The notes under the pieces: model-generated | Told to the model about the DNA's origin: nothing | Seen by the model: the letters and a program-made list of their open reading frames with translations, nothing else | Database searches by the model: none | Shown here: positions 1-64,000 of the stretch, piece after piece | How positions within the stretch are numbered: the first letter of the stretch is position 1 | How the letters are laid out: each line of letters opens with the position of its first letter | NCBI GenBank assembly: GCA_037200045.1 | Contig: JBBCHM010000001.1 | Span: forward strand, 2,666,001-2,730,000 | Length of the DNA stretch: 64,000 bases | Direction of reading: 5' to 3' | Origin: Rhizomicrobium sp. | GTDB taxonomy: Bacteria > Pseudomonadota > Alphaproteobacteria > Micropepsales > Micropepsaceae | Translations under genes and position numbers: made by a program

Positions 1-45
1 CCCAGCGGAAAGCTCCCGAAGAATCAGCTGTCGTGGGAATGAGTC

Positions 46-381
46 TCACCCCTTCGGCGGCACCACGCCGGCCGGCGTCATCGCGTCCACCGCGTGCGGC
101 AGGACCTGCGCCAGCTTGGCGGCCAGCTCCTGCGGCGACATCCCGGCCTTCGCGGCCAGGGCGGCGATCGTCTGGTCGCCGAACGCGGTCTGCACGTGCT
201 GGGCGGTGATCGGCGTGTTCGGGCCGTGGCTGACCCAGGAGTTCACCGTCGGGCCCATGCCCTGGGACTCGAACTGGCTCACGATGCCCTGAACGCCGCC
301 ATGCTGGTTCAGAAAGTCGTTCACCACCGGCACCAGCGCCGCGCCGACCATGCCGCCGATCATTCCGTCCAGAAATCCCAT
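46..381 (-). CDS. YidB-like DUF937 family protein
   Basis: This 111-residue protein has the pattern of the DUF937/YidB family: a Gly-rich start (GMIGGMVGAAL), a central Ser-Trp-Val-x-His-Gly segment, and a C-terminal Leu-Pro-x-x-Val-Asp-x-x-Thr-Pro-x-Gly motif. The family's biochemical role is not established. An ATG at 379-381 was chosen because AGGAGAGG lies just upstream on the minus strand. It is separated by about 70 bases from the EamA transporter gene upstream, so it may be the last member of that operon or have its own promoter. Confidence 0.85.
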   Translation of the reverse strand: MGFLDGMIGGMVGAALVPVVNDFLNQHGGVQGIVSQFESQGMGPTVNSWVSHGPNTPITAQHVQTAFGDQTIAALAAKAGMSPQELAAKLAQVLPHAVDAMTPAGVVPPKG

Positions 382-452
382 CGTCCTCTCCTGCGATACG
401 CGATAGCCCGGCAATATAGGCATTTTGCCCGCCATGGCCATGCCGCGCGCGT

Positions 453-1346
453 TCAGGCGTGCGAATAGACCAGCAGCACCGCGCCCGCGACCAGGAGCAC
501 GATCCCCGCCGCCTCGCGCGCCGTGGTCTTTTGCTTGAACAGGATGTGACTCACCATCTGCGCGAACAGCACGTCGATCAGCCCCAGCGTGCGCACGCTG
601 GCCGCCGTCGCCAGCGCGAAGGCGAGGAACCAGAACTCGCTCGCCGCGGCGCCCATGAAGCCGGCGAGCAGCGAGGGCCGCCACAGCCGGACGATCGCGC
701 GCAGCACGCGCGGATCGCGCACCGCGAGATAGAGCGTCAGGATCGCCGCCTGCGTCACCAGCCCCACCGCCAGGGTGAAGGTCGCCGGCATGACATAGCC
801 CGGCAGGTGCAGGGCCAGGATCGCGCCGCGATAGCCGATGGCCGACACCGCGAACATCGCCCCGGCCGACAGGCCGTAGAGCGCCGAATGGATCCCGCCG
901 CCCGCCGCGATGCGGCCGCGCAAGGAGATCAGGACGACGCCCGAGGTCGCGATCACGATCGCCGCGATCATGCCAGGCGTCAGAGGGTCGTGCAGGAAGG
1001 CGAGCCCCAGCGCCGCCACGAACAGGGGCTCGGTCTTCAGATACGCCACCGTCACGACGAAGGACCGCTCGGTCATGGTCAGCAACATCAGCGCCGTGCC
1101 GCCGATCTGGGTCAACGCGCCTGCCAGCACCCAGACCCAAAACAGCGCATTCGTCGCCGGCAGCGCGCCATGGGTGAACAGCGAAGCCGCCGCCAGGAAG
1201 ATCAGCGCGAAGGGAAAGCCGAACAGGAACCGCACATGGGTGGCGCCGACCGAGCCCAGGCTGGCGGTCAGCTCGCGCTGCATGGCGTTGCGCGCCGTCT
1301 GGCCAGCCGCCGCGACGACCGTGAACGCGACCCAAAGGAAATTCAT
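453..1346 (-). CDS. EamA/DMT-family transporter
   Basis: The 297-residue product is almost wholly hydrophobic and shows the ten membrane segments and internal duplication usual for EamA drug/metabolite transporters of about 300 residues. It is expected in the inner membrane as an exporter of small metabolites, but the substrate cannot be read from sequence. Its ATG at 1344-1346 overlaps the stop of moaE (ATGA arrangement), so it is translationally coupled to the molybdopterin genes. Whether it has any molybdenum-related task is unknown; the coupling is the only hint. Confidence 0.85.
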   Translation of the reverse strand: MNFLWVAFTVVAAAGQTARNAMQRELTASLGSVGATHVRFLFGFPFALIFLAAASLFTHGALPATNALFWVWVLAGALTQIGGTALMLLTMTERSFVVTVAYLKTEPLFVAALGLAFLHDPLTPGMIAAIVIATSGVVLISLRGRIAAGGGIHSALYGLSAGAMFAVSAIGYRGAILALHLPGYVMPATFTLAVGLVTQAAILTLYLAVRDPRVLRAIVRLWRPSLLAGFMGAAASEFWFLAFALATAASVRTLGLIDVLFAQMVSHILFKQKTTAREAAGIVLLVAGAVLLVYSHA

Positions 1347-1789
1347 GTCTTGCGCCAGCGTCCCGCCGCCGCGTCGTCGGAAGGCCTGGCGTCCACCCAG
1401 TCGGTCGCCCCGTCGCGCTCTTCCTGCTTCCAGAACGGCGCGCGGGTTTTCAGATAGTCCATCAGGAACTGGCAGGCCTCCAGGGCGCTGCCGCGATGCG
1501 CCGCCGCGACCGCGACCAGCACGATGCGCTCGCCGACGGCTAAGCGCCCGACGCGGTGGATGATGGTGATGCCGCTCAGCGTCCAGCGCCCCTGCGCCTC
1601 CTGCGCGATGCGCGCGATCTCGCGCTCGGTCATGCCGGGATAATGTTCGAGCGTCAGCGCGGTCAGCCCGTCGCCGCCGCGCACCAGGCCGATGAAGCTC
1701 GCCACCGCGCCGATCCCGTCGCCGCTCAGCGCCTCGATCTCGTCGTTGAGGTCGAAATCTTCGGCCTGGATATGGATATTGACGATCAT
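1343..1789 (-). CDS. moaE: Molybdopterin synthase catalytic subunit MoaE
   Basis: MoaE, 148 residues, normal for the family. With MoaD it converts cyclic pyranopterin monophosphate to molybdopterin in the cytoplasm by inserting two dithiolene sulfurs. Visible family features are the Ala-Ser-Phe-Ile-Gly-x-Val-Arg segment near residue 30, the Leu-Glu-His-Tyr-Pro motif, the His-Arg-Val-Gly core, and the C-terminal Ala-Pro-Phe-Trp-Lys-Gln-Glu segment with the catalytic-region lysine. The ATG overlaps the stop of moaD by four bases, consistent with equal production of the two subunits. Confidence 0.95.
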   Translation of the reverse strand: MIVNIHIQAEDFDLNDEIEALSGDGIGAVASFIGLVRGGDGLTALTLEHYPGMTEREIARIAQEAQGRWTLSGITIIHRVGRLAVGERIVLVAVAAAHRGSALEACQFLMDYLKTRAPFWKQEERDGATDWVDARPSDDAAAGRWRKT

Positions 1790-2037
1790 CCGCCCGTCAC
1801 CGGCGGAAAGAACGCCACTTCGTCGCCTGCCGCCAGGATGGCGTCCATTCCGGCATGGTTCTGGTTCACCGCCGCGCGCAGCCGGCGCAGATCGCCGAAC
1901 GCCTCGCCATAGCCGCCGCCGCGCGCCTTCAGCATCGCGGCGAGGTCGCCCACGGTGCGCAGGGCCGGGGTGTGCTCGATGGTTTCCTCGGCTCGCCCGA
2001 TCTTTTGGCGCACCCAGGCGAAGTAGAGCACGTTCAT
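1786..2037 (-). CDS. moaD: Molybdopterin synthase sulfur-carrier subunit MoaD
   Basis: MoaD is an 83-residue ubiquitin-like sulfur carrier that ends in the required Gly-Gly, here after Phe-Phe-Pro-Pro-Val-Thr. The terminal glycine is thiocarboxylated and donates sulfur to MoaE. Length and beta-grasp pattern are typical. Its ATG overlaps the stop of the preceding membrane-protein gene and its stop overlaps moaE, so all three are translationally coupled. The uvrC-pgsA-moaD-moaE neighbourhood is common in alphaproteobacteria; here other lipid-related genes are inserted between pgsA and moaD. Confidence 0.95.
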   Translation of the reverse strand: MNVLYFAWVRQKIGRAEETIEHTPALRTVGDLAAMLKARGGGYGEAFGDLRRLRAAVNQNHAGMDAILAAGDEVAFFPPVTGG

Positions 2038-2597
2038 GACGGCTTGCGGCTGTCCGCGATATGCGCGAAGGCCACCACGACATGGTCGACGAGATAAAGC
2101 GCCGCGCTCGCCACCGCGAGCCAGAACAGCGTCATCGTCACCGGCAGGCCGCGGATCGGCTGGGCGCTGCCGCCGGCCACCGCCTCGATGATGATCGCCG
2201 CCTGCGCCACCAGATAGACCGCGATGCGCAGCCGCGCGGAGAGCCTGACCCCGATCGGCCGCCCCGCCTGCTGCGCGAAGACCCGCAGATAGGGCGGGAT
2301 GAACTCGCAGATATAGATGACGATGAAGCCCCAAACCGGCAGCCAGTGATTGCCCAGGAACACGACGAACAGCGTCAGGCAGAAGATCGCGATGGAGGCG
2401 CGGCCAAGCGCGGCGAAGGCGCGGGGCCAGGCCTCGCCCTGGCGTTGAAACCCGAGCAGCGCCATGGCGCTGACGCAGGCGGTCAGCACCAGCGCGATGG
2501 CGAGCGCCACCCGGTTGTCGGTCAGCAGCAACAGCCCCGCCGCCGGCGCCAGAAGGGCCGGAACCGTCGGATAATAGCGGGCCAGGGTCGGATGCAA
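2034..2597 (-). CDS. Degenerate CDP-alcohol phosphatidyltransferase-like membrane protein
   Basis: The 187-residue protein has five or six hydrophobic segments. By eye its second half aligns with the PgsA-like product encoded two genes upstream: Leu-Pro-Val-Trp then Phe-x-x-Tyr-Leu-Arg-Val-Phe-Ala here, versus Met-Pro-Met-Trp then Val-x-x-His-Leu-Arg-Glu-Phe-Ala there. The catalytic Asp-rich motif is absent; residues 50-70 hold Gln, Arg and Trp instead. Transferase activity is therefore unlikely and a partner or regulatory role is possible (inference). The only reasonable start in the frame is a TTG at 2595-2597, with an in-frame stop just upstream and no clear ribosome-binding site. It sits between a GDPD-like gene and moaD. 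Confidence 0.6.
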   Translation of the reverse strand: MHPTLARYYPTVPALLAPAAGLLLLTDNRVALAIALVLTACVSAMALLGFQRQGEAWPRAFAALGRASIAIFCLTLFVVFLGNHWLPVWGFIVIYICEFIPPYLRVFAQQAGRPIGVRLSARLRIAVYLVAQAAIIIEAVAGGSAQPIRGLPVTMTLFWLAVASAALYLVDHVVVAFAHIADSRKPS

Positions 2598-2627
2598 GAT
2601 ACAGAACCGTCGGGCGTCGCACCGACA

Positions 2628-3407
2628 CTACCCCGGCGGGACGCGATTCTCCACGACGTTTCCTGCTGGATCGAAGGTCTCGGCCTCGTGGCGCATCAAT
2701 TCCGCGAAGTCGCCGTGGATATATCCCGCCTTCGCCCGCCACAGGCGCGACAGGCGGTATTGTTCCAGGTCGTGGAGGCGCGAAAGGATCAGCGTCTTGC
2801 CGGCGCGATGCACGTCGGCGCTGGCGCGCGCGATGCGGCCCGCGCTCCCCCACCAGCGAACCGCGATACCGTCGATCTGGGGCATCTGCGTCAGTGGGAC
2901 GAATTGTGGAACCATCCGGTCCGGCGCCAGCACCATCGCCTTGCCACCGCTCACATACTCGGTATGGAGCGTGACCGTCAGGTCGGGCCGCATCGCCTTC
3001 ACAAGGCTCGCCAGCTTGAGCGAGAACCCGTCGATCCAGTAGCGCCCCGCGAAATCGCGGTCGAGCAGGCCGATCAGCCGCTCGATCGCGCCGCGGCCGC
3101 GCCCGATCTTCAGCTCGATGGCGAGGAACACGTCGGCGGGCACCAGCGCCGCCAAATCCTCGACCCGGATCAGCGCCGGCCCGGCGGCATCGATGGCCCG
3201 CGCGTCCAGGCTGTCGAAGATGCGGCGGGGATGGCGGAAATAGAGGTCGCTGCGCCCCTCCGCGAAATGCCAGCACACATCGCCCTCGAAGATATGCGTC
3301 ACCTCGGGGAAGGCGGCGATGGCGCGGAGGGCTACGGCCAGCGCGGCCCGGTCGTTCAGGGCGCGATGATGGATATAGCCATAGGTCCCGAACCGGGTGA
3401 ACGGCAT
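2628..3407 (-). CDS. Glycerophosphodiester phosphodiesterase-like TIM-barrel protein
   Basis: A 259-residue soluble protein with the layout of a small GDPD. His14-Arg15 stand near the N-terminus, Glu41 and Asp43 form the acidic metal pair, and His59 follows in a Phe-Arg-His-Pro segment. A later Ile-Glu-Leu-Lys-Ile-Gly strand and an Asp-Gly-Ile-Ala-Val-Arg strand fit barrel positions. GDPDs release glycerol-3-phosphate from glycerophosphodiesters. The classical Glu-Asn-Thr following the first His-Arg is changed to Leu-Asn-Asp, so the substrate may differ. It lies four bases downstream of pgsA, which supports a phospholipid-related role. Confidence 0.6.
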   Translation of the reverse strand: MPFTRFGTYGYIHHRALNDRAALAVALRAIAAFPEVTHIFEGDVCWHFAEGRSDLYFRHPRRIFDSLDARAIDAAGPALIRVEDLAALVPADVFLAIELKIGRGRGAIERLIGLLDRDFAGRYWIDGFSLKLASLVKAMRPDLTVTLHTEYVSGGKAMVLAPDRMVPQFVPLTQMPQIDGIAVRWWGSAGRIARASADVHRAGKTLILSRLHDLEQYRLSRLWRAKAGYIHGDFAELMRHEAETFDPAGNVVENRVPPG

Positions 3408-3411
3408 CGCC

Positions 3412-3981
3412 TCAGCGGCCCGCCGGCTGCGGCCCGAGCACGCTCAGCGTGTAATCGACGAAGGAATAGGCGGTGACGAGAACCGCGATGGTCAGCATCA
3501 CCGAGCGGAGCAGGGCGAAGCCCTCGGGATGGGCGGTGCCGAACAGGGCGAAGAAGCCGACGATGCTGAGCTGCGCCGCCGCCTGCGCCACCGCCTTCCA
3601 CTTGCCGCTGTCGCGCGCGCCCAGGGTCTGCTGCTTGGCCTCGGCGAATTCGCGCAAATGCGACACCGCGACGTCGCGGATCAGGATCACCGCCAGCATC
3701 CACATCGGCATCCAGCCGATGGCGAGGAAGGCGATGAAGATCGAGCCGCGATAGAGCCCGTCCGCCATTGGATCGAGGATCTTGCCGACCTTGGTCACCT
3801 GTCGCGCGAAGCGGGCGACATAGCCGTCCAGCGCGTCGGAGATTTCCGCCAGGATCATCAGCCCCAGCACGACCCAGATCGAGCCCGCCATGGGATAGAC
3901 CAGCAGGAACAGGCACAGCGGCCCGGCGATGAAGCGGTAGCCGGTGATCGCGTTGGGCAATGTCCACAATTCCCGCGCCAT
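3412..3981 (-). CDS. pgsA: CDP-alcohol phosphatidyltransferase (PgsA-like)
   Basis: A 189-residue inner-membrane protein with a complete CDP-alcohol phosphatidyltransferase signature: Asp49, Asp52-Gly53, Ala56-Arg57, Gly66, Asp70 and Asp74, in the exact D-x2-DG-x2-AR-x8-G-x3-D-x3-D spacing. The family joins CDP-diacylglycerol to an alcohol; glycerol-3-phosphate (phosphatidylglycerol-phosphate synthesis) is the likeliest acceptor given the length and the uvrC/moaDE neighbourhood. It is the first gene of a tightly spaced minus-strand operon. The acceptor is not proven by the motif, so another CDP-alcohol transferase is possible. Confidence 0.8.
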   Translation of the reverse strand: MARELWTLPNAITGYRFIAGPLCLFLLVYPMAGSIWVVLGLMILAEISDALDGYVARFARQVTKVGKILDPMADGLYRGSIFIAFLAIGWMPMWMLAVILIRDVAVSHLREFAEAKQQTLGARDSGKWKAVAQAAAQLSIVGFFALFGTAHPEGFALLRSVMLTIAVLVTAYSFVDYTLSVLGPQPAGR

Positions 3982-4064
3982 GCGCCGGCAACCTTCTCGC
4001 TTCGCGCGGAGCTTAGACGAATTCCCTTCGCGGTGATAGAAACCACGGCAAGAGGATTTCCCGC

Positions 4065-4874
4065 TTGCCCGACGCCATGCTCCCGCTCACCCGCCTGTCC
4101 GCGCGCCGGGCGGCCCGGTTTCGTTTCATCCTGAGCGACATCGACGACACGCTGACCGAGGACGGTCGCCTCGCGGCCGCGACCTACCGCCAGTTGGAAA
4201 GGCTGCGCGATAGCGGGCGCAAGGTGATCCTGGTCACCGGCCGCCCGGCCGGCTGGTGCGATCTGATCGCGCGGTTCTGGCCGGTGGACGCCGTGGTGGG
4301 CGAGAACGGCGCGTTCTATTTCCTCTACGACCGCAACAAGCGGAAGATGATCCGCCGCTTCCACCGCAGCGAGGCAGAACGCGCGGTCGACACCGCGCGG
4401 CTGAAGAAGATGTTCGCGAAACTGCGCAAGGAATTTCCCGGCATCGCGCTTGCCGCCGACCAGGCCTTCCGCATCAGCGACATCGCCGTCGATGTCTGCG
4501 AGGACCGGGACGCGTTGCCGCCCGAGACCGTCGCGCGCCTCATGGCGCGGCTGGAAGCGATGGGCGCGACGGTGAAGCTCAGTTCGATCCACATCAACGC
4601 CTGGATCGGCGATTTCGACAAATTGGGAATGATCCAGCAATTGCTGCGCGGCGTGTATCGGCTGAGCGATGCGCAGATGCAGAACACTTGCGTCTATCTC
4701 GGCGATTCCCCAAACGACGAACCGATGTTCGCGCATTTCGGCAATTCCGTCGGCGTCGCGAACATCCGCGCCTTCACGTCACGGATGAAGGCTCTGCCGC
4801 GCTACGTCACGAAGAAGCCCGGCGGAAGTGGCTTCGCGGAGTTCGCGAGGCTGGCGTTGCGATCCACCACATAA
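4065..4874 (+). CDS. HAD-superfamily (IIB-type) phosphatase
   Basis: The 269-residue product has HAD motif I as Asp25-Ile-Asp27-Asp-Thr-Leu, motif II as Val-Thr-Gly-Arg-Pro, and motif IV as Gly-Asp-Ser-Pro-Asn-Asp near residues 213-218. The cap between motifs II and III suits the IIB group of sugar-phosphate phosphatases (Cof, trehalose-, sucrose- or mannosyl-3-phosphoglycerate phosphatase-like). The substrate cannot be named. The TTG at 4065 is preferred because AGAGGA at 4051-4056 is correctly spaced for it; an ATG at 4077 is the alternative. It is divergent from pgsA across 83 bases. Confidence 0.75.
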   Translation: MPDAMLPLTRLSARRAARFRFILSDIDDTLTEDGRLAAATYRQLERLRDSGRKVILVTGRPAGWCDLIARFWPVDAVVGENGAFYFLYDRNKRKMIRRFHRSEAERAVDTARLKKMFAKLRKEFPGIALAADQAFRISDIAVDVCEDRDALPPETVARLMARLEAMGATVKLSSIHINAWIGDFDKLGMIQQLLRGVYRLSDAQMQNTCVYLGDSPNDEPMFAHFGNSVGVANIRAFTSRMKALPRYVTKKPGGSGFAEFARLALRSTT

Positions 4875-4880
4875 CAGGTG

Positions 4881-4997
4881 TCATGGCCCGCGAATGCGGG
4901 CCACCCAGTTGAGATCGGCCCAGCTTGGATTTTTTCGCGCCGGTTCTGCGAGAACATAAGAGGTGTCACCTAGGTGGCCCGCATTCGCGGGCCATGA
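4881..4997. repeat. 24-bp perfect inverted repeat (REP-like)
   Basis: Positions 4881-4904 and 4974-4997 are perfect reverse complements, and each arm contains its own smaller palindrome (GCCCGC-GAAT-GCGGGC). Each arm is preceded by a related AGGTGTCA sequence. The element lies between the converging ends of the HAD gene and uvrC. This is the usual setting for repetitive extragenic palindromes, which can act as terminators or RNA stabilisers; that function is inference. There is no gene in 4875-5022. Confidence 0.8.
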
Positions 4998-5022
4998 CAG
5001 CGTGGGTGTGTGTGATCCCCGC

Positions 5023-6900
5023 TCACCCGCTCGGATGGAAGAAGTCGTAGATCTTCTTCGCCATGTTCCCGCTCACGCCCTCGACCGCCTCGATATCGCT
5101 GATCCCCGCCGCCGCCACCGCGCGGGCCGAGCCGAAATGCTGCAGCAACGCGCGCTTCCTCGCCGCGCCGATGCCGGCGATCTCGTCCAGCGGGCTGGCG
5201 CCGATCGCCTTGCTGCGCTTCTTGCGATGGCTGCCGATGGCGAAGCGGTGCGCCTCGTCGCGCAGCCTTTGCAGGTAATAGAGCACCGGATCCTTGGGAT
5301 CGAGGCGGAACGGCGCCTTGCCCGGCAGGTAGAAATGCTCGCGCCCCGCATCGCGATCCGGCCCCTTGGAGATGCCGACCAGCGCCACGTCCTCCACGCC
5401 GAGGTCGGCGAACACCTGGCAGGCGATGGCGAGCTGCCCCGGCCCGCCGTCGATCAGCGCGATGTCCGGCCATTTGGTCTTGGGATCGTCGCCTTCTTTC
5501 ACCAGTCGCGCAAAACGCCGCGTCAGCACCTCGCGCATCATCGCGTAGTCGTCGCCGGGCGTCAGCTCGGTCGATTTGATGTTGAACTTGCGGTACTCGC
5601 CCTTCTCGAAACCTTCCGGCCCCGCCACGATCATGCCGCCGAGCGCGTTGGTCCCCATGATGTGCGAATTGTCGTAGACCTCGATCCGCCGGGGCGGCTG
5701 TTCCAGGCCGAACACGCTCGCCACGCCTTCCAGCAATTCGCGCTGCGCCGAATTCTCCGCCATGCGCCGGCCGAGTTGCTCGCGCGCATTGGTCAGCGCC
5801 ATCTCGACGATCTCGCGCTTCTCGCCGCGCCGCGGCACCGAAACCTCGACCTTGCGATCGGCACGCAGGCTCAGCGCCTCGGCGAGCAGATCGTCATTGG
5901 GGATCGCGTGGCTGAGCAGGACCAGCACGGGCGCCGTCCGCTCGTCATAGAACTGGCCGATGAAGGCCTCCAGCACCTCGGCTTCGCTCTCCTCGATTCC
6001 CGAGCGCGGGAAATAGGGCTTGTTGCCCCAGTTCTGTCCGGCGCGGAAGAAGAACACCTGCACGCAGGTCTCGCCGCCCTGGGAATAGAGCGCGAACACG
6101 TCGGCGTCCGAGAAGGTCGAGGGATTGATCCCCTGGTTGAGCTGGATATGGCTCATCGCCCGGATGCGGTCGCGCAGCCGCGCCGCCGCCTCGAAGTCCA
6201 GCACCTCGGCCGCCTTGTTCATGTCCTTGGCGAGCTGGTCCTGCACCACGCGGCTTTTGCCGTTGAGGAACAGCTCGGCCTCGTGCACCAGCTCGGCATA
6301 GCCCGGCTGGTCGACCCGCCCGACGCAAGGCGCCGAACAGCGCTTGATCTGGAACAGAAGGCAGGGCCGGGTGCGCGACTCGAACACCGAATCGGAACAC
6401 GACCGCAAAAGGAAGGCGCGCTGCAGCGTGTTGAGCGTGCGGTTCACCGCGCCGGCGCTGGCGAACGGCCCGAAATAGACGCCCTTGGTCGATTTGGCGC
6501 CGCGATGCTTGAGAAGCTGCGGAAAGGCGTGATCCTCGCGCAAGAGGATGTTCGGGAAGGATTTGTCGTCGCGATAGGAGACGTTGTAGCGCGGCTTGAG
6601 CTGCTTGATCAGGTTGGATTCGAGCAGCAGCGCCTCGATCTCGTTCTTGGTCGTGACGAACAGCATCTCGGCGGTGTCGGCGATCATCCGCGTCAGCCGC
6701 TCCGAATGCGGCCGGCCGCCGGCATAGGCCGCGACGCGCTTCTTCAGGCTCTTGGCCTTGCCGACATAGAGCACGTCGCCCTTGGCATCGAGCATGCGGT
6801 AGACGCCCGGCGCGTCGGGCAGCGTCTTCAGATAGGACGCGATGCGCTCGGCGCCGCGCAAGGGCGCGATCGGATCGGACGCGGAATCGGCGGAGCTCAT
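5023..6900 (-). CDS. uvrC: Excinuclease ABC subunit C
   Basis: UvrC, 625 residues, normal length. It makes both incisions in nucleotide excision repair after UvrA/UvrB mark damage. Domains in order: GIY-YIG nuclease about residues 24-100 (Pro-Gly-Val-Tyr, then [10 protein letters not shown]), a UVR motif near residues 205-240 (Leu-Asp-Phe-Glu-Ala-Ala-Ala-x-Leu-Arg-Asp), the RNase-H-like nuclease domain with Tyr-Asp-Asn-Ser-His and Asp-Gly-Gly-x-Gly-Gln, and a C-terminal helix-hairpin-helix (Ile-Ala-Gly-Ile-Gly). The ATG at 6898-6900 gives a standard N-terminus. Nothing is missing. Confidence 0.97.
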
Positions 6901-6946
6901 CGCCCCTATCTAGTCTTCCGGGGCGGCCGTTCCAACCGCCGGAGCG

Positions 6947-7825
6947 TCACTCCGTGGTCTTGAGACCCAGATAGGTACCGGACGAAATCCCCAGAAGCGC
7001 CAGTTCATAGACGCTGAGCTGCGGCATCGCCACGCCGGAGCGCACGACGAACACCATGAAGATCACGCCGAGCGCCGCCGCCCAGGCCACCGCCTGGAAC
7101 CGGTGCAGGCTGATGCCGTCCTGATCGCTCAGGATGTCGTTGAGGAAGCCGTCCGATTTGAGCCTTTCGGCGGCCGCGAGCAGGTTTGTCTGGAGTGCGG
7201 CAAGCGCGGCCGGCGTCGCGCCCGCCGGCGGGTTCTCATAGGCGGCCGCCGCGGCGGTGAACTGGTTGAGCGGATCGTCGGCGTCGGTCGGATCGGCCTT
7301 GGCCTGCGAGACCACCGCCGCGCCCACCGCGGTTCCCGCGCCGATCCCAAGCAGGATGAGCGCCTCCTGGGTCAGGCCGCCCTCGAAACCCACCCCGAAG
7401 AAATCCTCCGTGCGCCACACGATGTAGACGAAGGACGATGCGATGATCCAGAACCACCAGATCATCTGCGACTGCGAAAAGCTGAAACAGCGCTGATAGT
7501 CGACGAGCAGCGCGGTGATCGCATTGACGCCCGCGGGCCTGCCCGCCGCCAGATTCGCCCGGATCGTGTTGCGCTGGCGCCGGGTCGGAAACAGATGCGG
7601 CTCGCTGGAGCGCAGGATTTCCGAACTCGTCGCGACCCAGACGATGAAGATCGTCACGACCGCGACGCTCAAGGTGCCGCCCAAATAGCAAAGCTTGCTG
7701 GTGCAGGGCACCGGCGGCGGCGGCGTGGTTTGCTGCGGCGGCGTGCCCGGCTTGGGCGCATCGGCGGCCGCCACGGGCGCCGTCGCAAGACTTAAGGCGA
7801 GGAAGAGTGCGAAGAAAAAGCGCAT
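6947..7825 (-). CDS. Conserved membrane protein of unknown function
   Basis: The 292-residue product is not assigned to a family. It begins with a signal-peptide-like Met-Arg-Phe-Phe-Phe-Ala-Leu-Phe stretch ending Ala-Ala-Ala-Asp, followed by a Pro/Thr-rich linker and Cys-x4-Cys. It has about four membrane segments, including an aromatic one (Ile-Trp-Trp-Phe-Trp) and a last one ending Gly-Ile-Ser-Ser-Gly-Thr-Tyr-Leu-Gly-Leu-Lys. A soluble loop of about 70 residues follows the third segment. The ATG at 7823-7825 was preferred over upstream starts because it begins the signal-like region. It may share a minus-strand transcript with folB upstream. Confidence 0.65.
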   Translation of the reverse strand: MRFFFALFLALSLATAPVAAADAPKPGTPPQQTTPPPPVPCTSKLCYLGGTLSVAVVTIFIVWVATSSEILRSSEPHLFPTRRQRNTIRANLAAGRPAGVNAITALLVDYQRCFSFSQSQMIWWFWIIASSFVYIVWRTEDFFGVGFEGGLTQEALILLGIGAGTAVGAAVVSQAKADPTDADDPLNQFTAAAAAYENPPAGATPAALAALQTNLLAAAERLKSDGFLNDILSDQDGISLHRFQAVAWAAALGVIFMVFVVRSGVAMPQLSVYELALLGISSGTYLGLKTTE

Positions 7826-7909
7826 GCGGCCCCCCAGGATCTGAGCACGCAACGCGAGGGCGCAAGAGCCGCTCCAGCCTCCCAAGGCTGGCGCCAACGC
7901 CCTCGCAAG

Positions 7910-8317
7910 TCAACCGATCGGCCGGTGACGCTCGATCTCCACGCCGCCGGATTCGGCGCCGGGAAGGGCGTGCAGCTTCTCCACGCGGATGCGCGCGGTC
8001 GTCACGCGGGCGTCCTCGAAACAGGCGGTCGCGATCCGCTCGGCCAGCGTCTCGGCCAGGTTGATGTGGCCCGCCGCCAGGATCGCGCGGATCTTGCCGG
8101 TGATCGCGTCGTAATCGACCACCACTTCGAGCCGGTCTTCCAGGATGGCGGCGTCCTCGACCGCGAGGTCGACATTGATCCGCACCGGCTGGAGCTTGCC
8201 CTGCTCATGGCCGTGCACGCCGATATGCGCCAGCACTTCCAGATTGCGGATGAAGACGTGCCGGACCGCCAGCGCCGCGCTGGCGATCGGAAGACGGCTG
8301 ACGTTTGCGTTGCTCAT
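7910..8317 (-). CDS. folB: Dihydroneopterin aldolase-family protein, copy 1
   Basis: A 135-residue FolB-type protein. The family converts dihydroneopterin to 6-hydroxymethyl-dihydropterin and glycolaldehyde in folate synthesis; some members also epimerise. Visible are His-Ile-Gly-Val-His-Gly-His-Glu near residue 35, the Asp-Tyr-Asp-Ala-Ile segment, Leu-Ala-Glu-x-Ile-Ala, and the conserved lysine in Val-Glu-Lys-Leu-His-Ala-Leu-Pro. It is divergent from a second folB-like gene across only 45 bases. The ATG at 8315-8317 gives a typical N-terminus with a short extension. Confidence 0.85.
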   Translation of the reverse strand: MSNANVSRLPIASAALAVRHVFIRNLEVLAHIGVHGHEQGKLQPVRINVDLAVEDAAILEDRLEVVVDYDAITGKIRAILAAGHINLAETLAERIATACFEDARVTTARIRVEKLHALPGAESGGVEIERHRPIG

Positions 8318-8362
8318 GGCGGCGAGTTGTACGCCTTTGGCGGCGAATGCTAAAGCGGGACC

Positions 8363-8776
8363 ATGAAGAAAGCGCCGAAGCCCGTTCCCACGCCCGCCCA
8401 CTGGACCACGGATCGCGGCTATGTCCGCATGATGATCCGCGACCTGGTGACCGAGGTGCGGCTCGGCCTGCACCCCTGGGAGCGCCATCCCGAAAAGCCG
8501 CAGCGCATCGTGGTGAATGTGGAGCTCTACGCCGCGCCGCGAACCGGCCGCTACAAGAACGTCTCCGCCGTCGTCGATTACGACTACATCCGCGACGCGC
8601 TGAAGAAATGGCCGCGGCGCAAGCACACCGTGTTCATCGAGACGCTGCTCGACGAACTGGTGAAGCTCTGCTTCAAGGACAAGCGCGTGCAGGCGGCGCG
8701 CGTCTCGATCTTCAAGCCGGATATCTACAACGAGGCGGCCGGCGCCGGCGTCGAAATCTATAAAGTGCGGCCATGA
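8363..8776 (+). CDS. Dihydroneopterin aldolase-family protein, copy 2
   Basis: The 137-residue product is a second FolB-fold protein, clearly diverged from the minus-strand copy next to it. It has Gly-Leu-His-Pro-Trp-Glu-Arg, Val-Val-Asp-Tyr-Asp-Tyr-Ile, Phe-Ile-Glu-Thr-Leu, and the family lysine in Ile-Phe-Lys-Pro-Asp. The basic N-terminal extension (Met-Lys-Lys-Ala-Pro-Lys-Pro) is unusual. It could be the true aldolase, a FolX-type epimerase, or a specialised paralogue. Its stop overlaps the ATG of the following reductase gene, so the two act in one operon, probably in pterin metabolism. Confidence 0.8.
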   Translation: MKKAPKPVPTPAHWTTDRGYVRMMIRDLVTEVRLGLHPWERHPEKPQRIVVNVELYAAPRTGRYKNVSAVVDYDYIRDALKKWPRRKHTVFIETLLDELVKLCFKDKRVQAARVSIFKPDIYNEAAGAGVEIYKVRP

Positions 8777-9573
8777 GCGGGATTCCCGATCCGCGCGGCT
8801 ATGCGCTCGTCACCGGCGGCGGGGCGCGCATCGGCGCGGCGCTGGTGCGGCGGCTCGCGGCGGAGGGTTGGGCGGTGGCGATCCACTATCACAACTCCGC
8901 GCAAGACGCCGAGGCGCTGGCCGGAGAGATCGTCGCCGACGGCGGCCGCGCGGTGGCGCTGGGCTGCGATCTCGGCGCGGCGGACACGTTCGCCGATCTC
9001 TTCGTCCGCGCCGGCCTCGGCTTCTGTTCGCTGCTGGTCAACAACGCCTCTGCCTTCGAGTATGACGACATCTCGAACGTCAAGCGCGCGCATCTCGAAA
9101 AGCTGTTCGCGGTGAACCTGCACGCGCCGGTGCTCCTGGCGCGCGACTTCGCCGCGCAATTGCCCGACGACGCCAGGGGCCTGATCGTCAATCTGCTCGA
9201 CCAGAAAGTGTTCAACCTCAATCCGGATTTTCTCTCCTACACGCTGACCAAATCGGCGCTGGAGGCGGCGACGCGCCTTCTGGCCCAGGCGATGGGTCCG
9301 CGCGTGCGCGTCTGCGGCATCGCACCGGGCCTGACGCTGAAAAGCGGCGAGCAATCCGAAGCGGGCTTCGAGGCCGCGCACGGCAAGACGCCGCTTGGCT
9401 TCGGCAGCGAACCCACCGACATCGCCGAGACGCTGAGCTATCTGGTGAAGGTCCCCTCGATCACCGGCCACACCGTGGTCGTCGACGGCGGCCAGCATCT
9501 CCAGCCGCGCACGCGCGACGTGATGTTCACCTACGGCATCCCAAAGGACGCGCCGGTGGGGAAAACGGAATGA
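8773..9573 (+). CDS. SDR reductase of FolM/PTR1 (pteridine reductase) type
   Basis: A 266-residue short-chain dehydrogenase. The nucleotide loop reads Thr14-Gly-Gly-Gly-Ala-Arg19-Ile-Gly21, the T-G-x3-R-x-G form typical of pteridine reductase PTR1 and bacterial FolM rather than the usual T-G-x3-G-x-G. Asn-Asn-Ala-Ser, the Tyr-Thr-Leu-Thr-Lys catalytic pair and a C-terminal Val-Val-Asp-Gly-Gly-Gln follow. Such enzymes reduce dihydrofolate or dihydromonapterin with NADPH. Coupling to a folB paralogue supports a pterin substrate; exact specificity is inferred. Confidence 0.8.
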   Translation: MSGIPDPRGYALVTGGGARIGAALVRRLAAEGWAVAIHYHNSAQDAEALAGEIVADGGRAVALGCDLGAADTFADLFVRAGLGFCSLLVNNASAFEYDDISNVKRAHLEKLFAVNLHAPVLLARDFAAQLPDDARGLIVNLLDQKVFNLNPDFLSYTLTKSALEAATRLLAQAMGPRVRVCGIAPGLTLKSGEQSEAGFEAAHGKTPLGFGSEPTDIAETLSYLVKVPSITGHTVVVDGGQHLQPRTRDVMFTYGIPKDAPVGKTE

Positions 9574-9577
9574 ATCT

Positions 9578-9598
9578 ACCCTCCCCTTGAGGGAGGGT
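9578..9598. repeat. Small GC-rich hairpin between convergent genes
   Basis: ACCCTCCC at 9578-9585 and GGGAGGGT at 9591-9598 form an 8-bp stem with a 5-base loop between the ends of the SDR gene and trpS. There is no T-run on either side, so it is not a classical intrinsic terminator; it may be a small extragenic palindrome or a stabilising end structure. Confidence 0.4.
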
Positions 9599-9602
9599 CG
9601 GT

Positions 9603-10625
9603 CTAAACCGCAAACCCCACGATCCGCTTCACCTCTTCCACGATCGGCCCCGCGATCGCGCGCGCCTGCTCGGCGCCGTCCTGCAATATCCGATCGATCT
9701 CCGCCGTGTCCGCCATCAGCCGGCGCATCTCCGCCGTGATCGGCGTCAGCTTGGCCACCGCCAGCTCGGCCAGCTCGTTCTTGAAGGTCGAAAATTGCTG
9801 CCCGGCGAATCGCGCCAACACCGCGGCGGCATCCTCGTCCGCCAGCCCGGCATAGATGTTGATCAGGTTCTCCGCCTCCGGCCGCGTCTTGAACTCGGCG
9901 GGATCGGACGGCAGCGGCAGGGGATCGGTCTTCGCCCGCCGGATCTTCTGCGCGATCGTGTCGGCGTCGTCGGTCAGGTTGATGCGCGAATTGTCCGACT
10001 CGTCGGTCTTCGACATCTTCTTGGCGCCGTCGCGCAGGCTCATCACCCGCATGCCCGGCCCGGTGATCACCGGCTCGGGCTGCGGGAAATAATCCGGCAC
10101 CGCATAGTCGTTGTTGAATTTCTGCGCGATATCGCGCGCCAGCTCCAGGTGCTGCTTCTGGTCGTCGCCGACCGGCACATGCGTCGCCTTGTAGACCAGG
10201 ATGTCCGCCGCCATCAGCACCGGATAGGTGTAAAGCCCGACCGAGGCGCGTTCCTTGTGCTTGCCGGACTTCTCCTTGAACTGGGTCATGCGGTCGAGCC
10301 AGCCGATCCGCGCCACGCAGTTGAAGATCCAGGCCAGCTCGGCGTGCTCGGGCACGCGGCTCTGGTTGAAGATCGGCGAGCGCTTGGGATCGATGCCGGC
10401 CGCGATATAGGCCGCCGTCACTTCCAGCGTGGCGCGCCGCACATCGTCGGGCTTGGCGTAGCCGGATTCCTGCGTCAGCGCATGCATGTCGACGACGCAG
10501 AACAGGCACGCCATCTCGTCCTGCATCCGCACCCAGTTCTTGAGCGCGCCGAGATAATTGCCCAGATGGAGCGTGTTGGTCGGCTGCATCCCGGAAAGGA
10601 CGCGCTGTGTATGGCTTGTAGTCAT
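9603..10625 (-). CDS. trpS: Tryptophanyl-tRNA synthetase
   Basis: TrpS, 340 residues, a class I synthetase that charges tRNA-Trp. The HIGH-type motif is Thr-Asn-Thr-Leu-His-Leu-Gly-Asn near residue 20 and the KMSKS loop is Lys-Lys-Met-Ser-Lys-Thr near residue 200. Pro-Val-Gly-Asp-Asp-Gln-Lys-Gln-His and the Leu-Ala-Arg-Asp-Ile-Ala segment are standard. The ATG at 10623-10625 gives [12 protein letters not shown], a normal start. glnD lies 181 bases upstream in the same direction; murJ, often found between them in alphaproteobacteria, is absent here. Confidence 0.97.
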
Positions 10626-10806
10626 GGGGAAGTTCCGAAAAGCAGGAGTGGCGGTCGTGGTCCGATAGGCGCGATTAGGCGCGCCACCACCGCTGCGGCA
10701 GCAGGGGCGAACCGGGCAGGATGTCTGTATGCCGAACGCGCACGGAACGACCCGTCGATGCTTGCGGCACGGGATATAGCCTGCCGCCGCCCCGGTTGAA
10801 AGGGCT

Positions 10807-13545
10807 TCACGCGCCGTCCAGCGCGGCAAGCAGCCGCTCGCGCACCGCCGCCAGCCGCGCCTCGTGCCGCACCTTGTGGCCGAAACCGTCGCGGACATAG
10901 AAGACGTCGACCGCCCGCTCGCCATAGGTCGAGACCATGGCGGACGAGATCGACAGCCCCGACTGGAAGATCGCGTCGGTCACCTCGTAAAGCAGCCCGG
11001 GCCGGTCGAGGCCCTCGACCTCCACCACCGTCGCGCGCCCCGAGGCCTCGTTGTCGAAATTGACGCGCGGGGTGACGCGGAACGCGCTGGAGCGCTTGCG
11101 CGCCGGCCGCCTGGCGATCGCCTCGCGCGGATAGCTCTCGCCGCGCAGCGTGCGCTCGACCGATTGGCGCAGCCGGTCGATGCGCGCCCGGTCGCCGAAC
11201 GGCCCGCCCTCGGCGTCCTGGACCGAGAACACGTCGAGCGCGAAGCCGTCGGAGGTCGTGAACGCCTTGGCCTCGACGATCGAGCCGCCCGAGGCCGACA
11301 CCGCGCCGGCGAGTTGGGAGAACAGGCCCGGATGATCGGGGGTGTAGAGCACGATCTCGGTCACGCTGCGGAAATCGTTGCTTTCGGCGTTGAGCGCGAA
11401 GAGTTCGCCCTTGGCGTCGGCCTCGGCCATCATGCGCGCATGCCGCTCATGCGCCGCGTCGTCGAAGGCGAGCCAATAGTGATCGTAGTGCCGCGTCAGC
11501 AGCCGCTCCTGCGTCGGCTTCGGCAGATCGCCGATGCGCGCCGCCAGCGCGATCTTCGCGTTCTCGACCCGCGCCGCGCGCGCCGGGGCGCCGTCGCCGC
11601 CGGTCATCACGCTCTCGGCCTCGTAATAGAGCTCGCGCAGGAGCTGCCCCTTCCAGCCGTTCCACACGCCCGGCCCCACCGCGCTGATGTCGGCCACCGT
11701 CAGCACCAGCAGCAGGCGCAGCATCTCCGGCGTCTGCACCAGGCCGACGAAATCCTTCACCGTCTTGGGATCGGAGATGTCGCGCCGCTGCGCCGTGTCG
11801 CTCATGACGAGATGGTGCTTGACCAGCCACATCGTCGCGTGCGTGTCCTCGGCCGACAGGCCGAGCCGCGGGCACAGGCCCTGGGCGATCGCCTCGCCGA
11901 CATCGGAATGGTCGCCCGGCAGGCCCTTGGCGATGTCGTGGAGCAGCATCGCCACGTAAAGCGTCTCGCGCGATTTGATGCGCTTGATGATCTCGGTCGC
12001 CAGCGGATGCTCGCTTCTGTGTTCGCCGCGGTCGATCGAGGCGATGTAGCCCACGGCGCGGATCAGGTGCTCGTCCACCGTGTAGTGGTGGTACATGTTG
12101 AACTGCATCAGCCCGACGACGCGGCCGAACTCCAGCACGAAGCGGCCGAACACGCCGGCCTCGTTCATCAGGCGCAGCGCCCGCTCCGGATCGTTGCGCG
12201 ACGACAGGATCTCCAGGAACAGCTTGTTCGCTTCCGGATCGCGCCGCACCTCGTCGTCGATCAGGTCCAGGCTGCGGGTGATGGTGCGCAGCGCGTCGGG
12301 ATGGATGTCGACCTTCTTGGCGTCGGCGATATGGAAGATGCGGATCATGTTGACCGGATCGGCGCGGAAGATCTGCGGCCGGGCGCACAGCCTGCCGTTC
12401 TCGACATAGAAATCGTCGCCGCTGGTGCGCGGGCGCAAAAAGCCCGGCAGCATGGAGGCCAGGCTCGGCCGGCGCTTCCTGTTCTGGTCTTCCAGCGCGG
12501 CGCAGAAGATGCGCGTCAGATCGCCGACATCCTTGGCGACCAGGAAGTAGGCCTTCATGAACGCCTCGACGGCGCGCCGCGGCGTGTCGCCGACAAAGCC
12601 CATGCGGGCCGCGAGGTCCGGCTGGACGTCGAAGGAAAGCCGCTCCTCCGCGCGCCCGACGAGATAGTGCAGCTTGACGCGCACGTCCCACAGGAACGCC
12701 TCGGCCTTCTGGAAGGTCTTGTACTCGTCGCGGGTGAGCACGTTGTGCTCGACGAGATCGGCGGTGTCCTCCAGGTGATAGACGTATTTGCCGATCCAGT
12801 AGAGCGTCTGCAGGTCGCGCAGCCCGCCCTTGCCCTCCTTGATGTTCGGCTCGACGAGATAGCGGCTCTCGCCCTGGCGGGCATGCCGCTCGTTGCGCTC
12901 GGCGAGCTTGGCCTCGACGAAGTCCTGGCCGGTGCCGGTCGCGACCTCGCTCCAGAATTTCTTGCGCAGCTCCTCGAACAGCGACTTGTCGCCCCACAGA
13001 TAGCGCGCTTCCAGGATCGCGGTTCTTATCGTTACGTCCTGTTTCGCAAGGCGCACGCATTCGGCGAGCGAGCGCGTCGCATGGCCGACCTTCAGGCCGA
13101 GATCCCACAGCATGTAGAGGATGAACTCGATGACGCTCTCGCCCCACGGCGTCTGCTTGAACGGCCGGATGAAGAGCAGGTCGATGTCCGATCCCGGCGC
13201 CAGCTCGCCGCGGCCATAGCCGCCGGTCGCCACCACGCAGACGCGCTCCGCCGCGGTCGGGTTCTGGGCATAGTAGAAATGCTTGGTCGCGAAATCGTAG
13301 ATCACCTGGATGGTGGTGTCCTGCAGTCCCGACAGCGCGCGCGCCGCGGCGAGCCCGCTCAGCGTGCCGCCTTCGACGCCCGCCTTGACGCGGGCGCGGC
13401 CATCGAGGAATTCCGCCTTGATCAGCGCGAGCGCCTCGGCCCGCAGCTTCGTCTTGTCGGAAGACGCCTGGGCGAGCGCGGTCAGCGCGCGCCGAAGCGC
13501 GTCGCCGTCCAGAAGCTCCCCGATGGCCGGTCCTTCGTATCCCAT
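10807..13545 (-). CDS. glnD: PII uridylyltransferase / uridylyl-removing enzyme
   Basis: GlnD, 912 residues, senses glutamine and adds or removes UMP on PII proteins, setting nitrogen status. Domains in order: nucleotidyltransferase with Gly-Gly-Tyr-Gly-Arg-Gly-Glu and Gly-Ser-Asp-Ile-Asp-Leu at residues 108-123; the GlnD linker region; an HD domain with Leu-Leu-His-Asp-Ile-Ala-Lys-Gly; and two C-terminal ACT domains (Tyr-Thr-Pro-Asp-His-Pro-Gly-Leu-Phe, then Gly-Leu-Asp-Arg-Pro-Gly-Leu-Leu) that bind glutamine. All catalytic motifs look intact. The ATG at 13543-13545 was kept. Confidence 0.97.
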
Positions 13546-13657
13546 GCGAAGCCCATATCACGGCGCGTCATGCCCGTCTCCACGGGACGATTCCAGCAAC
13601 ATAATTGCCGCGCATGCGACTTACGACGACCGACTCTTCGTTTCGTTGGAATAAGCG

Positions 13658-14380
13658 CTACGTCGCCAGCTCCTGCGCTGTCTGGCGTTCCGACTGGCGC
13701 GACACCAGCCAGCGCTGGACGATGCCGGCCAGCCCCGCGCCGACCAGCGGCATGATCCAGAACAGCCAGAGCTGCTCGATCGCCCAGCTTCCCTGGAAGA
13801 TCGCGACGCCGGTCGAGCGCGCCGGATTGACCGAGGTGTTGGTCACCGGGATCGAGATCAGGTGGATCAGCGTCAGGCACAGCCCGATGGCGATCGGCGC
13901 ATAGCTCGGCGCCGCCAGCGTCGAGTTCAGGATCACGATCAGGAACATGAAGGTCATCACGACCTCGCACACCGCGCCGGCGAGCAGCGAGAAATGCTGC
14001 GGCGAGTGATCGCCGTAACCATTGGAGGCGAAGCCGGCGCCCGGATCGAAGCCGGCGGCGCCGCTGGCGATGATGTAGAGCACGCCGCCCGCCACGATGC
14101 CGCCCAGAAGCTGCGCGATCCAGTAAGCGGGGATGTCCTTGGCCGGAAAGCGCCCGGCGACAAAGAGGCCGAAGGTCACCGCCGGATTGAAATGCCCGCC
14201 CGAGATGTGCCCGAAGGCATAGGCGCCGGTCAGCACCGTCAGCCCGAAGGCCAGCGCGACGCCGGCATAGCCGATGCCGACATCCGGCACGCCCGCCGCC
14301 AGCACCGCGGCGCCGCAGCCGCCCAGCACCAGCCAGAACGTGCCCAGAAACTCGGCGGCGATCTTCTTCGAACTGTCCAT
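13658..14380 (-). CDS. aqpZ: Aquaporin Z-type water channel
   Basis: A 240-residue inner-membrane aquaporin, similar in length to E. coli AqpZ. Both pore motifs are present: Asn65-Pro66-Ala67 in Gly-Gly-His-Phe-Asn-Pro-Ala-Val and a second Asn-Pro-Ala-Arg-Ser. The Arg after the second NPA and the His in the preceding Ser-Gly-Gly-His fit a water-selective filter rather than a glycerol channel. The start at 14378-14380 (Met-Asp-Ser-Ser-Lys) follows a GGGGGA ribosome-binding site; longer frames exist but lack such a site. Confidence 0.93.
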
Positions 14381-14470
14381 GGCGTGTCCCCCGGTTCCGG
14401 CCGCAGTCTGCTTCGGGAGCTTCGCCACTGTCTATCCCTTCGCCGTGGCGGCGACGAGATTTGCTGCAAG

Positions 14471-14502
14471 GCAAAACGGCGCGGGATCGCTCCCGCGCCG
14501 TT
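14471..14502 (-). terminator. Intrinsic terminator of the first cold-shock gene
   Basis: On the minus strand a perfect 12-bp stem (arms 14475-14486 and 14491-14502, TCGC/GCGA loop) is followed by TTTT. It lies 25 bases after the stop of the cold-shock gene and before aqpZ, and so ends the cold-shock transcript. Confidence 0.9.
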
Positions 14503-14526
14503 CGCTGAACCTAAGTTCGCCTTAAC

Positions 14527-14727
14527 TTAGACGAGCTTCAGATTGACGGCCTTGGGGCCGCGCTTGTCGGCTTCGACGTCGAAGTTGACGCGCTGGCCTT
14601 CGTTGAGGCCGCGAAGACCCGCCGCCTGGACCGCGGTGACGTGCACGAACACGTCCTTGCCGCCATCTTCCGGAGCGATGAATCCGAAACCCTTCGTGGT
14701 GTTGAAGAACTTAACTTGACCGATCAT
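14527..14727 (-). CDS. CspA-family cold-shock protein, copy 1
   Basis: A 66-residue single cold-shock domain with RNP1 (Lys-Gly-Phe-Gly-Phe-Ile) and RNP2 (Asp-Val-Phe-Val-His-Val). It binds single-stranded RNA or DNA and acts as an RNA chaperone. The gene has its own terminator and a 215-base upstream gap able to hold the long leader common to cold-shock genes; no specific leader structure was proven. A close paralogue lies 4 kb away at 18.7 kb. Confidence 0.95.
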   Translation of the reverse strand: MIGQVKFFNTTKGFGFIAPEDGGKDVFVHVTAVQAAGLRGLNEGQRVNFDVEADKRGPKAVNLKLV

Positions 14728-14942
14728 TACGGCTTTCTCCTGAAAGCATTTGAGCTATCGCGAGGGACACCGCGTCCCGCGCGACGTCGAACCCGCGACT
14801 TGTTTCAGGAAAAGCGTCGTCGTCACTCCAGCACTGTTCCCCGGTGGAATGGGGCCTCGCTTGGGCACGGCTCAGAACTTCTCTAAAGGCTGCGCGGCCT
14901 CGACTGCGCGGCGATATAGTCACTCGGCCGCGGCAAGGCAAG

Positions 14943-15557
14943 TCACCAGCTTTCGTCGAGCGCGATGTGTCCGGGCTCGTCCGCGACGCGCGCCAGCCAG
15001 CGCGAAACCGCGGGATAATGCGCGAGATCGAACCCGCCATCCGCCGCGCTGTGGGTGTAGCCGTAAAGCGCGATATCCGCGATGGAGCTGCGGTTCCCGG
15101 CGAACCAATCCCGCGTGCCAAGATGGGATTCCATCACGCCGAGCGCCGCATTGCCCTTGGCGTGCCATTCGGGAACCAGATGTTTCGTCTGTTCCAGTTC
15201 CGCCTTGGGCGCGAATTTCAGCCAGAAGCGCGCCACCGCGATATAGGGCTCGTGGCTGTACTGCTCGAAGAACATCCATTGCAGCATCCGCGCGCGGTCC
15301 CAGCGGTCCTCGGGGATCAGATGCGTGCCCTCCGCGAGGAAGAACAGGATCGCGCCGGACTCGGGCAGATAGCGGCCGTCCTCGGTCTCGAGCATCGGCA
15401 CGCGCCCGTTCGGATTCTTGGCGAGGAACTCCGGCGTCCGTGTCGAGCCGTCATGCAGCCCGTAGTCGCGCAGCGCCATCGGAATGCCGAGCAGGCGCGC
15501 GGTCAGCCGGACCTTGTAGCAATTGCCCGACATCTGCATCTGGTGCAGCACAACCAT
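14943..15557 (-). CDS. Glutathione S-transferase family protein
   Basis: The 204-residue product has a thioredoxin-like N-terminal domain (Met-Ser-Gly-Asn-Cys-Tyr-Lys near residue 10, Asn-Pro-Asn-Gly-Arg-Val-Pro, and the Glu-Ser-Gly-Ala-Ile glutathione-binding turn) and an all-helical C-terminal domain with Ser-Ile-Ala-Asp-Ile-Ala-Leu-Tyr. The family conjugates or reduces with glutathione in the cytoplasm. The Ser/Cys near residue 10-13 suggests a beta- or theta-like enzyme; the substrate is unknown. It is a single gene with no obvious partner. Confidence 0.85.
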   Translation of the reverse strand: MVVLHQMQMSGNCYKVRLTARLLGIPMALRDYGLHDGSTRTPEFLAKNPNGRVPMLETEDGRYLPESGAILFFLAEGTHLIPEDRWDRARMLQWMFFEQYSHEPYIAVARFWLKFAPKAELEQTKHLVPEWHAKGNAALGVMESHLGTRDWFAGNRSSIADIALYGYTHSAADGGFDLAHYPAVSRWLARVADEPGHIALDESW

Positions 15558-15606
15558 GATCGCCCTCCGCCTCGCGCGCTGCGATCATGCACGAAACGCC
15601 CGCGCG

Positions 15607-16185
15607 TCACGCATGCGCTTTGCGCTTGCCGGGCTTGCGCGATTTCGGCCCGACGGTGCGCATGATCACGCCGCAGGCGACGCGGTCGCCGGAATTGCCG
15701 GCCGGCTGGCTGATGTAGTCGTCGCCGCGCGCATGCACGATGATCGACGCGCCGTCGCGGTCGAAGATCGATTTCTTGCCGTTGCCGAGCGAGAAGGCAT
15801 TGCTGATCGTGCTCGCATGCAGCGTGCCGTCGGCGGCGGCGAACTCGTTGGGCAGATCGCCGGCATGCGGGCTGTGCTGCGCCATGAAGCCGTGCATCTT
15901 CGTCGGGTCGGGCGAGAAATGCGGCCCGGCCGAGGTGAACGCGACCTTGGGATCGCAATTGCCCGAAGTGTGGATGTGGATCGCATGCGCGCCCGGCGTC
16001 AGGCCCCTCAGGTCGTACTCGATGAGCACGCCATGCGAGGTCGCGGCGAAGGTGATCGTGCCGGCCGCCCCGCCGTCGCGCGCGATCATATGGGCGACGG
16101 CGCGCGCCTTGGACGCCGCCGCCGGCGCCTGTGTCGCGAACACCGTCGCAAGCGCGACCGCCACGCAGAAAACCGTCTTTCTCAC
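15607..16185 (-). CDS. sodC: Secreted Cu/Zn superoxide dismutase
   Basis: A 192-residue protein with a signal peptide ending near Ala-Pro-Ala-Ala-Ala and a SodC domain. Metal ligands are visible: His-Ile-His in the Ala-Ile-His-Ile-His-Thr-Ser-Gly-Asn-Cys motif, His in Gly-Pro-His-Phe, His and Asp in the following loop, and His in Ile-Ile-Val-His-Ala. It should destroy periplasmic superoxide. The C-terminus adds a basic tail (Lys-Ser-Arg-Lys-Pro-Gly-Lys-Arg-Lys) not needed by the fold. A GTG at 16183-16185 is chosen because it begins the signal peptide and follows a G-rich ribosome-binding site. Confidence 0.9.
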   Translation of the reverse strand: MRKTVFCVAVALATVFATQAPAAASKARAVAHMIARDGGAAGTITFAATSHGVLIEYDLRGLTPGAHAIHIHTSGNCDPKVAFTSAGPHFSPDPTKMHGFMAQHSPHAGDLPNEFAAADGTLHASTISNAFSLGNGKKSIFDRDGASIIVHARGDDYISQPAGNSGDRVACGVIMRTVGPKSRKPGKRKAHA

Positions 16186-16348
16186 TGCACGCCCCCGTTG
16201 CCCGACGGTGGAGAATTGCAACTTTTGCGCTGAAATCAAGGCCGCTCGTCGTCCTTCGGCCGCGGCGCCGGGCCGGAACAATTGATCCCCCGCAACGTTT
16301 CCGTCGCGCGAGTCGGCCATCCTCACCGGCGATTTGCAGGAGGATTCC

Positions 16349-16771
16349 ATGATGATGTTCCCCGCCGCCGTGATCGTGCTCGCCCAGGCCATGAGCGCGC
16401 CGGTCCTGCCCCAGCCCATGGCGATGGACACGCCGGTCGCGTTCGGCGGCCTCCAGGCGGTGTGCACCGGCGTCGGCTCCGCCAAGGACGATCCGCAATG
16501 GTCGTCCTATCCGATCCGCATCGAGTTCTCGAACGGCGGCGCGCAATACCTGTCCGGCGCGCATGTGACGCTGACCAGCGGCGCCAGCGCGGTGGCCGAC
16601 CTCAACTGCGCCGGCCCCTGGGTGCTGGTGAAGGGAACGCCCGGCGCCTACCGCGTCAGCGCCACCATCAACGGCTCGCAGGCCAAGCCGGTGACGGCGG
16701 CGTTCAATCTGCGCGCCGGCGCGCAGAAGCGCGTCGTGCTGCGCTTCCCCGATTTCCAGGCCAACGAATAG
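16349..16771 (+). CDS. Small protein of unknown function, probably exported
   Basis: The 140-residue product is not assigned to a family. It starts with a short hydrophobic stretch (Met-Met-Met-Phe-Pro-Ala-Ala-Val-Ile-Val-Leu-Ala) that could be a signal or anchor, then a beta-rich region with two cysteines about 50 residues apart. The pattern resembles an Ig-like or carboxypeptidase-regulatory fold, which is only an impression. AGGAGG at 16338-16343 supports the ATG at 16349; a second ATG follows at 16352. It is divergent from sodC and convergent with the MATE gene. Confidence 0.6.
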   Translation: MMMFPAAVIVLAQAMSAPVLPQPMAMDTPVAFGGLQAVCTGVGSAKDDPQWSSYPIRIEFSNGGAQYLSGAHVTLTSGASAVADLNCAGPWVLVKGTPGAYRVSATINGSQAKPVTAAFNLRAGAQKRVVLRFPDFQANE

Positions 16772-18250
16772 TCACACCATCACCTGCTCGTTGACGTCTT
16801 CCTCCTCGGCCTCTTCCTCGGTCATGCCGTCGATGACGCGGCGCTTCTTCCAGTCGCCGCGGGAGAACCACAAAAAGCTGACGATCGCGGTGATGACGTT
16901 GGCCACCGGGAACGCCCACCAGATGCCGTGCGCCCCCAGATGCGCCCGGTGCGACAGCACATAGGCCAGCGGAAACGTCAGCATCCACTGCGACACCAGG
17001 CTGATGACCATCGCCGCGAACATGTTGCCGCTGGCGCGCAGCACGCCCATCAGCGCGAACTGGACGCCGACGAAGCCGAAGCTCCAGGACACGGTGCGGA
17101 TGAACACCGCCGCCTCGTGGATCACCGCCTTGTCGCCCGGCACGAAGAACGCCGCGATATGGTTGGCGAAGGCGAGCGCGAACAGGCCGAAGGCCGACAG
17201 CACCGAGAAGGTGATCAGCGCCGCCAGCCGCGCCACGTCCTCGGCGCGCTTGAGGTTTCCGGCGCCGATGTTCTGGCCGACCAGCGTCGAGATCGCCATG
17301 GAGAAGCCCATCGCCGGGATCACCACGAATTGCAGCACATTGCCGCCGACGCCATAGGCCGCCGTCGTCACCGTGCCGAAGCTGGTGATGAGGAACATCA
17401 TCACCGTCACGCCGAGCCCGCGGGCCGAGCCCTCGATCGCCGCCGGATAGCCCAGGTTGAAGGCGCGCTTGATGAAGGCGTAATCCGGCCTGAGCTCGCG
17501 CAGCTTGATCTGGATGCCGTAGCGGCCCTGGACCAGCAGCGCGATGGCGATCGCCGCCGCCAGCGCCTGGCTCACCAGCGTCGCGAGCGCGGCGCCCATC
17601 ACGCCCCAGCCCATCCAGAAGATGAAGATCGGATCGAGCACGAAATTCACGAACACCGTGGTGGCGGTGAGATAGAGCGGCACCGTCACCTGGCCCATGC
17701 CGCGCATCTGCGACTGGAAGCAGAAGAAGGCGAAGGCCAGCGGCAGGCTCAGGAACTGCACCCGCAGGAAGCCCAGCGCGTTGCGATAGACCTCGGGCGC
17801 CACCTCCATCAGTTCCAGCAGATAGGGCGCGACGATGAAGCCGAACAGGCCGAGCGCCGCCGATACCGCGACGACCGTCAGCATCGTCTGGCCGGCGACG
17901 TGATCGACCATCGCGCGGTTGCGCGCCCCGACATACTGCGCGATCAGGGTGGAACCGGCGATGGTGAAGCCCATGCCGATCGACATCATCAGGAACATCA
18001 GCGGCAGCGACACCGAGACCGCCGCGACCGCGGTGGCGCCCAGTCGTCCCACCCAGAACGCGTCCACGAGCTGATAGGCGATCAAGAGGATGTTGCCGCA
18101 CATGATCGGGAAGGCGAGCAGGAACAGCGAGCGCGGAATCGAGCCTTCGAGCAGCCTGGGGTCGAAGGCGCGCCCGCCGGGCCGGAAGGCGGCGGGCCGC
18201 TCGGGCGGCGGCTGGTCTTTGTCGGGAGACATAAGGCCATTTTCGGCCAT
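16772..18250 (-). CDS. MATE-family multidrug/cation antiporter
   Basis: The product of about 490 residues has twelve membrane segments in two homologous halves, as in MATE exporters such as NorM: Ala-Phe-Pro-Ile-Met-Cys-Gly-Asn in helix 1, Gly-x-Gly-Gly-Asn-Val-Leu-Gln, and Val-Gly-Gln-Asn-Ile-Gly-Ala-Gly. These inner-membrane pumps expel organic cations or drugs using Na+ or H+. The tail is very acidic (Thr-Glu-Glu-Glu-Ala-Glu-Glu-Glu-Asp). The start is uncertain: ATG at 18248-18250 or, 18 bases downstream, 18230-18232; neither has a strong ribosome-binding site. Confidence 0.88.
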   Translation of the reverse strand: MAENGLMSPDKDQPPPERPAAFRPGGRAFDPRLLEGSIPRSLFLLAFPIMCGNILLIAYQLVDAFWVGRLGATAVAAVSVSLPLMFLMMSIGMGFTIAGSTLIAQYVGARNRAMVDHVAGQTMLTVVAVSAALGLFGFIVAPYLLELMEVAPEVYRNALGFLRVQFLSLPLAFAFFCFQSQMRGMGQVTVPLYLTATTVFVNFVLDPIFIFWMGWGVMGAALATLVSQALAAAIAIALLVQGRYGIQIKLRELRPDYAFIKRAFNLGYPAAIEGSARGLGVTVMMFLITSFGTVTTAAYGVGGNVLQFVVIPAMGFSMAISTLVGQNIGAGNLKRAEDVARLAALITFSVLSAFGLFALAFANHIAAFFVPGDKAVIHEAAVFIRTVSWSFGFVGVQFALMGVLRASGNMFAAMVISLVSQWMLTFPLAYVLSHRAHLGAHGIWWAFPVANVITAIVSFLWFSRGDWKKRRVIDGMTEEEAEEEDVNEQVMV

Positions 18251-18320
18251 CGGCGGGGTCTTTGGCAAATCGCGCCGGCCGCTATAATCGGGAACCGTCG
18301 AAACCCCTTTGGGCCCCGCC

Positions 18321-18659
18321 ATGCGTCCCGCGTCCATCCTTTGCGCCGTCCTTCTCCTCGCCGCGACCTCGGCCCGCGCCGAGACCTGGGTGCACACCCG
18401 CGACAATGGCGGCGGCTATCCGATGTGCTTCGACAAGGACAGCGTCACCACCAAGCCCGACGGGCTCACTTATTACGCGGTCAAGATGTGCAAGGACACC
18501 GCGCCGCAATTCTACGCCGTCGACTGCACGAAGAACTTCAAGGTCGAATTGGTGGTGCGCGTCTACGACGTCGGCTCGGCGGAGCGCTATCGCGAGCTGA
18601 CGGTCGACGACCTGCAATCCGGCATGGCGCTCGACGCCGAGATGGCCTGCCACAAATAG
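18321..18659 (+). CDS. Small secreted protein, possibly surface-adhesin-E-like
   Basis: A 112-residue protein with a clear signal peptide (cleavage near Ser-Ala-Arg-Ala / Glu-Thr-Trp) and four cysteines in the mature part, two near the start, one central and one at the C-terminus, suitable for two disulfides. The Asp-Lys-Asp-Ser-Val followed by Tyr-Tyr-Ala-Val-Lys pattern is reminiscent of adhesin-E-like small lipocalin-type proteins, but this is a weak impression. It is divergent from the MATE gene by about 70 bases. No function is assigned. Confidence 0.6.
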   Translation: MRPASILCAVLLLAATSARAETWVHTRDNGGGYPMCFDKDSVTTKPDGLTYYAVKMCKDTAPQFYAVDCTKNFKVELVVRVYDVGSAERYRELTVDDLQSGMALDAEMACHK

Positions 18660-18690
18660 CGGCGCACCGCTCGGTGCCATCCGCACCCGC

Positions 18691-18725
18691 AAAACAAAAC
18701 GGCCGGCGGAGGCACCGCCGGCCGT
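18691..18725 (-). terminator. Intrinsic terminator of the second cold-shock gene
   Basis: An 11-bp perfect stem (18699-18709 with 18715-18725, five-base loop) is followed on the minus strand by TTTTGTTTT. It lies just after the stop of the cold-shock gene at 18749. Confidence 0.9.
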
Positions 18726-18748
18726 GCAATGGAAAACGCGGCGATGCT

Positions 18749-18952
18749 TCAGACCGCCTTCAGGTTCACGGCCTTCGCGCCGCGCGCGTCGGGCTGCACG
18801 TCGAAGGACACTTTCTGCCCTTCATTGAGGCTGCGCAGGCCCGCCGCTTCCACGGCGGTGGCGTGCACGAACACGTCCTTGCCGCCGCCTTCCGGCGCGA
18901 TGAAGCCATAGCCCTTTGCTGTGTTGAAGAACTTCACGGTTCCGATCGTCAT
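18749..18952 (-). CDS. CspA-family cold-shock protein, copy 2
   Basis: A 67-residue cold-shock domain protein with RNP1 (Lys-Gly-Tyr-Gly-Phe-Ile) and RNP2 (Asp-Val-Phe-Val-His-Ala), very similar to the copy at 14.5 kb. It is a nucleic-acid chaperone. The ATG at 18950-18952 gives the standard Met-Thr-Ile-Gly-Thr-Val-Lys-Phe-Phe start. It is a single-gene unit with its own terminator and about 200 bases of upstream non-coding sequence. Confidence 0.95.
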   Translation of the reverse strand: MTIGTVKFFNTAKGYGFIAPEGGGKDVFVHATAVEAAGLRSLNEGQKVSFDVQPDARGAKAVNLKAV

Positions 18953-19153
18953 GTCCTGGTCGTCCTGCTCACGAAGTTTCCACGCCGGCCTCATGCCGCC
19001 ATGGGACGAAAAACGGCCATCGGGGAGAGGAAGGAGGCTGTCTCGTCCAGCGGAAGGAAACGGTAACAGTCGAGCGCTTTCTCTGACGGGACGCCGTCCA
19101 CGCCCGCAAAGGCTATCCCAAACAGAGGACCAGTCAATCTTCGGCGCGGCGCT

Positions 19154-19408
19154 TCAGGACGCGGCCTTCTCGGCTTTCTTCTTCGCGGCCGCGGTCTTCT
19201 TCGCCGGCGCCTCGGCCGCGAGCTTGATCGCCTGCGCCGCGTCGGCGGCTTCCTTGGCGAGGCGCAGCGCGCGCAGCTTCGCGGTCTTGACCTCGAACGC
19301 CTGCCGCTCGGCTTCCAGTTCCTTTTTCACCATCGCGTCGCGGGCCTCCGACGCGGTGAAGGTCGTGCCGGTCTTGCGGCGGCCCAGATCTCTGATCGGT
19401 TCGGGCAT
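19154..19408 (-). CDS. Small Lys/Ala-rich protein of unknown function
   Basis: The 84-residue product is not recognised. The first 30 residues are mixed (Met-Pro-Glu-Pro-Ile-Arg-Asp-Leu-Gly-Arg-Arg-Lys-Thr-Gly). The rest is a long predicted helix rich in Ala, Lys and Glu that ends in a histone-H1-like Ala-Lys-Lys-Thr-Ala-Ala-Ala-Lys-Lys-Lys tail, suggesting nucleic-acid contact (inference). AGAGGAG precedes the ATG at 19406-19408. It is a single gene, transcribed toward the cold-shock gene. Confidence 0.6.
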   Translation of the reverse strand: MPEPIRDLGRRKTGTTFTASEARDAMVKKELEAERQAFEVKTAKLRALRLAKEAADAAQAIKLAAEAPAKKTAAAKKKAEKAAS

Positions 19409-19704
19409 GGCGGCTCCTCTGCTGGCCCGGGCCCGCTCCAAGGCGGGCAGGGGCTCTGCGGTGGGCCCGCGTCGCGCGCGGGTCCGCAACCCGAAGTATA
19501 GACGAAATTGCTGCGCCGCGGTGTGGAAATATTCGTGCGTGTACGCCGCATTTCCGCGCCGGCGCCCCGTTTTGCGCGGTGTTTTCGACCACGACGCCGC
19601 GCGCCGCCGGCAAAGATGTCCGGCACATGAACGGCCCCGCGCGCATCCCGTTCAGGCCCGCCGGCCCAATGTCGCCGCCTCGATGTTTCACCCAGGAGAA
19701 TGAC

Positions 19705-19899
19705 ATGACCAGATTGTTCAAGACCGCCATCGTCGCCGCGCTGATCGGCGTCGCCGGCGCGGCGTCGATCGCGCCCGCCAGCGCGCACGACAATGACCGC
19801 CATGGCGGCTATTCCCGCGATCGCGACAACGACCGCGGCGGCCGTCACGACCATCGCTGGCACCATCACCGCCACCATTTCCATCGCGGCTGGTTCTGA
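19705..19899 (+). CDS. His-rich secreted peptide
   Basis: A 64-residue peptide with a signal sequence (Leu-Phe-Lys-Thr-Ala-Ile-Val-Ala-Ala-Leu-Ile-Gly, cleavage near Ala-Ser-Ala / His-Asp) and a mature part made almost entirely of His, Asp, Arg and Gly, including clustered His-His-His-Arg-His-His-Phe-His. This composition suggests metal binding in the periplasm, which is inference. AGGAGA at 19694-19699 supports the ATG. About 296 bases without another gene separate it from the divergent Lys/Ala-rich gene. Confidence 0.65.
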   Translation: MTRLFKTAIVAALIGVAGAASIAPASAHDNDRHGGYSRDRDNDRGGRHDHRWHHHRHHFHRGWF

Positions 19900-20000
19900 A
19901 CGTCGTGGGCGGGCGCACCGCGTGGCGCGCCCGCTTCGCCGCCCCTTGCGGCGTCGCGAAATGCTCCTAGACTTCCCCGAAATTCCTGGGGAGGAAAGCC

Positions 20001-20450
20001 ATGATCCGCACACTGATTTTCGCCGCGGCGCTGCTCGTCGCCGTGCCCGCCGCCGCGTCGGACAAGGGCGATCTCGCCGCTGCCGTCAACGCGTATAACG
20101 ACACGCTCAACAAGAACGATTTTCCCGGCGCCGCCGCCTACTATGCGCCGTCGCCGTCCATCATCGACGAGTTCTCGCCGCATGCCTGGTCGGGCGCCAA
20201 TGCCTTCGCGCAATGGGGCGCCGATTACGGCGTCTTCGCCAAGGCCCAGCAGATGACGGAGCCCTTCGTGGTGCTCGCCAAGCCGACCCATGTCCTGATC
20301 GAGGGCGACCGCGGCTACGCCGTGTTTCCGGCGAACTTCACGTTCAAGCGCGCCGGCAAGCCGGTGCGCGAGCCGGGTGTCATGACGTTCGCGATGCAGA
20401 AGATCGACGGCAAATGGAAGATCGCCGGCTGGACCTGGACGGTGAAATAG
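20001..20450 (+). CDS. Secreted SnoaL/NTF2-like (DUF4440-type) protein
   Basis: A 149-residue protein with a signal peptide ending at Ala-Ala-Ala-Ser and an NTF2-like cone fold pattern: an N-terminal helix (Ala-Val-Asn-Ala-Tyr-Asn-Asp-Thr-Leu-Asn), the Asp-Phe-x-Gly-Ala-Ala-Ala-Tyr-Tyr-Ala element, and C-terminal strands ending Lys-Trp-Lys-Ile-Ala-Gly-Trp-Thr-Trp. The fold hosts many enzymes and binding proteins, so function is open. GAGGAAA precedes the ATG at 20001. It is monocistronic and converges with the DUF72 gene. Confidence 0.75.
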   Translation: MIRTLIFAAALLVAVPAAASDKGDLAAAVNAYNDTLNKNDFPGAAAYYAPSPSIIDEFSPHAWSGANAFAQWGADYGVFAKAQQMTEPFVVLAKPTHVLIEGDRGYAVFPANFTFKRAGKPVREPGVMTFAMQKIDGKWKIAGWTWTVK

Positions 20451-20453
20451 CCG

Positions 20454-21239
20454 CTACGCTTTCGCCGCCTTCAGGAACGCCGCCGCCGCCGCCGGATTGC
20501 GCACCTTGGCGCCGGCGATGAAATAGACGAACACGTCGCGCTTCTTCTTCGCCGGCGCCTTGGCGAGCAGCGTCATGCCCTTGGGCGTGCCGCCCGCCTC
20601 CCACGCCGTCGCGGCGGCGACCCAATTTTTTATCGCGGCGGGGCTGTAGCCCGTCTCGATCGTCTCCTGCGTCTCCTGCAGCCGGCAATAGACGAAATCG
20701 GCCGTCGCATCGGCGATCGCCGGATATTTTTTCGAATCCGCGAACACGATCGCCGCGCCGTATTGGCGCGCCAGTTCGACGAAGGCCGCCGTCTTGAAGC
20801 TCTCATGCCGCGGCTCGACCGCATGGCGCAGCGCCACGCCGTCGATGCTCTTGGGCAGGAGCGCGAGGAACGCCTCGAAATCCGCCGGATCGAATTTCTT
20901 GGTGTGCATGAACTGCCACAGGATCGGGCCGAGCTTGTGCTTCAGCTCCGACACGCCGCTTTCGAGGAAGCGCGCGATGGAGGGCCCGGCGTCGCCCAGC
21001 ACCTTGCGGTTGGTCGCGAAGCGGTTCGCCTTCAGCGCGAAGACGAAATCCTGCGGCGTTTCGTCATGCCATTTCCTAAAGGTCGGCGGCTTGAAGGTCG
21101 AATAGAAGGTGCCGTTGACCTCGATGGAGGAAAGCTGGCGGCTGGCATAGGCGAGTTCCTTGGCCTTCGACGTGCCCTTCGGAAAGAACACGCCGCGCCA
21201 CGGTTCGAAATTCCACCCGCCGATGCCCGCCCGGATCAT
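20454..21239 (-). CDS. DUF72 (YecE-like) family protein
   Basis: A 261-residue TIM-barrel-like DUF72 protein with the family start Gly-Ile-Gly-Gly-Trp-x-Phe-x-Pro-Trp, then Ser-Ser-Ile-Glu-Val-Asn-Gly-Thr-Phe-Tyr-Ser and Phe-Ala-Leu-Lys-Ala-Asn-Arg. The biochemical role of the family is not established. Its ATG overlaps the stop of the nitronate monooxygenase gene, so it is the third gene of a TetR-controlled operon. The C-terminal Ala-rich tail (Ala-Ala-Ala-Ala-Ala-Phe-Leu-Lys) is slightly extended. Confidence 0.85.
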   Translation of the reverse strand: MIRAGIGGWNFEPWRGVFFPKGTSKAKELAYASRQLSSIEVNGTFYSTFKPPTFRKWHDETPQDFVFALKANRFATNRKVLGDAGPSIARFLESGVSELKHKLGPILWQFMHTKKFDPADFEAFLALLPKSIDGVALRHAVEPRHESFKTAAFVELARQYGAAIVFADSKKYPAIADATADFVYCRLQETQETIETGYSPAAIKNWVAAATAWEAGGTPKGMTLLAKAPAKKKRDVFVYFIAGAKVRNPAAAAAFLKAAKA

Positions 21240-22222
21240 GCCGCCGATCGTTCTTTCTGCTTCGCCGCCAGCTTCGCCAGCGCCGCATCGTACTCATGCT
21301 TCAGCCGCGCCACCAGTTCGCCGGCGCCGACCACCGATTTCACCTGGCCGATGCCCTGGCCGCCGCCCCAGATGTCCTTCCACGCCTTGGCCTTGCTGTT
21401 GCCGCCCGAGCCGAAATCCATCTTGGAGGGATCGCTGACCGGCAGATTGTCCGGATCCATCCCCGCCGCGACGATCGAGGGGCGCAGATAATTGCCGTGC
21501 ACACCGGTGAACAGATTGGTGTAGACGATGTCGTCGCCCGCCGACTGCGTGATCATCGCCTTGTAGGCTTCCTGCGCGTTGGCTTCCCTGGTCGCGATGA
21601 AGGCCGAGCCGATATAGGCGAAATCCGCGCCCAGCGCCTGCGCCGCCAACACGGCGCGTCCGGTGCTGATCGCGCCGGACAAGGCAAGGGGTCCGTCGAA
21701 CCATTCGCGGATCTCCTCGATCAGCGCGAAGGGCGACAGCGTGCCGGCATGGCCGCCGGCGCCGGCCGCCACCGCGATGATGCCGTCGGCGCCCTTCTCG
21801 ATCGCCTTGCGCGCGAAGCGGTTGTTGATGATGTCGTGCATCACCACGCCGCCATAGGAATGCACCGCGGCGTTCACGTCCTCGCGCGCGCCCAGCGAGG
21901 TGATGACCACCGGCGCCTTGTACTTGACGCAGAGTTCGAGGTCCTGCTGCAGCCGGTCGTTCGACTTGTGCACGATCTGGTTGACCGCGAAGGGCGCCGA
22001 GGGGCTTTCCGGATGCGCCCGGTCCCACGCCGCCAGTTCCTCGGTGATCCGCGCCAGCCATTCGTCCAGCATCGACAGCGGCCGCGCGTTCAGCGACGGG
22101 AACGAGCCGATGATGCCGGCCTTGCACTGCGCCAGCACCAGGTCGGGGCCGGAGATGATGAACAGCGGCGAGCCGATCACCGGCACGGAAAGCTTCTTGG
22201 TCAATGCGCCTTTGAGAGCCAT
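21236..22222 (-). CDS. Nitronate monooxygenase (2-nitropropane dioxygenase family)
   Basis: The 328-residue FMN enzyme has the family landmarks Val-Ile-Gly-Ser-Pro-Leu-Phe-Ile near residue 15, Gly-Ile-Ile-Gly-Ser-Phe-Pro, Ala-Ala-Gly-Ala-Gly-Gly-His-Ala-Gly for FMN phosphate, and Leu-Gly-Ala-Asp-Phe-Ala-Tyr-Ile-Gly-Ser. It is expected to oxidise alkyl nitronates or related carbanions in the cytoplasm. It lies 14 bases downstream of a TetR gene and overlaps DUF72. The natural substrate, and hence the TetR ligand, is unknown. Confidence 0.88.
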   Translation of the reverse strand: MALKGALTKKLSVPVIGSPLFIISGPDLVLAQCKAGIIGSFPSLNARPLSMLDEWLARITEELAAWDRAHPESPSAPFAVNQIVHKSNDRLQQDLELCVKYKAPVVITSLGAREDVNAAVHSYGGVVMHDIINNRFARKAIEKGADGIIAVAAGAGGHAGTLSPFALIEEIREWFDGPLALSGAISTGRAVLAAQALGADFAYIGSAFIATREANAQEAYKAMITQSAGDDIVYTNLFTGVHGNYLRPSIVAAGMDPDNLPVSDPSKMDFGSGGNSKAKAWKDIWGGGQGIGQVKSVVGAGELVARLKHEYDAALAKLAAKQKERSAA

Positions 22223-22236
22223 GGATGTTTCTCCGG

Positions 22237-22875
22237 TCAGGGTTGCGATGATGAACTGAGGCGCGGCCGCGCCGAGGCGGGCGTGCGCGCGCCGCGGAAG
22301 GTGAGCCGCATGGTCTCGAAATAAAGGTCCTCGACCTTCATCCCGGCCGGCAGGCGCCCGGCCAGATGCAGCACGATCACGCCATGCGACGCCGCCCACA
22401 GCGCGTTGCCGACGACCTTGGGATCGCCCTTGACGATGCCGGCGGCGACCAGGTCCTTCACATGCCGCGTCACCGTCTCGCCGGCGCGCTTGCCGGCGCG
22501 GCGCAGATCGGGATGGCGCGCCTCGTCCGGCGGATCGAGGTCGAACATCAGCCGGTAGGCGTTGGGATTGGCGAGCGCGAAGTCGAAATAGGCGCGCCCG
22601 ACCGCGCGCGCCCGCGCGAAGGCGTCGGCGCCGGACGCGAAGGCGCGCTCCAGCGCGTCGGAGAAGCGGTCGAAGGCGTCGGCGCGCACGAAGGCGAGGA
22701 TCTCGTCGCGGTCGGCGAAATAGCGGTAGAGCCCCATCGGGCTGCGGCCGAGCTTTTTCGCGATGTCGCGCATGGTGATCGCGCCGACGCCGCCCGCCGC
22801 GTAGAGCGCGGTCGCCGCCGCGCCGATCCGGGCGCGGACCGCTTCGAAGTCTTCGGAGGAGAGTTCTCTCGGCAT
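22237..22875 (-). CDS. TetR-family regulator
   Basis: A 212-residue TetR regulator. The N-terminal helix-turn-helix is visible (Ile-Thr-Met-Arg-Asp-Ile-Ala-Lys-Lys-Leu-Gly-Arg-Ser-Pro-Met-Gly-Leu-Tyr-Arg-Tyr-Phe) at about residues 33-53; the ligand domain follows. It heads the operon with nitronate monooxygenase and DUF72. A perfect TCGTACG-N7-CGTACGA palindrome lies seven bases before its ATG, so autorepression of the operon is likely. The Ser/Pro-rich C-terminal tail looks unstructured. Confidence 0.9.
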   Translation of the reverse strand: MPRELSSEDFEAVRARIGAAATALYAAGGVGAITMRDIAKKLGRSPMGLYRYFADRDEILAFVRADAFDRFSDALERAFASGADAFARARAVGRAYFDFALANPNAYRLMFDLDPPDEARHPDLRRAGKRAGETVTRHVKDLVAAGIVKGDPKVVGNALWAASHGVIVLHLAGRLPAGMKVEDLYFETMRLTFRGARTPASARPRLSSSSQP

Positions 22876-22881
22876 GACGTC

Positions 22882-22902
22882 TCGTACGTGATACGCGTAC
22901 GA
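22882..22902. promoter_or_regulatory. Probable TetR operator
   Basis: TCGTACG (22882-22888) and CGTACGA (22896-22902) form a perfect 7-bp inverted repeat with a 7-base spacer, directly before the TetR start codon. Spacing and position fit autorepression by a TetR dimer. Confidence 0.65.
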
Positions 22903-22924
22903 TGTACGAAGTTTGGCGACCCAT

Positions 22925-22972
22925 CAACTGTTGCTTGCAGGCAACATGATTGTTGTATATAAGCAACAGTTG
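22925..22972. promoter_or_regulatory. Paired palindromes (TGTTGC half-sites) before the TonB receptor
   Basis: TGTTGC (22929-22934) pairs with GCAACA (22941-22946), and TGTTGT (22951-22956) pairs with GCAACA (22963-22968) with one mismatch. The outer arms 22925-22936 and 22961-22972 are also perfect 12-bp reverse complements. The centres lie 22 bp apart, two helical turns. TATATAA inside the second site resembles a -10 element. This looks like a tandem operator for an unidentified regulator, perhaps metal- or cofactor-responsive. Confidence 0.5.
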
Positions 22973-23175
22973 TGTTTTGGAGGACGGACAACCCGGCTTG
23001 CCGGGCGCCGGGCCGGCGTGGGCCGCAGTATTACGCGGGAACAGACAGGGCAAGGATGCGTCTCGCGCGCCTCCGCGCGGCCTTGCGGCCGCATGATCCC
23101 GGGGCGGGAACGCGAAGGTGCTTGCGGTCGGCCGTTTCGGTCTTCCGCCTGCCGGCCTGTCGAGCGTCGAACCGG

Positions 23176-23233
23176 GGCGGCCCCGCCGCGCGGACGTAAT
23201 TTTTCGCCGCGCGGCGGGGCCGCCTTATTTTTT
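23176..23233 (+). terminator. Strong intrinsic terminator in the TonB receptor leader
   Basis: A perfect 18-bp GC-rich stem (23176-23193 with 23207-23224, 13-base loop) is followed by TTATTTTTT (23225-23233). It sits 69 bases upstream of the TonB receptor ATG and on its strand. It therefore ends either a short RNA or the leader of the receptor mRNA (attenuation). Confidence 0.85.
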
Positions 23234-23302
23234 GGAAGGACCACCTATCCCGCCTGCCCAAGCATGGCGCGGTACCGCATGGCATCGTATCTACGCGGTG
23301 GG

Positions 23303-25363
23303 ATGATCGTGAATTTTCGCTCTTTTTTGCTGGCGGGAGCTGCCGTCGCAATGGCCGCGCCGGCCGCCGCGGCCGCCATCGAGACCGTGGTGGTGACGGC
23401 GAGCCCGCCCGATCCGCTCGGCAATGCGGCGTTCTCGGTGGCGACGCTGACCGCGGCCGACATCCGCGGCGCGACCGAACTCGACCGCGCGCTCGGCCAG
23501 GTGCCCGGCCTGTCGCTGTTCCGCCGCGACTCGAGTCTCTCCGCCAACCCGACGACCCAGGGCCTGTCGCTGCGGTCGATCGCGCCGTCCGGCGCGGGCC
23601 GCGCTCTCGTCACCTTGGACGGCGTGCCGCAGAACGATCCGTTCGGCGGTTGGGTGATCTGGTCCTCGCTGCCGCCCGAGGACATCGGCGGCGCCGAGAT
23701 CGTGCGCGGCGCCGGCGCCGGTCCCTACGGGGCAGGCGCCCTGACCGGCGTGGTCGCGCTCAGCGAGCAGCGCGGCAGCGGCCTCGTCGCCGCCGATGCC
23801 TCGCTGGCGCAGCAGGACGGACGGCGCCTCGCCGCCGCCGGCGGCACCGATCTCGGACCGCTGACGCTGTTCGCCAGCGCCTCGGACGAGGACAGCGCCG
23901 GCTGGATCGCGGTCTCGCCGGCGCAGCGCGGCCCCGCCGACGACGCCGTCACCTATCACGCGCGCAACGCCTCGCTGCGCGCCGAAGCGACGCCTTGGAC
24001 CGACACCCTGCTGTCGCTGCGGCTCGGTGCTTATGGCGAGGATCGCGACTCCGGCCTGGTCGGCTCGCGCTCCTCCGCCGACGGCGTCACCGCGAGCCTG
24101 ACCCTGGCGCATCCGGAAAGCGCGGACGATCTCGGCTATCGCCTCCAGGCCTGGCTGCGCAATTCCGGCTTCTCGAACACTTCGGCGACTGTCCTGCAGC
24201 CCGGCCGCGGCGGCACCACCGTTTCCAACGATCAGTACTCGACGCCCTCGCTCGGCTGGGGCTTCAATGCCGCTTTGCGCGGCGGCTGGTCGGTGATCGA
24301 TTGGGAGATCGGCGGCGACGCGCGCTTCACCCAGGGCGACTCCAAGGAACACTTCCAGCCCGTCGCGGGCGCGTTCACCCAGGGCCGCGTCAGCGGCGGG
24401 CGCACCTTCGTCGGCGGTCTCTATATTGAAACGGCGGCGCGTTTCGACGGCCTGCTGCTGACCGCCGGCATCCGCGCCGACCAATGGGCCTCGACCGGCG
24501 GCCATCTGATCCAGACTACGCTCGCGACCGGCGCCGTGACGGTGAACCAGAAGACGCCGTCCAAAAGCGGCATCGTGCCGACCGCGCGGCTGGGCGTGCG
24601 CCAGGATCTCGGCGACGGGTTCTTCGTCCGCTCGGCCGCTTACGGCGGCTTCCGCGCCCCGACGCTGAACGAGCTCTACCGGCCGTTCCGCCTCGGCAGC
24701 AATTTGACCGAGGCCAATCCCGGCCTGGCGCCCGAGAAGCTCTACGGCGCCGAACTCGGCCTCGGCCAAAAGATCGATGATTTCGATTGGGACATCGCCG
24801 GCTTCTACAACCAGCTCCACGGCGCCATCACCAACGTGACGGTCGCGCGCGGCCCGGTCACCGTTCCGGGCCTGGGCACGGTCGCGGCCGGCGGCCTGCT
24901 CATCCAGCGCCAGAACGCCGGCAATATCGACGCCTATGGCATCGAGTCCGACGCGCACTGGCGGCTAAGCGACCGGCTCGGCCTCAACGCCGCCTTCGAC
25001 TATGTCGATGCCCATGTCCAGGGCGGTATCGCCGCCGCCCAGCTGACCGGCAAGCGCCCGGCCCAGGCGCCGCGCTTCACCCTGACCGCCGGCTTCCGCG
25101 CCACGCCGCTCGACCGGCTGACCGTCACCGCCGACCTGCGCTATGAAAGCACGCGCTTCGCCGACGACCAGAACACGCTGTCGCTGGCGCCCGCGACCAC
25201 GCTGGACGCGCGCATCGCCTGGCGCCTGTGGGACGGGCTCTCCGCCTATCTCGCGGGCGACAATGTGCTCAACGCGCGCGTCGCCACCACCGAGAGCGCG
25301 GATTTCGTGACGAACTACGCGAGCCCGCGCGTCTTGCGCGTGGGATTTTCCTGGACGGAATGA
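23303..25363 (+). CDS. TonB-dependent outer-membrane receptor
   Basis: The 686-residue protein has a signal peptide (Leu-Leu-Ala-Gly-Ala-Ala-Val-Ala-Met-Ala-Ala-Pro-Ala-Ala-Ala), a TonB box-like Ile-Glu-Thr-Val-Val-Val-Thr-Ala, a plug domain (Ala-Leu-Val-Thr-Leu-Asp-Gly-Val-Pro-Gln-Asn-Asp-Pro-Phe) and a 22-strand-barrel-like C-terminal part with the Gly-Phe-Arg-Ala-Pro-Thr-Leu-Asn-Glu-Leu-Tyr-Arg motif. It imports a scarce ligand; which one is unknown. The final residues are Phe-Ser-Trp-Thr-Glu rather than a terminal aromatic. The ATG at 23303 starts the signal peptide. The leader with palindromes and terminator implies tight control. Confidence 0.9.
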   Translation: MIVNFRSFLLAGAAVAMAAPAAAAAIETVVVTASPPDPLGNAAFSVATLTAADIRGATELDRALGQVPGLSLFRRDSSLSANPTTQGLSLRSIAPSGAGRALVTLDGVPQNDPFGGWVIWSSLPPEDIGGAEIVRGAGAGPYGAGALTGVVALSEQRGSGLVAADASLAQQDGRRLAAAGGTDLGPLTLFASASDEDSAGWIAVSPAQRGPADDAVTYHARNASLRAEATPWTDTLLSLRLGAYGEDRDSGLVGSRSSADGVTASLTLAHPESADDLGYRLQAWLRNSGFSNTSATVLQPGRGGTTVSNDQYSTPSLGWGFNAALRGGWSVIDWEIGGDARFTQGDSKEHFQPVAGAFTQGRVSGGRTFVGGLYIETAARFDGLLLTAGIRADQWASTGGHLIQTTLATGAVTVNQKTPSKSGIVPTARLGVRQDLGDGFFVRSAAYGGFRAPTLNELYRPFRLGSNLTEANPGLAPEKLYGAELGLGQKIDDFDWDIAGFYNQLHGAITNVTVARGPVTVPGLGTVAAGGLLIQRQNAGNIDAYGIESDAHWRLSDRLGLNAAFDYVDAHVQGGIAAAQLTGKRPAQAPRFTLTAGFRATPLDRLTVTADLRYESTRFADDQNTLSLAPATTLDARIAWRLWDGLSAYLAGDNVLNARVATTESADFVTNYASPRVLRVGFSWTE

Positions 25364-25421
25364 CACACCCGCGCTATGGCCCGCCGGGTTATAGTCGCGC
25401 CATTGCAGTCACGGATGGTCC

Positions 25422-26126
25422 ATGAAGACGAAGATCTATTCCGACGCCAGGGCCGCGCTGGACGGCCTGCTGTTCGACGGCATGACGATCATGTCGGGCG
25501 GCTTCGGCCTCTGCGGCATTCCCGAAAAGCTGATCGCCGCGCTGGTCGAATCCGGCGTGAAGGGGCTGACGGTCGTCTCCAACAATGCCGGGGTCGACGA
25601 TTTCGGCCTCGGGCTTCTGCTCCAGACGCGCCAGATCAAGAAGATGGTCTCGTCCTATGTCGGCGAGAACGCGACCTTCGAGCGGCAGTATCTCGCCGGC
25701 GAGTTGGAACTGGAATTCAATCCGCAGGGCACGCTGGCCGAGCGCATCCGCGCCGGCGGCGCCGGCATCCCCGGCTTCTACACCAAGACCGGCGTCGGCA
25801 CGCTGATCGCCGAAGGCAAGGAGCACAAGGATTTCGACGGGGTGACCTATATCCTGGAGCACGGCCTCGTCTCCGATCTCTCCATCGTCAAGGCGTGGAA
25901 GGGCGACGCCCAGGGCAATCTGGTCTTCCGCAAGACCGCGCGCAATTTCAACCCGATGATGGCGACCGCCGGCAAGGTGACGGTCGCCGAGGTCGAGCAT
26001 CTGGTGCCGGTCGGCTCGCTCGATCCCGACACGATCCACACACCCGGCATCTTCGTCCAGCGCATCATCGAAGGCGTGAACTACGAGAAGCGGATCGAGA
26101 AGCGCACCGTGAGGGAGACCGCCTGA
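25422..26126 (+). CDS. 3-oxoacid CoA-transferase subunit A
   Basis: A 234-residue alpha subunit of the two-subunit succinyl-CoA:3-oxoacid (or acetoacetate/3-oxoadipate) CoA-transferase. The family start [14 protein letters not shown] is seen near residues 25-38, then Asn-Asn-Ala-Gly-Val-Asp-Asp-Phe-Gly and Gly-x-Gly-x-Pro-Gly-Phe-Tyr-Thr-Lys-Thr-Gly-Val-Gly-Thr. With subunit B it moves CoA between succinate and a 3-oxoacid, usually in ketone-body use. It overlaps the B gene by one base; no other ketone-body genes lie nearby. Confidence 0.92.
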
Positions 26127-26752
26127 TGCCCTGGACACGCGACGATCTCGCCAAGGTGGCGGCGCGCGAATTGCGCGACGGGTTCTACGTCAATCTCGGC
26201 ATCGGCATCCCGACGCTGGTCGCGAACTACATTCCCGAAGGCATGGACGTGACGCTGCAGTCGGAGAACGGCATGCTCGGCATGGGCCCGTTCCCGAGGC
26301 TGAACGAGGTCGATCCGGATCTCATCAACGCCGGCAAGCAGACCATCACCGAGCTTGACCGCACCTCCTATTTCTCCTCGGCCGACAGCTTCGCGATGAT
26401 CCGCGGCGGCCATATCGACCTGTCGATCCTGGGCGCGATGGAAGTGTCGGAGACCGGCGATCTCGCCAACTGGATGGTGCCGGGCAAGCTGGTGAAAGGC
26501 ATGGGCGGCGCGATGGATCTGGTCGCCGGCGTCAAGCGCTGCGTCGTGACGATGGACCACACCGACAAGGCCGGCAATTCCAAGCTCCTGAAGGCCTGCT
26601 CGCTGCCGCTTACCGGCAAGGCCTGCGTCGATCGCATCATCACCAATCTCGGCGTGTTCGATGTCGTGCCCGGCGGCCTCAAGTTGATGGAGCTGGCCCC
26701 CGGCGTGACGCAGGACGAAGTCGCGGCCAAGACGCAGGCGAAGCTGGTCTAG
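26126..26752 (+). CDS. 3-oxoacid CoA-transferase subunit B
   Basis: A 208-residue beta subunit. The catalytic glutamate lies in Leu-Gln-Ser-Glu-Asn-Gly-Met-Leu-Gly (near residue 50), which forms the glutamyl-CoA intermediate. Gly-Ile-Gly-Ile-Pro-Thr-Leu-Val and [12 protein letters not shown] are standard. The ATG shares its first base with the stop of subunit A (TGATG), so the two subunits are translationally coupled. The substrate 3-oxoacid is not fixed by sequence; the SCOT type is favoured. Confidence 0.92.
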
Positions 26753-27705
26753 CCGCCCGGCCCGCTGACGGTCAGTCCGGCGGCCTCGAGCCGCTCCAGC
26801 ACGCCGCCCTTGCGCAGGAAGAATCCCATCGGCATCACCGCGAAGGTTTTGCCCGGCTTCTTCAGCGCCTCCAGGATCGCGTTCGTCATGTCGCGATTGG
26901 CGGTCTCGCGCAGCACGCTGTAGGCGGAGTTCTGCTGCAGGCAATCGTCGAGCCGCGTCTCCAGATAATGCGCCTTCACGCCGGCAAGATCGCCGTCCGC
27001 CCAGGCCTGCGCCGCGGCCGCCGCATGGGCGGACGCCGTGTCGATGTCCTTCAGCGCGAAGTCGAGGCAGGCGAGATGCGCCGCCGCCGTCATCTTCGGG
27101 ATGTCGCGGATCACGTCCATAGCCGGATAGGTCGCGGTGGTGCGCACCGGCACGCCGGCATGCGCGGCGATGGCCTCCACCGTCCTTTGCGGCCCGTTGG
27201 GCGTCAGCTTCGCGAAGCGGAAATAGTCGCCCTCCAGCCTCAGCGCCGCCACGCCGCCGAGAAACTTCGCGTAGCGGTCGGCGTCTTCGCCGATGTGCGT
27301 GCGCGCGGCGACGAAGCGGTTCTTCAGCGGTTCCGGCAGCGTCGCCTCCAGCGCCGTGCCGTCGGGCTGCTCCAGCGCATCCATGCCGGTCATCCAGAAC
27401 CACAGCCCCTCGAACACGCCGAGCGTGGCGCGCGGCGGCAGCAGCAGAACCTTCGAGCCCTTGATCTCGTCGGAGACGAATTTGCTGTCCCACGCCAGGT
27501 CCTGGGGCACCGGCGAGACGGTCGGCAGGATCCAGACCTCGGAGGTCGCCGTCGCGATGTGCCACAGCGCCGGTCCCGCCGCCTGCGGCGTCACCACCAC
27601 CGTCTCGATGTTGGACCAGTCCTGGATCGGCGCCGGGCTGGGCGCCGGCGCCGCCGCCGTCAGCGCGACGGCCAGGGCCGACGCACGAAGCCGCGAAAAA
27701 TGCAT
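26749..27705 (-). CDS. TraB/GumN-family protein, secreted
   Basis: A 318-residue protein with a signal peptide and the GumN/TraB layout: an N-terminal Leu-Trp-His-Ile-Ala-x-Ala-Thr-Ser-Glu-Val-Trp-Ile-Leu strand, and a C-terminal Arg-Asp-x-Met-x-x-Ala-Ile, with Phe-Ala-Val-Met-Pro-Met-Gly in place of the usual Val-Gly-x-Gly-His-Leu. The usual Gly-Thr-x-His of the first motif is also changed (Leu-Pro-Thr-Val-Ser), so proposed TraB catalytic histidines are missing. Function unknown. Its stop overlaps the end of the CoA-transferase B gene on the opposite strand by four bases. Confidence 0.7.
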
Positions 27706-27849
27706 GCCTGCTCCCGATCGAGAGGTTTCGAAGAAAACTCGTCGCGAAACCGAGTCAATTGCGCGCCCGGCTTTTCAACGCGCCGTAACGCCTCGCGCGC
27801 ATGCTGAACGCTAGCACATCTGGCCGGCGGGTCCGGCGAAAGGGGCGGG

Positions 27850-28719
27850 ATGCACGTTCTGGTATTGGCCTCCCAGAAGGGCGGCTCGGGCAAGACCACG
27901 CTGTCGGGCCATCTCGCGGTCGAGGCGGAGGCCGCGGGTGTCGGGCCCGTGGCCCTGATCGACACCGACCCGCAAGGCTCGCTGTCGCATTGGTGGAACG
28001 CCCGCGAATCGGCGACGCCGCATTTCGCCAAGGTCGGGCTTCGCGAACTGGGCGACGCGCTGGACCAGATGCGGGCCAGCGGCATCCGCCTCGCCGTCAT
28101 CGACACCCCGCCGGCGGTCACCACCTCGATCTCCCAGGTCGTTGCGCATGCCGATCTCGTCGCCGTCCCGACGCGTCCGAGCCCGCACGACCTGCGCGCG
28201 GTCGGCGCCACCGTCGACATCGCCGAACGCCATGGCAAACCGGTGATCTTCATCGTCAACGCCGCGACGCCGCGCGCCCGCATCACGGGAGAGGCCGCCA
28301 TCGCGCTGTCGCAGCACGGCACGGTGGCGCCGGTGACGCTGCATCATCGCGTCGATTTCGCCGCCTCGATGGTCGACGGCCGCACGGTCGGCGAGGTCGT
28401 CGCCAAGTCGCAATCCGCCAAGGAGGTGCGCGACTTGTGGCTCTATATGCAGGACCGCCTGTCGCGGCTGACCGGCGATCCGACGTTCCTGCCGCAGATA
28501 CGCCCCATCCATTTCGCCACCGGCGCGCTCACGGCATTGGGCGACGAAAAATCGCTGGCGACCGAACCCGAGCCGCCGCCGTTCGCGGAGGACATCGCGC
28601 CGCCGCCCTTGCTGGAGCGCCGCTTCCTCCCCGAACGTCGCAGCAACATCACGCCGTATAGCGGCCCCGACCGCCGCGCCCATCCCTTCGGCCGCAGAGC
28701 CTCCGACCGTCCGCAATAG
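27850..28719 (+). CDS. Orphan ParA-family ATPase
   Basis: The 289-residue product has a deviant Walker A motif Lys10-Gly-Gly-Ser-Gly-Lys15-Thr-Thr, Asp-Thr-Asp-Pro-Gln-Gly (Walker A') and Ile-Asp-Thr-Pro-Pro (Walker B), so it is a ParA/MinD-type ATPase. About 80 C-terminal residues are Pro- and Arg-rich and probably disordered. No parB or parS-like repeat is adjacent. The next gene, 11 bases away, encodes a small protein with a ribbon-helix-helix-like segment that may be its partner. Positioning of a cell component rather than chromosome segregation is likely (inference). Confidence 0.85.
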   Translation: MHVLVLASQKGGSGKTTLSGHLAVEAEAAGVGPVALIDTDPQGSLSHWWNARESATPHFAKVGLRELGDALDQMRASGIRLAVIDTPPAVTTSISQVVAHADLVAVPTRPSPHDLRAVGATVDIAERHGKPVIFIVNAATPRARITGEAAIALSQHGTVAPVTLHHRVDFAASMVDGRTVGEVVAKSQSAKEVRDLWLYMQDRLSRLTGDPTFLPQIRPIHFATGALTALGDEKSLATEPEPPPFAEDIAPPPLLERRFLPERRSNITPYSGPDRRAHPFGRRASDRPQ

Positions 28720-28730
28720 GAGTGACCGAT

Positions 28731-29084
28731 TTGAGCTCGCAGCGTTTCGCGCCCCTCACCTCGAACCTCTTCGCGCGCAAGGGCGACGCCGGGCCATCGG
28801 CGCCCAAGCCGTCGCTGTTCTGGACGCGCGAGCCGCCGGTGGCGCCCGAGCCCGACACGCCGCCTCCGCCACCTCCCATCGACCGGCCGCACCGGATGAT
28901 GGTCATGTTGTCGGCGTCCGAATTCGAAAGGCTCGGCATCGCGGCGGTGAAGAAGGGCATGACGCGGCACCAGATCCTGCGCGCCGCGCTGGACGCGCAT
29001 CTGGTCCGCCTCAAGCGCGAATATGGCGGCTGCGGCTGCATGGCGATGGGCGGCAACTGCCAGGACGGCTGCGGCGCGCCGTGA
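28731..29084 (+). CDS. Small partner of ParA with ribbon-helix-helix-like core and Cys tail
   Basis: The product of about 117 residues has three parts: a disordered Pro-rich N-terminal half; a core (Met-Met-Val-Met-Leu-Ser-Ala-Ser-Glu-Phe-Glu-Arg-Leu then Met-Thr-Arg-His-Gln-Ile-Leu-Arg-Ala-Ala-Leu-Asp) resembling a ribbon-helix-helix; and a tail with four cysteines (Cys-Gly-Cys, Cys and Cys). TTG at 28731 is preferred because AGGAG (28718-28722) is well spaced from it; GTG at 28722 would leave no spacing. Function unknown; an adaptor of the upstream ParA is inferred. Confidence 0.65.
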   Translation: MSSQRFAPLTSNLFARKGDAGPSAPKPSLFWTREPPVAPEPDTPPPPPPIDRPHRMMVMLSASEFERLGIAAVKKGMTRHQILRAALDAHLVRLKREYGGCGCMAMGGNCQDGCGAP

Positions 29085-29132
29085 TTTCGTGTCCCGGCGG
29101 GCTGGGCTAGTCTCTCGCATCGGAGAGACGCG

Positions 29133-30077
29133 ATGGACTTCAAGACGCTCGGTCGCACCGGCCTGAAGGTGAGTGTCGCCGGCCTTGGCTGCGGCGGCCA
29201 CAGCCGGCTCGGCCAGGCCTACGGCAACACGACGGAGCAGAGCGTCGCCGTCGTGCGGGGCGCCATCGATCTGGGCATCAACTGGATCGACACCGCGGCG
29301 GCCTATGGCACGGAGCCGATCGTCGGCGAAGCGGTGCGCGGCCGGCGCGACAAGGTCCATATTTCGACCAAGACCGCGATCCAGCCCTGGGGCGCGACCG
29401 ACGCCGCGCCCTACACCGGCGCGCAGGTGCTGGAACAGCTCGAGAAGAATCTCGGCCGCCTCGGCACCGACTATATCGACCTGTTCAACCTGCACGGCAT
29501 CGTGCCGGCGCAGCTCGATTACGTCGGCGCCGAGATCGTGCCGGCGCTGATCAAGGCCCGCGAGCAGGGCAAGATTCGTTTTCTCGGCATCACGGAGCAT
29601 TTCGGCAGCGACACCTCGCACAAGATGCTGACCGCCGCGGTGCCGACCGGCGCCTGGGACGTCGTGATGGTGGGGTTCAATCTCCTGAACCCGTCGGCCC
29701 GCCGCGACGTGCTGAGGCTGACGCGGGCGCACAATGTCGGCACGCAGGACATGTTCGCGGTGCGCCGCGCGCTGTCCGATCCGGACGGCCTCAAGGAAGC
29801 GCTCGACCAGATCGAGAAGGCCGGCCAGCTCGACCGCGCCAAGCTCGACGCCGCCGATCCGCTCGGTTTCCTGAAAGAGGGCACCGAGGGCACCGTCGAT
29901 GCCGCCTACCGCTTCTGCCGCCACGAGCCCGGCATCGACATCGTGCTCAGCGGCACCGGCAAGGTCGAGCACCTGAAGGAAAACGTCGCATCGATCCTGC
30001 GCGGTCCGCTGCCGGCGAAGACGCAGGCGAGGCTGGAAGACCTGTTCGGCCAGGTCGACTCCGTGTCGGGCAATTAG
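29133..30077 (+). CDS. Aldo/keto reductase
   Basis: A 314-residue TIM-barrel NADPH oxidoreductase. The catalytic set is visible: Asp and Tyr in Trp-Ile-Asp-Thr-Ala-Ala-Ala-Tyr-Gly, Lys in Ile-Ser-Thr-Lys-Thr, and His in Phe-Asn-Leu-His-Gly. The C-terminal Leu-Ser-Gly-Thr-Gly-Lys-Val-Glu-His-Leu-Lys-Glu-Asn is the NADP-binding region. The carbonyl substrate is unknown. It stands alone and converges with the MBL-fold gene. Confidence 0.9.
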   Translation: MDFKTLGRTGLKVSVAGLGCGGHSRLGQAYGNTTEQSVAVVRGAIDLGINWIDTAAAYGTEPIVGEAVRGRRDKVHISTKTAIQPWGATDAAPYTGAQVLEQLEKNLGRLGTDYIDLFNLHGIVPAQLDYVGAEIVPALIKAREQGKIRFLGITEHFGSDTSHKMLTAAVPTGAWDVVMVGFNLLNPSARRDVLRLTRAHNVGTQDMFAVRRALSDPDGLKEALDQIEKAGQLDRAKLDAADPLGFLKEGTEGTVDAAYRFCRHEPGIDIVLSGTGKVEHLKENVASILRGPLPAKTQARLEDLFGQVDSVSGN

Positions 30078-31432
30078 GCCAGTTCGACCTCTTCGCGGTA
30101 TTCCGGCACATGCGCGTTCCAGCGCAACTCTTCCTCGATGCGCTTGCGCAGCGCGTCGGAAGCTTCGGGCTCGCCATGGGTGATGAAGGTCGTGTTCGGC
30201 GGGCGGCGGAAATTCTTCAGCCAGCCCAGGATCTCGTCGGCGTCGGCATGCGCCGAGAGCATCTCCATATTGTATACCCGCGCCTTCACCGGCACGTGCT
30301 GGCCGAAAATCTTGACGTCCTGTGCCCCGGCCACCATCGCGGCGCCGCGCGTGCCGCCGGCCTGGAAGCCGGTGAACAGGATCGTGCTGCGCGGATCAGG
30401 CGCGAAGACCTTGAGGTGATGCAGCACCCGTCCGCCCGTCGCCATGCCGCTCGCCGAGACGATGACGGACGGCATGGAACTGCGGTCGATCGCCTTGGAA
30501 CCGTCCGACGTCGGCGTCTCGCGCGCGACGGCGCACACCGCCTTGGCTTCGGCGGCGGAGAGGCGGTGGTCGTTCGGATGGGCGAGGAAGATGTCGCCGG
30601 CGTCGATCGCCATGGGGCTGTCGAGATAGACCGGCAGGTCGGGAATCCGCCTCGCCTTCTTCAACTGATAGAGATGATAGAGCAGAAGCTGGGCGCGGCC
30701 GACGGTGAAGGCCGGCACGACGATCGAACCGCCCTTGGCCGCGGTCGAGGTCACGATCTCGGCCAGCACCGCCTGCGGATCGTCCGTCGGGTGCTTGCGG
30801 TTGCCGTAGGTCGATTCGACGATCAGCCAATCGGCCTCGCCGATCGCGTCGGGCGCGCGCAGGATCGGATCGTTGGGCCGGCCGAGGTCGCCGGAGAACA
30901 GCACGGTCTTGCCGCCGAAATGGAACTCCGCCATCGCCGCGCCGAGAATGTGCCCGGCATAGCGGTAGGTGAACGTCAGCCCCTCGCCCAGGTCGAACGG
31001 CGCGTCGAAATCCATTGCGCGCAGCCGCGTCAGCGCCTTGCGCGCGTCTTCCTCGGTATAGAGCGGCAGCGCCGGATGGTGCTTGGAATAGCCGTGGCGG
31101 TTGGCGTCCTCGGCGGCGCGTTCCTCCAGATGGCCGGAATCCGGCAGCATGATGCCGCACAGGTCGCGCGTCGCCCGGGTGCAATAGACCCGGCCGCGAA
31201 AGCCGTTCTTCACCAGAAGCGGCAGATAGCCGGTGTGGTCGAGATGGGCATGGGTCAGGACCACGGCGTCGAGGCTGCCGATATCGAGCGGCAGCTTGGC
31301 CCAGTTGCGCAGGCGAAGCTGCTTGTAGCCCTGGAACAGGCCGCAATCGACCAGGATGCGGCGCTTGCCGGTGTCGAGCAGGTATTTCGAGCCCGTGACG
31401 GTTCCGGCGGCGCCGAGAAAGGTGATGCGCAT
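30074..31432 (-). CDS. MBL-fold/beta-CASP hydrolase (RNA-processing type)
   Basis: A 452-residue protein with the metallo-beta-lactamase motif His-Ala-His-Leu-Asp-His-Thr-Gly near residues 55-62, Asp-Ser-Gly-His, Phe-Ser-Gly-Asp-Leu-Gly-Arg, a beta-CASP insertion, and the C-terminal Ser-Ala-His-Ala-Asp and Thr-His-Gly-Glu. This is the CPSF73/Ysh1-like layout of RNA endo- or exonucleases. It is the third gene of an operon with a phosphorylase and a PRPP-synthetase-like protein; its start overlaps the stop of the latter. A role in RNA turnover feeding the phosphorylase is a reasonable inference. Confidence 0.88.
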   Translation of the reverse strand: MRITFLGAAGTVTGSKYLLDTGKRRILVDCGLFQGYKQLRLRNWAKLPLDIGSLDAVVLTHAHLDHTGYLPLLVKNGFRGRVYCTRATRDLCGIMLPDSGHLEERAAEDANRHGYSKHHPALPLYTEEDARKALTRLRAMDFDAPFDLGEGLTFTYRYAGHILGAAMAEFHFGGKTVLFSGDLGRPNDPILRAPDAIGEADWLIVESTYGNRKHPTDDPQAVLAEIVTSTAAKGGSIVVPAFTVGRAQLLLYHLYQLKKARRIPDLPVYLDSPMAIDAGDIFLAHPNDHRLSAAEAKAVCAVARETPTSDGSKAIDRSSMPSVIVSASGMATGGRVLHHLKVFAPDPRSTILFTGFQAGGTRGAAMVAGAQDVKIFGQHVPVKARVYNMEMLSAHADADEILGWLKNFRRPPNTTFITHGEPEASDALRKRIEEELRWNAHVPEYREEVELA

Positions 31433-32322
31433 CAGACGGCTATCTCCTTGATGCCGCCGGCGAGCAGCGGCGCGATGTCGATCGCGTTGGATTCGTGGGC
31501 GACTGCGTTGGTCGTCACGATGCGCGCCGGATGCGCGGCTTTGAGATCGTCATAGGCGCCGTCGGCGAAGATGCCGTGCACGCCGACGCAGACCGCGGGC
31601 TTCATGCCGGCGGCGTTCAGCTCGTTCAGCGTCGCGATCATGGTGCGCCCAGTCGAGATGATGTCGTCGACCAGGACGGGCGTGCGCTCCATGAAGGGCG
31701 AAAGATCGGTTTGCGACACGGCGACATCGGTATCGCCGCCGCGGGTCTTGTGCAGCACCACGACCGGCGCGCCGGTGGTGCGCGCGACCTCGCCGACCCA
31801 TTGCACGCTCTCGGCATCCGGGCCGATCAGCACGGGCTTGTCGACTTCATGCGCGATCCAGTGCGCGATGGCGCCGGCGGCATGCAGCACGCGCGTCGGG
31901 ACTTCGTAGATCGTCTCCAGCGAGTGGATGCGGTGCAAATGCGGGTCGACCGTCACCAGCCAGTCGATCTGCGGCGACAGAAGCGAGGCGAACAGCTTGG
32001 ACGACAGCGCCTCGCCCGGATGGAAACGCCGGTCCTGGCGCATATAAGCGAGATAGGGCGCGACGAGGCCGACGCTGGCGGCGCCCTGATCGCTCGCCGT
32101 GCGCGCCGCGAACAGCAGCGGCAGGAATTTCGCGTCCGGATGATCCAGCGTGCAGACCAGCGCGACGCGGCGGCCATGCAGGTCGACGTCGAGGCGGAAA
32201 TAGGTTTCGCCGTCCGGAAAATGCCGCATCTCGGGCATCCGCATTTCGCCGTCGAGCAGGCCGGCCAGGCGCTCGGCCATCTCTTCGTTGCCGGGAAGCG
32301 GGATGAGGACGAGCCTGGTCAT
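31432..32322 (-). CDS. Ribose-phosphate pyrophosphokinase-like protein
   Basis: The 296-residue product resembles PRPP synthetase: His-Phe-Pro-Asp-Gly-Glu, Tyr-Leu-Ala-Tyr-Met-Arg-Gln-Asp-Arg-Arg-Phe, Thr-Val-Asp-Pro-His-Leu-His, and the PRPP loop Val-Leu-Val-Asp-Asp-Ile-Ile-Ser-Thr-Gly-Arg-Thr. It is shorter than housekeeping Prs (about 315) and the classical Val-Asp-Leu-His is changed, as in the divergent Prs group linked to phosphorylase genes. It should act on a ribose phosphate made by the preceding enzyme. The gene is coupled by overlap at both ends. Confidence 0.85.
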   Translation of the reverse strand: MTRLVLIPLPGNEEMAERLAGLLDGEMRMPEMRHFPDGETYFRLDVDLHGRRVALVCTLDHPDAKFLPLLFAARTASDQGAASVGLVAPYLAYMRQDRRFHPGEALSSKLFASLLSPQIDWLVTVDPHLHRIHSLETIYEVPTRVLHAAGAIAHWIAHEVDKPVLIGPDAESVQWVGEVARTTGAPVVVLHKTRGGDTDVAVSQTDLSPFMERTPVLVDDIISTGRTMIATLNELNAAGMKPAVCVGVHGIFADGAYDDLKAAHPARIVTTNAVAHESNAIDIAPLLAGGIKEIAV

Positions 32323-33824
32323 GCGCGCGCCACGCCGACGATGTCGGGATTGGCCTCGACATAGGCGAAGGCATAGTCGAGCTCGCCCGGACTCTGCGCA
32401 TATACCGTATAGGCCGGCTCGCCGCGGCTGACCGGCGCGCCCAGGCGCAGATGCAGCTCGACGCCCGCCGCCTTGTCGTCCGGCGCGCCCGCGAGCTTGG
32501 CGACGCGGCTGAGCTTGCGGCTGTCGATCCATTCGACCAAGCCGCCATGACGCATCGTCACCACGCGGCTGTGCGGCGCCACCGGCGGCGTGCGCATGCC
32601 GCCCTGCGCCTCGCATATCTTTTGGAATTTCGCCCAGGCCTTGCCGGAGGCCAGGCAGTCGGCGGCCATCGTGAAGCCCGCGCCGTCCTTGGCCGCGCCG
32701 CCGAGTTCGAGCAGGGCCGCGGCGAGCGCCAGCGCGTGCTGGCGAAGATCGGCCGGCGCGTCGGCATGGCCCTGCAGCACCGCGAGCACGTCGCGGGCTT
32801 CGAGCGCCGGGCCGATGCCGCGCCCGACCGGCTGGGTGCCGTCGCTGATGATCGCCTTGACCGACAGGCCGAACGAGGTGCCGACATCGATCAGGCTTTG
32901 CGACAATTGCTGGGCGTCCTCATAGCTTCTGACCTTCGCGGTGGGGCCGACCGGCAGGTCGAGCACCAGATGGGTGGCGCCGGCGGCGATCTTCTTGGAC
33001 AGGATCGAGCCGACGAGCTGGCCCTCGCCGTCGAGGTCGAGCACGCGCTCGACGCGGATCAGGATGTCGTCGGTGGGCGAAAGCCCCATCGCGCCGCCCC
33101 AGGCGACGCAGCCGCCCTCGCGCTCGACCACGCGGCGCATGGTGGCGAGGTCGAGAGCGACCGGCGCCATGGTCTCCATCGTGTCGGCGGTGCCGGCCGG
33201 CGAGGTGATGGCGCGCGAGGAGGTCTTGGGGATGGTCAGCCCGCAGGCCGCGACGACGGCGACGATAATGGGCGTGGTGCGGTTGCCGGGCAGCCCGCCG
33301 ATCGAATGCTTGTCGACGATGAGGCGCCCGCCCCATTCGATGCGCTTGCCGACATCGACCATGGCGCGGGTGAGGTCGCGCATCTCGTCATAGTCGAGGC
33401 TGCGCGCCGCGCAGGCGGTCAGGAAGGCGGAGAGGTGGATGCCGGAATAGCGCCCGGCGGCCACGTCGGCGATGATATCCTTCAGCGCGGAGGCGTCGAG
33501 CCGGTTGCCGTGCACCTTGCCGCGGATCGGGCTCAGGGATTCGAGCGGCGGGGGATGGGTGATGCGGACGGGATCGCCGGCGGCCAGGCCCAGTTCGTTC
33601 CACGCCCATTCGGAAAGTCCGGCCTGGTCGAGCCCGACCAGGTCACCGGTCACCGGATAGAGCGTGGCGACGACGGATTTGCGGCCATGGGTGACCACCA
33701 CTCTGGAGCGCGCGGCGAACCCTTCGGCGCGGCAGACATGGCAATCTTTTTGCATGAAAATATGCGCTTCGTTCGGCGTTTCGATGCCGAGGCGCAGCGC
33801 GGAAAGGATGTGACCGGTAGCCAT
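32319..33824 (-). CDS. AMP/thymidine phosphorylase family protein (DeoA-like, long form)
   Basis: The 501-residue product belongs to the nucleoside phosphorylase II family: Asp-Lys-His-Ser-Ile-Gly-Gly, and Ser-Ser-Arg-Ala-Ile-Thr-Ser-Pro-Ala-Gly-Thr-Ala-Asp-Thr-Met-Glu for phosphate and substrate. The N-terminal extension of about 90 residues and the length match archaeal-type AMP phosphorylase, not the roughly 440-residue thymidine phosphorylase. It would release a base and give ribose-1-phosphate or ribose-1,5-bisphosphate. First gene of the Prs/MBL operon, with a perfect FixK-type box 60 bases upstream of the ATG. Confidence 0.85.
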   Translation of the reverse strand: MATGHILSALRLGIETPNEAHIFMQKDCHVCRAEGFAARSRVVVTHGRKSVVATLYPVTGDLVGLDQAGLSEWAWNELGLAAGDPVRITHPPPLESLSPIRGKVHGNRLDASALKDIIADVAAGRYSGIHLSAFLTACAARSLDYDEMRDLTRAMVDVGKRIEWGGRLIVDKHSIGGLPGNRTTPIIVAVVAACGLTIPKTSSRAITSPAGTADTMETMAPVALDLATMRRVVEREGGCVAWGGAMGLSPTDDILIRVERVLDLDGEGQLVGSILSKKIAAGATHLVLDLPVGPTAKVRSYEDAQQLSQSLIDVGTSFGLSVKAIISDGTQPVGRGIGPALEARDVLAVLQGHADAPADLRQHALALAAALLELGGAAKDGAGFTMAADCLASGKAWAKFQKICEAQGGMRTPPVAPHSRVVTMRHGGLVEWIDSRKLSRVAKLAGAPDDKAAGVELHLRLGAPVSRGEPAYTVYAQSPGELDYAFAYVEANPDIVGVARA

Positions 33825-33883
33825 GGCCTACTTAAAGCCTCGCCCAGGGGTTGCTAATTGATCGAACGCAAGGGCCCAAGGAT

Positions 33884-33897
33884 TTGACGCGCCTCAA
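33884..33897. promoter_or_regulatory. FixK/Fnr box (perfect TTGA-N6-TCAA), divergent
   Basis: TTGA-CGCGCC-TCAA lies between the divergent phosphorylase operon and the 71-aa gene. Its centre is about 66 bases from the phosphorylase ATG and about 63 from the ATG of the 71-aa gene. A start site 41.5 bases from the centre in each direction would leave leaders of about 20-25 bases, so it could activate both units. Confidence 0.7.
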
Positions 33898-33953
33898 TGA
33901 CCGCGAACGGCGGTCCGGGAGATGTTCGTCACCGGTCAAAAGGAACAGCACCC

Positions 33954-34169
33954 ATGAGCGCCGCGGCCATTGCGAAACGGCATTTCGACCTGGCGGTGGC
34001 CGAAGCCATCGCCGCCGGCTATGACGCGGAAAGCACGGCGCGGTATATGCTGGGCTGCGTGGTGGAGAAATACCTGGAGACCCGCAGCGTGGCCGATGTG
34101 AGATCCGAACTGCAATTCGTCGCCGAGAATTGCGATCCCGACACCGACTTCATGTTCATGCGACCCTGA
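33954..34169 (+). CDS. Small conserved-type protein of unknown function (71 aa)
   Basis: A 71-residue acidic helical protein (Met-Ser-Ala-Ala-Ala-Ile-Ala-Lys-Arg-His-Phe-Asp-Leu-Ala-Val) ending Asp-Pro-Asp-Thr-Asp-Phe-Met-Phe-Met-Arg-Pro. No family is recognised. AAGGA upstream of the ATG at 33954 is well spaced. It begins a two-gene unit with the DUF4010 membrane protein five bases downstream, behind a FixK-type box, so induction under low oxygen is expected. Confidence 0.7.
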   Translation: MSAAAIAKRHFDLAVAEAIAAGYDAESTARYMLGCVVEKYLETRSVADVRSELQFVAENCDPDTDFMFMRP

Positions 34170-34174
34170 GCCAG

Positions 34175-35431
34175 GTGGACACACTCGCCATTCTGCAGCG
34201 GCTATTGCTGGCGCTGGCCATCGGCCTTTTGGTCGGGATCGAGCGCGGCTGGCAGGAGCGCGACGGCAAGGAGGGTTCGCGCGCCGCCGGGGTGCGCACC
34301 TTCGCGCTGATCGGCCTTCTGGGTGGCGTTTCGGCGCTGCTGAGCCGCTTCGCCGGCCCGCTTTTCCTAGGCTTTGCCATCATCGCCTTCGCCGCGGCGC
34401 TGCTGCCTTTCGTGTGGCGCGAGGCGGAAGCGGCCGGCAGTTCGTCCGCCACCGGCATGATCGCCGGTCTCGTCACCTTCGCGCTCGGCGCCTATGCCGT
34501 GATCGGCAACGCATCGGCCGCGGCGGCGGGCGGCATCGCCGCGACCATCATCCTGGCCGAGCGCAAGGTGCTGCACGAATTCGTCTCGCAGCTGAAATGG
34601 AGCGAATTGCGCGCCGCGCTGCTGCTCCTCACCATGACTTTCGTCCTGCTGCCGATCCTTCCCGATCGCACCGTCGATCCGTGGGACGCGCTCAATCCGC
34701 GCCAGCTCTGGCTGATGATGGTGGTGATCGCGGCGGTGTCCTATGTCGGCTATATCTGCGTGCGCGTCGCGGGCGAGCGCGCCGGCCTGATCTATGCCGC
34801 CGCCGCCGGAGGACTGGTGTCGTCGACGGCGGTGACGCTCGCCTATTCCAGGCTTTCGGCGAAGAGCCCGCAAAGCGCGATGGCGCTGGCGTCGGGCGTG
34901 ACGGCGGCCTGGACGGTGTCGCTGCTGCGCCAGTCCTCCATCGCGGTGGCGCTCGCGCCGGCGATGCTTGCGCCGCTCGGCTCGACGCTGGGGCCGCCGG
35001 CGGCGCTGCTGGCGGTGATAACGCTGGTCCTCTATCTGCGCGCCGCCAAGCTCGAAGCGCAGTCGCCACTGGTGCTGAGCGATCCCTTCGAACTCAGCGA
35101 GGTATTGCGCTTCGGCCTCCTGCTGGCGGTCGTTCTCCTGGCGGCGAAGCTGTCCGGCTCCTGGACCCATGAATTGAGCCTGATACCGCTGGCGGCCGCG
35201 TCGGGCGCGGTCGACGTCGATCCGATCACGCTGTCGGCCGCCAAGCTGACGGGCACGACCATCGCGCCGGCCTATGCAGCGACCGTGGTGATGGTCGCGG
35301 CCGGCTCCAATGTCGTGTGCAAAAGCACCGTCGCGCTGCTCCTGGGCTCGCGTGCCTTCGCCGGCTATGTGCTGGGCGCCGCCATCGCGGCGGCGGCTGT
35401 CGCGGCGGCCGCCTGGTACGTGCTCGGCTAA
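34175..35431 (+). CDS. MgtC/DUF4010-family membrane protein
   Basis: The 418-residue product has about eleven membrane segments. The N-terminal Leu-Leu-Val-Gly-Ile-Glu-Arg-Gly-Trp-x-x-Arg and Gly-Val-Arg-Thr-Phe-Ala-Leu-Ile-Gly-Leu-Leu-Gly-Gly match the MgtC/SapB half, followed by the DUF4010 domain with Gly-Leu-Val-Ser-Ser-Thr-Ala-Val-Thr. Transport activity is not established for the family. The GTG at 34175, five bases after the preceding stop, starts the MgtC-like domain directly. Confidence 0.85.
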   Translation: MDTLAILQRLLLALAIGLLVGIERGWQERDGKEGSRAAGVRTFALIGLLGGVSALLSRFAGPLFLGFAIIAFAAALLPFVWREAEAAGSSSATGMIAGLVTFALGAYAVIGNASAAAAGGIAATIILAERKVLHEFVSQLKWSELRAALLLLTMTFVLLPILPDRTVDPWDALNPRQLWLMMVVIAAVSYVGYICVRVAGERAGLIYAAAAGGLVSSTAVTLAYSRLSAKSPQSAMALASGVTAAWTVSLLRQSSIAVALAPAMLAPLGSTLGPPAALLAVITLVLYLRAAKLEAQSPLVLSDPFELSEVLRFGLLLAVVLLAAKLSGSWTHELSLIPLAAASGAVDVDPITLSAAKLTGTTIAPAYAATVVMVAAGSNVVCKSTVALLLGSRAFAGYVLGAAIAAAAVAAAAWYVLG

Positions 35432-35538
35432 TCCTTCGGCTTGCCGGGCGCGACGATCGAGCCGTAAGCCAAGGCAAGGCCGAAAGCGACGAAGGACACG
35501 ACGAGAATGGCCAGGAAGATTTCGCTCTCGACCGGCAT
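35428..35538 (-). CDS. 36-residue single-span membrane peptide
   Basis: The frame starts at an ATG (35536-35538) after GGAG, spaced seven bases, and ends with TAG at 35428-35430, overlapping the end of the DUF4010 gene on the opposite strand. The peptide has an acidic N-terminus (Met-Pro-Val-Glu-Ser-Glu), one hydrophobic helix of about 20 residues (Ile-Phe-Leu-Ala-Ile-Leu-Val-Val-Ser-Phe) and a basic tail (Pro-Gly-Lys-Pro-Lys-Asp). A perfect FixK-type box lies 60 bases upstream of the ATG. Size and setting suggest an accessory subunit of a membrane complex used at low oxygen; this is inference. Confidence 0.65.
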   Translation of the reverse strand: MPVESEIFLAILVVSFVAFGLALAYGSIVAPGKPKD

Positions 35539-35597
35539 ATGCAGCTCCCTTGAGATGATCGAACGCGCCGATCATTCACGGCCGGGACCGCGGAACT

Positions 35598-35611
35598 TTG
35601 AGCGAAGTCAA
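35598..35611. promoter_or_regulatory. FixK/Fnr box (perfect TTGA-N6-TCAA)
   Basis: TTGA-GCGAAG-TCAA, extended to an 18-base palindromic surround (CTTTGA...TCAAAG). It is centred about 66 bases upstream of the 36-aa peptide ATG on the minus strand. AATGAT (complement of 35571-35576) is suitably placed as a -10 element. Confidence 0.7.
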
Positions 35612-35649
35612 AGATGCGAGGGGAGTGATCATGACCTATGTCAGGCTGG

Positions 35650-36123
35650 TCAGAGATATTTCCGTAGCTCCGACGCGTATGGCCCATAGCCGGCGCGCGC
35701 ATAGATTTCCGCGGCGCGCGCGTTTTTCGTGAGCAGGCCGATCATGATCTGGCTAAGGCCAAGCCGGCGCGCTTCATCCTCGCAAGCCTCGATCAGGGCG
35801 CGGCCGACGCCGAGACCGCGTGCGCCGTCCTCGACGAAAAGCTCAGTGATATAGCCGTGCGTGCGCTCGTCCTCGACGACGAAGACCGGTTTGCGCTCGA
35901 CCAGGAAGACGACCCAGCCGACGGCGCGGCCGTCCTCTTCGGCGATGAACATCCGCCCCTGATTCGTCGCCACCTTCTGGGTCAGCGCGGCGAAATGTTC
36001 CCGCGCCACCGCGGGGTCGAGCCTGCGATCCGGCTCCAACGCATGCTCGAAGCGTTGCGATCCCATGATGAAAGCAAGGGCGGCGGCCTCGTCCTCGGGC
36101 GTGTGCAGATCGCGTATGTTCAT
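35650..36123 (-). CDS. GNAT-family N-acetyltransferase
   Basis: A 157-residue GNAT protein with motif A (Ile-Thr-Glu-Leu-Phe-Val, then Arg-Gly-Leu-Gly-Val-Gly-Arg-Ala-Leu) binding acetyl-CoA, and a motif B segment Asn-Ala-Arg-Ala-Ala-Glu-Ile-Tyr-Ala-Arg-Ala-Gly-Tyr. The acceptor is unknown. It lies 35 bases after the cytochrome c gene and may be the last gene of the quinone reductase-cytochrome operon. Confidence 0.88.
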   Translation of the reverse strand: MNIRDLHTPEDEAAALAFIMGSQRFEHALEPDRRLDPAVAREHFAALTQKVATNQGRMFIAEEDGRAVGWVVFLVERKPVFVVEDERTHGYITELFVEDGARGLGVGRALIEACEDEARRLGLSQIMIGLLTKNARAAEIYARAGYGPYASELRKYL

Positions 36124-36158
36124 GCGCGCACGCTATCACAACGCCGCGCCTGGTTGCG

Positions 36159-36500
36159 TCAGTGCGCCAGCGAGCGGATATAGGCGACGATGTCGTCGAG
36201 ATCGCGCGGCACGAAGCGCTGCTCGCGCATCGGATGGTTCGGCGCGAGAATGAAGGCGCGCAAGCCAGCCGCGTTGTGGCGGAATCTTCCGCCGATGACC
36301 GTGAAGGGCGGGGCCGCGACGGCCTCGGCGGTGTCCGGATCGGCGACCGGCGTGGGGCGCGGCTGGCCCGCCGTCACCTGATGACAGGCCGAACAGGCCT
36401 CGACGGCGAGCCGGCGGCCGCGCGCCGTGTCGGGCATGCGCGCCTGCGCCGCCGTGGCCAGGCCAAGGGCGACACAGAGGACGGAAAGGGCGATGCGCAT
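36159..36500 (-). CDS. Small periplasmic c-type cytochrome
   Basis: A 113-residue class I-like cytochrome c with a signal peptide (cleavage near Ala-Gln-Ala), heme-binding Cys-Ser-Ala-Cys-His, and a likely distal Met in His-Pro-Met-Arg. The C-terminal helix Leu-Asp-Asp-Ile-Val-Ala-Tyr-Ile-Arg-Ser-Leu is typical. It should carry electrons in the periplasm. Its ATG is 13 bases after the stop of the quinone-reductase-like gene; both are likely under the FixK-type box at 37130. Confidence 0.9.
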   Translation of the reverse strand: MRIALSVLCVALGLATAAQARMPDTARGRRLAVEACSACHQVTAGQPRPTPVADPDTAEAVAAPPFTVIGGRFRHNAAGLRAFILAPNHPMREQRFVPRDLDDIVAYIRSLAH

Positions 36501-36513
36501 GGTCCTGCTCCTT

Positions 36514-37095
36514 TTAGCATCCCGCCGCGGCCCGGCGGCGGATCCTGGCCACGCAGCGGTCGCGGTGCCGTTCGGACAGCTCGATGCCGCCGAAATAGGT
36601 CAGATGCACCGGCCGCGCGCCGGATATGCGCAGGATACCACGGGCGAAGGCGCGGGTCCCGAAGCCGCCGAACGCGACGCGGTAGACCAGGGCCGGCATG
36701 CCCATGGTGACGACGATGCGGGCCGACTTGCCGGTCAGTCCGCGATGCGGGTTTCCCGCCATGCCGCTATCGAAGCCGAAACCGCCGCAGGCGATGCGTT
36801 CCAGGAAGCCTTTCAGCAACGCGGGCGTCGCGCCCAGCCAGAGCGGATGGATGAAGACCAGATGCTCCGCCCAGGCGATGTCGGCCTGCGCCTTGACGAT
36901 GTCCTCGTTGGTGGGCTGGGTCTGGAAGTCCTCGAACCTGACCAGGAGGGGGAATGTGAGCGCGCCCACATCGATGCGGCGGACCTCATGCCCCGCGGAA
37001 ATGGCGGATTCCACATAGGCCGCGGTCAGCGCCGAGCAGAATCGTTCGGGCCGCGTATCGGGGTGCCCGTTGATGACGAGAATGCGCTTCGACAT
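36514..37095 (-). CDS. NAD(P)H quinone oxidoreductase-like flavodoxin-fold protein
   Basis: The 193-residue product has the Rossmann-like flavodoxin fold of the NQO1/MdaB group: Ile-Leu-Val-Ile-Asn-Gly-His-Pro-Asp near residues 5-13 for FMN/FAD phosphate, and Phe-Ile-His-Pro-Leu-Trp-Leu-Gly-Ala-Thr-Pro-Ala-Leu-Leu-Lys-Gly. It probably reduces quinones by two electrons. The ATG at 37093-37095 has no ribosome-binding site, and a FixK-type box is centred exactly 41.5 bases upstream, which suggests a leaderless mRNA. A second member lies at 40.9 kb. Confidence 0.85.
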   Translation of the reverse strand: MSKRILVINGHPDTRPERFCSALTAAYVESAISAGHEVRRIDVGALTFPLLVRFEDFQTQPTNEDIVKAQADIAWAEHLVFIHPLWLGATPALLKGFLERIACGGFGFDSGMAGNPHRGLTGKSARIVVTMGMPALVYRVAFGGFGTRAFARGILRISGARPVHLTYFGGIELSERHRDRCVARIRRRAAAGC

Positions 37096-37129
37096 GGGCG
37101 AAGTTAACGGGTAAAGGCGGTTATTCGCC

Positions 37130-37143
37130 TTGACCGCAATCAA
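37130..37143. promoter_or_regulatory. FixK/Fnr box (perfect TTGA-N6-TCAA)
   Basis: TTGA-CCGCAA-TCAA between the quinone-reductase operon (minus) and fixL (plus). It is centred 41.5 bases from the minus-strand ATG, with TTAACT (complement of 37102-37107) as a possible -10. Relative to fixL it is only 33.5 bases from the ATG, so it may repress or tune fixL instead. Confidence 0.7.
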
Positions 37144-37169
37144 CACGCCTTCGAAAATCCCGCCCGCCG

Positions 37170-38321
37170 ATGACCAGCAGACGAACGCCCTCCGCCACGA
37201 CGCGCCTCGAGACCGACGACGGCGGCTCGCTGTTCGACGCGCTGATCGGCATGGCGGTCGACGGCATCATGATGATCGACGAAAAGGGGATCGTCCGGGT
37301 CTACAACAAGGCCTGCGAGAACCTGTTCGGCTACGAGGCGCCGGAGGTGATCGGCCGCAACGTGAAGATGCTGATGCCGGCTCCCTACCACGCCGAGCAT
37401 GACGGCTATCTCCACCATTATGTAAAGACCGGCGAGAAGCACATCATCGGCATCGGCCGCGAGGTCTCCGGCCGGCGCAAGGACGGATCGATCTTTCCGC
37501 TGCGGCTCGCCGTCGGCGAGGGCATCGTGCGCGGTGATCGCGTCTTCCTCGGCATCATCACCGACATCTCCCTCGGCCAGGAGCAGGATCGCCGGATCGA
37601 GGAATTGCAGGCCGAGATGCTGCATGTCAGCCGCCTCACCGACATGGGCCAGGTCGCGGCGGGCCTGGCGCACGAACTGAACCAGCCGCTGACCGCGATC
37701 CTGAACTACACCAATGCCTGCATCGACATCGCCGAGGAGCGCGGCGACAAGGATATGGAGGCGATCTTCGGCAAGGTCGCGGAGCAGGCGACGCGCGCGG
37801 GCAACATCATCCGCCGCCTGCGCGGCTTCCTTGAGAAGCGCGGGCCCAACATGGTGCCGGAGGACATCGCGCGCACGGTCGACGAGGCGATCCGCCTCGG
37901 CCAGATCAACGCCGCGGAGCGCGGCATCAAGCTCAAAGTGGCGATCGAGCCGGCGCTGCCGCCGGTCCGCATCGACCGCATCCAGATCCAGCAGGTGCTG
38001 ATCAACCTGATGAAGAACGCCGCCGAGGCGATGGAGAAGTCGCCGCGCCGCGAATTGTCAGTGACGATCTCGCGCGCCGCGCCCGGGCAGGTCGCCGTCA
38101 CCGTGGCCGATACCGGGCCCGGCATCTCGGCCGAGGTGGCGGCGAAGCTGTTCCAGCCCTTCGTGACGACCAAGGCGCACGGCATGGGGATGGGGCTTTC
38201 GATCTGCCGCGGCATCGTGGAGGCCCATGGCGGAAGGCTCACGCTGATGGAGAATGCCGGCGGCGGCGCGCTGTTCCGCTTCACCGTCGGCGTGGCGCCG
38301 GAGGATGCGCATGGCGAGTGA
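37170..38321 (+). CDS. fixL: FixL-type heme-PAS oxygen-sensor histidine kinase
   Basis: A 383-residue soluble FixL. The PAS domain (about residues 20-135) carries the heme-ligand His77 in Glu-His-Asp-Gly-Tyr and distal Arg97 in Ile-Ile-Gly-Ile-Gly-Arg, spaced 20 residues as in Bradyrhizobium FixL His200 and Arg220. The residue matching Arg206 is His83. The kinase has His168 in Gly-Leu-Ala-His-Glu-Leu-Asn-Gln-Pro-Leu, then N, G1 (Asp-Thr-Gly-Pro-Gly) and G2 boxes. No membrane spans are present. It should autophosphorylate when oxygen leaves the heme and pass phosphate to FixJ, whose gene overlaps. Confidence 0.93.
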   Translation: MTSRRTPSATTRLETDDGGSLFDALIGMAVDGIMMIDEKGIVRVYNKACENLFGYEAPEVIGRNVKMLMPAPYHAEHDGYLHHYVKTGEKHIIGIGREVSGRRKDGSIFPLRLAVGEGIVRGDRVFLGIITDISLGQEQDRRIEELQAEMLHVSRLTDMGQVAAGLAHELNQPLTAILNYTNACIDIAEERGDKDMEAIFGKVAEQATRAGNIIRRLRGFLEKRGPNMVPEDIARTVDEAIRLGQINAAERGIKLKVAIEPALPPVRIDRIQIQQVLINLMKNAAEAMEKSPRRELSVTISRAAPGQVAVTVADTGPGISAEVAAKLFQPFVTTKAHGMGMGLSICRGIVEAHGGRLTLMENAGGGALFRFTVGVAPEDAHGE

Positions 38322-38922
38322 ACTCACCGTATGCGTCGTCGACGACGATGCGGATGTGCGCGATTCGCTCGCCATCCTCCTGGCGCGGCGCTACCGCGTG
38401 AAGACCTTCGAATCCGCCCGCGCCTTTCTCGATGCCGGCGTCAAGGCGCGCGACACCTGCGTTCTCGCCGACATCCGCATGCCGGAGATGGACGGGCTGG
38501 CGCTGCAGCGCGAGATCAACCGCACGATCCCCGGCATGCCGGTCATCATCATGACCGGCCATGGCGACGTGCCGATGGCGGTGCAGGCGATGAAGGAAGG
38601 CGCGGTGGAATTCCTGGAAAAGCCGTTCGAGCGCGGTGTGCTGTTCGGCGCGCTGGAGAACGCGTTTTCGCGCGCCGCCCTCGCGACGGCGGCCGCGGTG
38701 GGCACGGCGGCGGTCGACGCCACGGCGCGCAAGGCCCTGACCGACCGCGAGAAGGACGTGTTCGACCTCCTGGTCGAAGGCCACCAGAACAAGGTGATCG
38801 CCCACAAGCTCGGCATCTCCACCCGCACGGTGGAAGTCCACCGCTCCCGGGTGATGGACAAGCTCGGCGCCCGCAGCCTGGCCGACCTGGTACGCCTGTC
38901 GCTGGGACGGGGCGTGAGGTAG
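38311..38922 (+). CDS. fixJ: FixJ-type response regulator
   Basis: A 203-residue regulator: receiver domain with the acidic Asp-Asp-Asp near residue 11, phospho-acceptor Asp54 in Leu-Ala-Asp-Ile-Arg-Met-Pro-Glu-Met, Thr in Ile-Met-Thr-Gly-His-Gly-Asp-Val and Lys in Glu-Lys-Pro-Phe; then a LuxR/NarL-type helix-turn-helix (Leu-Thr-Asp-Arg-Glu-Lys-Asp-Val-Phe). It overlaps fixL by 11 bases. The ATG at 38311 is favoured by GGAGG at 38300-38304. The expected target is the fixK-type gene 134 bases downstream, which has FixJ-like boxes. Confidence 0.93.
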   Translation: MASELTVCVVDDDADVRDSLAILLARRYRVKTFESARAFLDAGVKARDTCVLADIRMPEMDGLALQREINRTIPGMPVIIMTGHGDVPMAVQAMKEGAVEFLEKPFERGVLFGALENAFSRAALATAAAVGTAAVDATARKALTDREKDVFDLLVEGHQNKVIAHKLGISTRTVEVHRSRVMDKLGARSLADLVRLSLGRGVR

Positions 38923-38924
38923 CC

Positions 38925-38937
38925 GTTACGTACGTAG
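38925..38937 (+). promoter_or_regulatory. FixJ-like binding box 1
   Basis: GTTACGTACGTAG matches the core of rhizobial FixJ sites (GTA-A/C-GTAG). It lies just after the fixJ stop and about 119 bases before the fixK ATG. Confidence 0.55.
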
Positions 38938-38978
38938 TGCCCCCTAGGTAGCCGCCGTCGCGGCGCCGGTTCCCTACC

Positions 38979-38990
38979 GGTTACGTACGA
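38979..38990 (+). promoter_or_regulatory. FixJ-like binding box 2
   Basis: GGTTACGTACGA repeats the core of box 1 54 bases downstream and about 65 bases before the fixK ATG, a suitable distance for FixJ activation of a start site near 39025. Confidence 0.55.
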
Positions 38991-39013
38991 ATAACTCCCA
39001 ATTTCTGCGGATT

Positions 39014-39027
39014 TTGCGGTTTGTCAA
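39014..39027. promoter_or_regulatory. Near-match FixK/Fnr box in the fixK promoter
   Basis: TTGC-GGTTTG-TCAA matches seven of the eight conserved bases. It is 28 bases before the fixK-type ATG, near the expected transcription start, a place suited to autorepression by FixK. Confidence 0.45.
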
Positions 39028-39055
39028 TGTGCTCTCGTTGAATACGGAGAGAGAC

Positions 39056-39748
39056 ATGAGCGCCGCAGTCTATTCGAGTCCCGCAAGAGTCCCGACGCCG
39101 CCCATCGTCCTTGCCCGCGCGCCCGAAGCGCGTTCGACCCTCGCCTCGCTCGGCACGATCAGCCATTTCGACCGCAACGCCACGATCTTCAGCGAAGGCG
39201 ACGAGGCGGATTACTCCTACAAGGTGCTCACCGGCGCGGTGCGCCTGTCCAAGATGATGTCCGACGGCCGCCGCCAGATCGCGGAATTCGCGCTTCCCGG
39301 CGATTTCATCGGCATCAACTGGCTCGAAGAACACGCGATGACCGCCGAAGCATTGAACGACGTCACCGTCGTCTCCTATGCCCGTGGCCGGCTGGAGCGG
39401 CTGGGCGACGAGAACCGCGAAATCCGCGCCGAGCTGTTCGCCAATCTCCGCCACGATCTTTGGGCGGCGCAGAACCACCTCGTCATCCTCGGCCGCCAGA
39501 GCGCGCTGGAGCGGGTCGCGAATTTCCTCGTCCAGTTGCTGGAGCGCAGCCGCAGTGCCGACAAGACGCGGCTCGACGTCCCCATGACGCGCCAGGACAT
39601 TGCCGATTATCTCGGTCTCACCATCGAGACGGTCTGCCGGATGCTCACCAAGCTGAAGGTCTCCGGCATCATCGGCATCCCCGATCGCCACACGATCACC
39701 ATCCGCAACGCCGCCGGCCTCAAGCGCGCGGCGCAGCCGGAAGAGTGA
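39056..39748 (+). CDS. fixK: FixK-type Crp/Fnr transcription regulator
   Basis: A 230-residue Crp/Fnr regulator: a cyclic-nucleotide-fold sensor domain (Phe-Ser-Glu-Gly-Asp-Glu-Ala, Phe-Ala-Leu-Pro-Gly-Asp-Phe-Ile-Gly), dimer helix, and a C-terminal helix-turn-helix Thr-Arg-Gln-Asp-Ile-Ala-Asp-Tyr-Leu-Gly-Leu-Thr-Ile-Glu-Thr-Val-Cys-Arg. The N-terminal cysteines of Fnr are absent, so it is FixK-like and senses oxygen only through FixLJ. The single visible Cys is in the DNA-recognition helix and could give redox control (inference). GGAGAGA supports the ATG at 39056. Confidence 0.9.
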   Translation: MSAAVYSSPARVPTPPIVLARAPEARSTLASLGTISHFDRNATIFSEGDEADYSYKVLTGAVRLSKMMSDGRRQIAEFALPGDFIGINWLEEHAMTAEALNDVTVVSYARGRLERLGDENREIRAELFANLRHDLWAAQNHLVILGRQSALERVANFLVQLLERSRSADKTRLDVPMTRQDIADYLGLTIETVCRMLTKLKVSGIIGIPDRHTITIRNAAGLKRAAQPEE

Positions 39749-39771
39749 TCTCGTTCGCAAGGGAGCGGACC

Positions 39772-39963
39772 ATGCCTTACAGCGTCGAAGGATATGCGGA
39801 ACGCGCTGAAGAGTGCGTCAAGCTCGCCAATCAGGCGAAGGATCCGATGATCCGGATGGAGTTGCTTAAGCTCCGCCAGACTTACCTGACCATTGCCGAG
39901 CGGCTGCGCCAGCAAGGGTTTGAGGCCGCGCCCGTTGAACGCGCGAGGGGAGCGGCACATTGA
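39772..39963 (+). CDS. Small helical protein of unknown function (63 aa)
   Basis: A 63-residue charged helical protein (Met-Pro-Tyr-Ser-Val-Glu-Gly-Tyr-Ala-Glu-Arg-Ala-Glu-Glu-Cys). Small proteins of this kind occur widely in alphaproteobacteria without known function. A GGGAG site precedes the ATG. It begins 23 bases after fixK and its stop overlaps the TTG start of the TPR gene, so it probably shares a transcript with one or both. Confidence 0.7.
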   Translation: MPYSVEGYAERAEECVKLANQAKDPMIRMELLKLRQTYLTIAERLRQQGFEAAPVERARGAAH

Positions 39964-40919
39964 CCGCCCGCCTTTCCGTCGGTCCATACAAGCAGCATCA
40001 TTTGCTCGCTGCCGGCGGTTTGCTCGTGCTGGCGCTTATCGTCCTGTTGTGGACCACACGCGGTCTGTCCTATCCCAATCCCGCCGATTTGCGCGCGCCC
40101 GCCGACACGCTGGAACAGAAGGCGATGTTCGAGCGTGACGTGGCCGTCACGCGGTTCTCCTTGATGTGCCTGGACGCGCTGGCGCGCGGCGAGCCGAAGG
40201 TGGCGGTCAGGAATTGCGATCTCGCCATCGATCTGGATCCGAACAATGTCACGCTGCTTGATCTGCGCGGCAACGCCCAGGTGCTCGGCGGCAATCCCAA
40301 CAAGGCGCTGGCGGATTTCACCCGCGCCATCGCGCTTGCTCCGACCAATCCCGAGGCCTATCGCTACCGCGCCAATGTCTATTTCACGCTGCGCCGCGAC
40401 GCGCTCGCGCTGGCCGACTACGACCGCGCGATCATGCTCGATCCGCAAAACGCGATCGGCATCGAGTTGCGCGGGCATTTCTATCAGGCGCGGGGCAACT
40501 ACGCGCTGGCGATCGCGGATTTCTCCAAGGCCATCGCGCTCAAGCCGGGCGAGGCGCGGATATGGAATTCGCGCTGCTGGACGCATGTCCTCGCCAATAG
40601 CGGGCTCGACGCCGCGCTCGCCGATTGCGACCGCGCCGTCGCCCTCAATCCGCGCTATGCCAGCGCCTATGACAGCCGCGGCTATGTCGATGTGCGCTTG
40701 AGCCGGTTCGCCGCCGCCATTGGGGATTTCGACCACGCCCTTGCGATCGAGCCGAAACTCGCCACCTCGCTGTTCGGCCGCGGCCTCAGCAAGCTCAGGA
40801 CCGGGGACGCCACGGCCCGGCTCGATCTGGCGCAGGCGCGCCTGCTCGATCCGAATATCGAGACGCGGTTCGCGGCGCTCGGTTTCCGGTTGAAGGCGAA
40901 CGGCGCCTCGGGCGCCTGA
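39960..40919 (+). CDS. Membrane-anchored TPR-repeat protein
   Basis: The 319-residue product has one N-terminal membrane anchor (about residues 16-34) and six or so TPR units, with repeated Ala-Leu-Ala-Asp-Phe-x-x-Ala-Ile-Ala-Leu-x-Pro and Ala-Ile-x-x-Asp-Pro patterns. It should act as a periplasmic protein-protein scaffold. The TTG at 39960 (overlapping the previous stop, GGGGAG eight bases upstream) is the only start that includes the anchor. Placement in the FixK neighbourhood suggests assembly of a respiratory or stress complex, which is inference. Confidence 0.8.
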   Translation: MTARLSVGPYKQHHLLAAGGLLVLALIVLLWTTRGLSYPNPADLRAPADTLEQKAMFERDVAVTRFSLMCLDALARGEPKVAVRNCDLAIDLDPNNVTLLDLRGNAQVLGGNPNKALADFTRAIALAPTNPEAYRYRANVYFTLRRDALALADYDRAIMLDPQNAIGIELRGHFYQARGNYALAIADFSKAIALKPGEARIWNSRCWTHVLANSGLDAALADCDRAVALNPRYASAYDSRGYVDVRLSRFAAAIGDFDHALAIEPKLATSLFGRGLSKLRTGDATARLDLAQARLLDPNIETRFAALGFRLKANGASGA

Positions 40920-40929
40920 GGGAACAGTC

Positions 40930-41544
40930 ATGAAACACGCGGTCATCGTCGCCCATCCCAACACCGAAAGCTTCACCGCTTCGCTGGCCTCGGCCTATCG
41001 CGAGGCGGGCCTGGCCGCCGGCCACGACGTGATCTTCCGCGATCTCTACGCGATGGGCTTCGATCCGAGGCTCGCCGAAAGCGAGATACCCTGGTCGAAG
41101 CATTTCGCGCTCAAGGACGATGTGATCGCCGAGCGCGCGCTGCTGCAGGACGTCGAGGTCTTCGCGTTCTTCTATCCGATCTGGCTCAATTCGCCGCCGT
41201 CGATCCTGAAGGGCTATCTGGAGCGCGTCTTCGGGCTCGGCTTCGCCTATCGCCGCGAGGGCGCGGGCAACGCGCCGCTGCTCAAGGGCCGCAAGATGAT
41301 CAGCTTCACCGCCTCGGGCGCCCCGACCGAATGGGTCATCCAGTCCGGTGCCTGGGCGGCGATGCGCACGTTGTTCGACAGCCACTTCGCCGCCGTGTGC
41401 GGCATGGAGGTTGTCGATCACGCCCATTTCGGCGGCATCCACCCCGGCATCCGCGCCGATTCGGTCCAGAACGACGCGGAGACCGTACGCGCGACCTTCG
41501 CCAAGCATTTCATCGAACCGCCCCGCCTCGTTGCGGCCGGTTGA
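40930..41544 (+). CDS. NAD(P)H dehydrogenase (quinone), flavodoxin fold
   Basis: A 204-residue member of the NQO1/MdaB family: Val-Ile-Val-Ala-His-Pro-Asn-Thr-Glu-Ser-Phe near residues 5-15 for the flavin phosphate, and Phe-Phe-Tyr-Pro-Ile-Trp-Leu-Asn-Ser-Pro-Pro-Ser-Ile-Leu-Lys-Gly. It would reduce quinones or azo/nitro compounds with NAD(P)H. It follows the TPR gene by 10 bases. It is a distant paralogue of the gene at 36.5 kb, giving two quinone reductases in one oxygen-responsive region. Confidence 0.87.
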   Translation: MKHAVIVAHPNTESFTASLASAYREAGLAAGHDVIFRDLYAMGFDPRLAESEIPWSKHFALKDDVIAERALLQDVEVFAFFYPIWLNSPPSILKGYLERVFGLGFAYRREGAGNAPLLKGRKMISFTASGAPTEWVIQSGAWAAMRTLFDSHFAAVCGMEVVDHAHFGGIHPGIRADSVQNDAETVRATFAKHFIEPPRLVAAG

Positions 41545-41554
41545 GAGAAATCAA
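41541..41554. promoter_or_regulatory. FixK/Fnr box (perfect TTGA-N6-TCAA)
   Basis: TTGA-GAGAAA-TCAA overlaps the stop of the quinone-reductase gene and lies about 165 bases before the acyl-CoA synthetase GTG. TGTAAT at 41581-41586 is a possible -10. The implied leader of about 120 bases runs through a repeat-like palindrome. Confidence 0.6.
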
Positions 41555-41623
41555 GGGCTGTCACACGATCTCTGCTAGTCTGTAATCATGCTAAAGTGAT
41601 ACAGACAGTGCCTTCAAATCATC

Positions 41624-41690
41624 CCTGTCATCCCGGCGAAGCGCCGCGCTAGCAGTGCGCCGGGTTTCGCCGCGCTCGCGGGGATGGCAA
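41624..41690. repeat. REP-like imperfect palindrome
   Basis: The segment starts with TGTCATCCCGGCGAAGC and ends with a related complement TTTCGCC...GGGGATGGCA, enclosing a GC-rich inner hairpin. Such elements are common between genes in alphaproteobacteria. Here it lies in the leader of the acyl-CoA synthetase gene. Confidence 0.5.
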
Positions 41691-41712
41691 GAATGGCGCC
41701 CCGGAGAATCGC

Positions 41713-44364
41713 GTGACCATCCGCAACCTCGACTTCATCTTCAAGCCGAAGAGCATCGCGCTGATCGGCGCGAGCAATAAGCCGCACTCGGTCGGCGCGG
41801 TGACGGCGGACAATCTGCGCCTCGCGGGCTTCGACGGGCCGATCCTGCCGGTCAATCCGCATCACGCCGCGGTCGCCGGCGCGCTCGCCTATCCGGACGT
41901 GGCGGCGCTGCCGCTGACGCCGGACCTGGCGGTGATCTGCACACCGCCCGAGACCGTGCCGGAGCTGATCGCGCAGCTCGGCGCGCGCGGCACCAAGGCC
42001 GCCATCGTGATCACCGCGGGCTTCAAGGAAGCCGGCAGCGCCGAGGGCCACCGCCTCGAACAGGCGATGCTCGACGCGGCCAAGCCCTATCTGATGCGCA
42101 TCATCGGGCCCAATTGCCTGGGCGTGCTCTCCACCCCGCGCAACCTCAACGCTTCCTTTGCGCAGGCCATGCCGTCTAGGGGCGGCGTCGCCTTCGTGGC
42201 GCAATCGGGCGCCATGGTCACGACCGTGCTCGACTGGGCGAACGGCCGCGGCATCGGCTTCTCGCATCTGGTGTCGCTGGGCGACATGAGCGATGTCGAT
42301 TTCGGCGACATGCTCGACTATCTCGCGACCGACGATTCCACGACCGCGATCCTGCTCTATATCGAGGCGGTGACGGAGGCGCGGAAGTTCCTCTCCGCCG
42401 CGCGCGCCGCGGCCCGGCTGAAGCCGGTCATCGCGATCAAGGCGGGACGCGCCCCGGCGGCCGCCAAGGCCGCGTCGTCGCACACCGGGGCGCTGGCCGG
42501 CATGGACGCGGTCTATGACGCCGCGTTCGAACGGTCGGGCATCCTGCGCGTGACCGATCTGGACGAAGTGTTCGACGCGGTGGAGACGCTGTCGTCGCGG
42601 CCCGACATCCGGGGAGGGCGGCTGACTATCGTGACCAATGGCGGCGGTGTCGGCGTGCTCGCGACCGATTCGCTGATCGCGCAAGGCGGCGCCTTGGCGA
42701 CGCTGTCGCCGGACACAATCGCCAAACTGAACGCCGTGCTGCCGCCGACCTGGAGCCACGGCAATCCCATCGACATCATCGGCGACGCCGGCGCCAGGCG
42801 CTACGCCGACACCCTCGCCATCCTCGCCGGCACCCGCGAGCAGGACGCCATCCTGTTGCTCAACTGCCCGACCGCCGTCGCCTCGGGCAGCGAGGCCGCG
42901 GATGCGGTCGCCGAGGCCGCCAAGACCTCCAAGCTTCCGATCCTGACCAATTGGCTGGGCGCGCGCTCGGCGGAGCAGGCCCGCCGGACCTTCGCCGCCG
43001 CCAAGCTGCCGAGCTACGACACGCCGGAAAAGGCGACGCGCGGCTTCATGCACATGGTGCGCTACCGCCGGCTGCAGGACGTGCTGATGGAAGTGCCGCC
43101 CTCGATCCCGCCGGGCGAGCAGCCCGACCGGGCGCGGGCGCGCGAGATTCTGTCCACGGCACAGCCCGGCTGGCTCGATGCGCTCTCGGTGCAGGCGCTG
43201 CTTGAATGCTACCGCATCCCGATCGTGCGCTTGGCGCACGCCGCGAACGCGGACGAAGTCGCGGCGGCGGCGGCGAAGATCGGCGGGCCGGTGGCACTCA
43301 AGATCTTCTCGCCCGACATCACCCACAAATCCGACATCGGTGGCGTGGTGCTGGACATCGTGGGCGGGCCGGCGGCGCGCGAAGCCGCGCTCGACATGAA
43401 CGGCCGCGTCGCCAAGGCGATGCCGTCGGCGCGGCTCGAAGGCTTCCTGGTGCAGGAGATGGTGCACCGTCCCGATGCGCATGAGCTGATCCTCGGCATG
43501 GCGTCCGACGCGACCTTCGGGCCGTTCCTGTTGTTCGGCCAGGGCGGCACGGCGGTGGAGGTGATCGACGACAAGACGCTGGGCCTGCCGCCGCTCAACC
43601 TGAAGCTCGCGCAGGAGATGATCGACAAGACGCGCGTGAGCCGCCAGCTCAAGGGCTATCGCGACCACAAGCCGGCGGCGATGGAGGCCATCGCGCTGAC
43701 CCTGGTGCATCTGTCGCAACTGATCTGCGATTGTCCCGAGATCGCCGAGCTCGACATCAATCCCCTGCTCGCCGACGAGAGCGGCGTCATCGCCGTCGAC
43801 GCGCGGGTCAGGATCGCGCCGGTCGCGGCGCCCGACCGCATCGCCATCCGCCCCTATCCGGAGGAGCTGGTCCACGCCGAAGCGGTGGCGGGGATCGGCG
43901 ACTTCACGCTGCGGCCCGTGCGGCCGGAGGACGCCCCGGCTTTCGAACGCTTCTTCGAAAGGCTGTCGCCGGACGACATCCGCATGCGCTTCTTCACCTC
44001 GCTCAAGGTGCTGCCGCCGACCATGCTGGCGCGGCTGACCCAGATCGACTACGACCGCGAAATGGCGCTCGTCCTGTTCGACGCCGGCAACGAGATCGCC
44101 GGCGTCGTCCGCCTGGCCGCCGATCCCGACAATGCGCGCGCCGAATTCGCCGTCCTGGTGCGCAGCGACCTCAAGGGCCATGGCGTCGGCACGCTGCTGA
44201 TGGCGCGCCTCGCCGTCTATGCCCGCGCCCGGGGCATCGGCGAATTGTGGGGCGACGTCCTGCCGGAGAACCATATGATGCAGGCGCTGTGCCGCGAACA
44301 GGGGCTCGTTCTGGCGCCTTCGCCGCATGATCCCGCCGTGCTGCGGGCGACGCTGAAACTCTGA
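41713..44364 (+). CDS. Acyl-CoA synthetase (NDP-forming)-like / GNAT fusion (Pat-like)
   Basis: An 883-residue fusion. Domains in order: CoA-binding (Ile-Ala-Leu-Ile-Gly-Ala-Ser, residues 1-130), succinyl-CoA-ligase-like with Ser-Ser-His-Thr-Gly-Ala-Leu-Ala-Gly, an ATP-grasp region near 480-690 (Lys-Ile-Phe-Ser-Pro-Asp-Ile-Thr-His-Lys-Ser-Asp), and a C-terminal GNAT domain from about 725. This is the architecture of protein lysine acetyltransferase Pat/PatZ, which silences acetyl-CoA synthetase and other enzymes. Whether the ligase part is active is unclear. GTG start at 41713 with GGAG upstream. Behind a FixK-type box. Confidence 0.87.
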   Translation: MTIRNLDFIFKPKSIALIGASNKPHSVGAVTADNLRLAGFDGPILPVNPHHAAVAGALAYPDVAALPLTPDLAVICTPPETVPELIAQLGARGTKAAIVITAGFKEAGSAEGHRLEQAMLDAAKPYLMRIIGPNCLGVLSTPRNLNASFAQAMPSRGGVAFVAQSGAMVTTVLDWANGRGIGFSHLVSLGDMSDVDFGDMLDYLATDDSTTAILLYIEAVTEARKFLSAARAAARLKPVIAIKAGRAPAAAKAASSHTGALAGMDAVYDAAFERSGILRVTDLDEVFDAVETLSSRPDIRGGRLTIVTNGGGVGVLATDSLIAQGGALATLSPDTIAKLNAVLPPTWSHGNPIDIIGDAGARRYADTLAILAGTREQDAILLLNCPTAVASGSEAADAVAEAAKTSKLPILTNWLGARSAEQARRTFAAAKLPSYDTPEKATRGFMHMVRYRRLQDVLMEVPPSIPPGEQPDRARAREILSTAQPGWLDALSVQALLECYRIPIVRLAHAANADEVAAAAAKIGGPVALKIFSPDITHKSDIGGVVLDIVGGPAAREAALDMNGRVAKAMPSARLEGFLVQEMVHRPDAHELILGMASDATFGPFLLFGQGGTAVEVIDDKTLGLPPLNLKLAQEMIDKTRVSRQLKGYRDHKPAAMEAIALTLVHLSQLICDCPEIAELDINPLLADESGVIAVDARVRIAPVAAPDRIAIRPYPEELVHAEAVAGIGDFTLRPVRPEDAPAFERFFERLSPDDIRMRFFTSLKVLPPTMLARLTQIDYDREMALVLFDAGNEIAGVVRLAADPDNARAEFAVLVRSDLKGHGVGTLLMARLAVYARARGIGELWGDVLPENHMMQALCREQGLVLAPSPHDPAVLRATLKL

Positions 44365-44381
44365 GGGTTCCGCGTGCGTTC

Positions 44382-44395
44382 CTGACCTCGGTCAA
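44382..44395. promoter_or_regulatory. Near-perfect FixK/Fnr box before the Usp genes
   Basis: CTGA-CCTCGG-TCAA; seven of eight core bases match and the inner TGACC/GGTCA arms are perfectly symmetric. It is centred 57.5 bases before the first Usp ATG (44446), fitting a class II promoter with a leader of about 16 bases. Confidence 0.6.
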
Positions 44396-44445
44396 TGCCT
44401 TCCGTGCCGGACCGGTGAAAGTTGCTGGTAGTAGTGGAGTTCGTC

Positions 44446-45300
44446 ATGTCGATTGCCAAGATTCTCGTGCCTGTCGCCGGAGCGGAATGCGACGTCGCGG
44501 CGATCGCGACCGCCATCGCGGCGGCGCGGCCTTTCAGCGCTCACATCGAACTTTTCGCCATTCACGAGGATCCCGCGCTGGCGGTGCCGCTGGTCGGCGT
44601 GCCGCTGGCGCCCGACACCATCGATGCCATCATCGAAGGCCAGACGCGCCACGGCAACGACGCGGCGACGCGCGCCCGGGCGACGATGCGCGAGATTTGC
44701 GGCCGCGAAGCCGTGCGCATCGTGCCGGTGGCGGCTCGCGGCGACGCGCCGACCTGCTCCTTCCGCCAGTGCTGGGGCAATGTGGCGACCAGCATCGGCA
44801 ACGAAGCGGCGCTCAGCGATCTGGTGGTGCTGGGGCCGATCTGCTGGGACAACGACCAGGCCTTCAACGAAGCCTTTCTCGACGTGCTGCGCGATGTGCG
44901 CCGCCCGATCCTGGTGGCGCGGGGCGCCGCCCGCGAGCCGCGGCGCATCGCCATCGGCTGGGATGGCAGCGAAGCGGCGGCGCATGCGGTGGCGAGCGCG
45001 ATGCCCTTCCTCGAACGCGCCGAGGCGGTGACGATCCTGACGATCGCCTGCCGCGGCGCGGTCTGCGCCTCCATCGCTCCGCTTGGAGACTATCTGACCC
45101 GCCATGGCGTCGCGTTCGGGCATCGCGAGACCGATGCCGGCGACGCATCGGCGGGCGAGGCGCTCCTCGCCGCCGCGACGGGCGCCGACATGCTGGTGGC
45201 CGGCGCCTATGGCCACGATCATCTCGGCGAAGCGCTGTTCGGCGGCGCGACGGAAACCCTGGCCGGCGGGGCCGGCATGCCCGTGCTGCTGGCGCATTGA
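44446..45300 (+). CDS. Tandem-domain universal stress protein, copy 1
   Basis: A 284-residue protein with two UspA domains. The first begins Ile-Leu-Val-Pro-Val-Ala-Gly and the second Arg-Ile-Ala-Ile-Gly-Trp-Asp-Gly-Ser-Glu near residue 165, ending with the nucleotide-loop type Gly-Ala-Tyr-Gly-His-Asp-His-Leu-Gly-Glu. Such proteins are induced by oxygen or nutrient stress. The ATG at 44446 follows GGAG; a near-perfect FixK-type box lies upstream and a paralogue 13 bases downstream. Confidence 0.9.
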   Translation: MSIAKILVPVAGAECDVAAIATAIAAARPFSAHIELFAIHEDPALAVPLVGVPLAPDTIDAIIEGQTRHGNDAATRARATMREICGREAVRIVPVAARGDAPTCSFRQCWGNVATSIGNEAALSDLVVLGPICWDNDQAFNEAFLDVLRDVRRPILVARGAAREPRRIAIGWDGSEAAAHAVASAMPFLERAEAVTILTIACRGAVCASIAPLGDYLTRHGVAFGHRETDAGDASAGEALLAAATGADMLVAGAYGHDHLGEALFGGATETLAGGAGMPVLLAH

Positions 45301-45313
45301 ACGGAAGACGACG

Positions 45314-46135
45314 ATGACCATCGCGGAAGTTCTCATTTCTTTGAGCGGTACGCCGGCCGATGAGGCGGCGCTGGACACAGCCTTCGCCGTGGCGGCGCCG
45401 TTCGGCGCGCACGTCACCGCTCTGTTCGCGACGCCGGACGCGCGCGAGGCCGTCTCGGCGGCGGATTTGCGCGAGGCAGTCCCGGTTCGCGGCGAACGCA
45501 TCGCTGGCGCGCGGGAGCAGACGCGGCTCGCCTTCGCCGGCGCGGCGCGAAAGGCCGACGCGGTGGTCCGCACGGCCGTGGAGAAATACGGGACGTTGTC
45601 GGCCAGCTATCGCGAGGCGTCGGGCGCGGCAGCCGATGCGCTGGCCGAGGCGGCGCTGTTCGCCGATCTGGTCGTCTTTCCCCACGGCGCGGCGCAAGGC
45701 CCGCTGCGGCCGGCCTTCGTGCGCGTGCTGACGCAATCGGAGAAGCCGGTCCTCTTGGCGGGCGCGGTCGCCCGCGCGCCGGCGCGGATCGCGATCGGCT
45801 GGGACGGCAGCCTGCCATCGGCCCGCGCGCTCACGGCGGCGCTGCCTCTGCTCAAGAAAGCGAAGACCGTCGAGTTGCTCACCATCGGCGAGCCCGTGGG
45901 CATCCCGGCCTCCGATGCCGTCGACTATCTCGCGCTGCACCGCGTGACGGCGTCGCTGCGCCCGCTGTCCTCCGCGCCGGTACCGATCGGCCGCATGCTG
46001 CTCGCGGGTGCCGCGGGCGCGGACCTTCTGGTGCTGGGCGCCTATGGCCACAGCCGGCTGGTCGAGCGGATCTTCGGCGGCGTGACCGCGCATGTGCTGG
46101 AACATGCCGATATGGCGATCCTGCTGGCGCATTGA
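45314..46135 (+). CDS. Tandem-domain universal stress protein, copy 2
   Basis: The 273-residue product is a paralogue of the preceding Usp: Ile-Ala-Glu-Val-Leu-Ile-Ser-Leu-Ser-Gly at the start, Arg-Ile-Ala-Ile-Gly-Trp-Asp-Gly-Ser-Leu-Pro-Ser-Ala in the second domain, and Gly-Ala-Tyr-Gly-His-Ser-Arg-Leu-Val-Glu near the C-terminus. Only the second domain shows the full ATP-loop pattern. Co-transcribed with copy 1 and therefore probably part of the same low-oxygen response. Confidence 0.9.
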   Translation: MTIAEVLISLSGTPADEAALDTAFAVAAPFGAHVTALFATPDAREAVSAADLREAVPVRGERIAGAREQTRLAFAGAARKADAVVRTAVEKYGTLSASYREASGAAADALAEAALFADLVVFPHGAAQGPLRPAFVRVLTQSEKPVLLAGAVARAPARIAIGWDGSLPSARALTAALPLLKKAKTVELLTIGEPVGIPASDAVDYLALHRVTASLRPLSSAPVPIGRMLLAGAAGADLLVLGAYGHSRLVERIFGGVTAHVLEHADMAILLAH

Positions 46136-46301
46136 GGTGGCTCAGGCGCCGAAGGCCGTCGAGCGGTGCTTACCGTTCCGCGCCGATTCAAGGGGATAGC
46201 GGCGCAGGCCGAGCCACCGTCACTAAGCGCTTGAATGCAAACGGCTTAGGCAATAGAAGCGTCGCTATTCTGTCAGAACGCCGTTCCGCCAGGATAAGCG
46301 T

Positions 46302-46395
46302 GGAGCTGTGGCCGAGAGGCTGAAGGCGGCGGTTTGCTAAACCGTTATACGGTTGAAAAGCCGTATCGAGGGTTCGAATCCCTCCGGCTCCGCCA
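46302..46395 (+). tRNA. tRNA-Ser (anticodon GCU)
   Basis: The 94-base sequence folds as a class II tRNA. The acceptor stem GGAGCTG pairs with CGGCTCC (one G-T), the anticodon loop TTTGCTAAA places GCT at 46336-46338, a long variable arm follows (GTTATACGGTTGAAAAGCCG region), the T-loop is TTCGAAT, and CCA is encoded at 46393-46395. The anticodon reads AGC/AGU serine codons. Confidence 0.97.
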
Positions 46396-46836
46396 CCTGC
46401 CTTTGCTAAATCTACTCCGGACGAAATGAGCCTCGCTGCGGCGGGTGCTCTCCTGCCCTCCGAAGCCTTTGGCGTCGGAGAGCTGGAGAATGTTCGCTCG
46501 CGCAACGCGCTGATCGCAAACCCGCCGCATGGCTGCGGCGCGCGGTACCCGTTGTGTTGAGTCCGATGTTGATCGCGCCTACTGGCCGCATGCATTCCCG
46601 GTTGTAGTGTAAGTATTAGATATGCAACCTGAAGTATAGGAAGGAACTTTCTGTTCGGCAGGAACGCAAATCGAATAATTGAGTTGTCTCATACAATAGA
46701 TATAATCACCTATATTGAGAAATGACGTGCAAACATTCAGTTTTATCTGCACAGATCGAATTGTACCTAGTTTTTGTCCAGCGCATTAACGCGCGACGCC
46801 CTAACTGCGCCCGTGAACAATTCAGGAGAAAGTTTC
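46396..46836. other. 441-bp AT-richer gap between tRNA-Ser and the pilus operon
   Basis: No supportable gene. The right half (about 46600-46830) is clearly more AT-rich than its surroundings, with stretches such as TATAGATATAATCACCTATATT-like blocks that can serve as a promoter for the pilin. A seven-of-eight FixK-like match at 46679-46692 is too far from the pilin ATG to be convincing. A frame on the minus strand through the tRNA is an artefact. Confidence 0.6.
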
Positions 46837-47346
46837 ATGAACAAGAAAACCCTTGGCCTTCTCGGCGCAGTGTCCGTGTCCGCTCTTCTTCTCGCGGGCG
46901 GCGCGGCGAACGCCGCCAATACCATCACGCTCACGGGCACGGTTCCGCAGATGTGCAGCCTCACCGCCAATCCCGATGCCGACGCGACCGGCATGCCGTT
47001 GCAGACCAGCCAGACGGCACTCGACATCGGTTCCGTCGACGAGACCTGCAACGACGACACGGGATATAGCGTCGCCATGGTGACGACGAACGGCACGACG
47101 TCCGGCATGCTCAAGAGCGGCACGGGCGATACCGCCCACGAGCTTGGCTACGTCGTGAAATATGACGGCGTCGTCGCAACCCCGGTTGCCGGATCGGCGA
47201 CGGTCACCGACGTTACCGCCCCCGTCGGCGGTACCACCGGCACCGTCAACAAGCCGATCACGATCTCCTACACCGGCGCCTCCGCGGCGAATTCCGCGGC
47301 CGCCGATTATACCGACACGCTGACCTTCTCGATGACGGCGAAGTAG
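46837..47346 (+). CDS. Csu/spore-coat-U-type pilin subunit
   Basis: A 169-residue secreted protein: signal peptide ending Ala-Asn-Ala, then a beta-sandwich SCPU-like domain starting Asn-Thr-Ile-Thr-Leu-Thr-Gly-Thr-Val with two cysteines (in Met-Cys-Ser-Leu and Glu-Thr-Cys-Asn) and the C-terminal donor-type strand Asp-Thr-Leu-Thr-Phe-Ser-Met-Thr-Ala-Lys. It is the likely major subunit of an archaic chaperone-usher pilus. AGGAGA precedes the ATG. Chaperone, usher and tip genes follow on the same strand. Confidence 0.85.
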   Translation: MNKKTLGLLGAVSVSALLLAGGAANAANTITLTGTVPQMCSLTANPDADATGMPLQTSQTALDIGSVDETCNDDTGYSVAMVTTNGTTSGMLKSGTGDTAHELGYVVKYDGVVATPVAGSATVTDVTAPVGGTTGTVNKPITISYTGASAANSAAADYTDTLTFSMTAK

Positions 47347-47349
47347 GAC

Positions 47350-48174
47350 GTGACGGTCCGGATTCGCATCGTCTCCGGACAATGGAGATCACGCCGATGG
47401 ACCGGAGCCGCCCGATGGGCGGCTCCGCGTCTGTTCGGCGTGATCGTCGTTGGCGCGCTGCTGGGCGCGCCGGCGGCCGCCTTCAAGATTTCCCCTTTCA
47501 CGGCGGAAATGGCGCCGGCCGGATCGCGCGCGACGCTCGACTATGTCGTGGAAAACGATTCCTCGGACCCGACGGCCGTCCAGATCGGCGTCGTCAAGCG
47601 GGAACAGGCCGAAGACGGAAGCGAAACCCTTCCTTCGGCGGAAGACCAGTTCCTGGTGTTTCCCGCCCAGCTTGTCCTTCTGCCGCGCGAAAAAAGAACC
47701 GTGCGCGTGCAATGGCTCGGCCCGGTGAACCCGGACAAGGAGCTGGCCTATCGCCTCATCGCCGAGCAATTGCCGGTCGATCTCGGACGGCCGGGCTCGG
47801 CCGTGAACAGTCTCAAGCTTCTGGTCAAGTATCAGACGGCGGTCTACATCCTGCCCCCCGGCATCCATTCCGATCCGGCGCGCGACCTTGTGGTCCAGCG
47901 CGCCGAGCCGGGCCGCGATCCGCGCGGCCGCGCAACCCTCGATCTCTCCGTCGCCAACCGCGGCCTCGCGCACATCAATCTTCGCGGCGTTCGCGTGACG
48001 GTCACGTCGTCGGGCGACGGCAAGAGCGTGATCCTGTCGTCGCCCGGGCAGGTCGGCGCGATGGTCGGCGAAAATGTCCTGCCCGGCTCGGTCCGCCGTT
48101 TTGCCATCGCCTGGCCGCCCGAACTGCCGATCGGCCCGGTAACCGCGACGCTCGAGGTACAAGGTGCGCCCTGA
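47350..48174 (+). CDS. Periplasmic pilus chaperone (CsuC-like)
   Basis: A 274-residue PapD-like chaperone with two Ig-like domains: Phe-Thr-Ala-Glu-Met-Ala-Pro then Val-Phe-Pro-Ala-Gln-Leu-Val-Leu-Leu-Pro-Arg-Glu-Lys-Arg-Thr-Val-Arg-Val-Gln-Trp, with Tyr-Arg-Leu-Ile-Ala-Glu-Gln-Leu-Pro-Val. The start is GTG at 47350, three bases after the pilin stop; it gives a long, basic signal peptide ending Ala-Pro-Ala-Ala-Ala, and no better start is available. A hairpin (47356-47361 with 47375-47380) in its first codons may lower its expression relative to pilin. Confidence 0.88.
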   Translation: MTVRIRIVSGQWRSRRWTGAARWAAPRLFGVIVVGALLGAPAAAFKISPFTAEMAPAGSRATLDYVVENDSSDPTAVQIGVVKREQAEDGSETLPSAEDQFLVFPAQLVLLPREKRTVRVQWLGPVNPDKELAYRLIAEQLPVDLGRPGSAVNSLKLLVKYQTAVYILPPGIHSDPARDLVVQRAEPGRDPRGRATLDLSVANRGLAHINLRGVRVTVTSSGDGKSVILSSPGQVGAMVGENVLPGSVRRFAIAWPPELPIGPVTATLEVQGAP

Positions 48175-48185
48175 GAGCGCGCTTC

Positions 48186-48203
48186 GCGACGCTCTCGCGT
48201 CGC
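48186..48203 (+). promoter_or_regulatory. Intercistronic hairpin before the usher start
   Basis: GCGACGC (48186-48192) pairs perfectly with GCGTCGC (48197-48203), loop TCTC, four bases before the usher TTG codon. It covers the place where a ribosome-binding site would lie, so it should lower usher translation relative to pilin and chaperone. Confidence 0.5.
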
Positions 48204-48207
48204 CCGA

Positions 48208-50751
48208 TTGACCGCACGCCCCGCACGGCATTGCCTGTCCGCCCTGCTTTTCACCGCGTGGTTCGCGTCCGCGCCGGCGCATGCGGCGGATCCGTCGCCC
48301 GCGCCGTCCTCCGAAGACGAGCGGCTGAGGCTGTTTAAATCGGTGTTCGGCAGCAAGAGCCCCGAACCGGATACCGCACCGCACCGGACCCTCTCCGTGC
48401 CGCTGTTCCTCGATGGCGTCGCCATCGCGCAGCTCCAGGCCAAGGGCGTCTCGGACGGATCGGCGTTTCGGATCGAAAGCCACGGTCTCACCGCCGCCCT
48501 GACCCCGCTGCTCGAAGCGAGCCGGTTGGCGCGTCTGGCGGCGCGCGCGGACGCGGACGGCTTTCTCAGTCTGGACGATCTCAAGAGCGAAGGCCTCACC
48601 GCCCGGTTCGATCCCGGCAATCTCGTTCTTTTCCTCGACCTGCCCGTCAAATTGCGCCGGGTGCAGACCATCAATATCGGACCGGGACCGCCCGCGATCG
48701 GCAGTAGCGGTCTCGTTCCGGCGGCGGACGTCAGCTCCTACCTGAATCTGCGCGGCAGCCTCGATTACGTGTCCGCGGGCAGCCATACGGCGTCGGGCCT
48801 GCAGGCGACGGTCGCGCTCGACGGCGCGGTGAACGTCATGGGATCGGTGCTGGAGGGTTCGCTCCTTTATTCCGGCTCCGCGCCGCAGCCCTTTCAGCGC
48901 GGCGACCTGCGCCTCGTCCACGACGACCCGGAGCGGGCGCTGCGCTATTCGGCCGGCGATCTCTCCTACGCCGTCGCCGGCTTTCAATCCTTCGTGCCCA
49001 TGGCGGGCTTCTCGCTGGCGCGCAATTTCACGCTGCAGCCCTATTTCATCACCCAGCCGACCGGATCGCAGGACTTCGTGCTCGATCAGGCCTCCCAGGT
49101 CCAGGTCTTCATCAACGGCATCCAGAGCCGCGTGCTGACGCTGCCGGCGGGTCGCTACAACCTCAACAATTTCGCCTTCGCGGAAGGCCCGAACGATGTC
49201 GTGCTGCGCGCCACCGACGGTGTCGGGCGCGTGAGCACGTTCAGTTCGCCTTTCTTCTTCAGCAGCAATCTTCTGGGCGCGGGCGTGCAGGAATTTTCCT
49301 ACAATATCGGCCTGCCTTCGACGATCGGAACCGCCGGATACGTCTATGACGCGGGACTGCCCTCGGTGTCGGGCTTTCACCGCATCGGCCTCAGCGACAC
49401 GCTGACGGTGGGCGGAAATTTCCAGGGTTCCATCCTGCAGCAGCAGCTCGGCGCCGAGGTCGGCTATGCCTCGGGCTTCGGCACCTTCCATATGGATGCC
49501 GCCGCCAGCCATCTGAGAGGCGCCGGCTTCGACGGCGCGCTGCGCCTGTCCTACAGTCTGCTAGACTCCCGGCCGGAAGGCTTCGGCGGCAGTTTGCTGG
49601 CGCAGGCGACCTATACCGGCGCCAATTTTTCCACGCTCGGGACCGTCGTCCCGTTCAATCTCTCCGCCCTCGACCTCGGGGTGCGCTACACGCAGCCCAT
49701 CTTCGGCGATGTCTACGCCTCTCTCGGTGCCTCCTATCGCCTGGGGAGGAACGGCGCGGGGAACGGACACGATCTGAGCCTGTCGTTCCAGCATTCGTTT
49801 CTCCGCGGCCTGATCGCCAATCTGCGCCTCGAACAATCGGTCGATCGCGGCAGCGGCCCGAGCTTCGGCGCGCTGCTCGCCGTAACCTGGCAGATCGGCG
49901 ACGGGAACAGCACGATCCAAACCACCTACGATACGGCGCGCGACACGCTGCAGGCTTCTTATCAGTACTCGCCGAGCAATTTCGTCGGCGAGCCCGGCGG
50001 CACGCTCAATTTCGTCAAGGCCGGCGACCAGGAGCAGGCCACGGGTTCGGTCTACTACAACGCGAACCGTTTCGAGACGAGCTTGTCGCACGACGTGCTC
50101 TTCGCGTCGCCGGATTCGGATCAGGGAACGGTGCAGCGGACCAGCTTTCGGCTCGGAAGTTCGCTCGTTTATGCGGACGGCCATTTCGGCATCGGCCGTC
50201 CGATCGACGACAGTTTCGCCATCGTCGTTCCGACCCCGAACTATGCCGACCAGAAGATCATCCTGGATTCGTCCGGAATCAGCGGTCGTTATGACGCGCG
50301 GACCGATCTGCTGGGTCCGGCCGTGCTGCCCGACCTGACCGCGTACCAGATCCGCCCGCTTGCCGTGACCATTCCCGATCTGCCCGTCGGTTACCAGCTT
50401 GGGCAGGACACCTACCAATTGAACCCGAACTATCGCAGCGGCACCGTCGTCACCGTCGGAAACGACGCCACCGTCGTGCTGGACGGCCTGTTGGTCGATG
50501 GCTTGGGCGCGCCGCTCGCGCTGCTGGCCGGCGAGATCGTGCCCCTCGACAAGAAGGGCGCCGCCGCCGGCGAATTCTTCACCAACCGGCAGGGACGGTT
50601 CCGCATCGAGGGAATCGGACCGGGCAGGTTCGAATTGCGATTGGTACGAAACCCCGAAATCGTCGCGCTTATAACCATACCGCCTGGAACCAAGGGCGTT
50701 TATGTCGTGGGCAGTGTCGCGCTCGCGGCGGGAGTCGAGGCCGCAAGATGA
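48208..50751 (+). CDS. Outer-membrane pilus usher (CsuD-like)
   Basis: An 847-residue usher with a signal peptide (cleavage after Ala-His-Ala), an N-terminal periplasmic domain, the beta-barrel with Gly-Phe-Ser-Leu-Ala-Arg-Asn-Phe-Thr-Leu-Gln-Pro-Tyr-Phe and a plug-type segment (Gln-Val-Phe-Ile-Asn-Gly-Ile-Gln), and C-terminal Ig-like domains (Gly-Gln-Asp-Thr-Tyr-Gln-Leu-Asn-Pro-Asn). It assembles and exports the pilus. The start is a TTG at 48208 without a clear ribosome-binding site, the only one giving a full signal peptide. Confidence 0.9.
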   Translation: MTARPARHCLSALLFTAWFASAPAHAADPSPAPSSEDERLRLFKSVFGSKSPEPDTAPHRTLSVPLFLDGVAIAQLQAKGVSDGSAFRIESHGLTAALTPLLEASRLARLAARADADGFLSLDDLKSEGLTARFDPGNLVLFLDLPVKLRRVQTINIGPGPPAIGSSGLVPAADVSSYLNLRGSLDYVSAGSHTASGLQATVALDGAVNVMGSVLEGSLLYSGSAPQPFQRGDLRLVHDDPERALRYSAGDLSYAVAGFQSFVPMAGFSLARNFTLQPYFITQPTGSQDFVLDQASQVQVFINGIQSRVLTLPAGRYNLNNFAFAEGPNDVVLRATDGVGRVSTFSSPFFFSSNLLGAGVQEFSYNIGLPSTIGTAGYVYDAGLPSVSGFHRIGLSDTLTVGGNFQGSILQQQLGAEVGYASGFGTFHMDAAASHLRGAGFDGALRLSYSLLDSRPEGFGGSLLAQATYTGANFSTLGTVVPFNLSALDLGVRYTQPIFGDVYASLGASYRLGRNGAGNGHDLSLSFQHSFLRGLIANLRLEQSVDRGSGPSFGALLAVTWQIGDGNSTIQTTYDTARDTLQASYQYSPSNFVGEPGGTLNFVKAGDQEQATGSVYYNANRFETSLSHDVLFASPDSDQGTVQRTSFRLGSSLVYADGHFGIGRPIDDSFAIVVPTPNYADQKIILDSSGISGRYDARTDLLGPAVLPDLTAYQIRPLAVTIPDLPVGYQLGQDTYQLNPNYRSGTVVTVGNDATVVLDGLLVDGLGAPLALLAGEIVPLDKKGAAAGEFFTNRQGRFRIEGIGPGRFELRLVRNPEIVALITIPPGTKGVYVVGSVALAAGVEAAR

Positions 50752-51740
50752 GAACGCCGTTCCGGTTGTCGGCTGCACCGTGGTTTACCGCGATGGCGGC
50801 CGGGCTGTTTTTCCTTTCCGCGATGCCGGCGCTGGCCGACGCATGCGGAACCGGCGTATCGATGTCGGCGACGGCGGTCGCCTTCCGTCCGGACTATGAT
50901 TTCACCGATGGCGCCCAGCACACCACGGTGGTCACCAGCCTCAGGGTCATGGGCGTGGTTGCCGGCTGCACCTATCTCGTCGGCGCGGAAGGCGGCAATG
51001 GCGGGCGCAAAATGTCGGACGGTTCCGCCCACACCGCGAACTATCAGCTTTACACCAACAGCCAGCTCACCGATGTGTTCCTCGACCCGCTGAACGGTGC
51101 CAGCGGCACGGACGTGAACATGCTCAGCTTCGTCGGCGGCAGCGCGACGACGGTCACGCTGATGTATTATTTCACGATGCCGTCGGGCCAATATGTCCCA
51201 TCGGGCCTTTATCAGGACGACGTGCTCCTCACCCTGTACAGCGGCACGTTCCTGGAGCCTTCGCCGCCGATCGATTCCGTGTCGGCAATTCATGAGGCCA
51301 CCGTGACCGGCATATTCCTGGTGTCGCTGGTTCCGACCGGAAGCGCGTTCGACATCAATCGAACGTCCATCGTCACGGATTTCGGAACCCTGTCTCCGGG
51401 CCAATCGCGAAGCGTCCAGGCGCTGTTCAAAAGCAACGACAGCGTCGGTTACAAGGTCTATATGCGATCCGACAACGCCAGCCGGCTGAAAGCGGCGACT
51501 GGCACGGCATCGATTCCCTACAGCGTGACGCTGTCGCCCAGCGACTCGCCGAATCTCGCCGCCGTGGCAGCCAATCCCGCACTGACCCAGACGGACATAC
51601 AGGTCGCGTCCGGCACCGGCGTGGCGCCATCCTCGGCGGATCGCCTGAACGTCACCGCGACGATCGGCAGCTTCAGCGTCCCGGCCCTGGCGCCCGGCAC
51701 CTATTCCGATGTCATCACCGTCACGATCGTCGGAAATTAG
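50748..51740 (+). CDS. Csu-type pilus tip subunit with two SCPU-like domains
   Basis: The 330-residue protein has a signal peptide (cleavage near Ala-Leu-Ala) and two beta-sandwich halves. The N-terminal one carries two cysteines (Asp-Ala-Cys-Gly, Gly-Cys-Thr-Tyr) and probably binds a surface as in CsuE; the C-terminal one resembles the pilin and ends Tyr-Ser-Asp-Val-Ile-Thr-Val-Thr-Ile-Val. The ATG overlaps the usher stop. It would be the adhesive tip of the pilus. Confidence 0.8.
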   Translation: MRTPFRLSAAPWFTAMAAGLFFLSAMPALADACGTGVSMSATAVAFRPDYDFTDGAQHTTVVTSLRVMGVVAGCTYLVGAEGGNGGRKMSDGSAHTANYQLYTNSQLTDVFLDPLNGASGTDVNMLSFVGGSATTVTLMYYFTMPSGQYVPSGLYQDDVLLTLYSGTFLEPSPPIDSVSAIHEATVTGIFLVSLVPTGSAFDINRTSIVTDFGTLSPGQSRSVQALFKSNDSVGYKVYMRSDNASRLKAATGTASIPYSVTLSPSDSPNLAAVAANPALTQTDIQVASGTGVAPSSADRLNVTATIGSFSVPALAPGTYSDVITVTIVGN

Positions 51741-51847
51741 GACGAGCACGTCAGCCCGTGACGCGGAAAAAAAGAAAAGCCGTACTTCGAACGAGGAGGG
51801 TCAGAATCCTCCTATCGCGCGGCGGTGCCTCGTGGCACCGTTGCACC

Positions 51848-52984
51848 ATGGCAGTCGCAGGCCCCTTCTCCGGAATCCTCGTCGTCGATCTGACGCATGT
51901 GCTGAACGGCCCGTTCGGCACTTCGATGCTGTGCGATCTGGGCGCGCGCGTCATAAAGATCGAGCCGCCCGTCCATGGCGACGACACCCGCGCCTATGGT
52001 CCGTTCGTCGACGGGAAATCGCTCTATTTCAATTTCATCAACCGGGGCAAGGAGAGCATCGTCCTGAACCTGAAGGACGCGAAGGACAAGGCCGTTCTCC
52101 TGAACATGGTGCGCAAGGCCGACGTGCTGGCGGAGAATTTCCGGCCCGGCACGATGAGCCGGCTGGGTCTGTCCTACGACGCGCTCAAGGCGATCAACCC
52201 GCGCCTGATCTATGCCTCGTCCTCCGGCTTCGGCCAGACCGGGCCGCTCGCCGCCTACCCGGCCTACGACACGATCGTGCAGGCGATGAGCGGCTTGATG
52301 AGCATGACGGGCTTCCCCGACGGTCCGCCGACCCGCGTCGGCACGTCGATTTCCGATATCGCGGGCGGCGTCTTCATGTTCTGCGGCATCGCCAGCGCGC
52401 TCTTCGCGCGCGAGAAGACCGGCCAGGGCGCGCATGTCGACGTGGCGATGTTCGACAGCACGCTCGCCTTCCTCGAGCACGGATTCATGGAATACGCCGC
52501 GACCGGCAAGCCGCTCGGTCGGATCGGCAATCGCCACCCCTTCATCGCGCCGTTCGACACTTTTGCGGCGCGGGACACACAACTGGTCATCTGCTGCGGC
52601 AACGATCTTCTCTTCGAAAAACTGTGCGCCGCCATCGGGCGCCCGGAACTGTCGAGCGACGGCCGCTTTGCCTCGAACGCCGATCGCATCGCCAACAACG
52701 ACGCGCTCAAGGCGGCGCTGGAGGCGGCGCTGGCCGGCCATCCCGCCGCTTACTGGCTGAAATCGCTCCATGAAGCGGGCATTCCGGTGGCGCCGATCCT
52801 GAATGTGACGCAGGCCGCGGAGCATCCCCAGACCAAGGCCCGCAACATGCTGATCCAGGCCGGCGGCGTCCGCATGACCGGCAATCCGCTGAAGATCGAC
52901 GGCTATGACGATCCGTCCGTGCGCCCCGGCGCGCCGTCGCTCGATCAGCACGGCGCGGCCCTGCGCCGCGAATTCGAATCCTGA
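51848..52984 (+). CDS. CaiB/BaiF family CoA-transferase (YfdE/UctC-like)
   Basis: A 378-residue class III CoA-transferase: Val-Val-Asp-Leu-Thr-His-Val-Leu-Asn-Gly-Pro-Phe near residue 12, Lys-Ile-Glu-Pro-Pro, Glu-Asn-Phe-Arg-Pro-Gly and the catalytic-Asp region Thr-Ser-Ile-Ser-Asp-Ile-Ala-Gly-Gly. Beside frc and oxc, it may be the acetyl-CoA:oxalate CoA-transferase known as YfdE/UctC in other bacteria, priming oxalate with acetyl-CoA. Its length fits that group. The ATG at 51848 was chosen; longer frames upstream start in non-coding sequence. Confidence 0.8.
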   Translation: MAVAGPFSGILVVDLTHVLNGPFGTSMLCDLGARVIKIEPPVHGDDTRAYGPFVDGKSLYFNFINRGKESIVLNLKDAKDKAVLLNMVRKADVLAENFRPGTMSRLGLSYDALKAINPRLIYASSSGFGQTGPLAAYPAYDTIVQAMSGLMSMTGFPDGPPTRVGTSISDIAGGVFMFCGIASALFAREKTGQGAHVDVAMFDSTLAFLEHGFMEYAATGKPLGRIGNRHPFIAPFDTFAARDTQLVICCGNDLLFEKLCAAIGRPELSSDGRFASNADRIANNDALKAALEAALAGHPAAYWLKSLHEAGIPVAPILNVTQAAEHPQTKARNMLIQAGGVRMTGNPLKIDGYDDPSVRPGAPSLDQHGAALRREFES

Positions 52985-53077
52985 TCGCCTCATGCCCGTA
53001 TCAAGCACCGCAATTCCGTGCAAGCGCGGGTTCCCGCCGGCGACGCATCCTGCGCGCCGTCAACTGGAGTGTCGCCC

Positions 53078-54328
53078 ATGAGCCTGCCCCTTGAAGGTAT
53101 CAAGATCATCGATTTCACCGGCGTGCAGGCGGGTCCCGCCTGCACGCAGCTGCTCGCCTGGTTCGGCGCCGATGTGCTGAAGGTCGAGCGGCCGGGCACC
53201 GGCGACGTCACGCGCCGGCAGCTGCGCGACATCGCCAATCTCGACGCGCTCTATTTCACGATGCTCAACAGCAACAAACGGTCGCTGGAGCTCGACACCA
53301 AGACGCCGGACGGCAAGAAGATCATGGAGCAGTTGATCCGCGACGCCGACGTGCTGGTGGAGAATTTCGCGCCCGGCGCGCTCGACCGCATGGGCTTCAC
53401 CTGGGAGCACATCCAGGAGCTCAATCCGAAGATCGTCTTCGGCTCGGTCAAGGGCTTCAACGAGGAATCGCCCTACAAGGACATCAAGGTCTATGAGAAC
53501 GTCGCGCAATGCGCCGGCGGCGCCGCTTCCACGACCGGATTCTGGGACGGCCCGCCGACCATCAGCGCCGCGGCGCTGGGCGATTCCAATACCGGCATGC
53601 ATCTGGCGATCGGCATCCTCACCGCCTTGATCGGCCGTGAGAAGACCGGCAAGGGCCAGAAGGTCTCGGTGTCGATGCAGGACGCCGTGCTCAACCTCTG
53701 CCGCGTCAAGCTGCGCGACCAGGAACGCCTCGAACATGTCGGCTATCTCGAGGAATATCCGCAATATCCGAACGGCAAGTTCGGCGACGCGGTGCCGCGC
53801 GGCGGCAATGCCGGCGGCGGCGGCCAGCCGGGCTGGGTGCTCAAATGCAAGGGCTGGGAGACCGATCCCAACGCTTATATCTATTTCACTATCCAGGAAC
53901 AGAACTGGCCGAAGACCTGCGAGGCGATCGGCAAGCCGCAATGGGCGAACGATCCGGCCTATGCGACGGCGAAGGCCCGCCAGCCGCATATCTTCGACAT
54001 CTTCGCCGACGTCGAGAAGTTCCTCGCCGACAAGAACAAGTTCGAAGCGGTCGAATATCTGAGCAAGTTCGAGATTCCCTGCGCCCCGGTGCTCTCGATG
54101 AAGGAGATCGCCTACGATCCGGCGCTGCGCGCCAGTGGTTCGGTCGTCGAGGTGGAGCAGGAGAAACGCGGCAAGTATCTCACCGTCGGCAGCCCGATCA
54201 AGTTCTCCGACTTCAAGCCCACGATCACCGGCGCCCCGCTACTCGGCGAGCACACCGACGCGGTCCTCGGCGAACTCGGCTACAGCGGGGCCCAGATCGC
54301 GAAACTGCACGCCGACAAAGTGGTCTGA
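53078..54328 (+). CDS. frc: Formyl-CoA:oxalate CoA-transferase
   Basis: Frc, 416 residues, the usual size. Class III CoA-transferase landmarks include Asp-Phe-Thr-Gly-Val-Gln-Ala-Gly-Pro near residue 11, the catalytic Asp in Leu-Gly-Asp-Ser-Asn-Thr-Gly-Met-His, and the mobile glycine loop Gly-Gly-Asn-Ala-Gly-Gly-Gly-Gly-Gln characteristic of formyl-CoA transferases. It turns oxalate plus formyl-CoA into oxalyl-CoA plus formate. oxc lies 28 bases downstream, so this is a two-step oxalate-degrading cycle. Confidence 0.93.
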
Positions 54329-54356
54329 CCGCATTTCGGACAAAGGAGCCTGCACC

Positions 54357-56066
54357 ATGGCGGACGCCCAGACCCTGACGGACGGCTTTCATCTCGTCAT
54401 CGACGCGCTGAAGCTCAACGGCCTCGACACGATCTTCGGCGTCCCCGGCATCCCGGTCACCGACCTGGCGCGGCTGGCGCAGGCGCAGGGCATCCGCGTC
54501 ATCAGTTTTCGGCATGAGCAGTCGGCGGGCAACGCCGCCGCCATCGCCGGCTATCTCACGCAGAAGCCGGGCATCTGCCTCACCGTCTCCGCGCCGGGCT
54601 TCCTCAACGGCCTGGTTTCGCTCGCCGCGGCGACCACCAACGGCTTTCCGATGATCCAGATCAGCGGATCGAGCGAGCGGGCGATCATCGACCTGCAGCA
54701 GGGCGATTACGAAGAGCTCGACCAGATGAACGCCGCCAAGCCCTTCGCAAAGGCGTCCTATCGCGTGAACCGGCCGGAGGACATCGGCATCGGCGTGGCC
54801 CGCGCGATCCGCGCCGCGGTGTCGGGGCGCCCGGGCGGCGTCTATCTCGATCTTCCCGCCAATGTGCTCGGCGCCACGATGGACGCCGAAGAGGGCGCCA
54901 AGTCGCTGGTGAAGGTCGTCGACGCCGCGCCGCGACAGATCCCGGACACGGCGTCGATCGACCGCGCCCTGAGCCTGCTCGCCGGCGCGCGGCGTCCGCT
55001 CATCATCCTCGGCAAGGGCGCGGCCTATGCGCAGGCCGACGCCGATATCCGCGCCTTCATCGAGAAGACCTCGATCCCGTTCCTGCCCATGTCGATGGCC
55101 AAGGGCCTTCTGCCCGACGATCACGAATTGTCGGCCGCCGCCGCCCGCTCCTTCGTGCTCGAACAGGCCGATGTCGTGATGCTGGTCGGCGCGCGGCTCA
55201 ACTGGCTGCTCGGCCATGGCAAGAGCCCGCAATGGTCGGCGACCGCGCAATTCGTCCAGCTCGACATCCAGCCGACCGAGATCGACAGCAACCGCCCTGT
55301 CGCGGCCCCGGTGGTCGGCGACATCGGGTCCTCGGTCGCAGCTCTGTTGACGGGGCTGGCGCGCTCGCCGGTGGCGCCGCGCGGCGACTGGCTCGGCGCG
55401 CTCGCCGGGCACAAGGAGAAGAACGCCAAGCACATGGCGGCGCGTCTTGCCGCCCGGCCCGACCCGATGGATTTCTACAGTGCGCTCGGCGCCATCCGCG
55501 GCGTGCTCGCGGCGCGGCCGGACGTCTATCTCGTGAACGAAGGCGCCAATACGCTCGACATCACCCGCAACGTCATCGACATGTCGGTGCCGCGCATGCG
55601 GCTGGATACCGGCACCTGGGGCGTCATGGGCATCGGCATGGGCTATGCCGTCGGCGCGGCCGTCACCAGCGGCAAGCAGGTCGTGGCGATCGAGGGCGAC
55701 AGCGCCTTCGGCTTCAGCGGCATGGAGATCGAAACCATCTGCCGCTACAAGCTTCCGATCGTCGTCGTGGTGTTCAACAATGGCGGCATCTATCGCGGCG
55801 ACGGCGTGAACCTCGGCGGCGGCAGCGATCCGTCGCCGACCGTGCTGATGCAGAAGGCGCGCTACGAATTGCTCTGCGAAGCCTTCGGCGGCGCCGGCTA
55901 TCACGCCGCCGATCCGGAAAGTCTCGCCAAGGCGCTTGCCGACGCCCTCGCATCGAAGAATCCGACCCTTATCAACGTCGACATCGATCCCAAGGCCGGC
56001 ACGGAGAGCGGCCATATCGGCAACCTCAATCCGCATAGCGTGGTCACGGCCAAGGGCGCCGCCTGA
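54357..56066 (+). CDS. oxc: Oxalyl-CoA decarboxylase
   Basis: Oxc, 569 residues, a thiamine-diphosphate enzyme that converts oxalyl-CoA to formyl-CoA and CO2. The N-terminal Phe-Gly-Val-Pro-Gly-Ile-Pro and cofactor-activating Glu in His-Glu-Gln-Ser-Ala-Gly-Asn-Ala-Ala, and the C-terminal TPP motif Glu-Gly-Asp-Ser-Ala-Phe-Gly-Phe-Ser ending at Asn-Asn-Gly-Gly-Ile-Tyr, are all present. Start ATG at 54357 after AAGGAG. It completes the oxalate module with frc and the YfdE-like gene. Confidence 0.95.
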   Translation: MADAQTLTDGFHLVIDALKLNGLDTIFGVPGIPVTDLARLAQAQGIRVISFRHEQSAGNAAAIAGYLTQKPGICLTVSAPGFLNGLVSLAAATTNGFPMIQISGSSERAIIDLQQGDYEELDQMNAAKPFAKASYRVNRPEDIGIGVARAIRAAVSGRPGGVYLDLPANVLGATMDAEEGAKSLVKVVDAAPRQIPDTASIDRALSLLAGARRPLIILGKGAAYAQADADIRAFIEKTSIPFLPMSMAKGLLPDDHELSAAAARSFVLEQADVVMLVGARLNWLLGHGKSPQWSATAQFVQLDIQPTEIDSNRPVAAPVVGDIGSSVAALLTGLARSPVAPRGDWLGALAGHKEKNAKHMAARLAARPDPMDFYSALGAIRGVLAARPDVYLVNEGANTLDITRNVIDMSVPRMRLDTGTWGVMGIGMGYAVGAAVTSGKQVVAIEGDSAFGFSGMEIETICRYKLPIVVVVFNNGGIYRGDGVNLGGGSDPSPTVLMQKARYELLCEAFGGAGYHAADPESLAKALADALASKNPTLINVDIDPKAGTESGHIGNLNPHSVVTAKGAA

Positions 56067-56141
56067 CGGCGAGTTCAGTTGGCAGTAACCATTGTCCGGC
56101 CTATTGGGGACCGCCCGGTCGAGGTGGTCGAAAGGCGGACA

Positions 56142-56594
56142 ATGCGAATCGAACACCAACCCAACATGCGGGCCCTGCAGCGCGACTGGCTCGCGGCGAG
56201 GATCGTCGGGCTGGCCGGGCTGGTCCTGATCGCGGCCGTGGCCGGCTTGGCGACGTTCGATCTCGTATCCCCGCGGCCCCTTCCGTTGCCGCGCCCGGTC
56301 GTGGCGTCACCACAGGCTTTGGCGGCGGCCCGGCGGCAGGAGGACATCGCGCTGTGCGACGGCGCCCTCGCCGCGGCGCAGGCGCTGGGCGTGGTCCCGA
56401 CCTTCGCGGTGCGCGACGGCGACCAGACCAGGCCCGGCGGGGCGCAGGGCCGCTACATCTGCGGCGCGAAGACGGATGCCGCCGGCTACGCCATCACCTT
56501 CGATCTTGCCTGTACGCATCTGGGCGCCGGCGGCAATTGCATCGTGCCGTTCGCGGTGACGCAGAACGGGACCAGCATCTACCGGCGCCAGTGA
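56142..56594 (+). CDS. Single-span membrane protein of unknown function
   Basis: A 150-residue protein with one membrane helix at about residues 21-42 and a periplasmic part with four cysteines (Leu-Cys-Asp, Ile-Cys-Gly, Ala-Cys-Thr and Asn-Cys-Ile) that could form two disulfides. No family is recognised. The ATG at 56142 follows AAAGG at good spacing; a TTG at 56079 would add a less convincing N-terminus. It lies 75 bases after oxc but is probably unrelated to oxalate. Confidence 0.65.
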   Translation: MRIEHQPNMRALQRDWLAARIVGLAGLVLIAAVAGLATFDLVSPRPLPLPRPVVASPQALAAARRQEDIALCDGALAAAQALGVVPTFAVRDGDQTRPGGAQGRYICGAKTDAAGYAITFDLACTHLGAGGNCIVPFAVTQNGTSIYRRQ

Positions 56595-56601
56595 GGGTGG
56601 G

Positions 56602-57018
56602 TTACTTCACGCCGCCGAGCTTGCAGACATGCTTCCACTCCGCCTCCGTCACCGGCTGGACGGACAGGCGCGAGAAGGTCACCAGCGTCATCTTGGCGAG
56701 CTTGGGATCGGCCTTGGCCACGGCCAGCGTCACCGGCTTGGGAAGATCGGTCACCGCCTTGACGTCGACGAGGCCGAACTTGCCGGTCTCGTCGGTCGGA
56801 TCGGGGCGATATTCGCCGACGACCTCGACGACGCCGACGATCTCGCGCGCCCCGCCCGAATGATAGAAGAAGCCCAGGTCGCCCTTTTTCATCTTCATCA
56901 TGTTGAGCTTGGCCTGGTGGTTGCGCACGCCGCTCCACGGCTCGCCCTTGCCGCCCTTGGCCTTCTGCTGGTCCCAGGACCAGGTCTCCGGTTCGGACTT
57001 GAACAGCCAATAGGCCAT
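56602..57018 (-). CDS. EVE-domain protein
   Basis: A 138-residue EVE/PUA-like protein: Tyr-Trp-Leu-Phe-Lys-Ser-Glu-Pro-Glu-Thr-Trp-Ser-Trp at the start, Gly-Val-Arg-Asn-His-Gln-Ala, Gly-Asp-Leu-Gly-Phe-Phe-Tyr-His-Ser, and Leu-Val-Thr-Phe-Ser-Arg-Leu-Ser-Val-Gln-Pro-Val. EVE domains bind modified bases in DNA or RNA; the bacterial role is not settled. The ATG is 10 bases after the YciI gene, so the two form one operon. Confidence 0.92.
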   Translation of the reverse strand: MAYWLFKSEPETWSWDQQKAKGGKGEPWSGVRNHQAKLNMMKMKKGDLGFFYHSGGAREIVGVVEVVGEYRPDPTDETGKFGLVDVKAVTDLPKPVTLAVAKADPKLAKMTLVTFSRLSVQPVTEAEWKHVCKLGGVK

Positions 57019-57028
57019 GATGGCTCCT

Positions 57029-57319
57029 TCAGAGCTTGGCGCCGCATTCGTTGAACGTCATCTTCCACGGTCGCACCTCGGACTGCGCGAAGAGGCCGGC
57101 CTTCACATAGGGATCGTTCGCATGCCAATGCCTGGCGGCGTCGAGATCGGCCGCCTCGAAAACGAGGAGGCTTCCGGCCATCTCGCCTTTCGCATCCAGG
57201 AACGGGCCGCCGAGCTTGATCACGCCGGTCGCTTGGGCATAGGCGAAATGGGCCTCGCGCGTCGCCAGACGCAGCGCGAGCGAATTTTCCTTGTCGATGG
57301 CGGTGACGACGAACAGCAT
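57029..57319 (-). CDS. YciI-family protein
   Basis: A 96-residue YciI-like protein of ferredoxin-like fold, with Lys-Leu-Gly-Gly-Pro-Phe-Leu-Asp, Gly-Ser-Leu-Leu-Val-Phe-Glu-Ala and the Asp-Pro-Tyr-Val-Lys-Ala-Gly-Leu-Phe segment containing the conserved Asp and near-active-site residues. Family members are thought to be small-molecule enzymes, but the reaction is unknown. First gene of an operon with the EVE protein. Confidence 0.88.
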   Translation of the reverse strand: MLFVVTAIDKENSLALRLATREAHFAYAQATGVIKLGGPFLDAKGEMAGSLLVFEAADLDAARHWHANDPYVKAGLFAQSEVRPWKMTFNECGAKL

Positions 57320-57406
57320 GTAGCGGGCTCCCGATCCGGCCGCGATATTAGCGTGCCAGCCGCGCCTGCAATACCGGCTTGAGAACGCCCCGCCTGCGGC
57401 CCCGCG

Positions 57407-58420
57407 TCATTCCGGCTTCAAGGGCCGGCTCATCAGCCTTTCCAATGCCGCCGCGGCGGGCAGATCGGAAGCGAGAACCGCCGCAATGGTCTCCGCGATG
57501 GGAAGCTCGACGCCGTGGCGCCGCGCGCGGGCGACCAAAGCGGGAGCGGTGTCGACGCCTTCGGCCAGGGGCTTGCCGGGCGATTCCAGCTCGGCGAGCG
57601 CGGCGCCCTGGCCGAGACGCTGGCCGAAGGCGAAATTGCGCGACGACGGGCTGGCGGCGGTGAGCACCAGATCGCCGAGGCCGGAGAGGCCCATCAGCGT
57701 CTCGGCCCGCGCCCCCAGCGCCTCGCCGAGCCGGCTCAGCTCCGCGAAGCTGCGCGCCAGGAGCGCGGCGCGGGCGCTCTCGCCCAGGCCCAGTCCGTCG
57801 GCGATGCCGCAGCCGATGGCGTAGACGTTCTTCGCCGCGCCGCCCAGCGCGACGCCGGTCAGATCGTCGCTCGCATAGGGGCGGAATTGCGCATGGGCGA
57901 GGCTCGCCTGCAGCCGCTCGGCGATGTCGAGGCGGGCGGCGATGGTGACGGCGGTCGGCAAGCCCTTGCCGACGTCGCGCGCGAAGGAGGGACCGGACAG
58001 GATCGCGGGCTCGGCCCTGGGCGCGGCCTCGCGCAGCACTTCGGTCAGCAGCAATCCGGTGCCGCGCTCGATGCCCTTGGCGCAGAGCATCAAGGGCGTT
58101 GCGTCGCGCAGATGCGGGACCAGCGCGGCCAGCGTCTCGCGCAGATGCTGCGCCGGCGCGACGATCAGCAGCGCATCGGCCGCCGCCGCCTGCGCCAGCT
58201 CGGCCGTGGCCCGAACCGCCGGCGGCAATGCAACGCCGGCCAGGAACCGGGCGTTCTCATGGGAGCGGTTGATGGAATCGACCACCGCGGACTCCCGGGC
58301 CCAAAGCAGGGTTTTGCGCCCCGCCAACGCCGCCACCAGCGCCAGCGCCGTTCCCCAGGCGCCGCCGCCAATCACGCCAATTGTATCGTAAGTTGTTGGC
58401 TTTCTTAAATTTTCGGTCAT
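57407..58420 (-). CDS. gpsA: Glycerol-3-phosphate dehydrogenase (NAD(P)+)
   Basis: GpsA, 337 residues. The Rossmann motif Gly-Gly-Gly-Ala-Trp-Gly-Thr-Ala stands near residue 18, Leu-Ser-Gly-Pro-Ser-Phe-Ala at about 140, and the catalytic-lysine helix Gly-Gly-Ala-Ala-Lys-Asn-Val-Tyr-Ala-Ile near 193; Arg-Ala-x-Leu and Gly-Leu-Ser-Gly-Leu-Gly-Asp-Leu follow. It reduces dihydroxyacetone phosphate to glycerol-3-phosphate for phospholipids. The ATG at 58418-58420 is preferred to an upstream TTG. Divergent from a TetR gene. Confidence 0.95.
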   Translation of the reverse strand: MTENLRKPTTYDTIGVIGGGAWGTALALVAALAGRKTLLWARESAVVDSINRSHENARFLAGVALPPAVRATAELAQAAAADALLIVAPAQHLRETLAALVPHLRDATPLMLCAKGIERGTGLLLTEVLREAAPRAEPAILSGPSFARDVGKGLPTAVTIAARLDIAERLQASLAHAQFRPYASDDLTGVALGGAAKNVYAIGCGIADGLGLGESARAALLARSFAELSRLGEALGARAETLMGLSGLGDLVLTAASPSSRNFAFGQRLGQGAALAELESPGKPLAEGVDTAPALVARARRHGVELPIAETIAAVLASDLPAAAALERLMSRPLKPE

Positions 58421-58529
58421 TTTCGGAGCGGCAATTCCCAACTGGAAGATTGAACGATTTGTTGATTATTCAGAAATCGTAGCTATCTTCGTGGTTACAA
58501 GAACAGACGTGCTTGGGTAGGAACATCCT

Positions 58530-59153
58530 ATGGCCGAAAAAAACTCCATCCGTGAATGCATCATCGATGCCGCCAAGAAGCGGTTTTCCCATTTCGGCTA
58601 CGGCAAGACGACCATGGCCGAGGTGGCGGGCGACTGCGAGATGTCGCCGGGCAATCTCTACCGCTTCTTCCCGGGCAAGCTCGACATCGCCGAGGCGATC
58701 GCGACCGAGGACTACAAGCGGCATCTCGAACATCTGCGCAAGCTCGCCATCCAGCCGGGCAAGGACGCGCGCGAACGGCTGCACGATCTTCTGTTCGAGG
58801 AATTGCGCCGCACCTATCACAAGCTCGAAAAGGACCCGCGCGCCTTCGAGATGGCGCGGGTGATCAGCCAGGAGCGGCCGACCTTCGCCAATTGGATGCT
58901 GGAAAACGAGCGCAAGATCATGATCGAGCTGCTCGACGAGGCCGAGCGCCGCGGCGAGTTCAGCGTCGAGGACAAGCAGTTCACCGCCGAGATGGTCCAG
59001 GCCGCGACGATGAAGTTCCGCTATCCGCAATTGTGGTCGAAGCTGACCCTTCCCAAGCTCGAACGCGAGCTCGAAGGGGTATTGAACCTTCTGGTTCATG
59101 GGATTTGTCCGCGCCTCGCCGAGCGCCGTCTGGCATCGCAGGCCGCGGAATAG
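58530..59153 (+). CDS. TetR-family regulator
   Basis: A 207-residue TetR regulator with an N-terminal helix-turn-helix (Thr-Thr-Met-Ala-Glu-Val-Ala-Gly-Asp-Cys-Glu-Met-Ser-Pro-Gly-Asn-Leu-Tyr-Arg-Phe-Phe) at about residues 27-47 and a C-terminal ligand domain. A GTAGGAAC site precedes the ATG. The region upstream is AT-rich. It is followed 38 bases later by a LolA-like gene; the ligand and the target genes are unknown, but gpsA across the 109-base divergent gap is one candidate. Confidence 0.9.
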   Translation: MAEKNSIRECIIDAAKKRFSHFGYGKTTMAEVAGDCEMSPGNLYRFFPGKLDIAEAIATEDYKRHLEHLRKLAIQPGKDARERLHDLLFEELRRTYHKLEKDPRAFEMARVISQERPTFANWMLENERKIMIELLDEAERRGEFSVEDKQFTAEMVQAATMKFRYPQLWSKLTLPKLERELEGVLNLLVHGICPRLAERRLASQAAE

Positions 59154-59191
59154 CGCCTAGCTCCCGACACAAAGGCGGCCTAAGACACGGC

Positions 59192-59845
59192 ATGCGCCGG
59201 TTCGCCCTTGCCCTTCTGACCGTTCTTGCCACGACGCCGGCTTTGGCCGATGCGGGCAAGACGACCGTTCCGGTGCCGCGCCATGTCGATCTCAGCCCCG
59301 CCGACCGCGACGCGCTCGACGCGGTCAGCGCCTATCTGAACGCCATGGTCACGCTGAAGGGGAGCTTCATCCAGGTCGAGCCCAGCGGCGCGGTCGACGA
59401 GGGCACGTTCTACATCTCCAAGCCCGGCAGGATGCGCTTCGAGTACAAGCCGCCGGTGCCGACCCTGATCGTCTCGGACGGCAGCACGGTGGCGGTTGCC
59501 AACACGCGGCTCAACACGGTGGACCGCTATCCGCTGCTCGAGACGCCGCTGGACGTGCTGCTCGACAAGACGATCGACATCCGCCACAACCCGGCGCTGG
59601 TCGGGGTGAGGCACCAAGGCGGCACCTTCGTCGTCGACCTGCGCGCCAATCAGATGCGGACCACGGCGAACATCTCGCTGGTCTTCTCCGAGCCCGACTA
59701 CGAATTGCGGCAATGGACGGTGATCGACAACCAGGGGCTTTCGACCACGGTGGCGCTGCGCGATCTGCAGCCCGGCGCGGTGCTGGCGCCCTCGCTGTTC
59801 AAGCTCCCCGACAAGAACTCCTTCGCGCGGCGGCGGGAGAATTGA
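59192..59845 (+). CDS. LolA-like outer-membrane lipoprotein carrier
   Basis: The 217-residue product has a signal peptide (cleavage near Ala-Leu-Ala-Asp) and the LolA half-barrel pattern: Leu-Lys-Gly-Ser-Phe-Ile-Gln-Val, Gly-Thr-Phe-Tyr-Ile-Ser-Lys-Pro-Gly-Arg-Met-Arg-Phe-Glu-Tyr, Ile-Val-Ser-Asp-Gly-Ser-Thr, and Thr-Pro-Leu-Asp-Val-Leu-Leu-Asp. It should ferry lipoproteins across the periplasm from LolCDE to the outer membrane. The C-terminal Arg-Arg-Arg-Glu-Asn is slightly longer than usual. Start ATG at 59192. Confidence 0.88.
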   Translation: MRRFALALLTVLATTPALADAGKTTVPVPRHVDLSPADRDALDAVSAYLNAMVTLKGSFIQVEPSGAVDEGTFYISKPGRMRFEYKPPVPTLIVSDGSTVAVANTRLNTVDRYPLLETPLDVLLDKTIDIRHNPALVGVRHQGGTFVVDLRANQMRTTANISLVFSEPDYELRQWTVIDNQGLSTTVALRDLQPGAVLAPSLFKLPDKNSFARRREN

Positions 59846-59852
59846 CGTGACG

Positions 59853-60269
59853 CTATGCGGCCGTGCGATGCGAGAGTTCTTCGAGGCGCCGCGGGTCGCG
59901 CTCCAAAAGCCGCAATAGTTGCGTCATCGGGCGGCTCACCAGCACCTCACCCGACTCGTATTTCTGAAACGCGCGCGGCCCTCCGCCAAGAAGTTCGCTT
60001 GCCTTGCGCTGCGACAATTTCAGGCGAAGGCGGATGGCACGGACCTCGTCGGGCTTCAGCACACCCTGGCTTTCCGCCTTCAGTTCGGCCAGTGCCTTGT
60101 CCACGACGGCCATGTCGCCGCCGACATGAAGGCTTTCGCCGCCGCGCTTCGCGGGATACCAGCCCGGCAGTTGAACGACGCGCTCGCGATCCCGATAGCG
60201 AACCGTGAAGGATCGCGTGTCGCGCTTCAGCTTCGCGCCCGTGGAGGGATGGATCCGAATTTCGCTCAT
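59853..60269 (-). CDS. MqsA-family antitoxin without the zinc domain
   Basis: A 138-residue antitoxin. The C-terminal Xre-type helix-turn-helix matches MqsA: Val-Arg-Ala-Ile-Arg-Leu-Arg-Leu-Lys-Leu-Ser-Gln-Arg-Lys-Ala-Ser-Glu-Leu-Leu-Gly-Gly-Gly-Pro-Arg-Ala-Phe-Gln-Lys-Tyr-Glu region, about residues 76-105. The N-terminal zinc-binding cysteines of E. coli MqsA are entirely absent; a Pro-Gly-Trp-Tyr-Pro motif stands there instead. It neutralises the MqsR-like toxin encoded one base upstream and likely represses the operon. Confidence 0.85.
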   Translation of the reverse strand: MSEIRIHPSTGAKLKRDTRSFTVRYRDRERVVQLPGWYPAKRGGESLHVGGDMAVVDKALAELKAESQGVLKPDEVRAIRLRLKLSQRKASELLGGGPRAFQKYESGEVLVSRPMTQLLRLLERDPRRLEELSHRTAA

Positions 60270-60270
60270 C

Positions 60271-60594
60271 TCAACGCTCCTTGAACGACAACAGCGTGAA
60301 CTCCGTTACCGCATCGTCAGTGAACTTCACGTAGAGGGTCACTCCCTCGAAGGGAACATGATAGACGTCCCGCCACCAGCGATGATCGGCATAGCTGGTC
60401 ATCGACTTCTGGAACTGCGCGCTCTTCATCGAGCGGACGGTCTGCGCGATCTCGATCCGTCCAAAGCCGATTTCGGCGGCCGTCCGCAGCGCCGTGCTGG
60501 TGATCGCGAGCCGTCGCGGATCGCCGCACGCCGCCTTGAACCGCGCCAGATCGAAGCTCGGCTTGCGCTTTTCCGCGGGGAAGTATGGCACCAT
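60271..60594 (-). CDS. MqsR-family mRNA interferase toxin
   Basis: The product of about 107 residues aligns well with MqsR (98 aa in E. coli): Glu-Lys-Arg-x-Pro at the start, Lys-Ser-Met-Thr-Ser-Tyr-Ala-Asp-His-Arg-Trp-Trp-Arg-Asp-Val-Tyr, and the C-terminal Leu-Leu-Ser-Phe-Lys-Glu-Arg. The family cleaves mRNA at GCU/GCA-type sites. The toxin gene comes first, as usual for mqsRA. The ATG at 60592-60594 has no ribosome-binding site and lies inside a 17-bp perfect palindrome, so the true start is uncertain. Confidence 0.88.
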   Translation of the reverse strand: MVPYFPAEKRKPSFDLARFKAACGDPRRLAITSTALRTAAEIGFGRIEIAQTVRSMKSAQFQKSMTSYADHRWWRDVYHVPFEGVTLYVKFTDDAVTEFTLLSFKER

Positions 60595-60603
60595 TATGGT
60601 GCC
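60587..60603. promoter_or_regulatory. Probable MqsA operator palindrome
   Basis: GGCACCATTATGGTGCC is a perfect 17-base palindrome centred on 60595, overlapping the predicted toxin start codon. TTGACG (complement of 60606-60611) lies next to it as a possible -35. Binding there by the antitoxin would block the operon. Confidence 0.6.
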
Positions 60604-60673
60604 AACGTCAAACGGACTTCCTTGTCGGGCCAAGCGCCCGCATGCTACGGCCGCACGTCACGAGACTGTTGAA

Positions 60674-61426
60674 ATGACCCCGCGCCGCCCCATCGTCGGC
60701 TTTCCCTGCGACCGGCGCATGCTGGGGGCGCATCCGTTCCATGTCGTCGGCGAGAAATACATCGAGGCGGTGCGCCGGGGCGCCGATGCGCTGCCGGTCC
60801 TCTTGCCCGTCCTCGATCCGCCGATCGCCGCCGAGGACATTCTCGCCGGCATCGATGGCCTCTTGTTCACCGGATCGCCGTCCAACGTCGCGCCAAGACA
60901 TTATGGCGGCCCGGCGCCGCGGCCCGGCGTGCTGCAGGACGAGCATCGCGACGCCACCGCGCTGCCCCTGCTCAGGGCCGCGATCGCCGCCGGCAAGCCG
61001 GTGCTCGCCATCTGCCGCGGCTTCCAGGAACTGAACGTCGCGTTCGGCGGCACGCTGCATCAGCATGTGCAAGAAGTCCCCGGCCGCGCCGATCACCGCG
61101 AGAACAAGGACGCGCCGCTGGACGAGCAATACGGTCCCGCCCATCCGGTGCGGGTCGAGCCGGACGGATTGCTCGCGCAATTGATCCGTGAACGGATGTT
61201 CCCGGTGAACTCGCTGCACAGCCAGGGCATCGACCGCCTGGCGCCGGGCCTGCGCGCCGAGGCGGTTGCGCCGGACGGGCAGATCGAGGCGGTGTCGATG
61301 CCCGGCGCGAAAGGCTTCGTGCTCGGCGTGCAGTGGCACCCGGAATGGGTATGGTCGGACAATCCGGTTTCGCGCGAGATCTTCGCCGCCTTCGGGAACG
61401 CGCTGCGGGCTCCGCCGCCGCGCTGA
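60674..61426 (+). CDS. PuuD-like gamma-glutamyl amide hydrolase (class I amidotransferase)
   Basis: A 250-residue class I glutamine amidotransferase-fold hydrolase. The catalytic Cys lies in Leu-Ala-Ile-Cys-Arg-Gly-Phe-Gln-Glu-Leu-Asn, the His in Val-Gln-Trp-His-Pro-Glu, and the early Asp-Gly-Leu-Leu-Phe-Thr-Gly-Ser-Pro-Ser-Asn motif is typical of gamma-glutamyl-GABA hydrolases. It probably frees glutamate from gamma-glutamyl amines in polyamine breakdown. Start ATG at 60674, spaced 79 bases from the divergent toxin ATG. No puu neighbours are present. Confidence 0.85.
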   Translation: MTPRRPIVGFPCDRRMLGAHPFHVVGEKYIEAVRRGADALPVLLPVLDPPIAAEDILAGIDGLLFTGSPSNVAPRHYGGPAPRPGVLQDEHRDATALPLLRAAIAAGKPVLAICRGFQELNVAFGGTLHQHVQEVPGRADHRENKDAPLDEQYGPAHPVRVEPDGLLAQLIRERMFPVNSLHSQGIDRLAPGLRAEAVAPDGQIEAVSMPGAKGFVLGVQWHPEWVWSDNPVSREIFAAFGNALRAPPPR

Positions 61427-61491
61427 GTTGCCGTTTTACGCATTGCTAAGGTTGATATGGCACGGTGTCCTGCTGCCGGGGTCATCATTCC

Positions 61492-63063
61492 ATGATCGAA
61501 GCCGCCCGTCTTCTGGGCTTCGCCTTCGCCAATGCCGATTTCCTGTTCGAAGTGGACGGGAGCGGCACCGTCGTGTTCGCGACCGGTGCGGCGACCGATC
61601 TCGTCCAGGGCGATGTCGTCGGAAAATCCGCCGCGCGCCTTTTCACGATTTCGGAAGCCGCGAAATTCACCACGCTGACGCGCTCCCTCGCTAAGGGCGA
61701 TCGCGCCGGTCCGTTTCGCTTGAAGCTGGCGGGCGGCAAGGAAGCCGCCGTCGCCATGTTCCGCCTGCCGCAGAACGGCAACCAGATCTCCTGCACCCTC
61801 TCCAAGCCGGGCGTGCGCAACATCGGCGCGGGCAAGAACGGTCTTGCCAACCGCGACGGCTTCCTCGCCGCGGCCTCGCAGGTTGCTTGCGAGAACGACG
61901 CCCTGGCGCTGGTCGATCTTCCGGGCCTGCCCAAGATGGTCGCGGCGATGAGCGAGGAGGAATCCGGCAAGCTGCTCGGCAGCATCGGCGCCGCGCTCGG
62001 CAAGGCCGGCGCCAAGGCCGCCGGCAGGCTGTCGCCGTCGAGTTTCGGCATCATCGCCGAAGCGGTCGGCGGCACGGCGAAGCTCGGCCAGAAGATCCGC
62101 GCCGCCTTGGGCGAGACCGACGCGAGCAGCCTTTCGATCGAGGAGACGCTGGTCTCGCTCAAGGGCAAGGGCATCAGCGACGCGCAGCGCGATCTGGTGC
62201 TGCGCTACGTGGTCGACAAATTCGCCAGCGGCCAATGGCAGGGCGAAGCGGCGTCGGACGTCGCCACCCAGTTCGGCCTGATGATGGAAGAGACCCAGCG
62301 TAAGCTGAAGCAACTCACTGACACCGTCGCCGACGGCGCCTTCTCGATGTCGTTCCAGCCGATCGTCGACCTGAAAACCGGCGACCCTTCGCATTTCGAG
62401 GCGCGGGCGCGGTTCTCCGGCGAAATGACCGAGGACACCATTGCCATGATGGAGGCGCTGGGCGTCTCCGATGCCTTCGATCTCGCGGTCGCGATCAAGG
62501 TCCTCGGCATCGCGGAATCGCGCGCCGCGCATGGACAAAGCGTCGCCTTCAACATCTCGGGCAAAACGATCTGCGCGCCGTCCAATTTCGGCCTTCTCGC
62601 CGGGCTTCTGGCGCGCAAGCGGGCCCTGGCCGGCAAACTGCTCATCGAAGTCACCGAAAGCTCCGAAGTCACCAATCTGGACGACGCCGCCAAGGGAGTC
62701 GCCGCCCTGCGCGCGCTCGGCTATCGCGTGGGCATCGACGATTTCGGCGCCGGCGCCGCGTCGCTGACCTATCTGCATGCGATGCCGGTCGACTTCGTGA
62801 AGTTCGACAGCGCGCTGATCGCCAAGCTCGGCCAGTCCAAGCGCGACGACGTGCTGCTCGCGGGGCTGGTGAAGCTCTGCCGCGAACTCGGCGTGACGAC
62901 CATCGCCGAGCGGATCGAGACGGCCGAGCAGGGCGCCGCGGCCAAGGCGATGGGCTTCGACCTCGGCCAGGGGTATCTTTACGGCAAGCCCGCCGCCGAA
63001 CTGCCGGTGCCGCAGGTCACGTTCGCCGCCAAGCGCAAGGGCATCCAGGAAAGCTGGGCCTAG
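61492..63063 (+). CDS. PAS-EAL cyclic-di-GMP phosphodiesterase-like protein
   Basis: A 523-residue soluble protein: an N-terminal PAS domain (about residues 5-120), a helical middle region, and a C-terminal EAL domain from about residue 285. The EAL signature reads Glu-Ala-Arg. Other catalytic residues look present: Asn in Phe-Asn-Ile-Ser, Glu in Ile-Glu-Val-Thr-Glu, Asp-Asp-Phe-Gly, Lys in Val-Lys-Phe-Asp, Glu in Ala-Glu-Arg-Ile-Glu, and Gln in Gly-Gln-Gly-Tyr. Activity is thus possible. No GGDEF motif is visible. Confidence 0.87.
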   Translation: MIEAARLLGFAFANADFLFEVDGSGTVVFATGAATDLVQGDVVGKSAARLFTISEAAKFTTLTRSLAKGDRAGPFRLKLAGGKEAAVAMFRLPQNGNQISCTLSKPGVRNIGAGKNGLANRDGFLAAASQVACENDALALVDLPGLPKMVAAMSEEESGKLLGSIGAALGKAGAKAAGRLSPSSFGIIAEAVGGTAKLGQKIRAALGETDASSLSIEETLVSLKGKGISDAQRDLVLRYVVDKFASGQWQGEAASDVATQFGLMMEETQRKLKQLTDTVADGAFSMSFQPIVDLKTGDPSHFEARARFSGEMTEDTIAMMEALGVSDAFDLAVAIKVLGIAESRAAHGQSVAFNISGKTICAPSNFGLLAGLLARKRALAGKLLIEVTESSEVTNLDDAAKGVAALRALGYRVGIDDFGAGAASLTYLHAMPVDFVKFDSALIAKLGQSKRDDVLLAGLVKLCRELGVTTIAERIETAEQGAAAKAMGFDLGQGYLYGKPAAELPVPQVTFAAKRKGIQESWA

Positions 63064-63117
63064 ATTTCGCCGCCGACCGGCCGCGCTCCCGGCCACACAA
63101 TTTCCGCTTGACGATAT

Positions 63118-63133
63118 GTAAGTTTAAACTTAC
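63118..63133. promoter_or_regulatory. Probable ArsR operator, palindrome 1
   Basis: GTAAGTTTAAACTTAC is a perfect 16-base palindrome, eight bases before the ArsR ATG. A TTGACG -35-like element (63109-63114) partly precedes it. Confidence 0.65.
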
Positions 63134-63151
63134 CGTAAGTCATGGCTTACG
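63134..63151. promoter_or_regulatory. Probable ArsR operator, palindrome 2
   Basis: CGTAAG-N6-CTTACG abuts palindrome 1 and spans the ArsR start codon at 63142. It repeats the GTAAG half-site, suggesting two adjacent dimers. Confidence 0.55.
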
Positions 63152-63459
63152 ATAATGCCCTCGAAGCTCTGGCGGACCCGACGCGGCGGCGGGTTTTCGA
63201 GCGTCTGCGCGCCGGGCCTTCACCGGTCGGGCATCTGGCGCGCGGGCTGCCGGTCAGCCGGCCGGCCGTGTCGCAGCACCTCAAAGTGCTGAAGGAGGCG
63301 GGGCTCGTCAGCGAAGTGCAGGACGGCACGCGCCGCATCTACCGCATCGATCCGCAGGGCCTCGGCGCGCTGCGCGCCTGGCTCGATCAATTCTGGGAGA
63401 ACGCCCTCGACGCCTTCAAGGCGGAGGCCGAACAATCGCACAAGGACGAGGACAAATGA
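63142..63459 (+). CDS. ArsR-family winged-helix regulator
   Basis: A 105-residue ArsR-type regulator with Ala-Leu-Ala-Asp-Pro-Thr-Arg-Arg-Arg-Val-Phe, the recognition helix Val-Ser-Arg-Pro-Ala-Val-Ser-Gln-His-Leu-Lys-Val-Leu, and Arg-Arg-Ile-Tyr-Arg-Ile in the wing. Metal-binding cysteines are absent, as in the subgroup paired with SRPBCC proteins. Two palindromes before and over its ATG imply autorepression. The stop overlaps the following gene by four bases. Confidence 0.93.
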   Translation: MAYDNALEALADPTRRRVFERLRAGPSPVGHLARGLPVSRPAVSQHLKVLKEAGLVSEVQDGTRRIYRIDPQGLGALRAWLDQFWENALDAFKAEAEQSHKDEDK

Positions 63460-63935
63460 CGCAGACGATCACCATCGCTCCGGTGCGCAAGGCGATCACC
63501 GTGAATGTGAGCCAGCCGCGCGCCTTCGAGGTCTTCACCGCGGGCATCGACCGCTGGTGGCCGAAGAGCCATCACATCGGCGGGGCGCCACTCGTCCGCT
63601 CGGCGATCGAGCCGCGCGTCGGCGGCCGCTGGTATTCGGTCCATGAGGACGGCAGCGAGAGCGTGACCGGCATCGTGAAGGTGTGGGATCCGCCGCACCG
63701 GCTCGTCCATAGCTGGGACATCAATGCGATGTGGAAGCCGGACGCGGCGGCCGGTTCGGAAGTCGAAGTGCGCTTCGTCGCCGAAAGCCCGAACCGCACG
63801 CGCGTCGAACTCGAGCACCGCAATTTCGAGCGGATGGGCCAGGACGGCGGCCAGAAGATGCGCGACGCGGTCGGCGGCGAAGGCGGCTGGAATTCGATTC
63901 TCGAACTGTACCGCAAGGACGCGGAAGCGGCCTGA
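63456..63935 (+). CDS. SRPBCC/AHSA1-like ligand-binding protein
   Basis: A 159-residue START-like SRPBCC protein: Ala-Phe-Glu-Val-Phe-Thr-Ala-Gly-Ile-Asp-Arg-Trp-Trp-Pro, Arg-Val-Gly-Gly-Arg-Trp-Tyr, Trp-Asp-Pro-Pro-His-Arg-Leu, and a C-terminal helix Gly-Gly-Trp-Asn-Ser-Ile-Leu. ArsR-AHSA1 pairs are common in soil bacteria, and the SRPBCC protein probably binds a hydrophobic ligand; the ligand is unknown. It is translationally coupled to arsR. Confidence 0.92.
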   Translation: MTQTITIAPVRKAITVNVSQPRAFEVFTAGIDRWWPKSHHIGGAPLVRSAIEPRVGGRWYSVHEDGSESVTGIVKVWDPPHRLVHSWDINAMWKPDAAAGSEVEVRFVAESPNRTRVELEHRNFERMGQDGGQKMRDAVGGEGGWNSILELYRKDAEAA

Positions 63936-63958
63936 TATACGCAAGGAGGGGAATTCTC

Positions 63959-64000
63959 ATGCAGCGCATCTTCCACGCAGCCATCGGCTTGCTGATCGCG
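63959..64000 (+). CDS. Start of a secreted or membrane protein, cut by the window edge
   Basis: The ATG at 63959 follows AAGGAGGGG with good spacing. The 14 visible residues (Met-Gln-Arg-Ile-Phe-His-Ala-Ala-Ile-Gly-Leu-Leu-Ile-Ala) look like a signal peptide or membrane anchor. It follows the SRPBCC gene by 23 bases and is probably the third gene of the ArsR operon. The rest lies outside the window. Confidence 0.6.
   Translation, partial: MQRIFHAAIGLLIA

Follow-up and report, generated by a model that had tools for sequence, protein, structure and literature searches.

A FixLJ-FixK-type island in Rhizomicrobium sp. with predicted FixK-bound boxes and a member of a probable family of membrane micropeptides

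In a 64,000-nt stretch of the Rhizomicrobium sp. genome (the window), TTGA-N6-TCAA boxes lie around homologues of fixL, fixJ and fixK. Which regulator uses these boxes, and which genes are under its control? A preliminary description had proposed a single hypoxia regulon packed into about 16 kb. We consider it highly probable that the island is a FixLJ-FixK low-oxygen system whose boxes are predicted to be bound by FixK. Directly observed are the island's genes and boxes, the FixJ-like sites, and the fact that boxes are conserved at orthologous promoters. By analogy with relatives, oxygen would be the signal and FixK the binder. The genes and FixJ-like sites are as follows (sites carry no strand).

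30074-31432, minus strand: MBL/beta-CASP RNase-like protein, third operon gene (Pfam Beta-Casp, RMMBL, Lactamase_B)
31432-32322, minus strand: PRPP-synthetase-like protein, second operon gene (NF005537, 400.6 bits, cut-off 322)
32319-33824, minus strand: archaeal-type 'thymidine phosphorylase', first operon gene (NF003338, 659.9 bits, and TIGR02645, 577.6 bits, both over cut-off)
33954-34169, plus strand: 71-aa protein (gene call; no Pfam family)
34175-35431, plus strand: MgtC/DUF4010 membrane protein (Pfam on the longer frame 34130-35431; start by gene call)
35428-35538, minus strand: p36, 36-aa single-helix micropeptide (conserved family with a box upstream)
35650-36123, minus strand: GNAT acetyltransferase (Pfam)
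36159-36500, minus strand: small c-type cytochrome (Pfam)
36514-37095, minus strand: flavodoxin-fold quinone reductase 1 (Pfam Flavodoxin_2)
37170-38321, plus strand: fixL, haem-PAS histidine kinase (PAS aligned to FixL 1d06/1dp6)
38311-38922, plus strand: fixJ response regulator (NF006900, 226.7 bits, cut-off 255)
38926-38937: FixJ-like site TTACGTACGTAG (read from the sequence)
38981-38989: second FixJ-like site TTACGTACG (read from the sequence; kept in L291)
39056-39748, plus strand: fixK (closest solved structure FixK2 4i2o)
39772-39963, plus strand: 63-aa conserved protein (gene call; homologues in L291-L294)
39960-40919, plus strand: TPR protein (Pfam)
40930-41544, plus strand: flavodoxin-fold quinone reductase 2 (Pfam)
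41713-44364, plus strand: acyl-CoA-ligase-like plus GNAT (Pat-like) protein (Pfam, NCBIfam)
44434-45300, plus strand: universal stress protein (Usp) 1 (Pfam; called start, ATG 44446 possible)
45314-46135, plus strand: universal stress protein 2 (Pfam on a longer frame; start by gene call)

As described earlier, homologues of fixL, fixJ and fixK are present. Their homology is clear, and no narrow orthology is claimed. FixL (401.5 bits, cut-off 850), FixJ (226.7, cut-off 255) and FixK (180.9, cut-off 300) each stay under the curated cut-off of the NCBIfam model. Judging by their names, the NCBIfam models used for FixL and FixK describe equivalogs of Rhizobium and Caulobacter. In the FixL PAS domain, EHDGYL aligns with EHDGYL/RHDSYI of 1d06/1dp6, which brings the haem-ligand histidine into register, and IGIGR is as in 1dp6. 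The histidine and arginine are presumably H200 and R220, and the position that we take to be R206 holds a histidine here. The nearest solved structure to FixK is FixK2 4i2o (139.4 bits, versus 70.5 for FNR). FixK lacks the Fe-S cysteines of FNR and has a single cysteine, inside the recognition helix; the FixK-helix pattern was found in 17 of 30 loci (12 C, 5 S). FixJ-like sites lie 5' of fixK, and TACGTACGTA runs before fixK occur also in L291-L294 and L302. The motif by which TTACGTACGTAG, TACGTACGTA and TTACGTACG are called FixJ-like is one that we take to be that of FixJ.

A second FixLJ-FixK set lies beside ccoNO, genes of a cbb3 oxidase, on the other large contig (C2), and may use the same sites. 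It is possible, and in our view the less probable arrangement, that this other FixK (C2:667300-667929) mainly serves the island boxes and that the local FixLJ-FixK, as a duplicated set, has a different or more restricted role. The recognition helices of the two FixK copies are near-identical (IETVCR, IETICR), and the C2 copy has a FixJ of 261 bits (over the 255 cut-off), two FixL-like kinases, and ccoNO and ccoG as neighbours. Against this, FixJ-like sites are found 5' of the local fixK, and L291-L294 keep the three fix genes as a group, with boxes, which suggests a working local circuit. It is decidedly unlikely that the boxes are used by an FNR-type oxygen sensor or by a further Crp/Fnr-type protein, for example that at C2:239796. 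The sites of FNR, FixK and DNR have been reported as virtually identical, and the C2:239796 protein carries PETVAR in its recognition helix. However, L057 and L058, the two in which a C-x2-C pair lies close to the N-terminus, carry HVSR/HVNR helices and not ExxxR. Paired cysteines and an ExxxR recognition helix occurred together in none of the nine HTH_Crp_2 matches surveyed, out of ten over the cut-off (L060 being the tenth) and seven below it, which argues against FNR as the sole binder. The boxes for which FixK is the predicted binder are the following.

33858-33871: extra FixK-type box TTGATCGAACGCAA (from the pattern scan; kept in L291)
33884-33897: perfect box, centre 66.5 nt from the phosphorylase start and 63.5 nt from the 71-aa start (kept in L291)
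35598-35611: perfect box, 66.5 nt upstream of p36
37130-37143: perfect box, quinone reductase-fixL divergent promoter
39014-39027: TTGC-N6-TCAA box TTGCGGTTTGTCAA, 35.5 nt before the fixK start
41541-41554: perfect box, 165.5 nt before the Pat-like acetyltransferase start (kept in L291)
44382-44395: seven-of-eight box, 57.5 nt before the Usp ATG 44446 (kept in L291)

A pattern scan of all 64,000 nt found perfect boxes at 33884, 35598, 37130 and 41541 only, and seven-of-eight boxes at 39014 and 44382. These are the six sites of the preliminary description, whose list lacked 33858 TTGATCGAACGCAA. Both 33858 and 39014 match the published FixK2 consensus, TTG(A/C)-N6-(T/G)CAA. The earlier estimate of well under one perfect match by chance agrees with a shuffle mean of 0.24; four or more arose in 1 of 100 shuffles. 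Sites with at most one mismatch number 21 in the window (shuffle mean 8.2, maximum 14). The boxes had been called all intergenic, and nearly all are, within an intergenic share of 8.4% of the window (5,363 of 64,000 nt, same gene caller). The exceptions are 41541, which reaches into the final four bases of the gene before it, and possibly 37130, which is intergenic if the quinone reductase starts at ATG 37095 and not if it starts at GTG 37146, the choice of our own caller.

A scan of the whole genome gave 43 perfect sites versus 12 for the reversed control pattern. By our own gene caller 22 lie between genes and 21 inside, five of the latter, 37130 included, no more than 41 nt from a start as called. 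Four of the 43 fall within 7.67 kb, for which P = 0.00185 in 100,000 random placements. Box density is far from equal in coding and intergenic DNA: the window and 21 related loci, which are kin and not independent samples, hold 45 perfect boxes in 61.7 kb of intergenic DNA and 3 in 369.7 kb of coding DNA, and each of 11 permuted palindromes occurs 0-6 times in the same intergenic DNA. In the closest relative, L291, the half-sites of the seven island boxes are identical at 56/56 bases, versus 455/710 other intergenic bases (Fisher p 8.6e-11; most p36 coding bases and an end that is misaligned are counted in this background). The half-sites of the 39014 box are unchanged there despite an altered spacer. 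Several boxes recur at the same promoters in relatives more distant than L291; no box lies directly before fixK in L292-L294. It is hardly credible that chance matching, or low-information sequence in a fortunate stretch, explains the boxes, for although some of the 43 genome sites, about half of them within genes, must be background, as the 12 matches of the reversed pattern indicate, this reading is contradicted by conservation, intergenic restriction and fixed spacing, and already by the half-sites in L291.

The assignment of boxes to genes departs from the preliminary description. The regulon extends over the genome and is not confined to 16 kb, because boxes are also found before ccoN, ompW, a Usp, groES and other genes elsewhere. 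The box at 35598 does not drive the GNAT gene (35650-36123) because it lies at the 3' side of that gene; it faces p36. Membership of the GNAT gene and quinone reductase 1 in the programme is tentative because neither is called in L291. L291 has a box before fixL, and the box at the quinone reductase-fixL promoter is found also in L292 (7 of 8), L293 and L294. The L291 counterpart of the 41541 box is 132.5 nt from the start. The 71-aa protein is 90% identical in L291 and has homologues in six more loci (L292-L296, L299). At fixL and fixK the start codon is just 33.5 and 35.5 nt away from the box centre, respectively, a spacing that fits class II activation less well than feedback or repression. 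In a sigma-70 scan a single promoter-like match came up, at 37130, and its first hexamer shares bases with the left half of the fixL box; since 1.3 such sites are expected by chance, it is no more than a hint of fixL repression.

Based on these features, the island may operate in the following way. When oxygen falls, FixL, a soluble haem-PAS kinase, would phosphorylate FixJ, which would switch on fixK via TACGTACGTA-type sites. FixK would then bind the TTGA-N6-TCAA boxes and activate, through one bidirectional promoter, both the phosphorylase operon and the 71-aa/DUF4010 pair. It would also activate p36 and the two Usp genes and, probably, quinone reductase 1 and the Pat-like acetyltransferase. 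The boxes at fixL and fixK would provide feedback.

The phosphorylase-PRPP synthetase-MBL operon appears to be a recurrent low-oxygen module, and no biochemical test of it was found in the literature. Among 90 of 105 phosphorylase loci (duplicates and short upstream regions removed), a box with at most one mismatch lies upstream of 31 operons versus 0-9 for permuted controls, and a perfect box upstream of 6 versus 0-1. The other 59 have no box within 250 nt, including L071, whose phosphorylase is 72% identical. The closest solved structures to the phosphorylase are 4ga4, 4ga5 and 4ga6 (344 bits), which we take to be the AMP phosphorylase of T. kodakarensis. Although this is the nearest structure, the island enzyme scores below the cut-off of the AMP phosphorylase model TIGR03327 (477.3 bits, cut-off 535), and the genome has no over-cut-off match for ribose-1,5-bisphosphate isomerase (154.9, cut-off 314.1) or PhnN (44.4, cut-off 156). 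Assignment as an AMP phosphorylase or to a pentose bisphosphate pathway was rejected on these scores. In the PDB the three structures are named putative thymidine phosphorylase. The earlier proposal that the operon is a target gains from published work on its B. diazoefficiens orthologue, bll3117-3116-3115, and by analogy FixK dependence is predicted here. According to extracts of PMC9104804, that operon has a FixK2 box at -74, and loss of FixK2 lowers bll3117 6.6-fold and bll3115 30.6-fold. Extracts of PMC6515984 report its induction in microoxia at RNA and protein level and place the three genes outside the 2008 list of direct FixK2 targets.

The p36 family was found via its regulation, and the same promoter layout occurs in several alphaproteobacterial families. 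Among homologues found by protein sequence alone, 41/51 have a box 40-110 nt upstream, at 57.5-73.5 nt in 39/41 and perfect in 34; the two farther ones are at 81.5 and 86.5 nt (L347, L355). Since this range of 40-110 nt was set after the seed members had been seen, the non-seed counts are the fair test. By comparison, 6/107 other genes in the p36 loci have a perfect box, and the permuted palindrome GATT, with one mismatch allowed, is found at 10/51 p36 hits. No box lies at 40-110 nt in ten hits (L319, L320, L323, L325, L329, L349, L351, L358, L359, L363); L320 was scored as a miss, yet in L294 the probable start is preceded, at 62.5 nt, by a seven-of-eight box. Of the 55 matches of the search, the box test covered 30 that were taken to loci and one more that was added, the other 24 being weaker; in the iterated search, three false antisense frames (L071, L180, L181) were dropped before alignment A2. 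In named genomes, a count that took in 40 of 80 loci, a box is present at 4/8 p36 hits (7/40 genomes), and 4/5 Phenylobacterium hits are without one. Across 55 genomes (G000-G054), in sets compiled by hand, p36 occurs in 28/40 genomes with FixL versus 2/15 without (p 2e-4), and in 21/31 with FixK versus 9/24 without (p 0.03). A third-codon-position excess is seen in 5/7 pairs and is absent in L330/L333 and L330/L334.

No known family could be assigned to p36, as ten members matched no Pfam or NCBIfam model at its cut-off. The best below-cut-off matches include MWFE (16.9 bits, cut-off 27; L294) and MtfM (14, cut-off 37.5; L241). Searching plasmids with one member yielded no more than two Enterococcus matches (E about 2). 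CydX/CcoQ-type small oxidase subunits are single-helix low-oxygen membrane peptides. Like them p36 is single-helix, and two members lie shortly before cydA (165-180 nt, 2/50 loci). Unlike them, p36 matches no small-subunit model even at E up to 1, in a search whose HMMER filters drop weak matches, and nearly all p36 genes adjoin no recognised oxidase gene. Probably, p36 represents an alphaproteobacterial family of translated, single-helix, N-out/C-in membrane micropeptides expressed when oxygen is low, with a FixK/FNR promoter whose geometry is fixed and whose box lies some 57-73 nt 5' of the start codon. With the box at -41.5, the leader would be about 15-30 nt. As a guess, p36 may be an accessory component of a membrane complex that works at low oxygen. 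The family appears new, as no earlier description was found in the literature or databases searched. Given the recurrent promoter layout, its predicted low-oxygen role is directly testable in cultured members.

The micropeptide family matters more than the regulon itself, which is one more well-supported FixLJ-FixK network. A conserved FixLJ-FixK-type island is of an already known kind, and sites at fixLJ and fixK are published. The B. diazoefficiens FixLJ-FixK2 system, in extracts of PMC9104804 and PMC6515984, has the same cascade genes, the same box and a FixK2-dependent phosphorylase-PRPP synthetase-MBL operon. OmpW and Usp genes are also FixK2 targets there, and a GroEL gene depends on FixK2; in this genome ompW, Usp and groES genes have boxes. 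In contrast to B. diazoefficiens, the operon here adjoins fixLJ-fixK, together with DUF4010, quinone reductases, the Pat-like protein and p36, and this FixK has threonine at the position of FixK2 C183, its only cysteine being within the recognition helix. The Burkholderia lxa locus, as extracts of PMC6127331 describe it, is activated by low oxygen and includes a metallo-beta-lactamase-superfamily protein, and the term 'universal stress protein' is used 15 times there; an MBL-superfamily gene is described for both lxa and the island. In Caulobacterales, according to extracts of PMC4999443, a FixJ site precedes fixK, FixK sites before fixLJ and fixK close feedback loops, and multiple FixLJ-FixK copies as such are already reported. 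The island resembles this network in its FixJ-type site at fixK and its FixK-type sites at fixLJ and fixK, and differs from it, as far as those extracts describe it, in its target set and in the second, cbb3-linked FixLJ-FixK of this genome.

A pattern search of the window confirmed the positions of the four perfect TTGA-N6-TCAA boxes (33884, 35598, 37130 and 41541) and two seven-of-eight matches (39014 and 44382), and over the whole window it bore out the earlier statement that no perfect box lies elsewhere. The chance expectation is, as had been estimated, well under one: shuffled sequences averaged 0.24 perfect matches, with four reached in 1 of 100. Under random placement, four sites within 7.67 kb have P = 0.00185. 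An additional site at 33858, TTGATCGAACGCAA, was absent from the earlier list; this site and the one at 39014 both match the FixK2 consensus TTG(A/C)-N6-(T/G)CAA given in PMC9104804. Genome-wide (4.73 Mb, three contigs), the perfect pattern occurs 43 times and its reversed control 12 times. By our own gene calls, 22 of the 43 lie between genes, and the intergenic share of the window is 8.4%. The core of the preliminary description, a low-oxygen FixLJ-FixK island, stands; confinement to the island does not, as sites also occur before ccoN, ompW, a universal stress protein (Usp) gene, groES and others. The gene content of the island, taken from Pfam and NCBIfam scans plus gene calls, is as follows.

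30074-33824: operon encoding an archaeal-type phosphorylase, a PRPP-synthetase-like protein and an MBL/beta-CASP protein
71-aa protein and MgtC/DUF4010 protein
35428-35538, minus strand (opposite to 71-aa/DUF4010): p36, 36-aa peptide
GNAT, cytochrome c, flavodoxin-fold quinone reductase
fixL, fixJ and fixK (fixK 39056-39748)
63-aa protein, TPR protein, second quinone reductase
Pat-like CoA-ligase/acetyltransferase; two Usps

The island is followed by a tRNA-Ser (gct) gene (window 46302-46395) and then, at 47350-50751, by a PapD-like chaperone gene and a gene with a below-cut-off usher match.

The boxes are conserved. The closest relative (L291), whose compared proteins are 76-91% identical to those of the window, retains all seven island boxes. 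Box centres there lie just as far from the start as in the window for the 71-aa gene, fixL, fixK and Usp1; the spacing is 68.5 nt versus 66.5 in the window for p36 and 132.5 versus 165.5 for the Pat-like gene. Identity between the two is 56/56 in half-sites, 39/42 in spacers and 455/710 in other intergenic bases (Fisher p 8.6e-11). GNAT and quinone reductase 1 were not called in L291, and its phosphorylase operon (L291 stretch 6445-6951, compared with window stretch 29133-33953) is shrunk to a PRPP-synthetase remnant; the phosphorylase and MBL genes appear to have been lost. Both boxes of the promoter shared with the 71-aa gene persist despite this reduction. Related loci L293 and L294 also carry the box between quinone reductase and fixL, and L292 has a seven-of-eight match there. 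An equal box density in coding DNA had been named as evidence against the regulon. In the window and 21 related loci the density is not equal, with 45 perfect boxes between genes (61.7 kb) and 3 within them (369.7 kb), although the genomes compared in this paragraph are related and box counts are not independent trials. Eleven permuted palindromes, control patterns made from the box, occur 0-6 times each between genes of the same loci. Upstream of phosphorylase operons, a box with at most one mismatch is present in 31 of 90 loci (permuted palindromes, 0-9) and a perfect box in 6 (0-1). The other 59 have no box upstream, and thus box control of the operon is common, not universal.

Class II promoters carry the box at -41.5. 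Measured from the box centre, the start codons of the 71-aa gene (63.5 nt), phosphorylase (66.5), p36 (66.5) and the Usp with ATG at 44446 (57.5) lie at distances that would suit a class II promoter with a short leader, whereas the Pat-like gene, at 165.5, requires a long one. The box at 35598 faces p36, the 36-aa peptide. The spacing at quinone reductase (41.5), fixL (33.5) and fixK (35.5) misfits class II and suggests feedback or repression, or else a start that is leaderless or wrongly set. L292 and L294 have a wider gap between fixL and quinone reductase, so activation is possible in those loci.

What a specialist would not expect is a conserved family of single-helix micropeptides with FixK-type boxes. 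At E up to 0.01, a p36 profile built from 14 members matched 50 of 147 relatives, and at E up to 0.001 it matched 24 of 385 class-sampled genomes. We fetched 51 matches (L313-L363), the best 30 of 55 among relatives and all 24 class-sampled, three being common. Of the 51, 41 have a box with at most one mismatch 40-110 nt upstream (34 perfect), which in 39 of the 41 is at 57.5-73.5 nt; the fractions are 30/37 for non-seed matches (25 perfect) and 16/21 beyond the window genome's family (14 perfect). Permuted palindromes gave 0-1 perfect matches and at most 10/51 with one mismatch. Other genes of these loci, restricted to those whose upstream region is not also that of p36, gave 6/107 perfect and 23/107 with at most one mismatch (Fisher p 6e-16 and 2e-12). 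Since the search used protein sequence alone, the upstream DNA box is independent support.

In relatives, p36 homologues lie near FixK, DUF4010, FixL, quinone reductase, Pat-like and Usp genes, and in two loci (L339, L341) 165-180 nt before cydA (cytochrome bd subunit I). A FixL-like kinase gene lies on the side of p36 away from cydA in both. Seven of 40 named genomes searched carry p36, all of them alphaproteobacterial going by their record titles, with a box at 4 of 8 matches. The consensus is approximately M-x3-E-x2-(Y/F)-L-x-L-V-x2-A-F-x2-F-x3-L-A. The termini differ in net charge, acidic at the N-terminus in 30/33 and basic at the C-terminus in 26/33, which suggests an N-out/C-in topology. 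A third-codon-position excess, as expected of a translated frame, was found in 5 of 7 p36 pairs. Ten members searched gave no Pfam or NCBIfam match over cut-off, and the open-licence literature searched yielded no published description of the family.

The best solved relative of the window FixK is FixK2 (4i2o, 139.4 bits, versus 70.5 for FNR), and the FixL PAS domain aligns to FixL haem domains with the histidine position retained. FixL, FixJ and FixK each fall under their NCBIfam cut-offs and are therefore termed homologues forming a FixLJ-FixK-like cascade. A second set, with two FixL-like kinases, adjoins ccoNO, ccoG and a copper-type P-type ATPase on the other large contig (C2:651000-674000). 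The FixK recognition helices are near-identical (IETICR in C2, IETVCR in the window), and either the window's own FixK or C2's may serve the island boxes. Among nine of the ten HTH_Crp_2 matches over cut-off (all but L060), none combines paired cysteines with an ExxxR helix. The sole cysteine of the window FixK lies within the DNA recognition helix (ETVCR), at a position that is serine in FixK2; the position of the FixK2 redox cysteine C183 is threonine in the window (serine in the 4i2o chain, counted from L195). The helix was located by pattern in 17 of 30 orthologue loci, with serine in 5 and cysteine in 12, among them the window. A thiol switch there is at most a hypothesis for testing; one literature search turned up no paper on it.

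By NCBIfam and solved structures, the phosphorylase is nearer the AMP phosphorylase model, whose cut-off it missed, than classical thymidine phosphorylase models. For the isomerase and PhnN, the genome yielded no match above the cut-offs. Going by its three activities, the operon could plausibly, when oxygen is low, turn RNA into nucleotides and these into bases and ribose phosphates.

Caulobacterales have FixK sites upstream of fixLJ and fixK, and some genomes hold several system copies (PMC4999443). The predicted core FixK regulon includes fixL and fixJ, and FNR, FixK and DNR boxes are reported as virtually identical (PMC2908626). In Bradyrhizobium diazoefficiens, bll3117-bll3116-bll3115 is the same operon, with a FixK2 box at -74, ATGATCTGGGTCAA; in a fixK2 mutant bll3117 is down 6.6-fold and bll3115 30.6-fold (PMC9104804). 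Its microoxic induction is described at RNA and protein level in PMC6515984, where it is marked as outside the 2008 direct FixK2 target list. Given this FixK2-dependent operon, the Caulobacterales sites and the core regulon, the general interpretation is sound, not new: the box cluster is real and was correctly read at its core as FixLJ-FixK, and clusters of this kind are already known, the window operon having the same gene set as bll3117-bll3116-bll3115.
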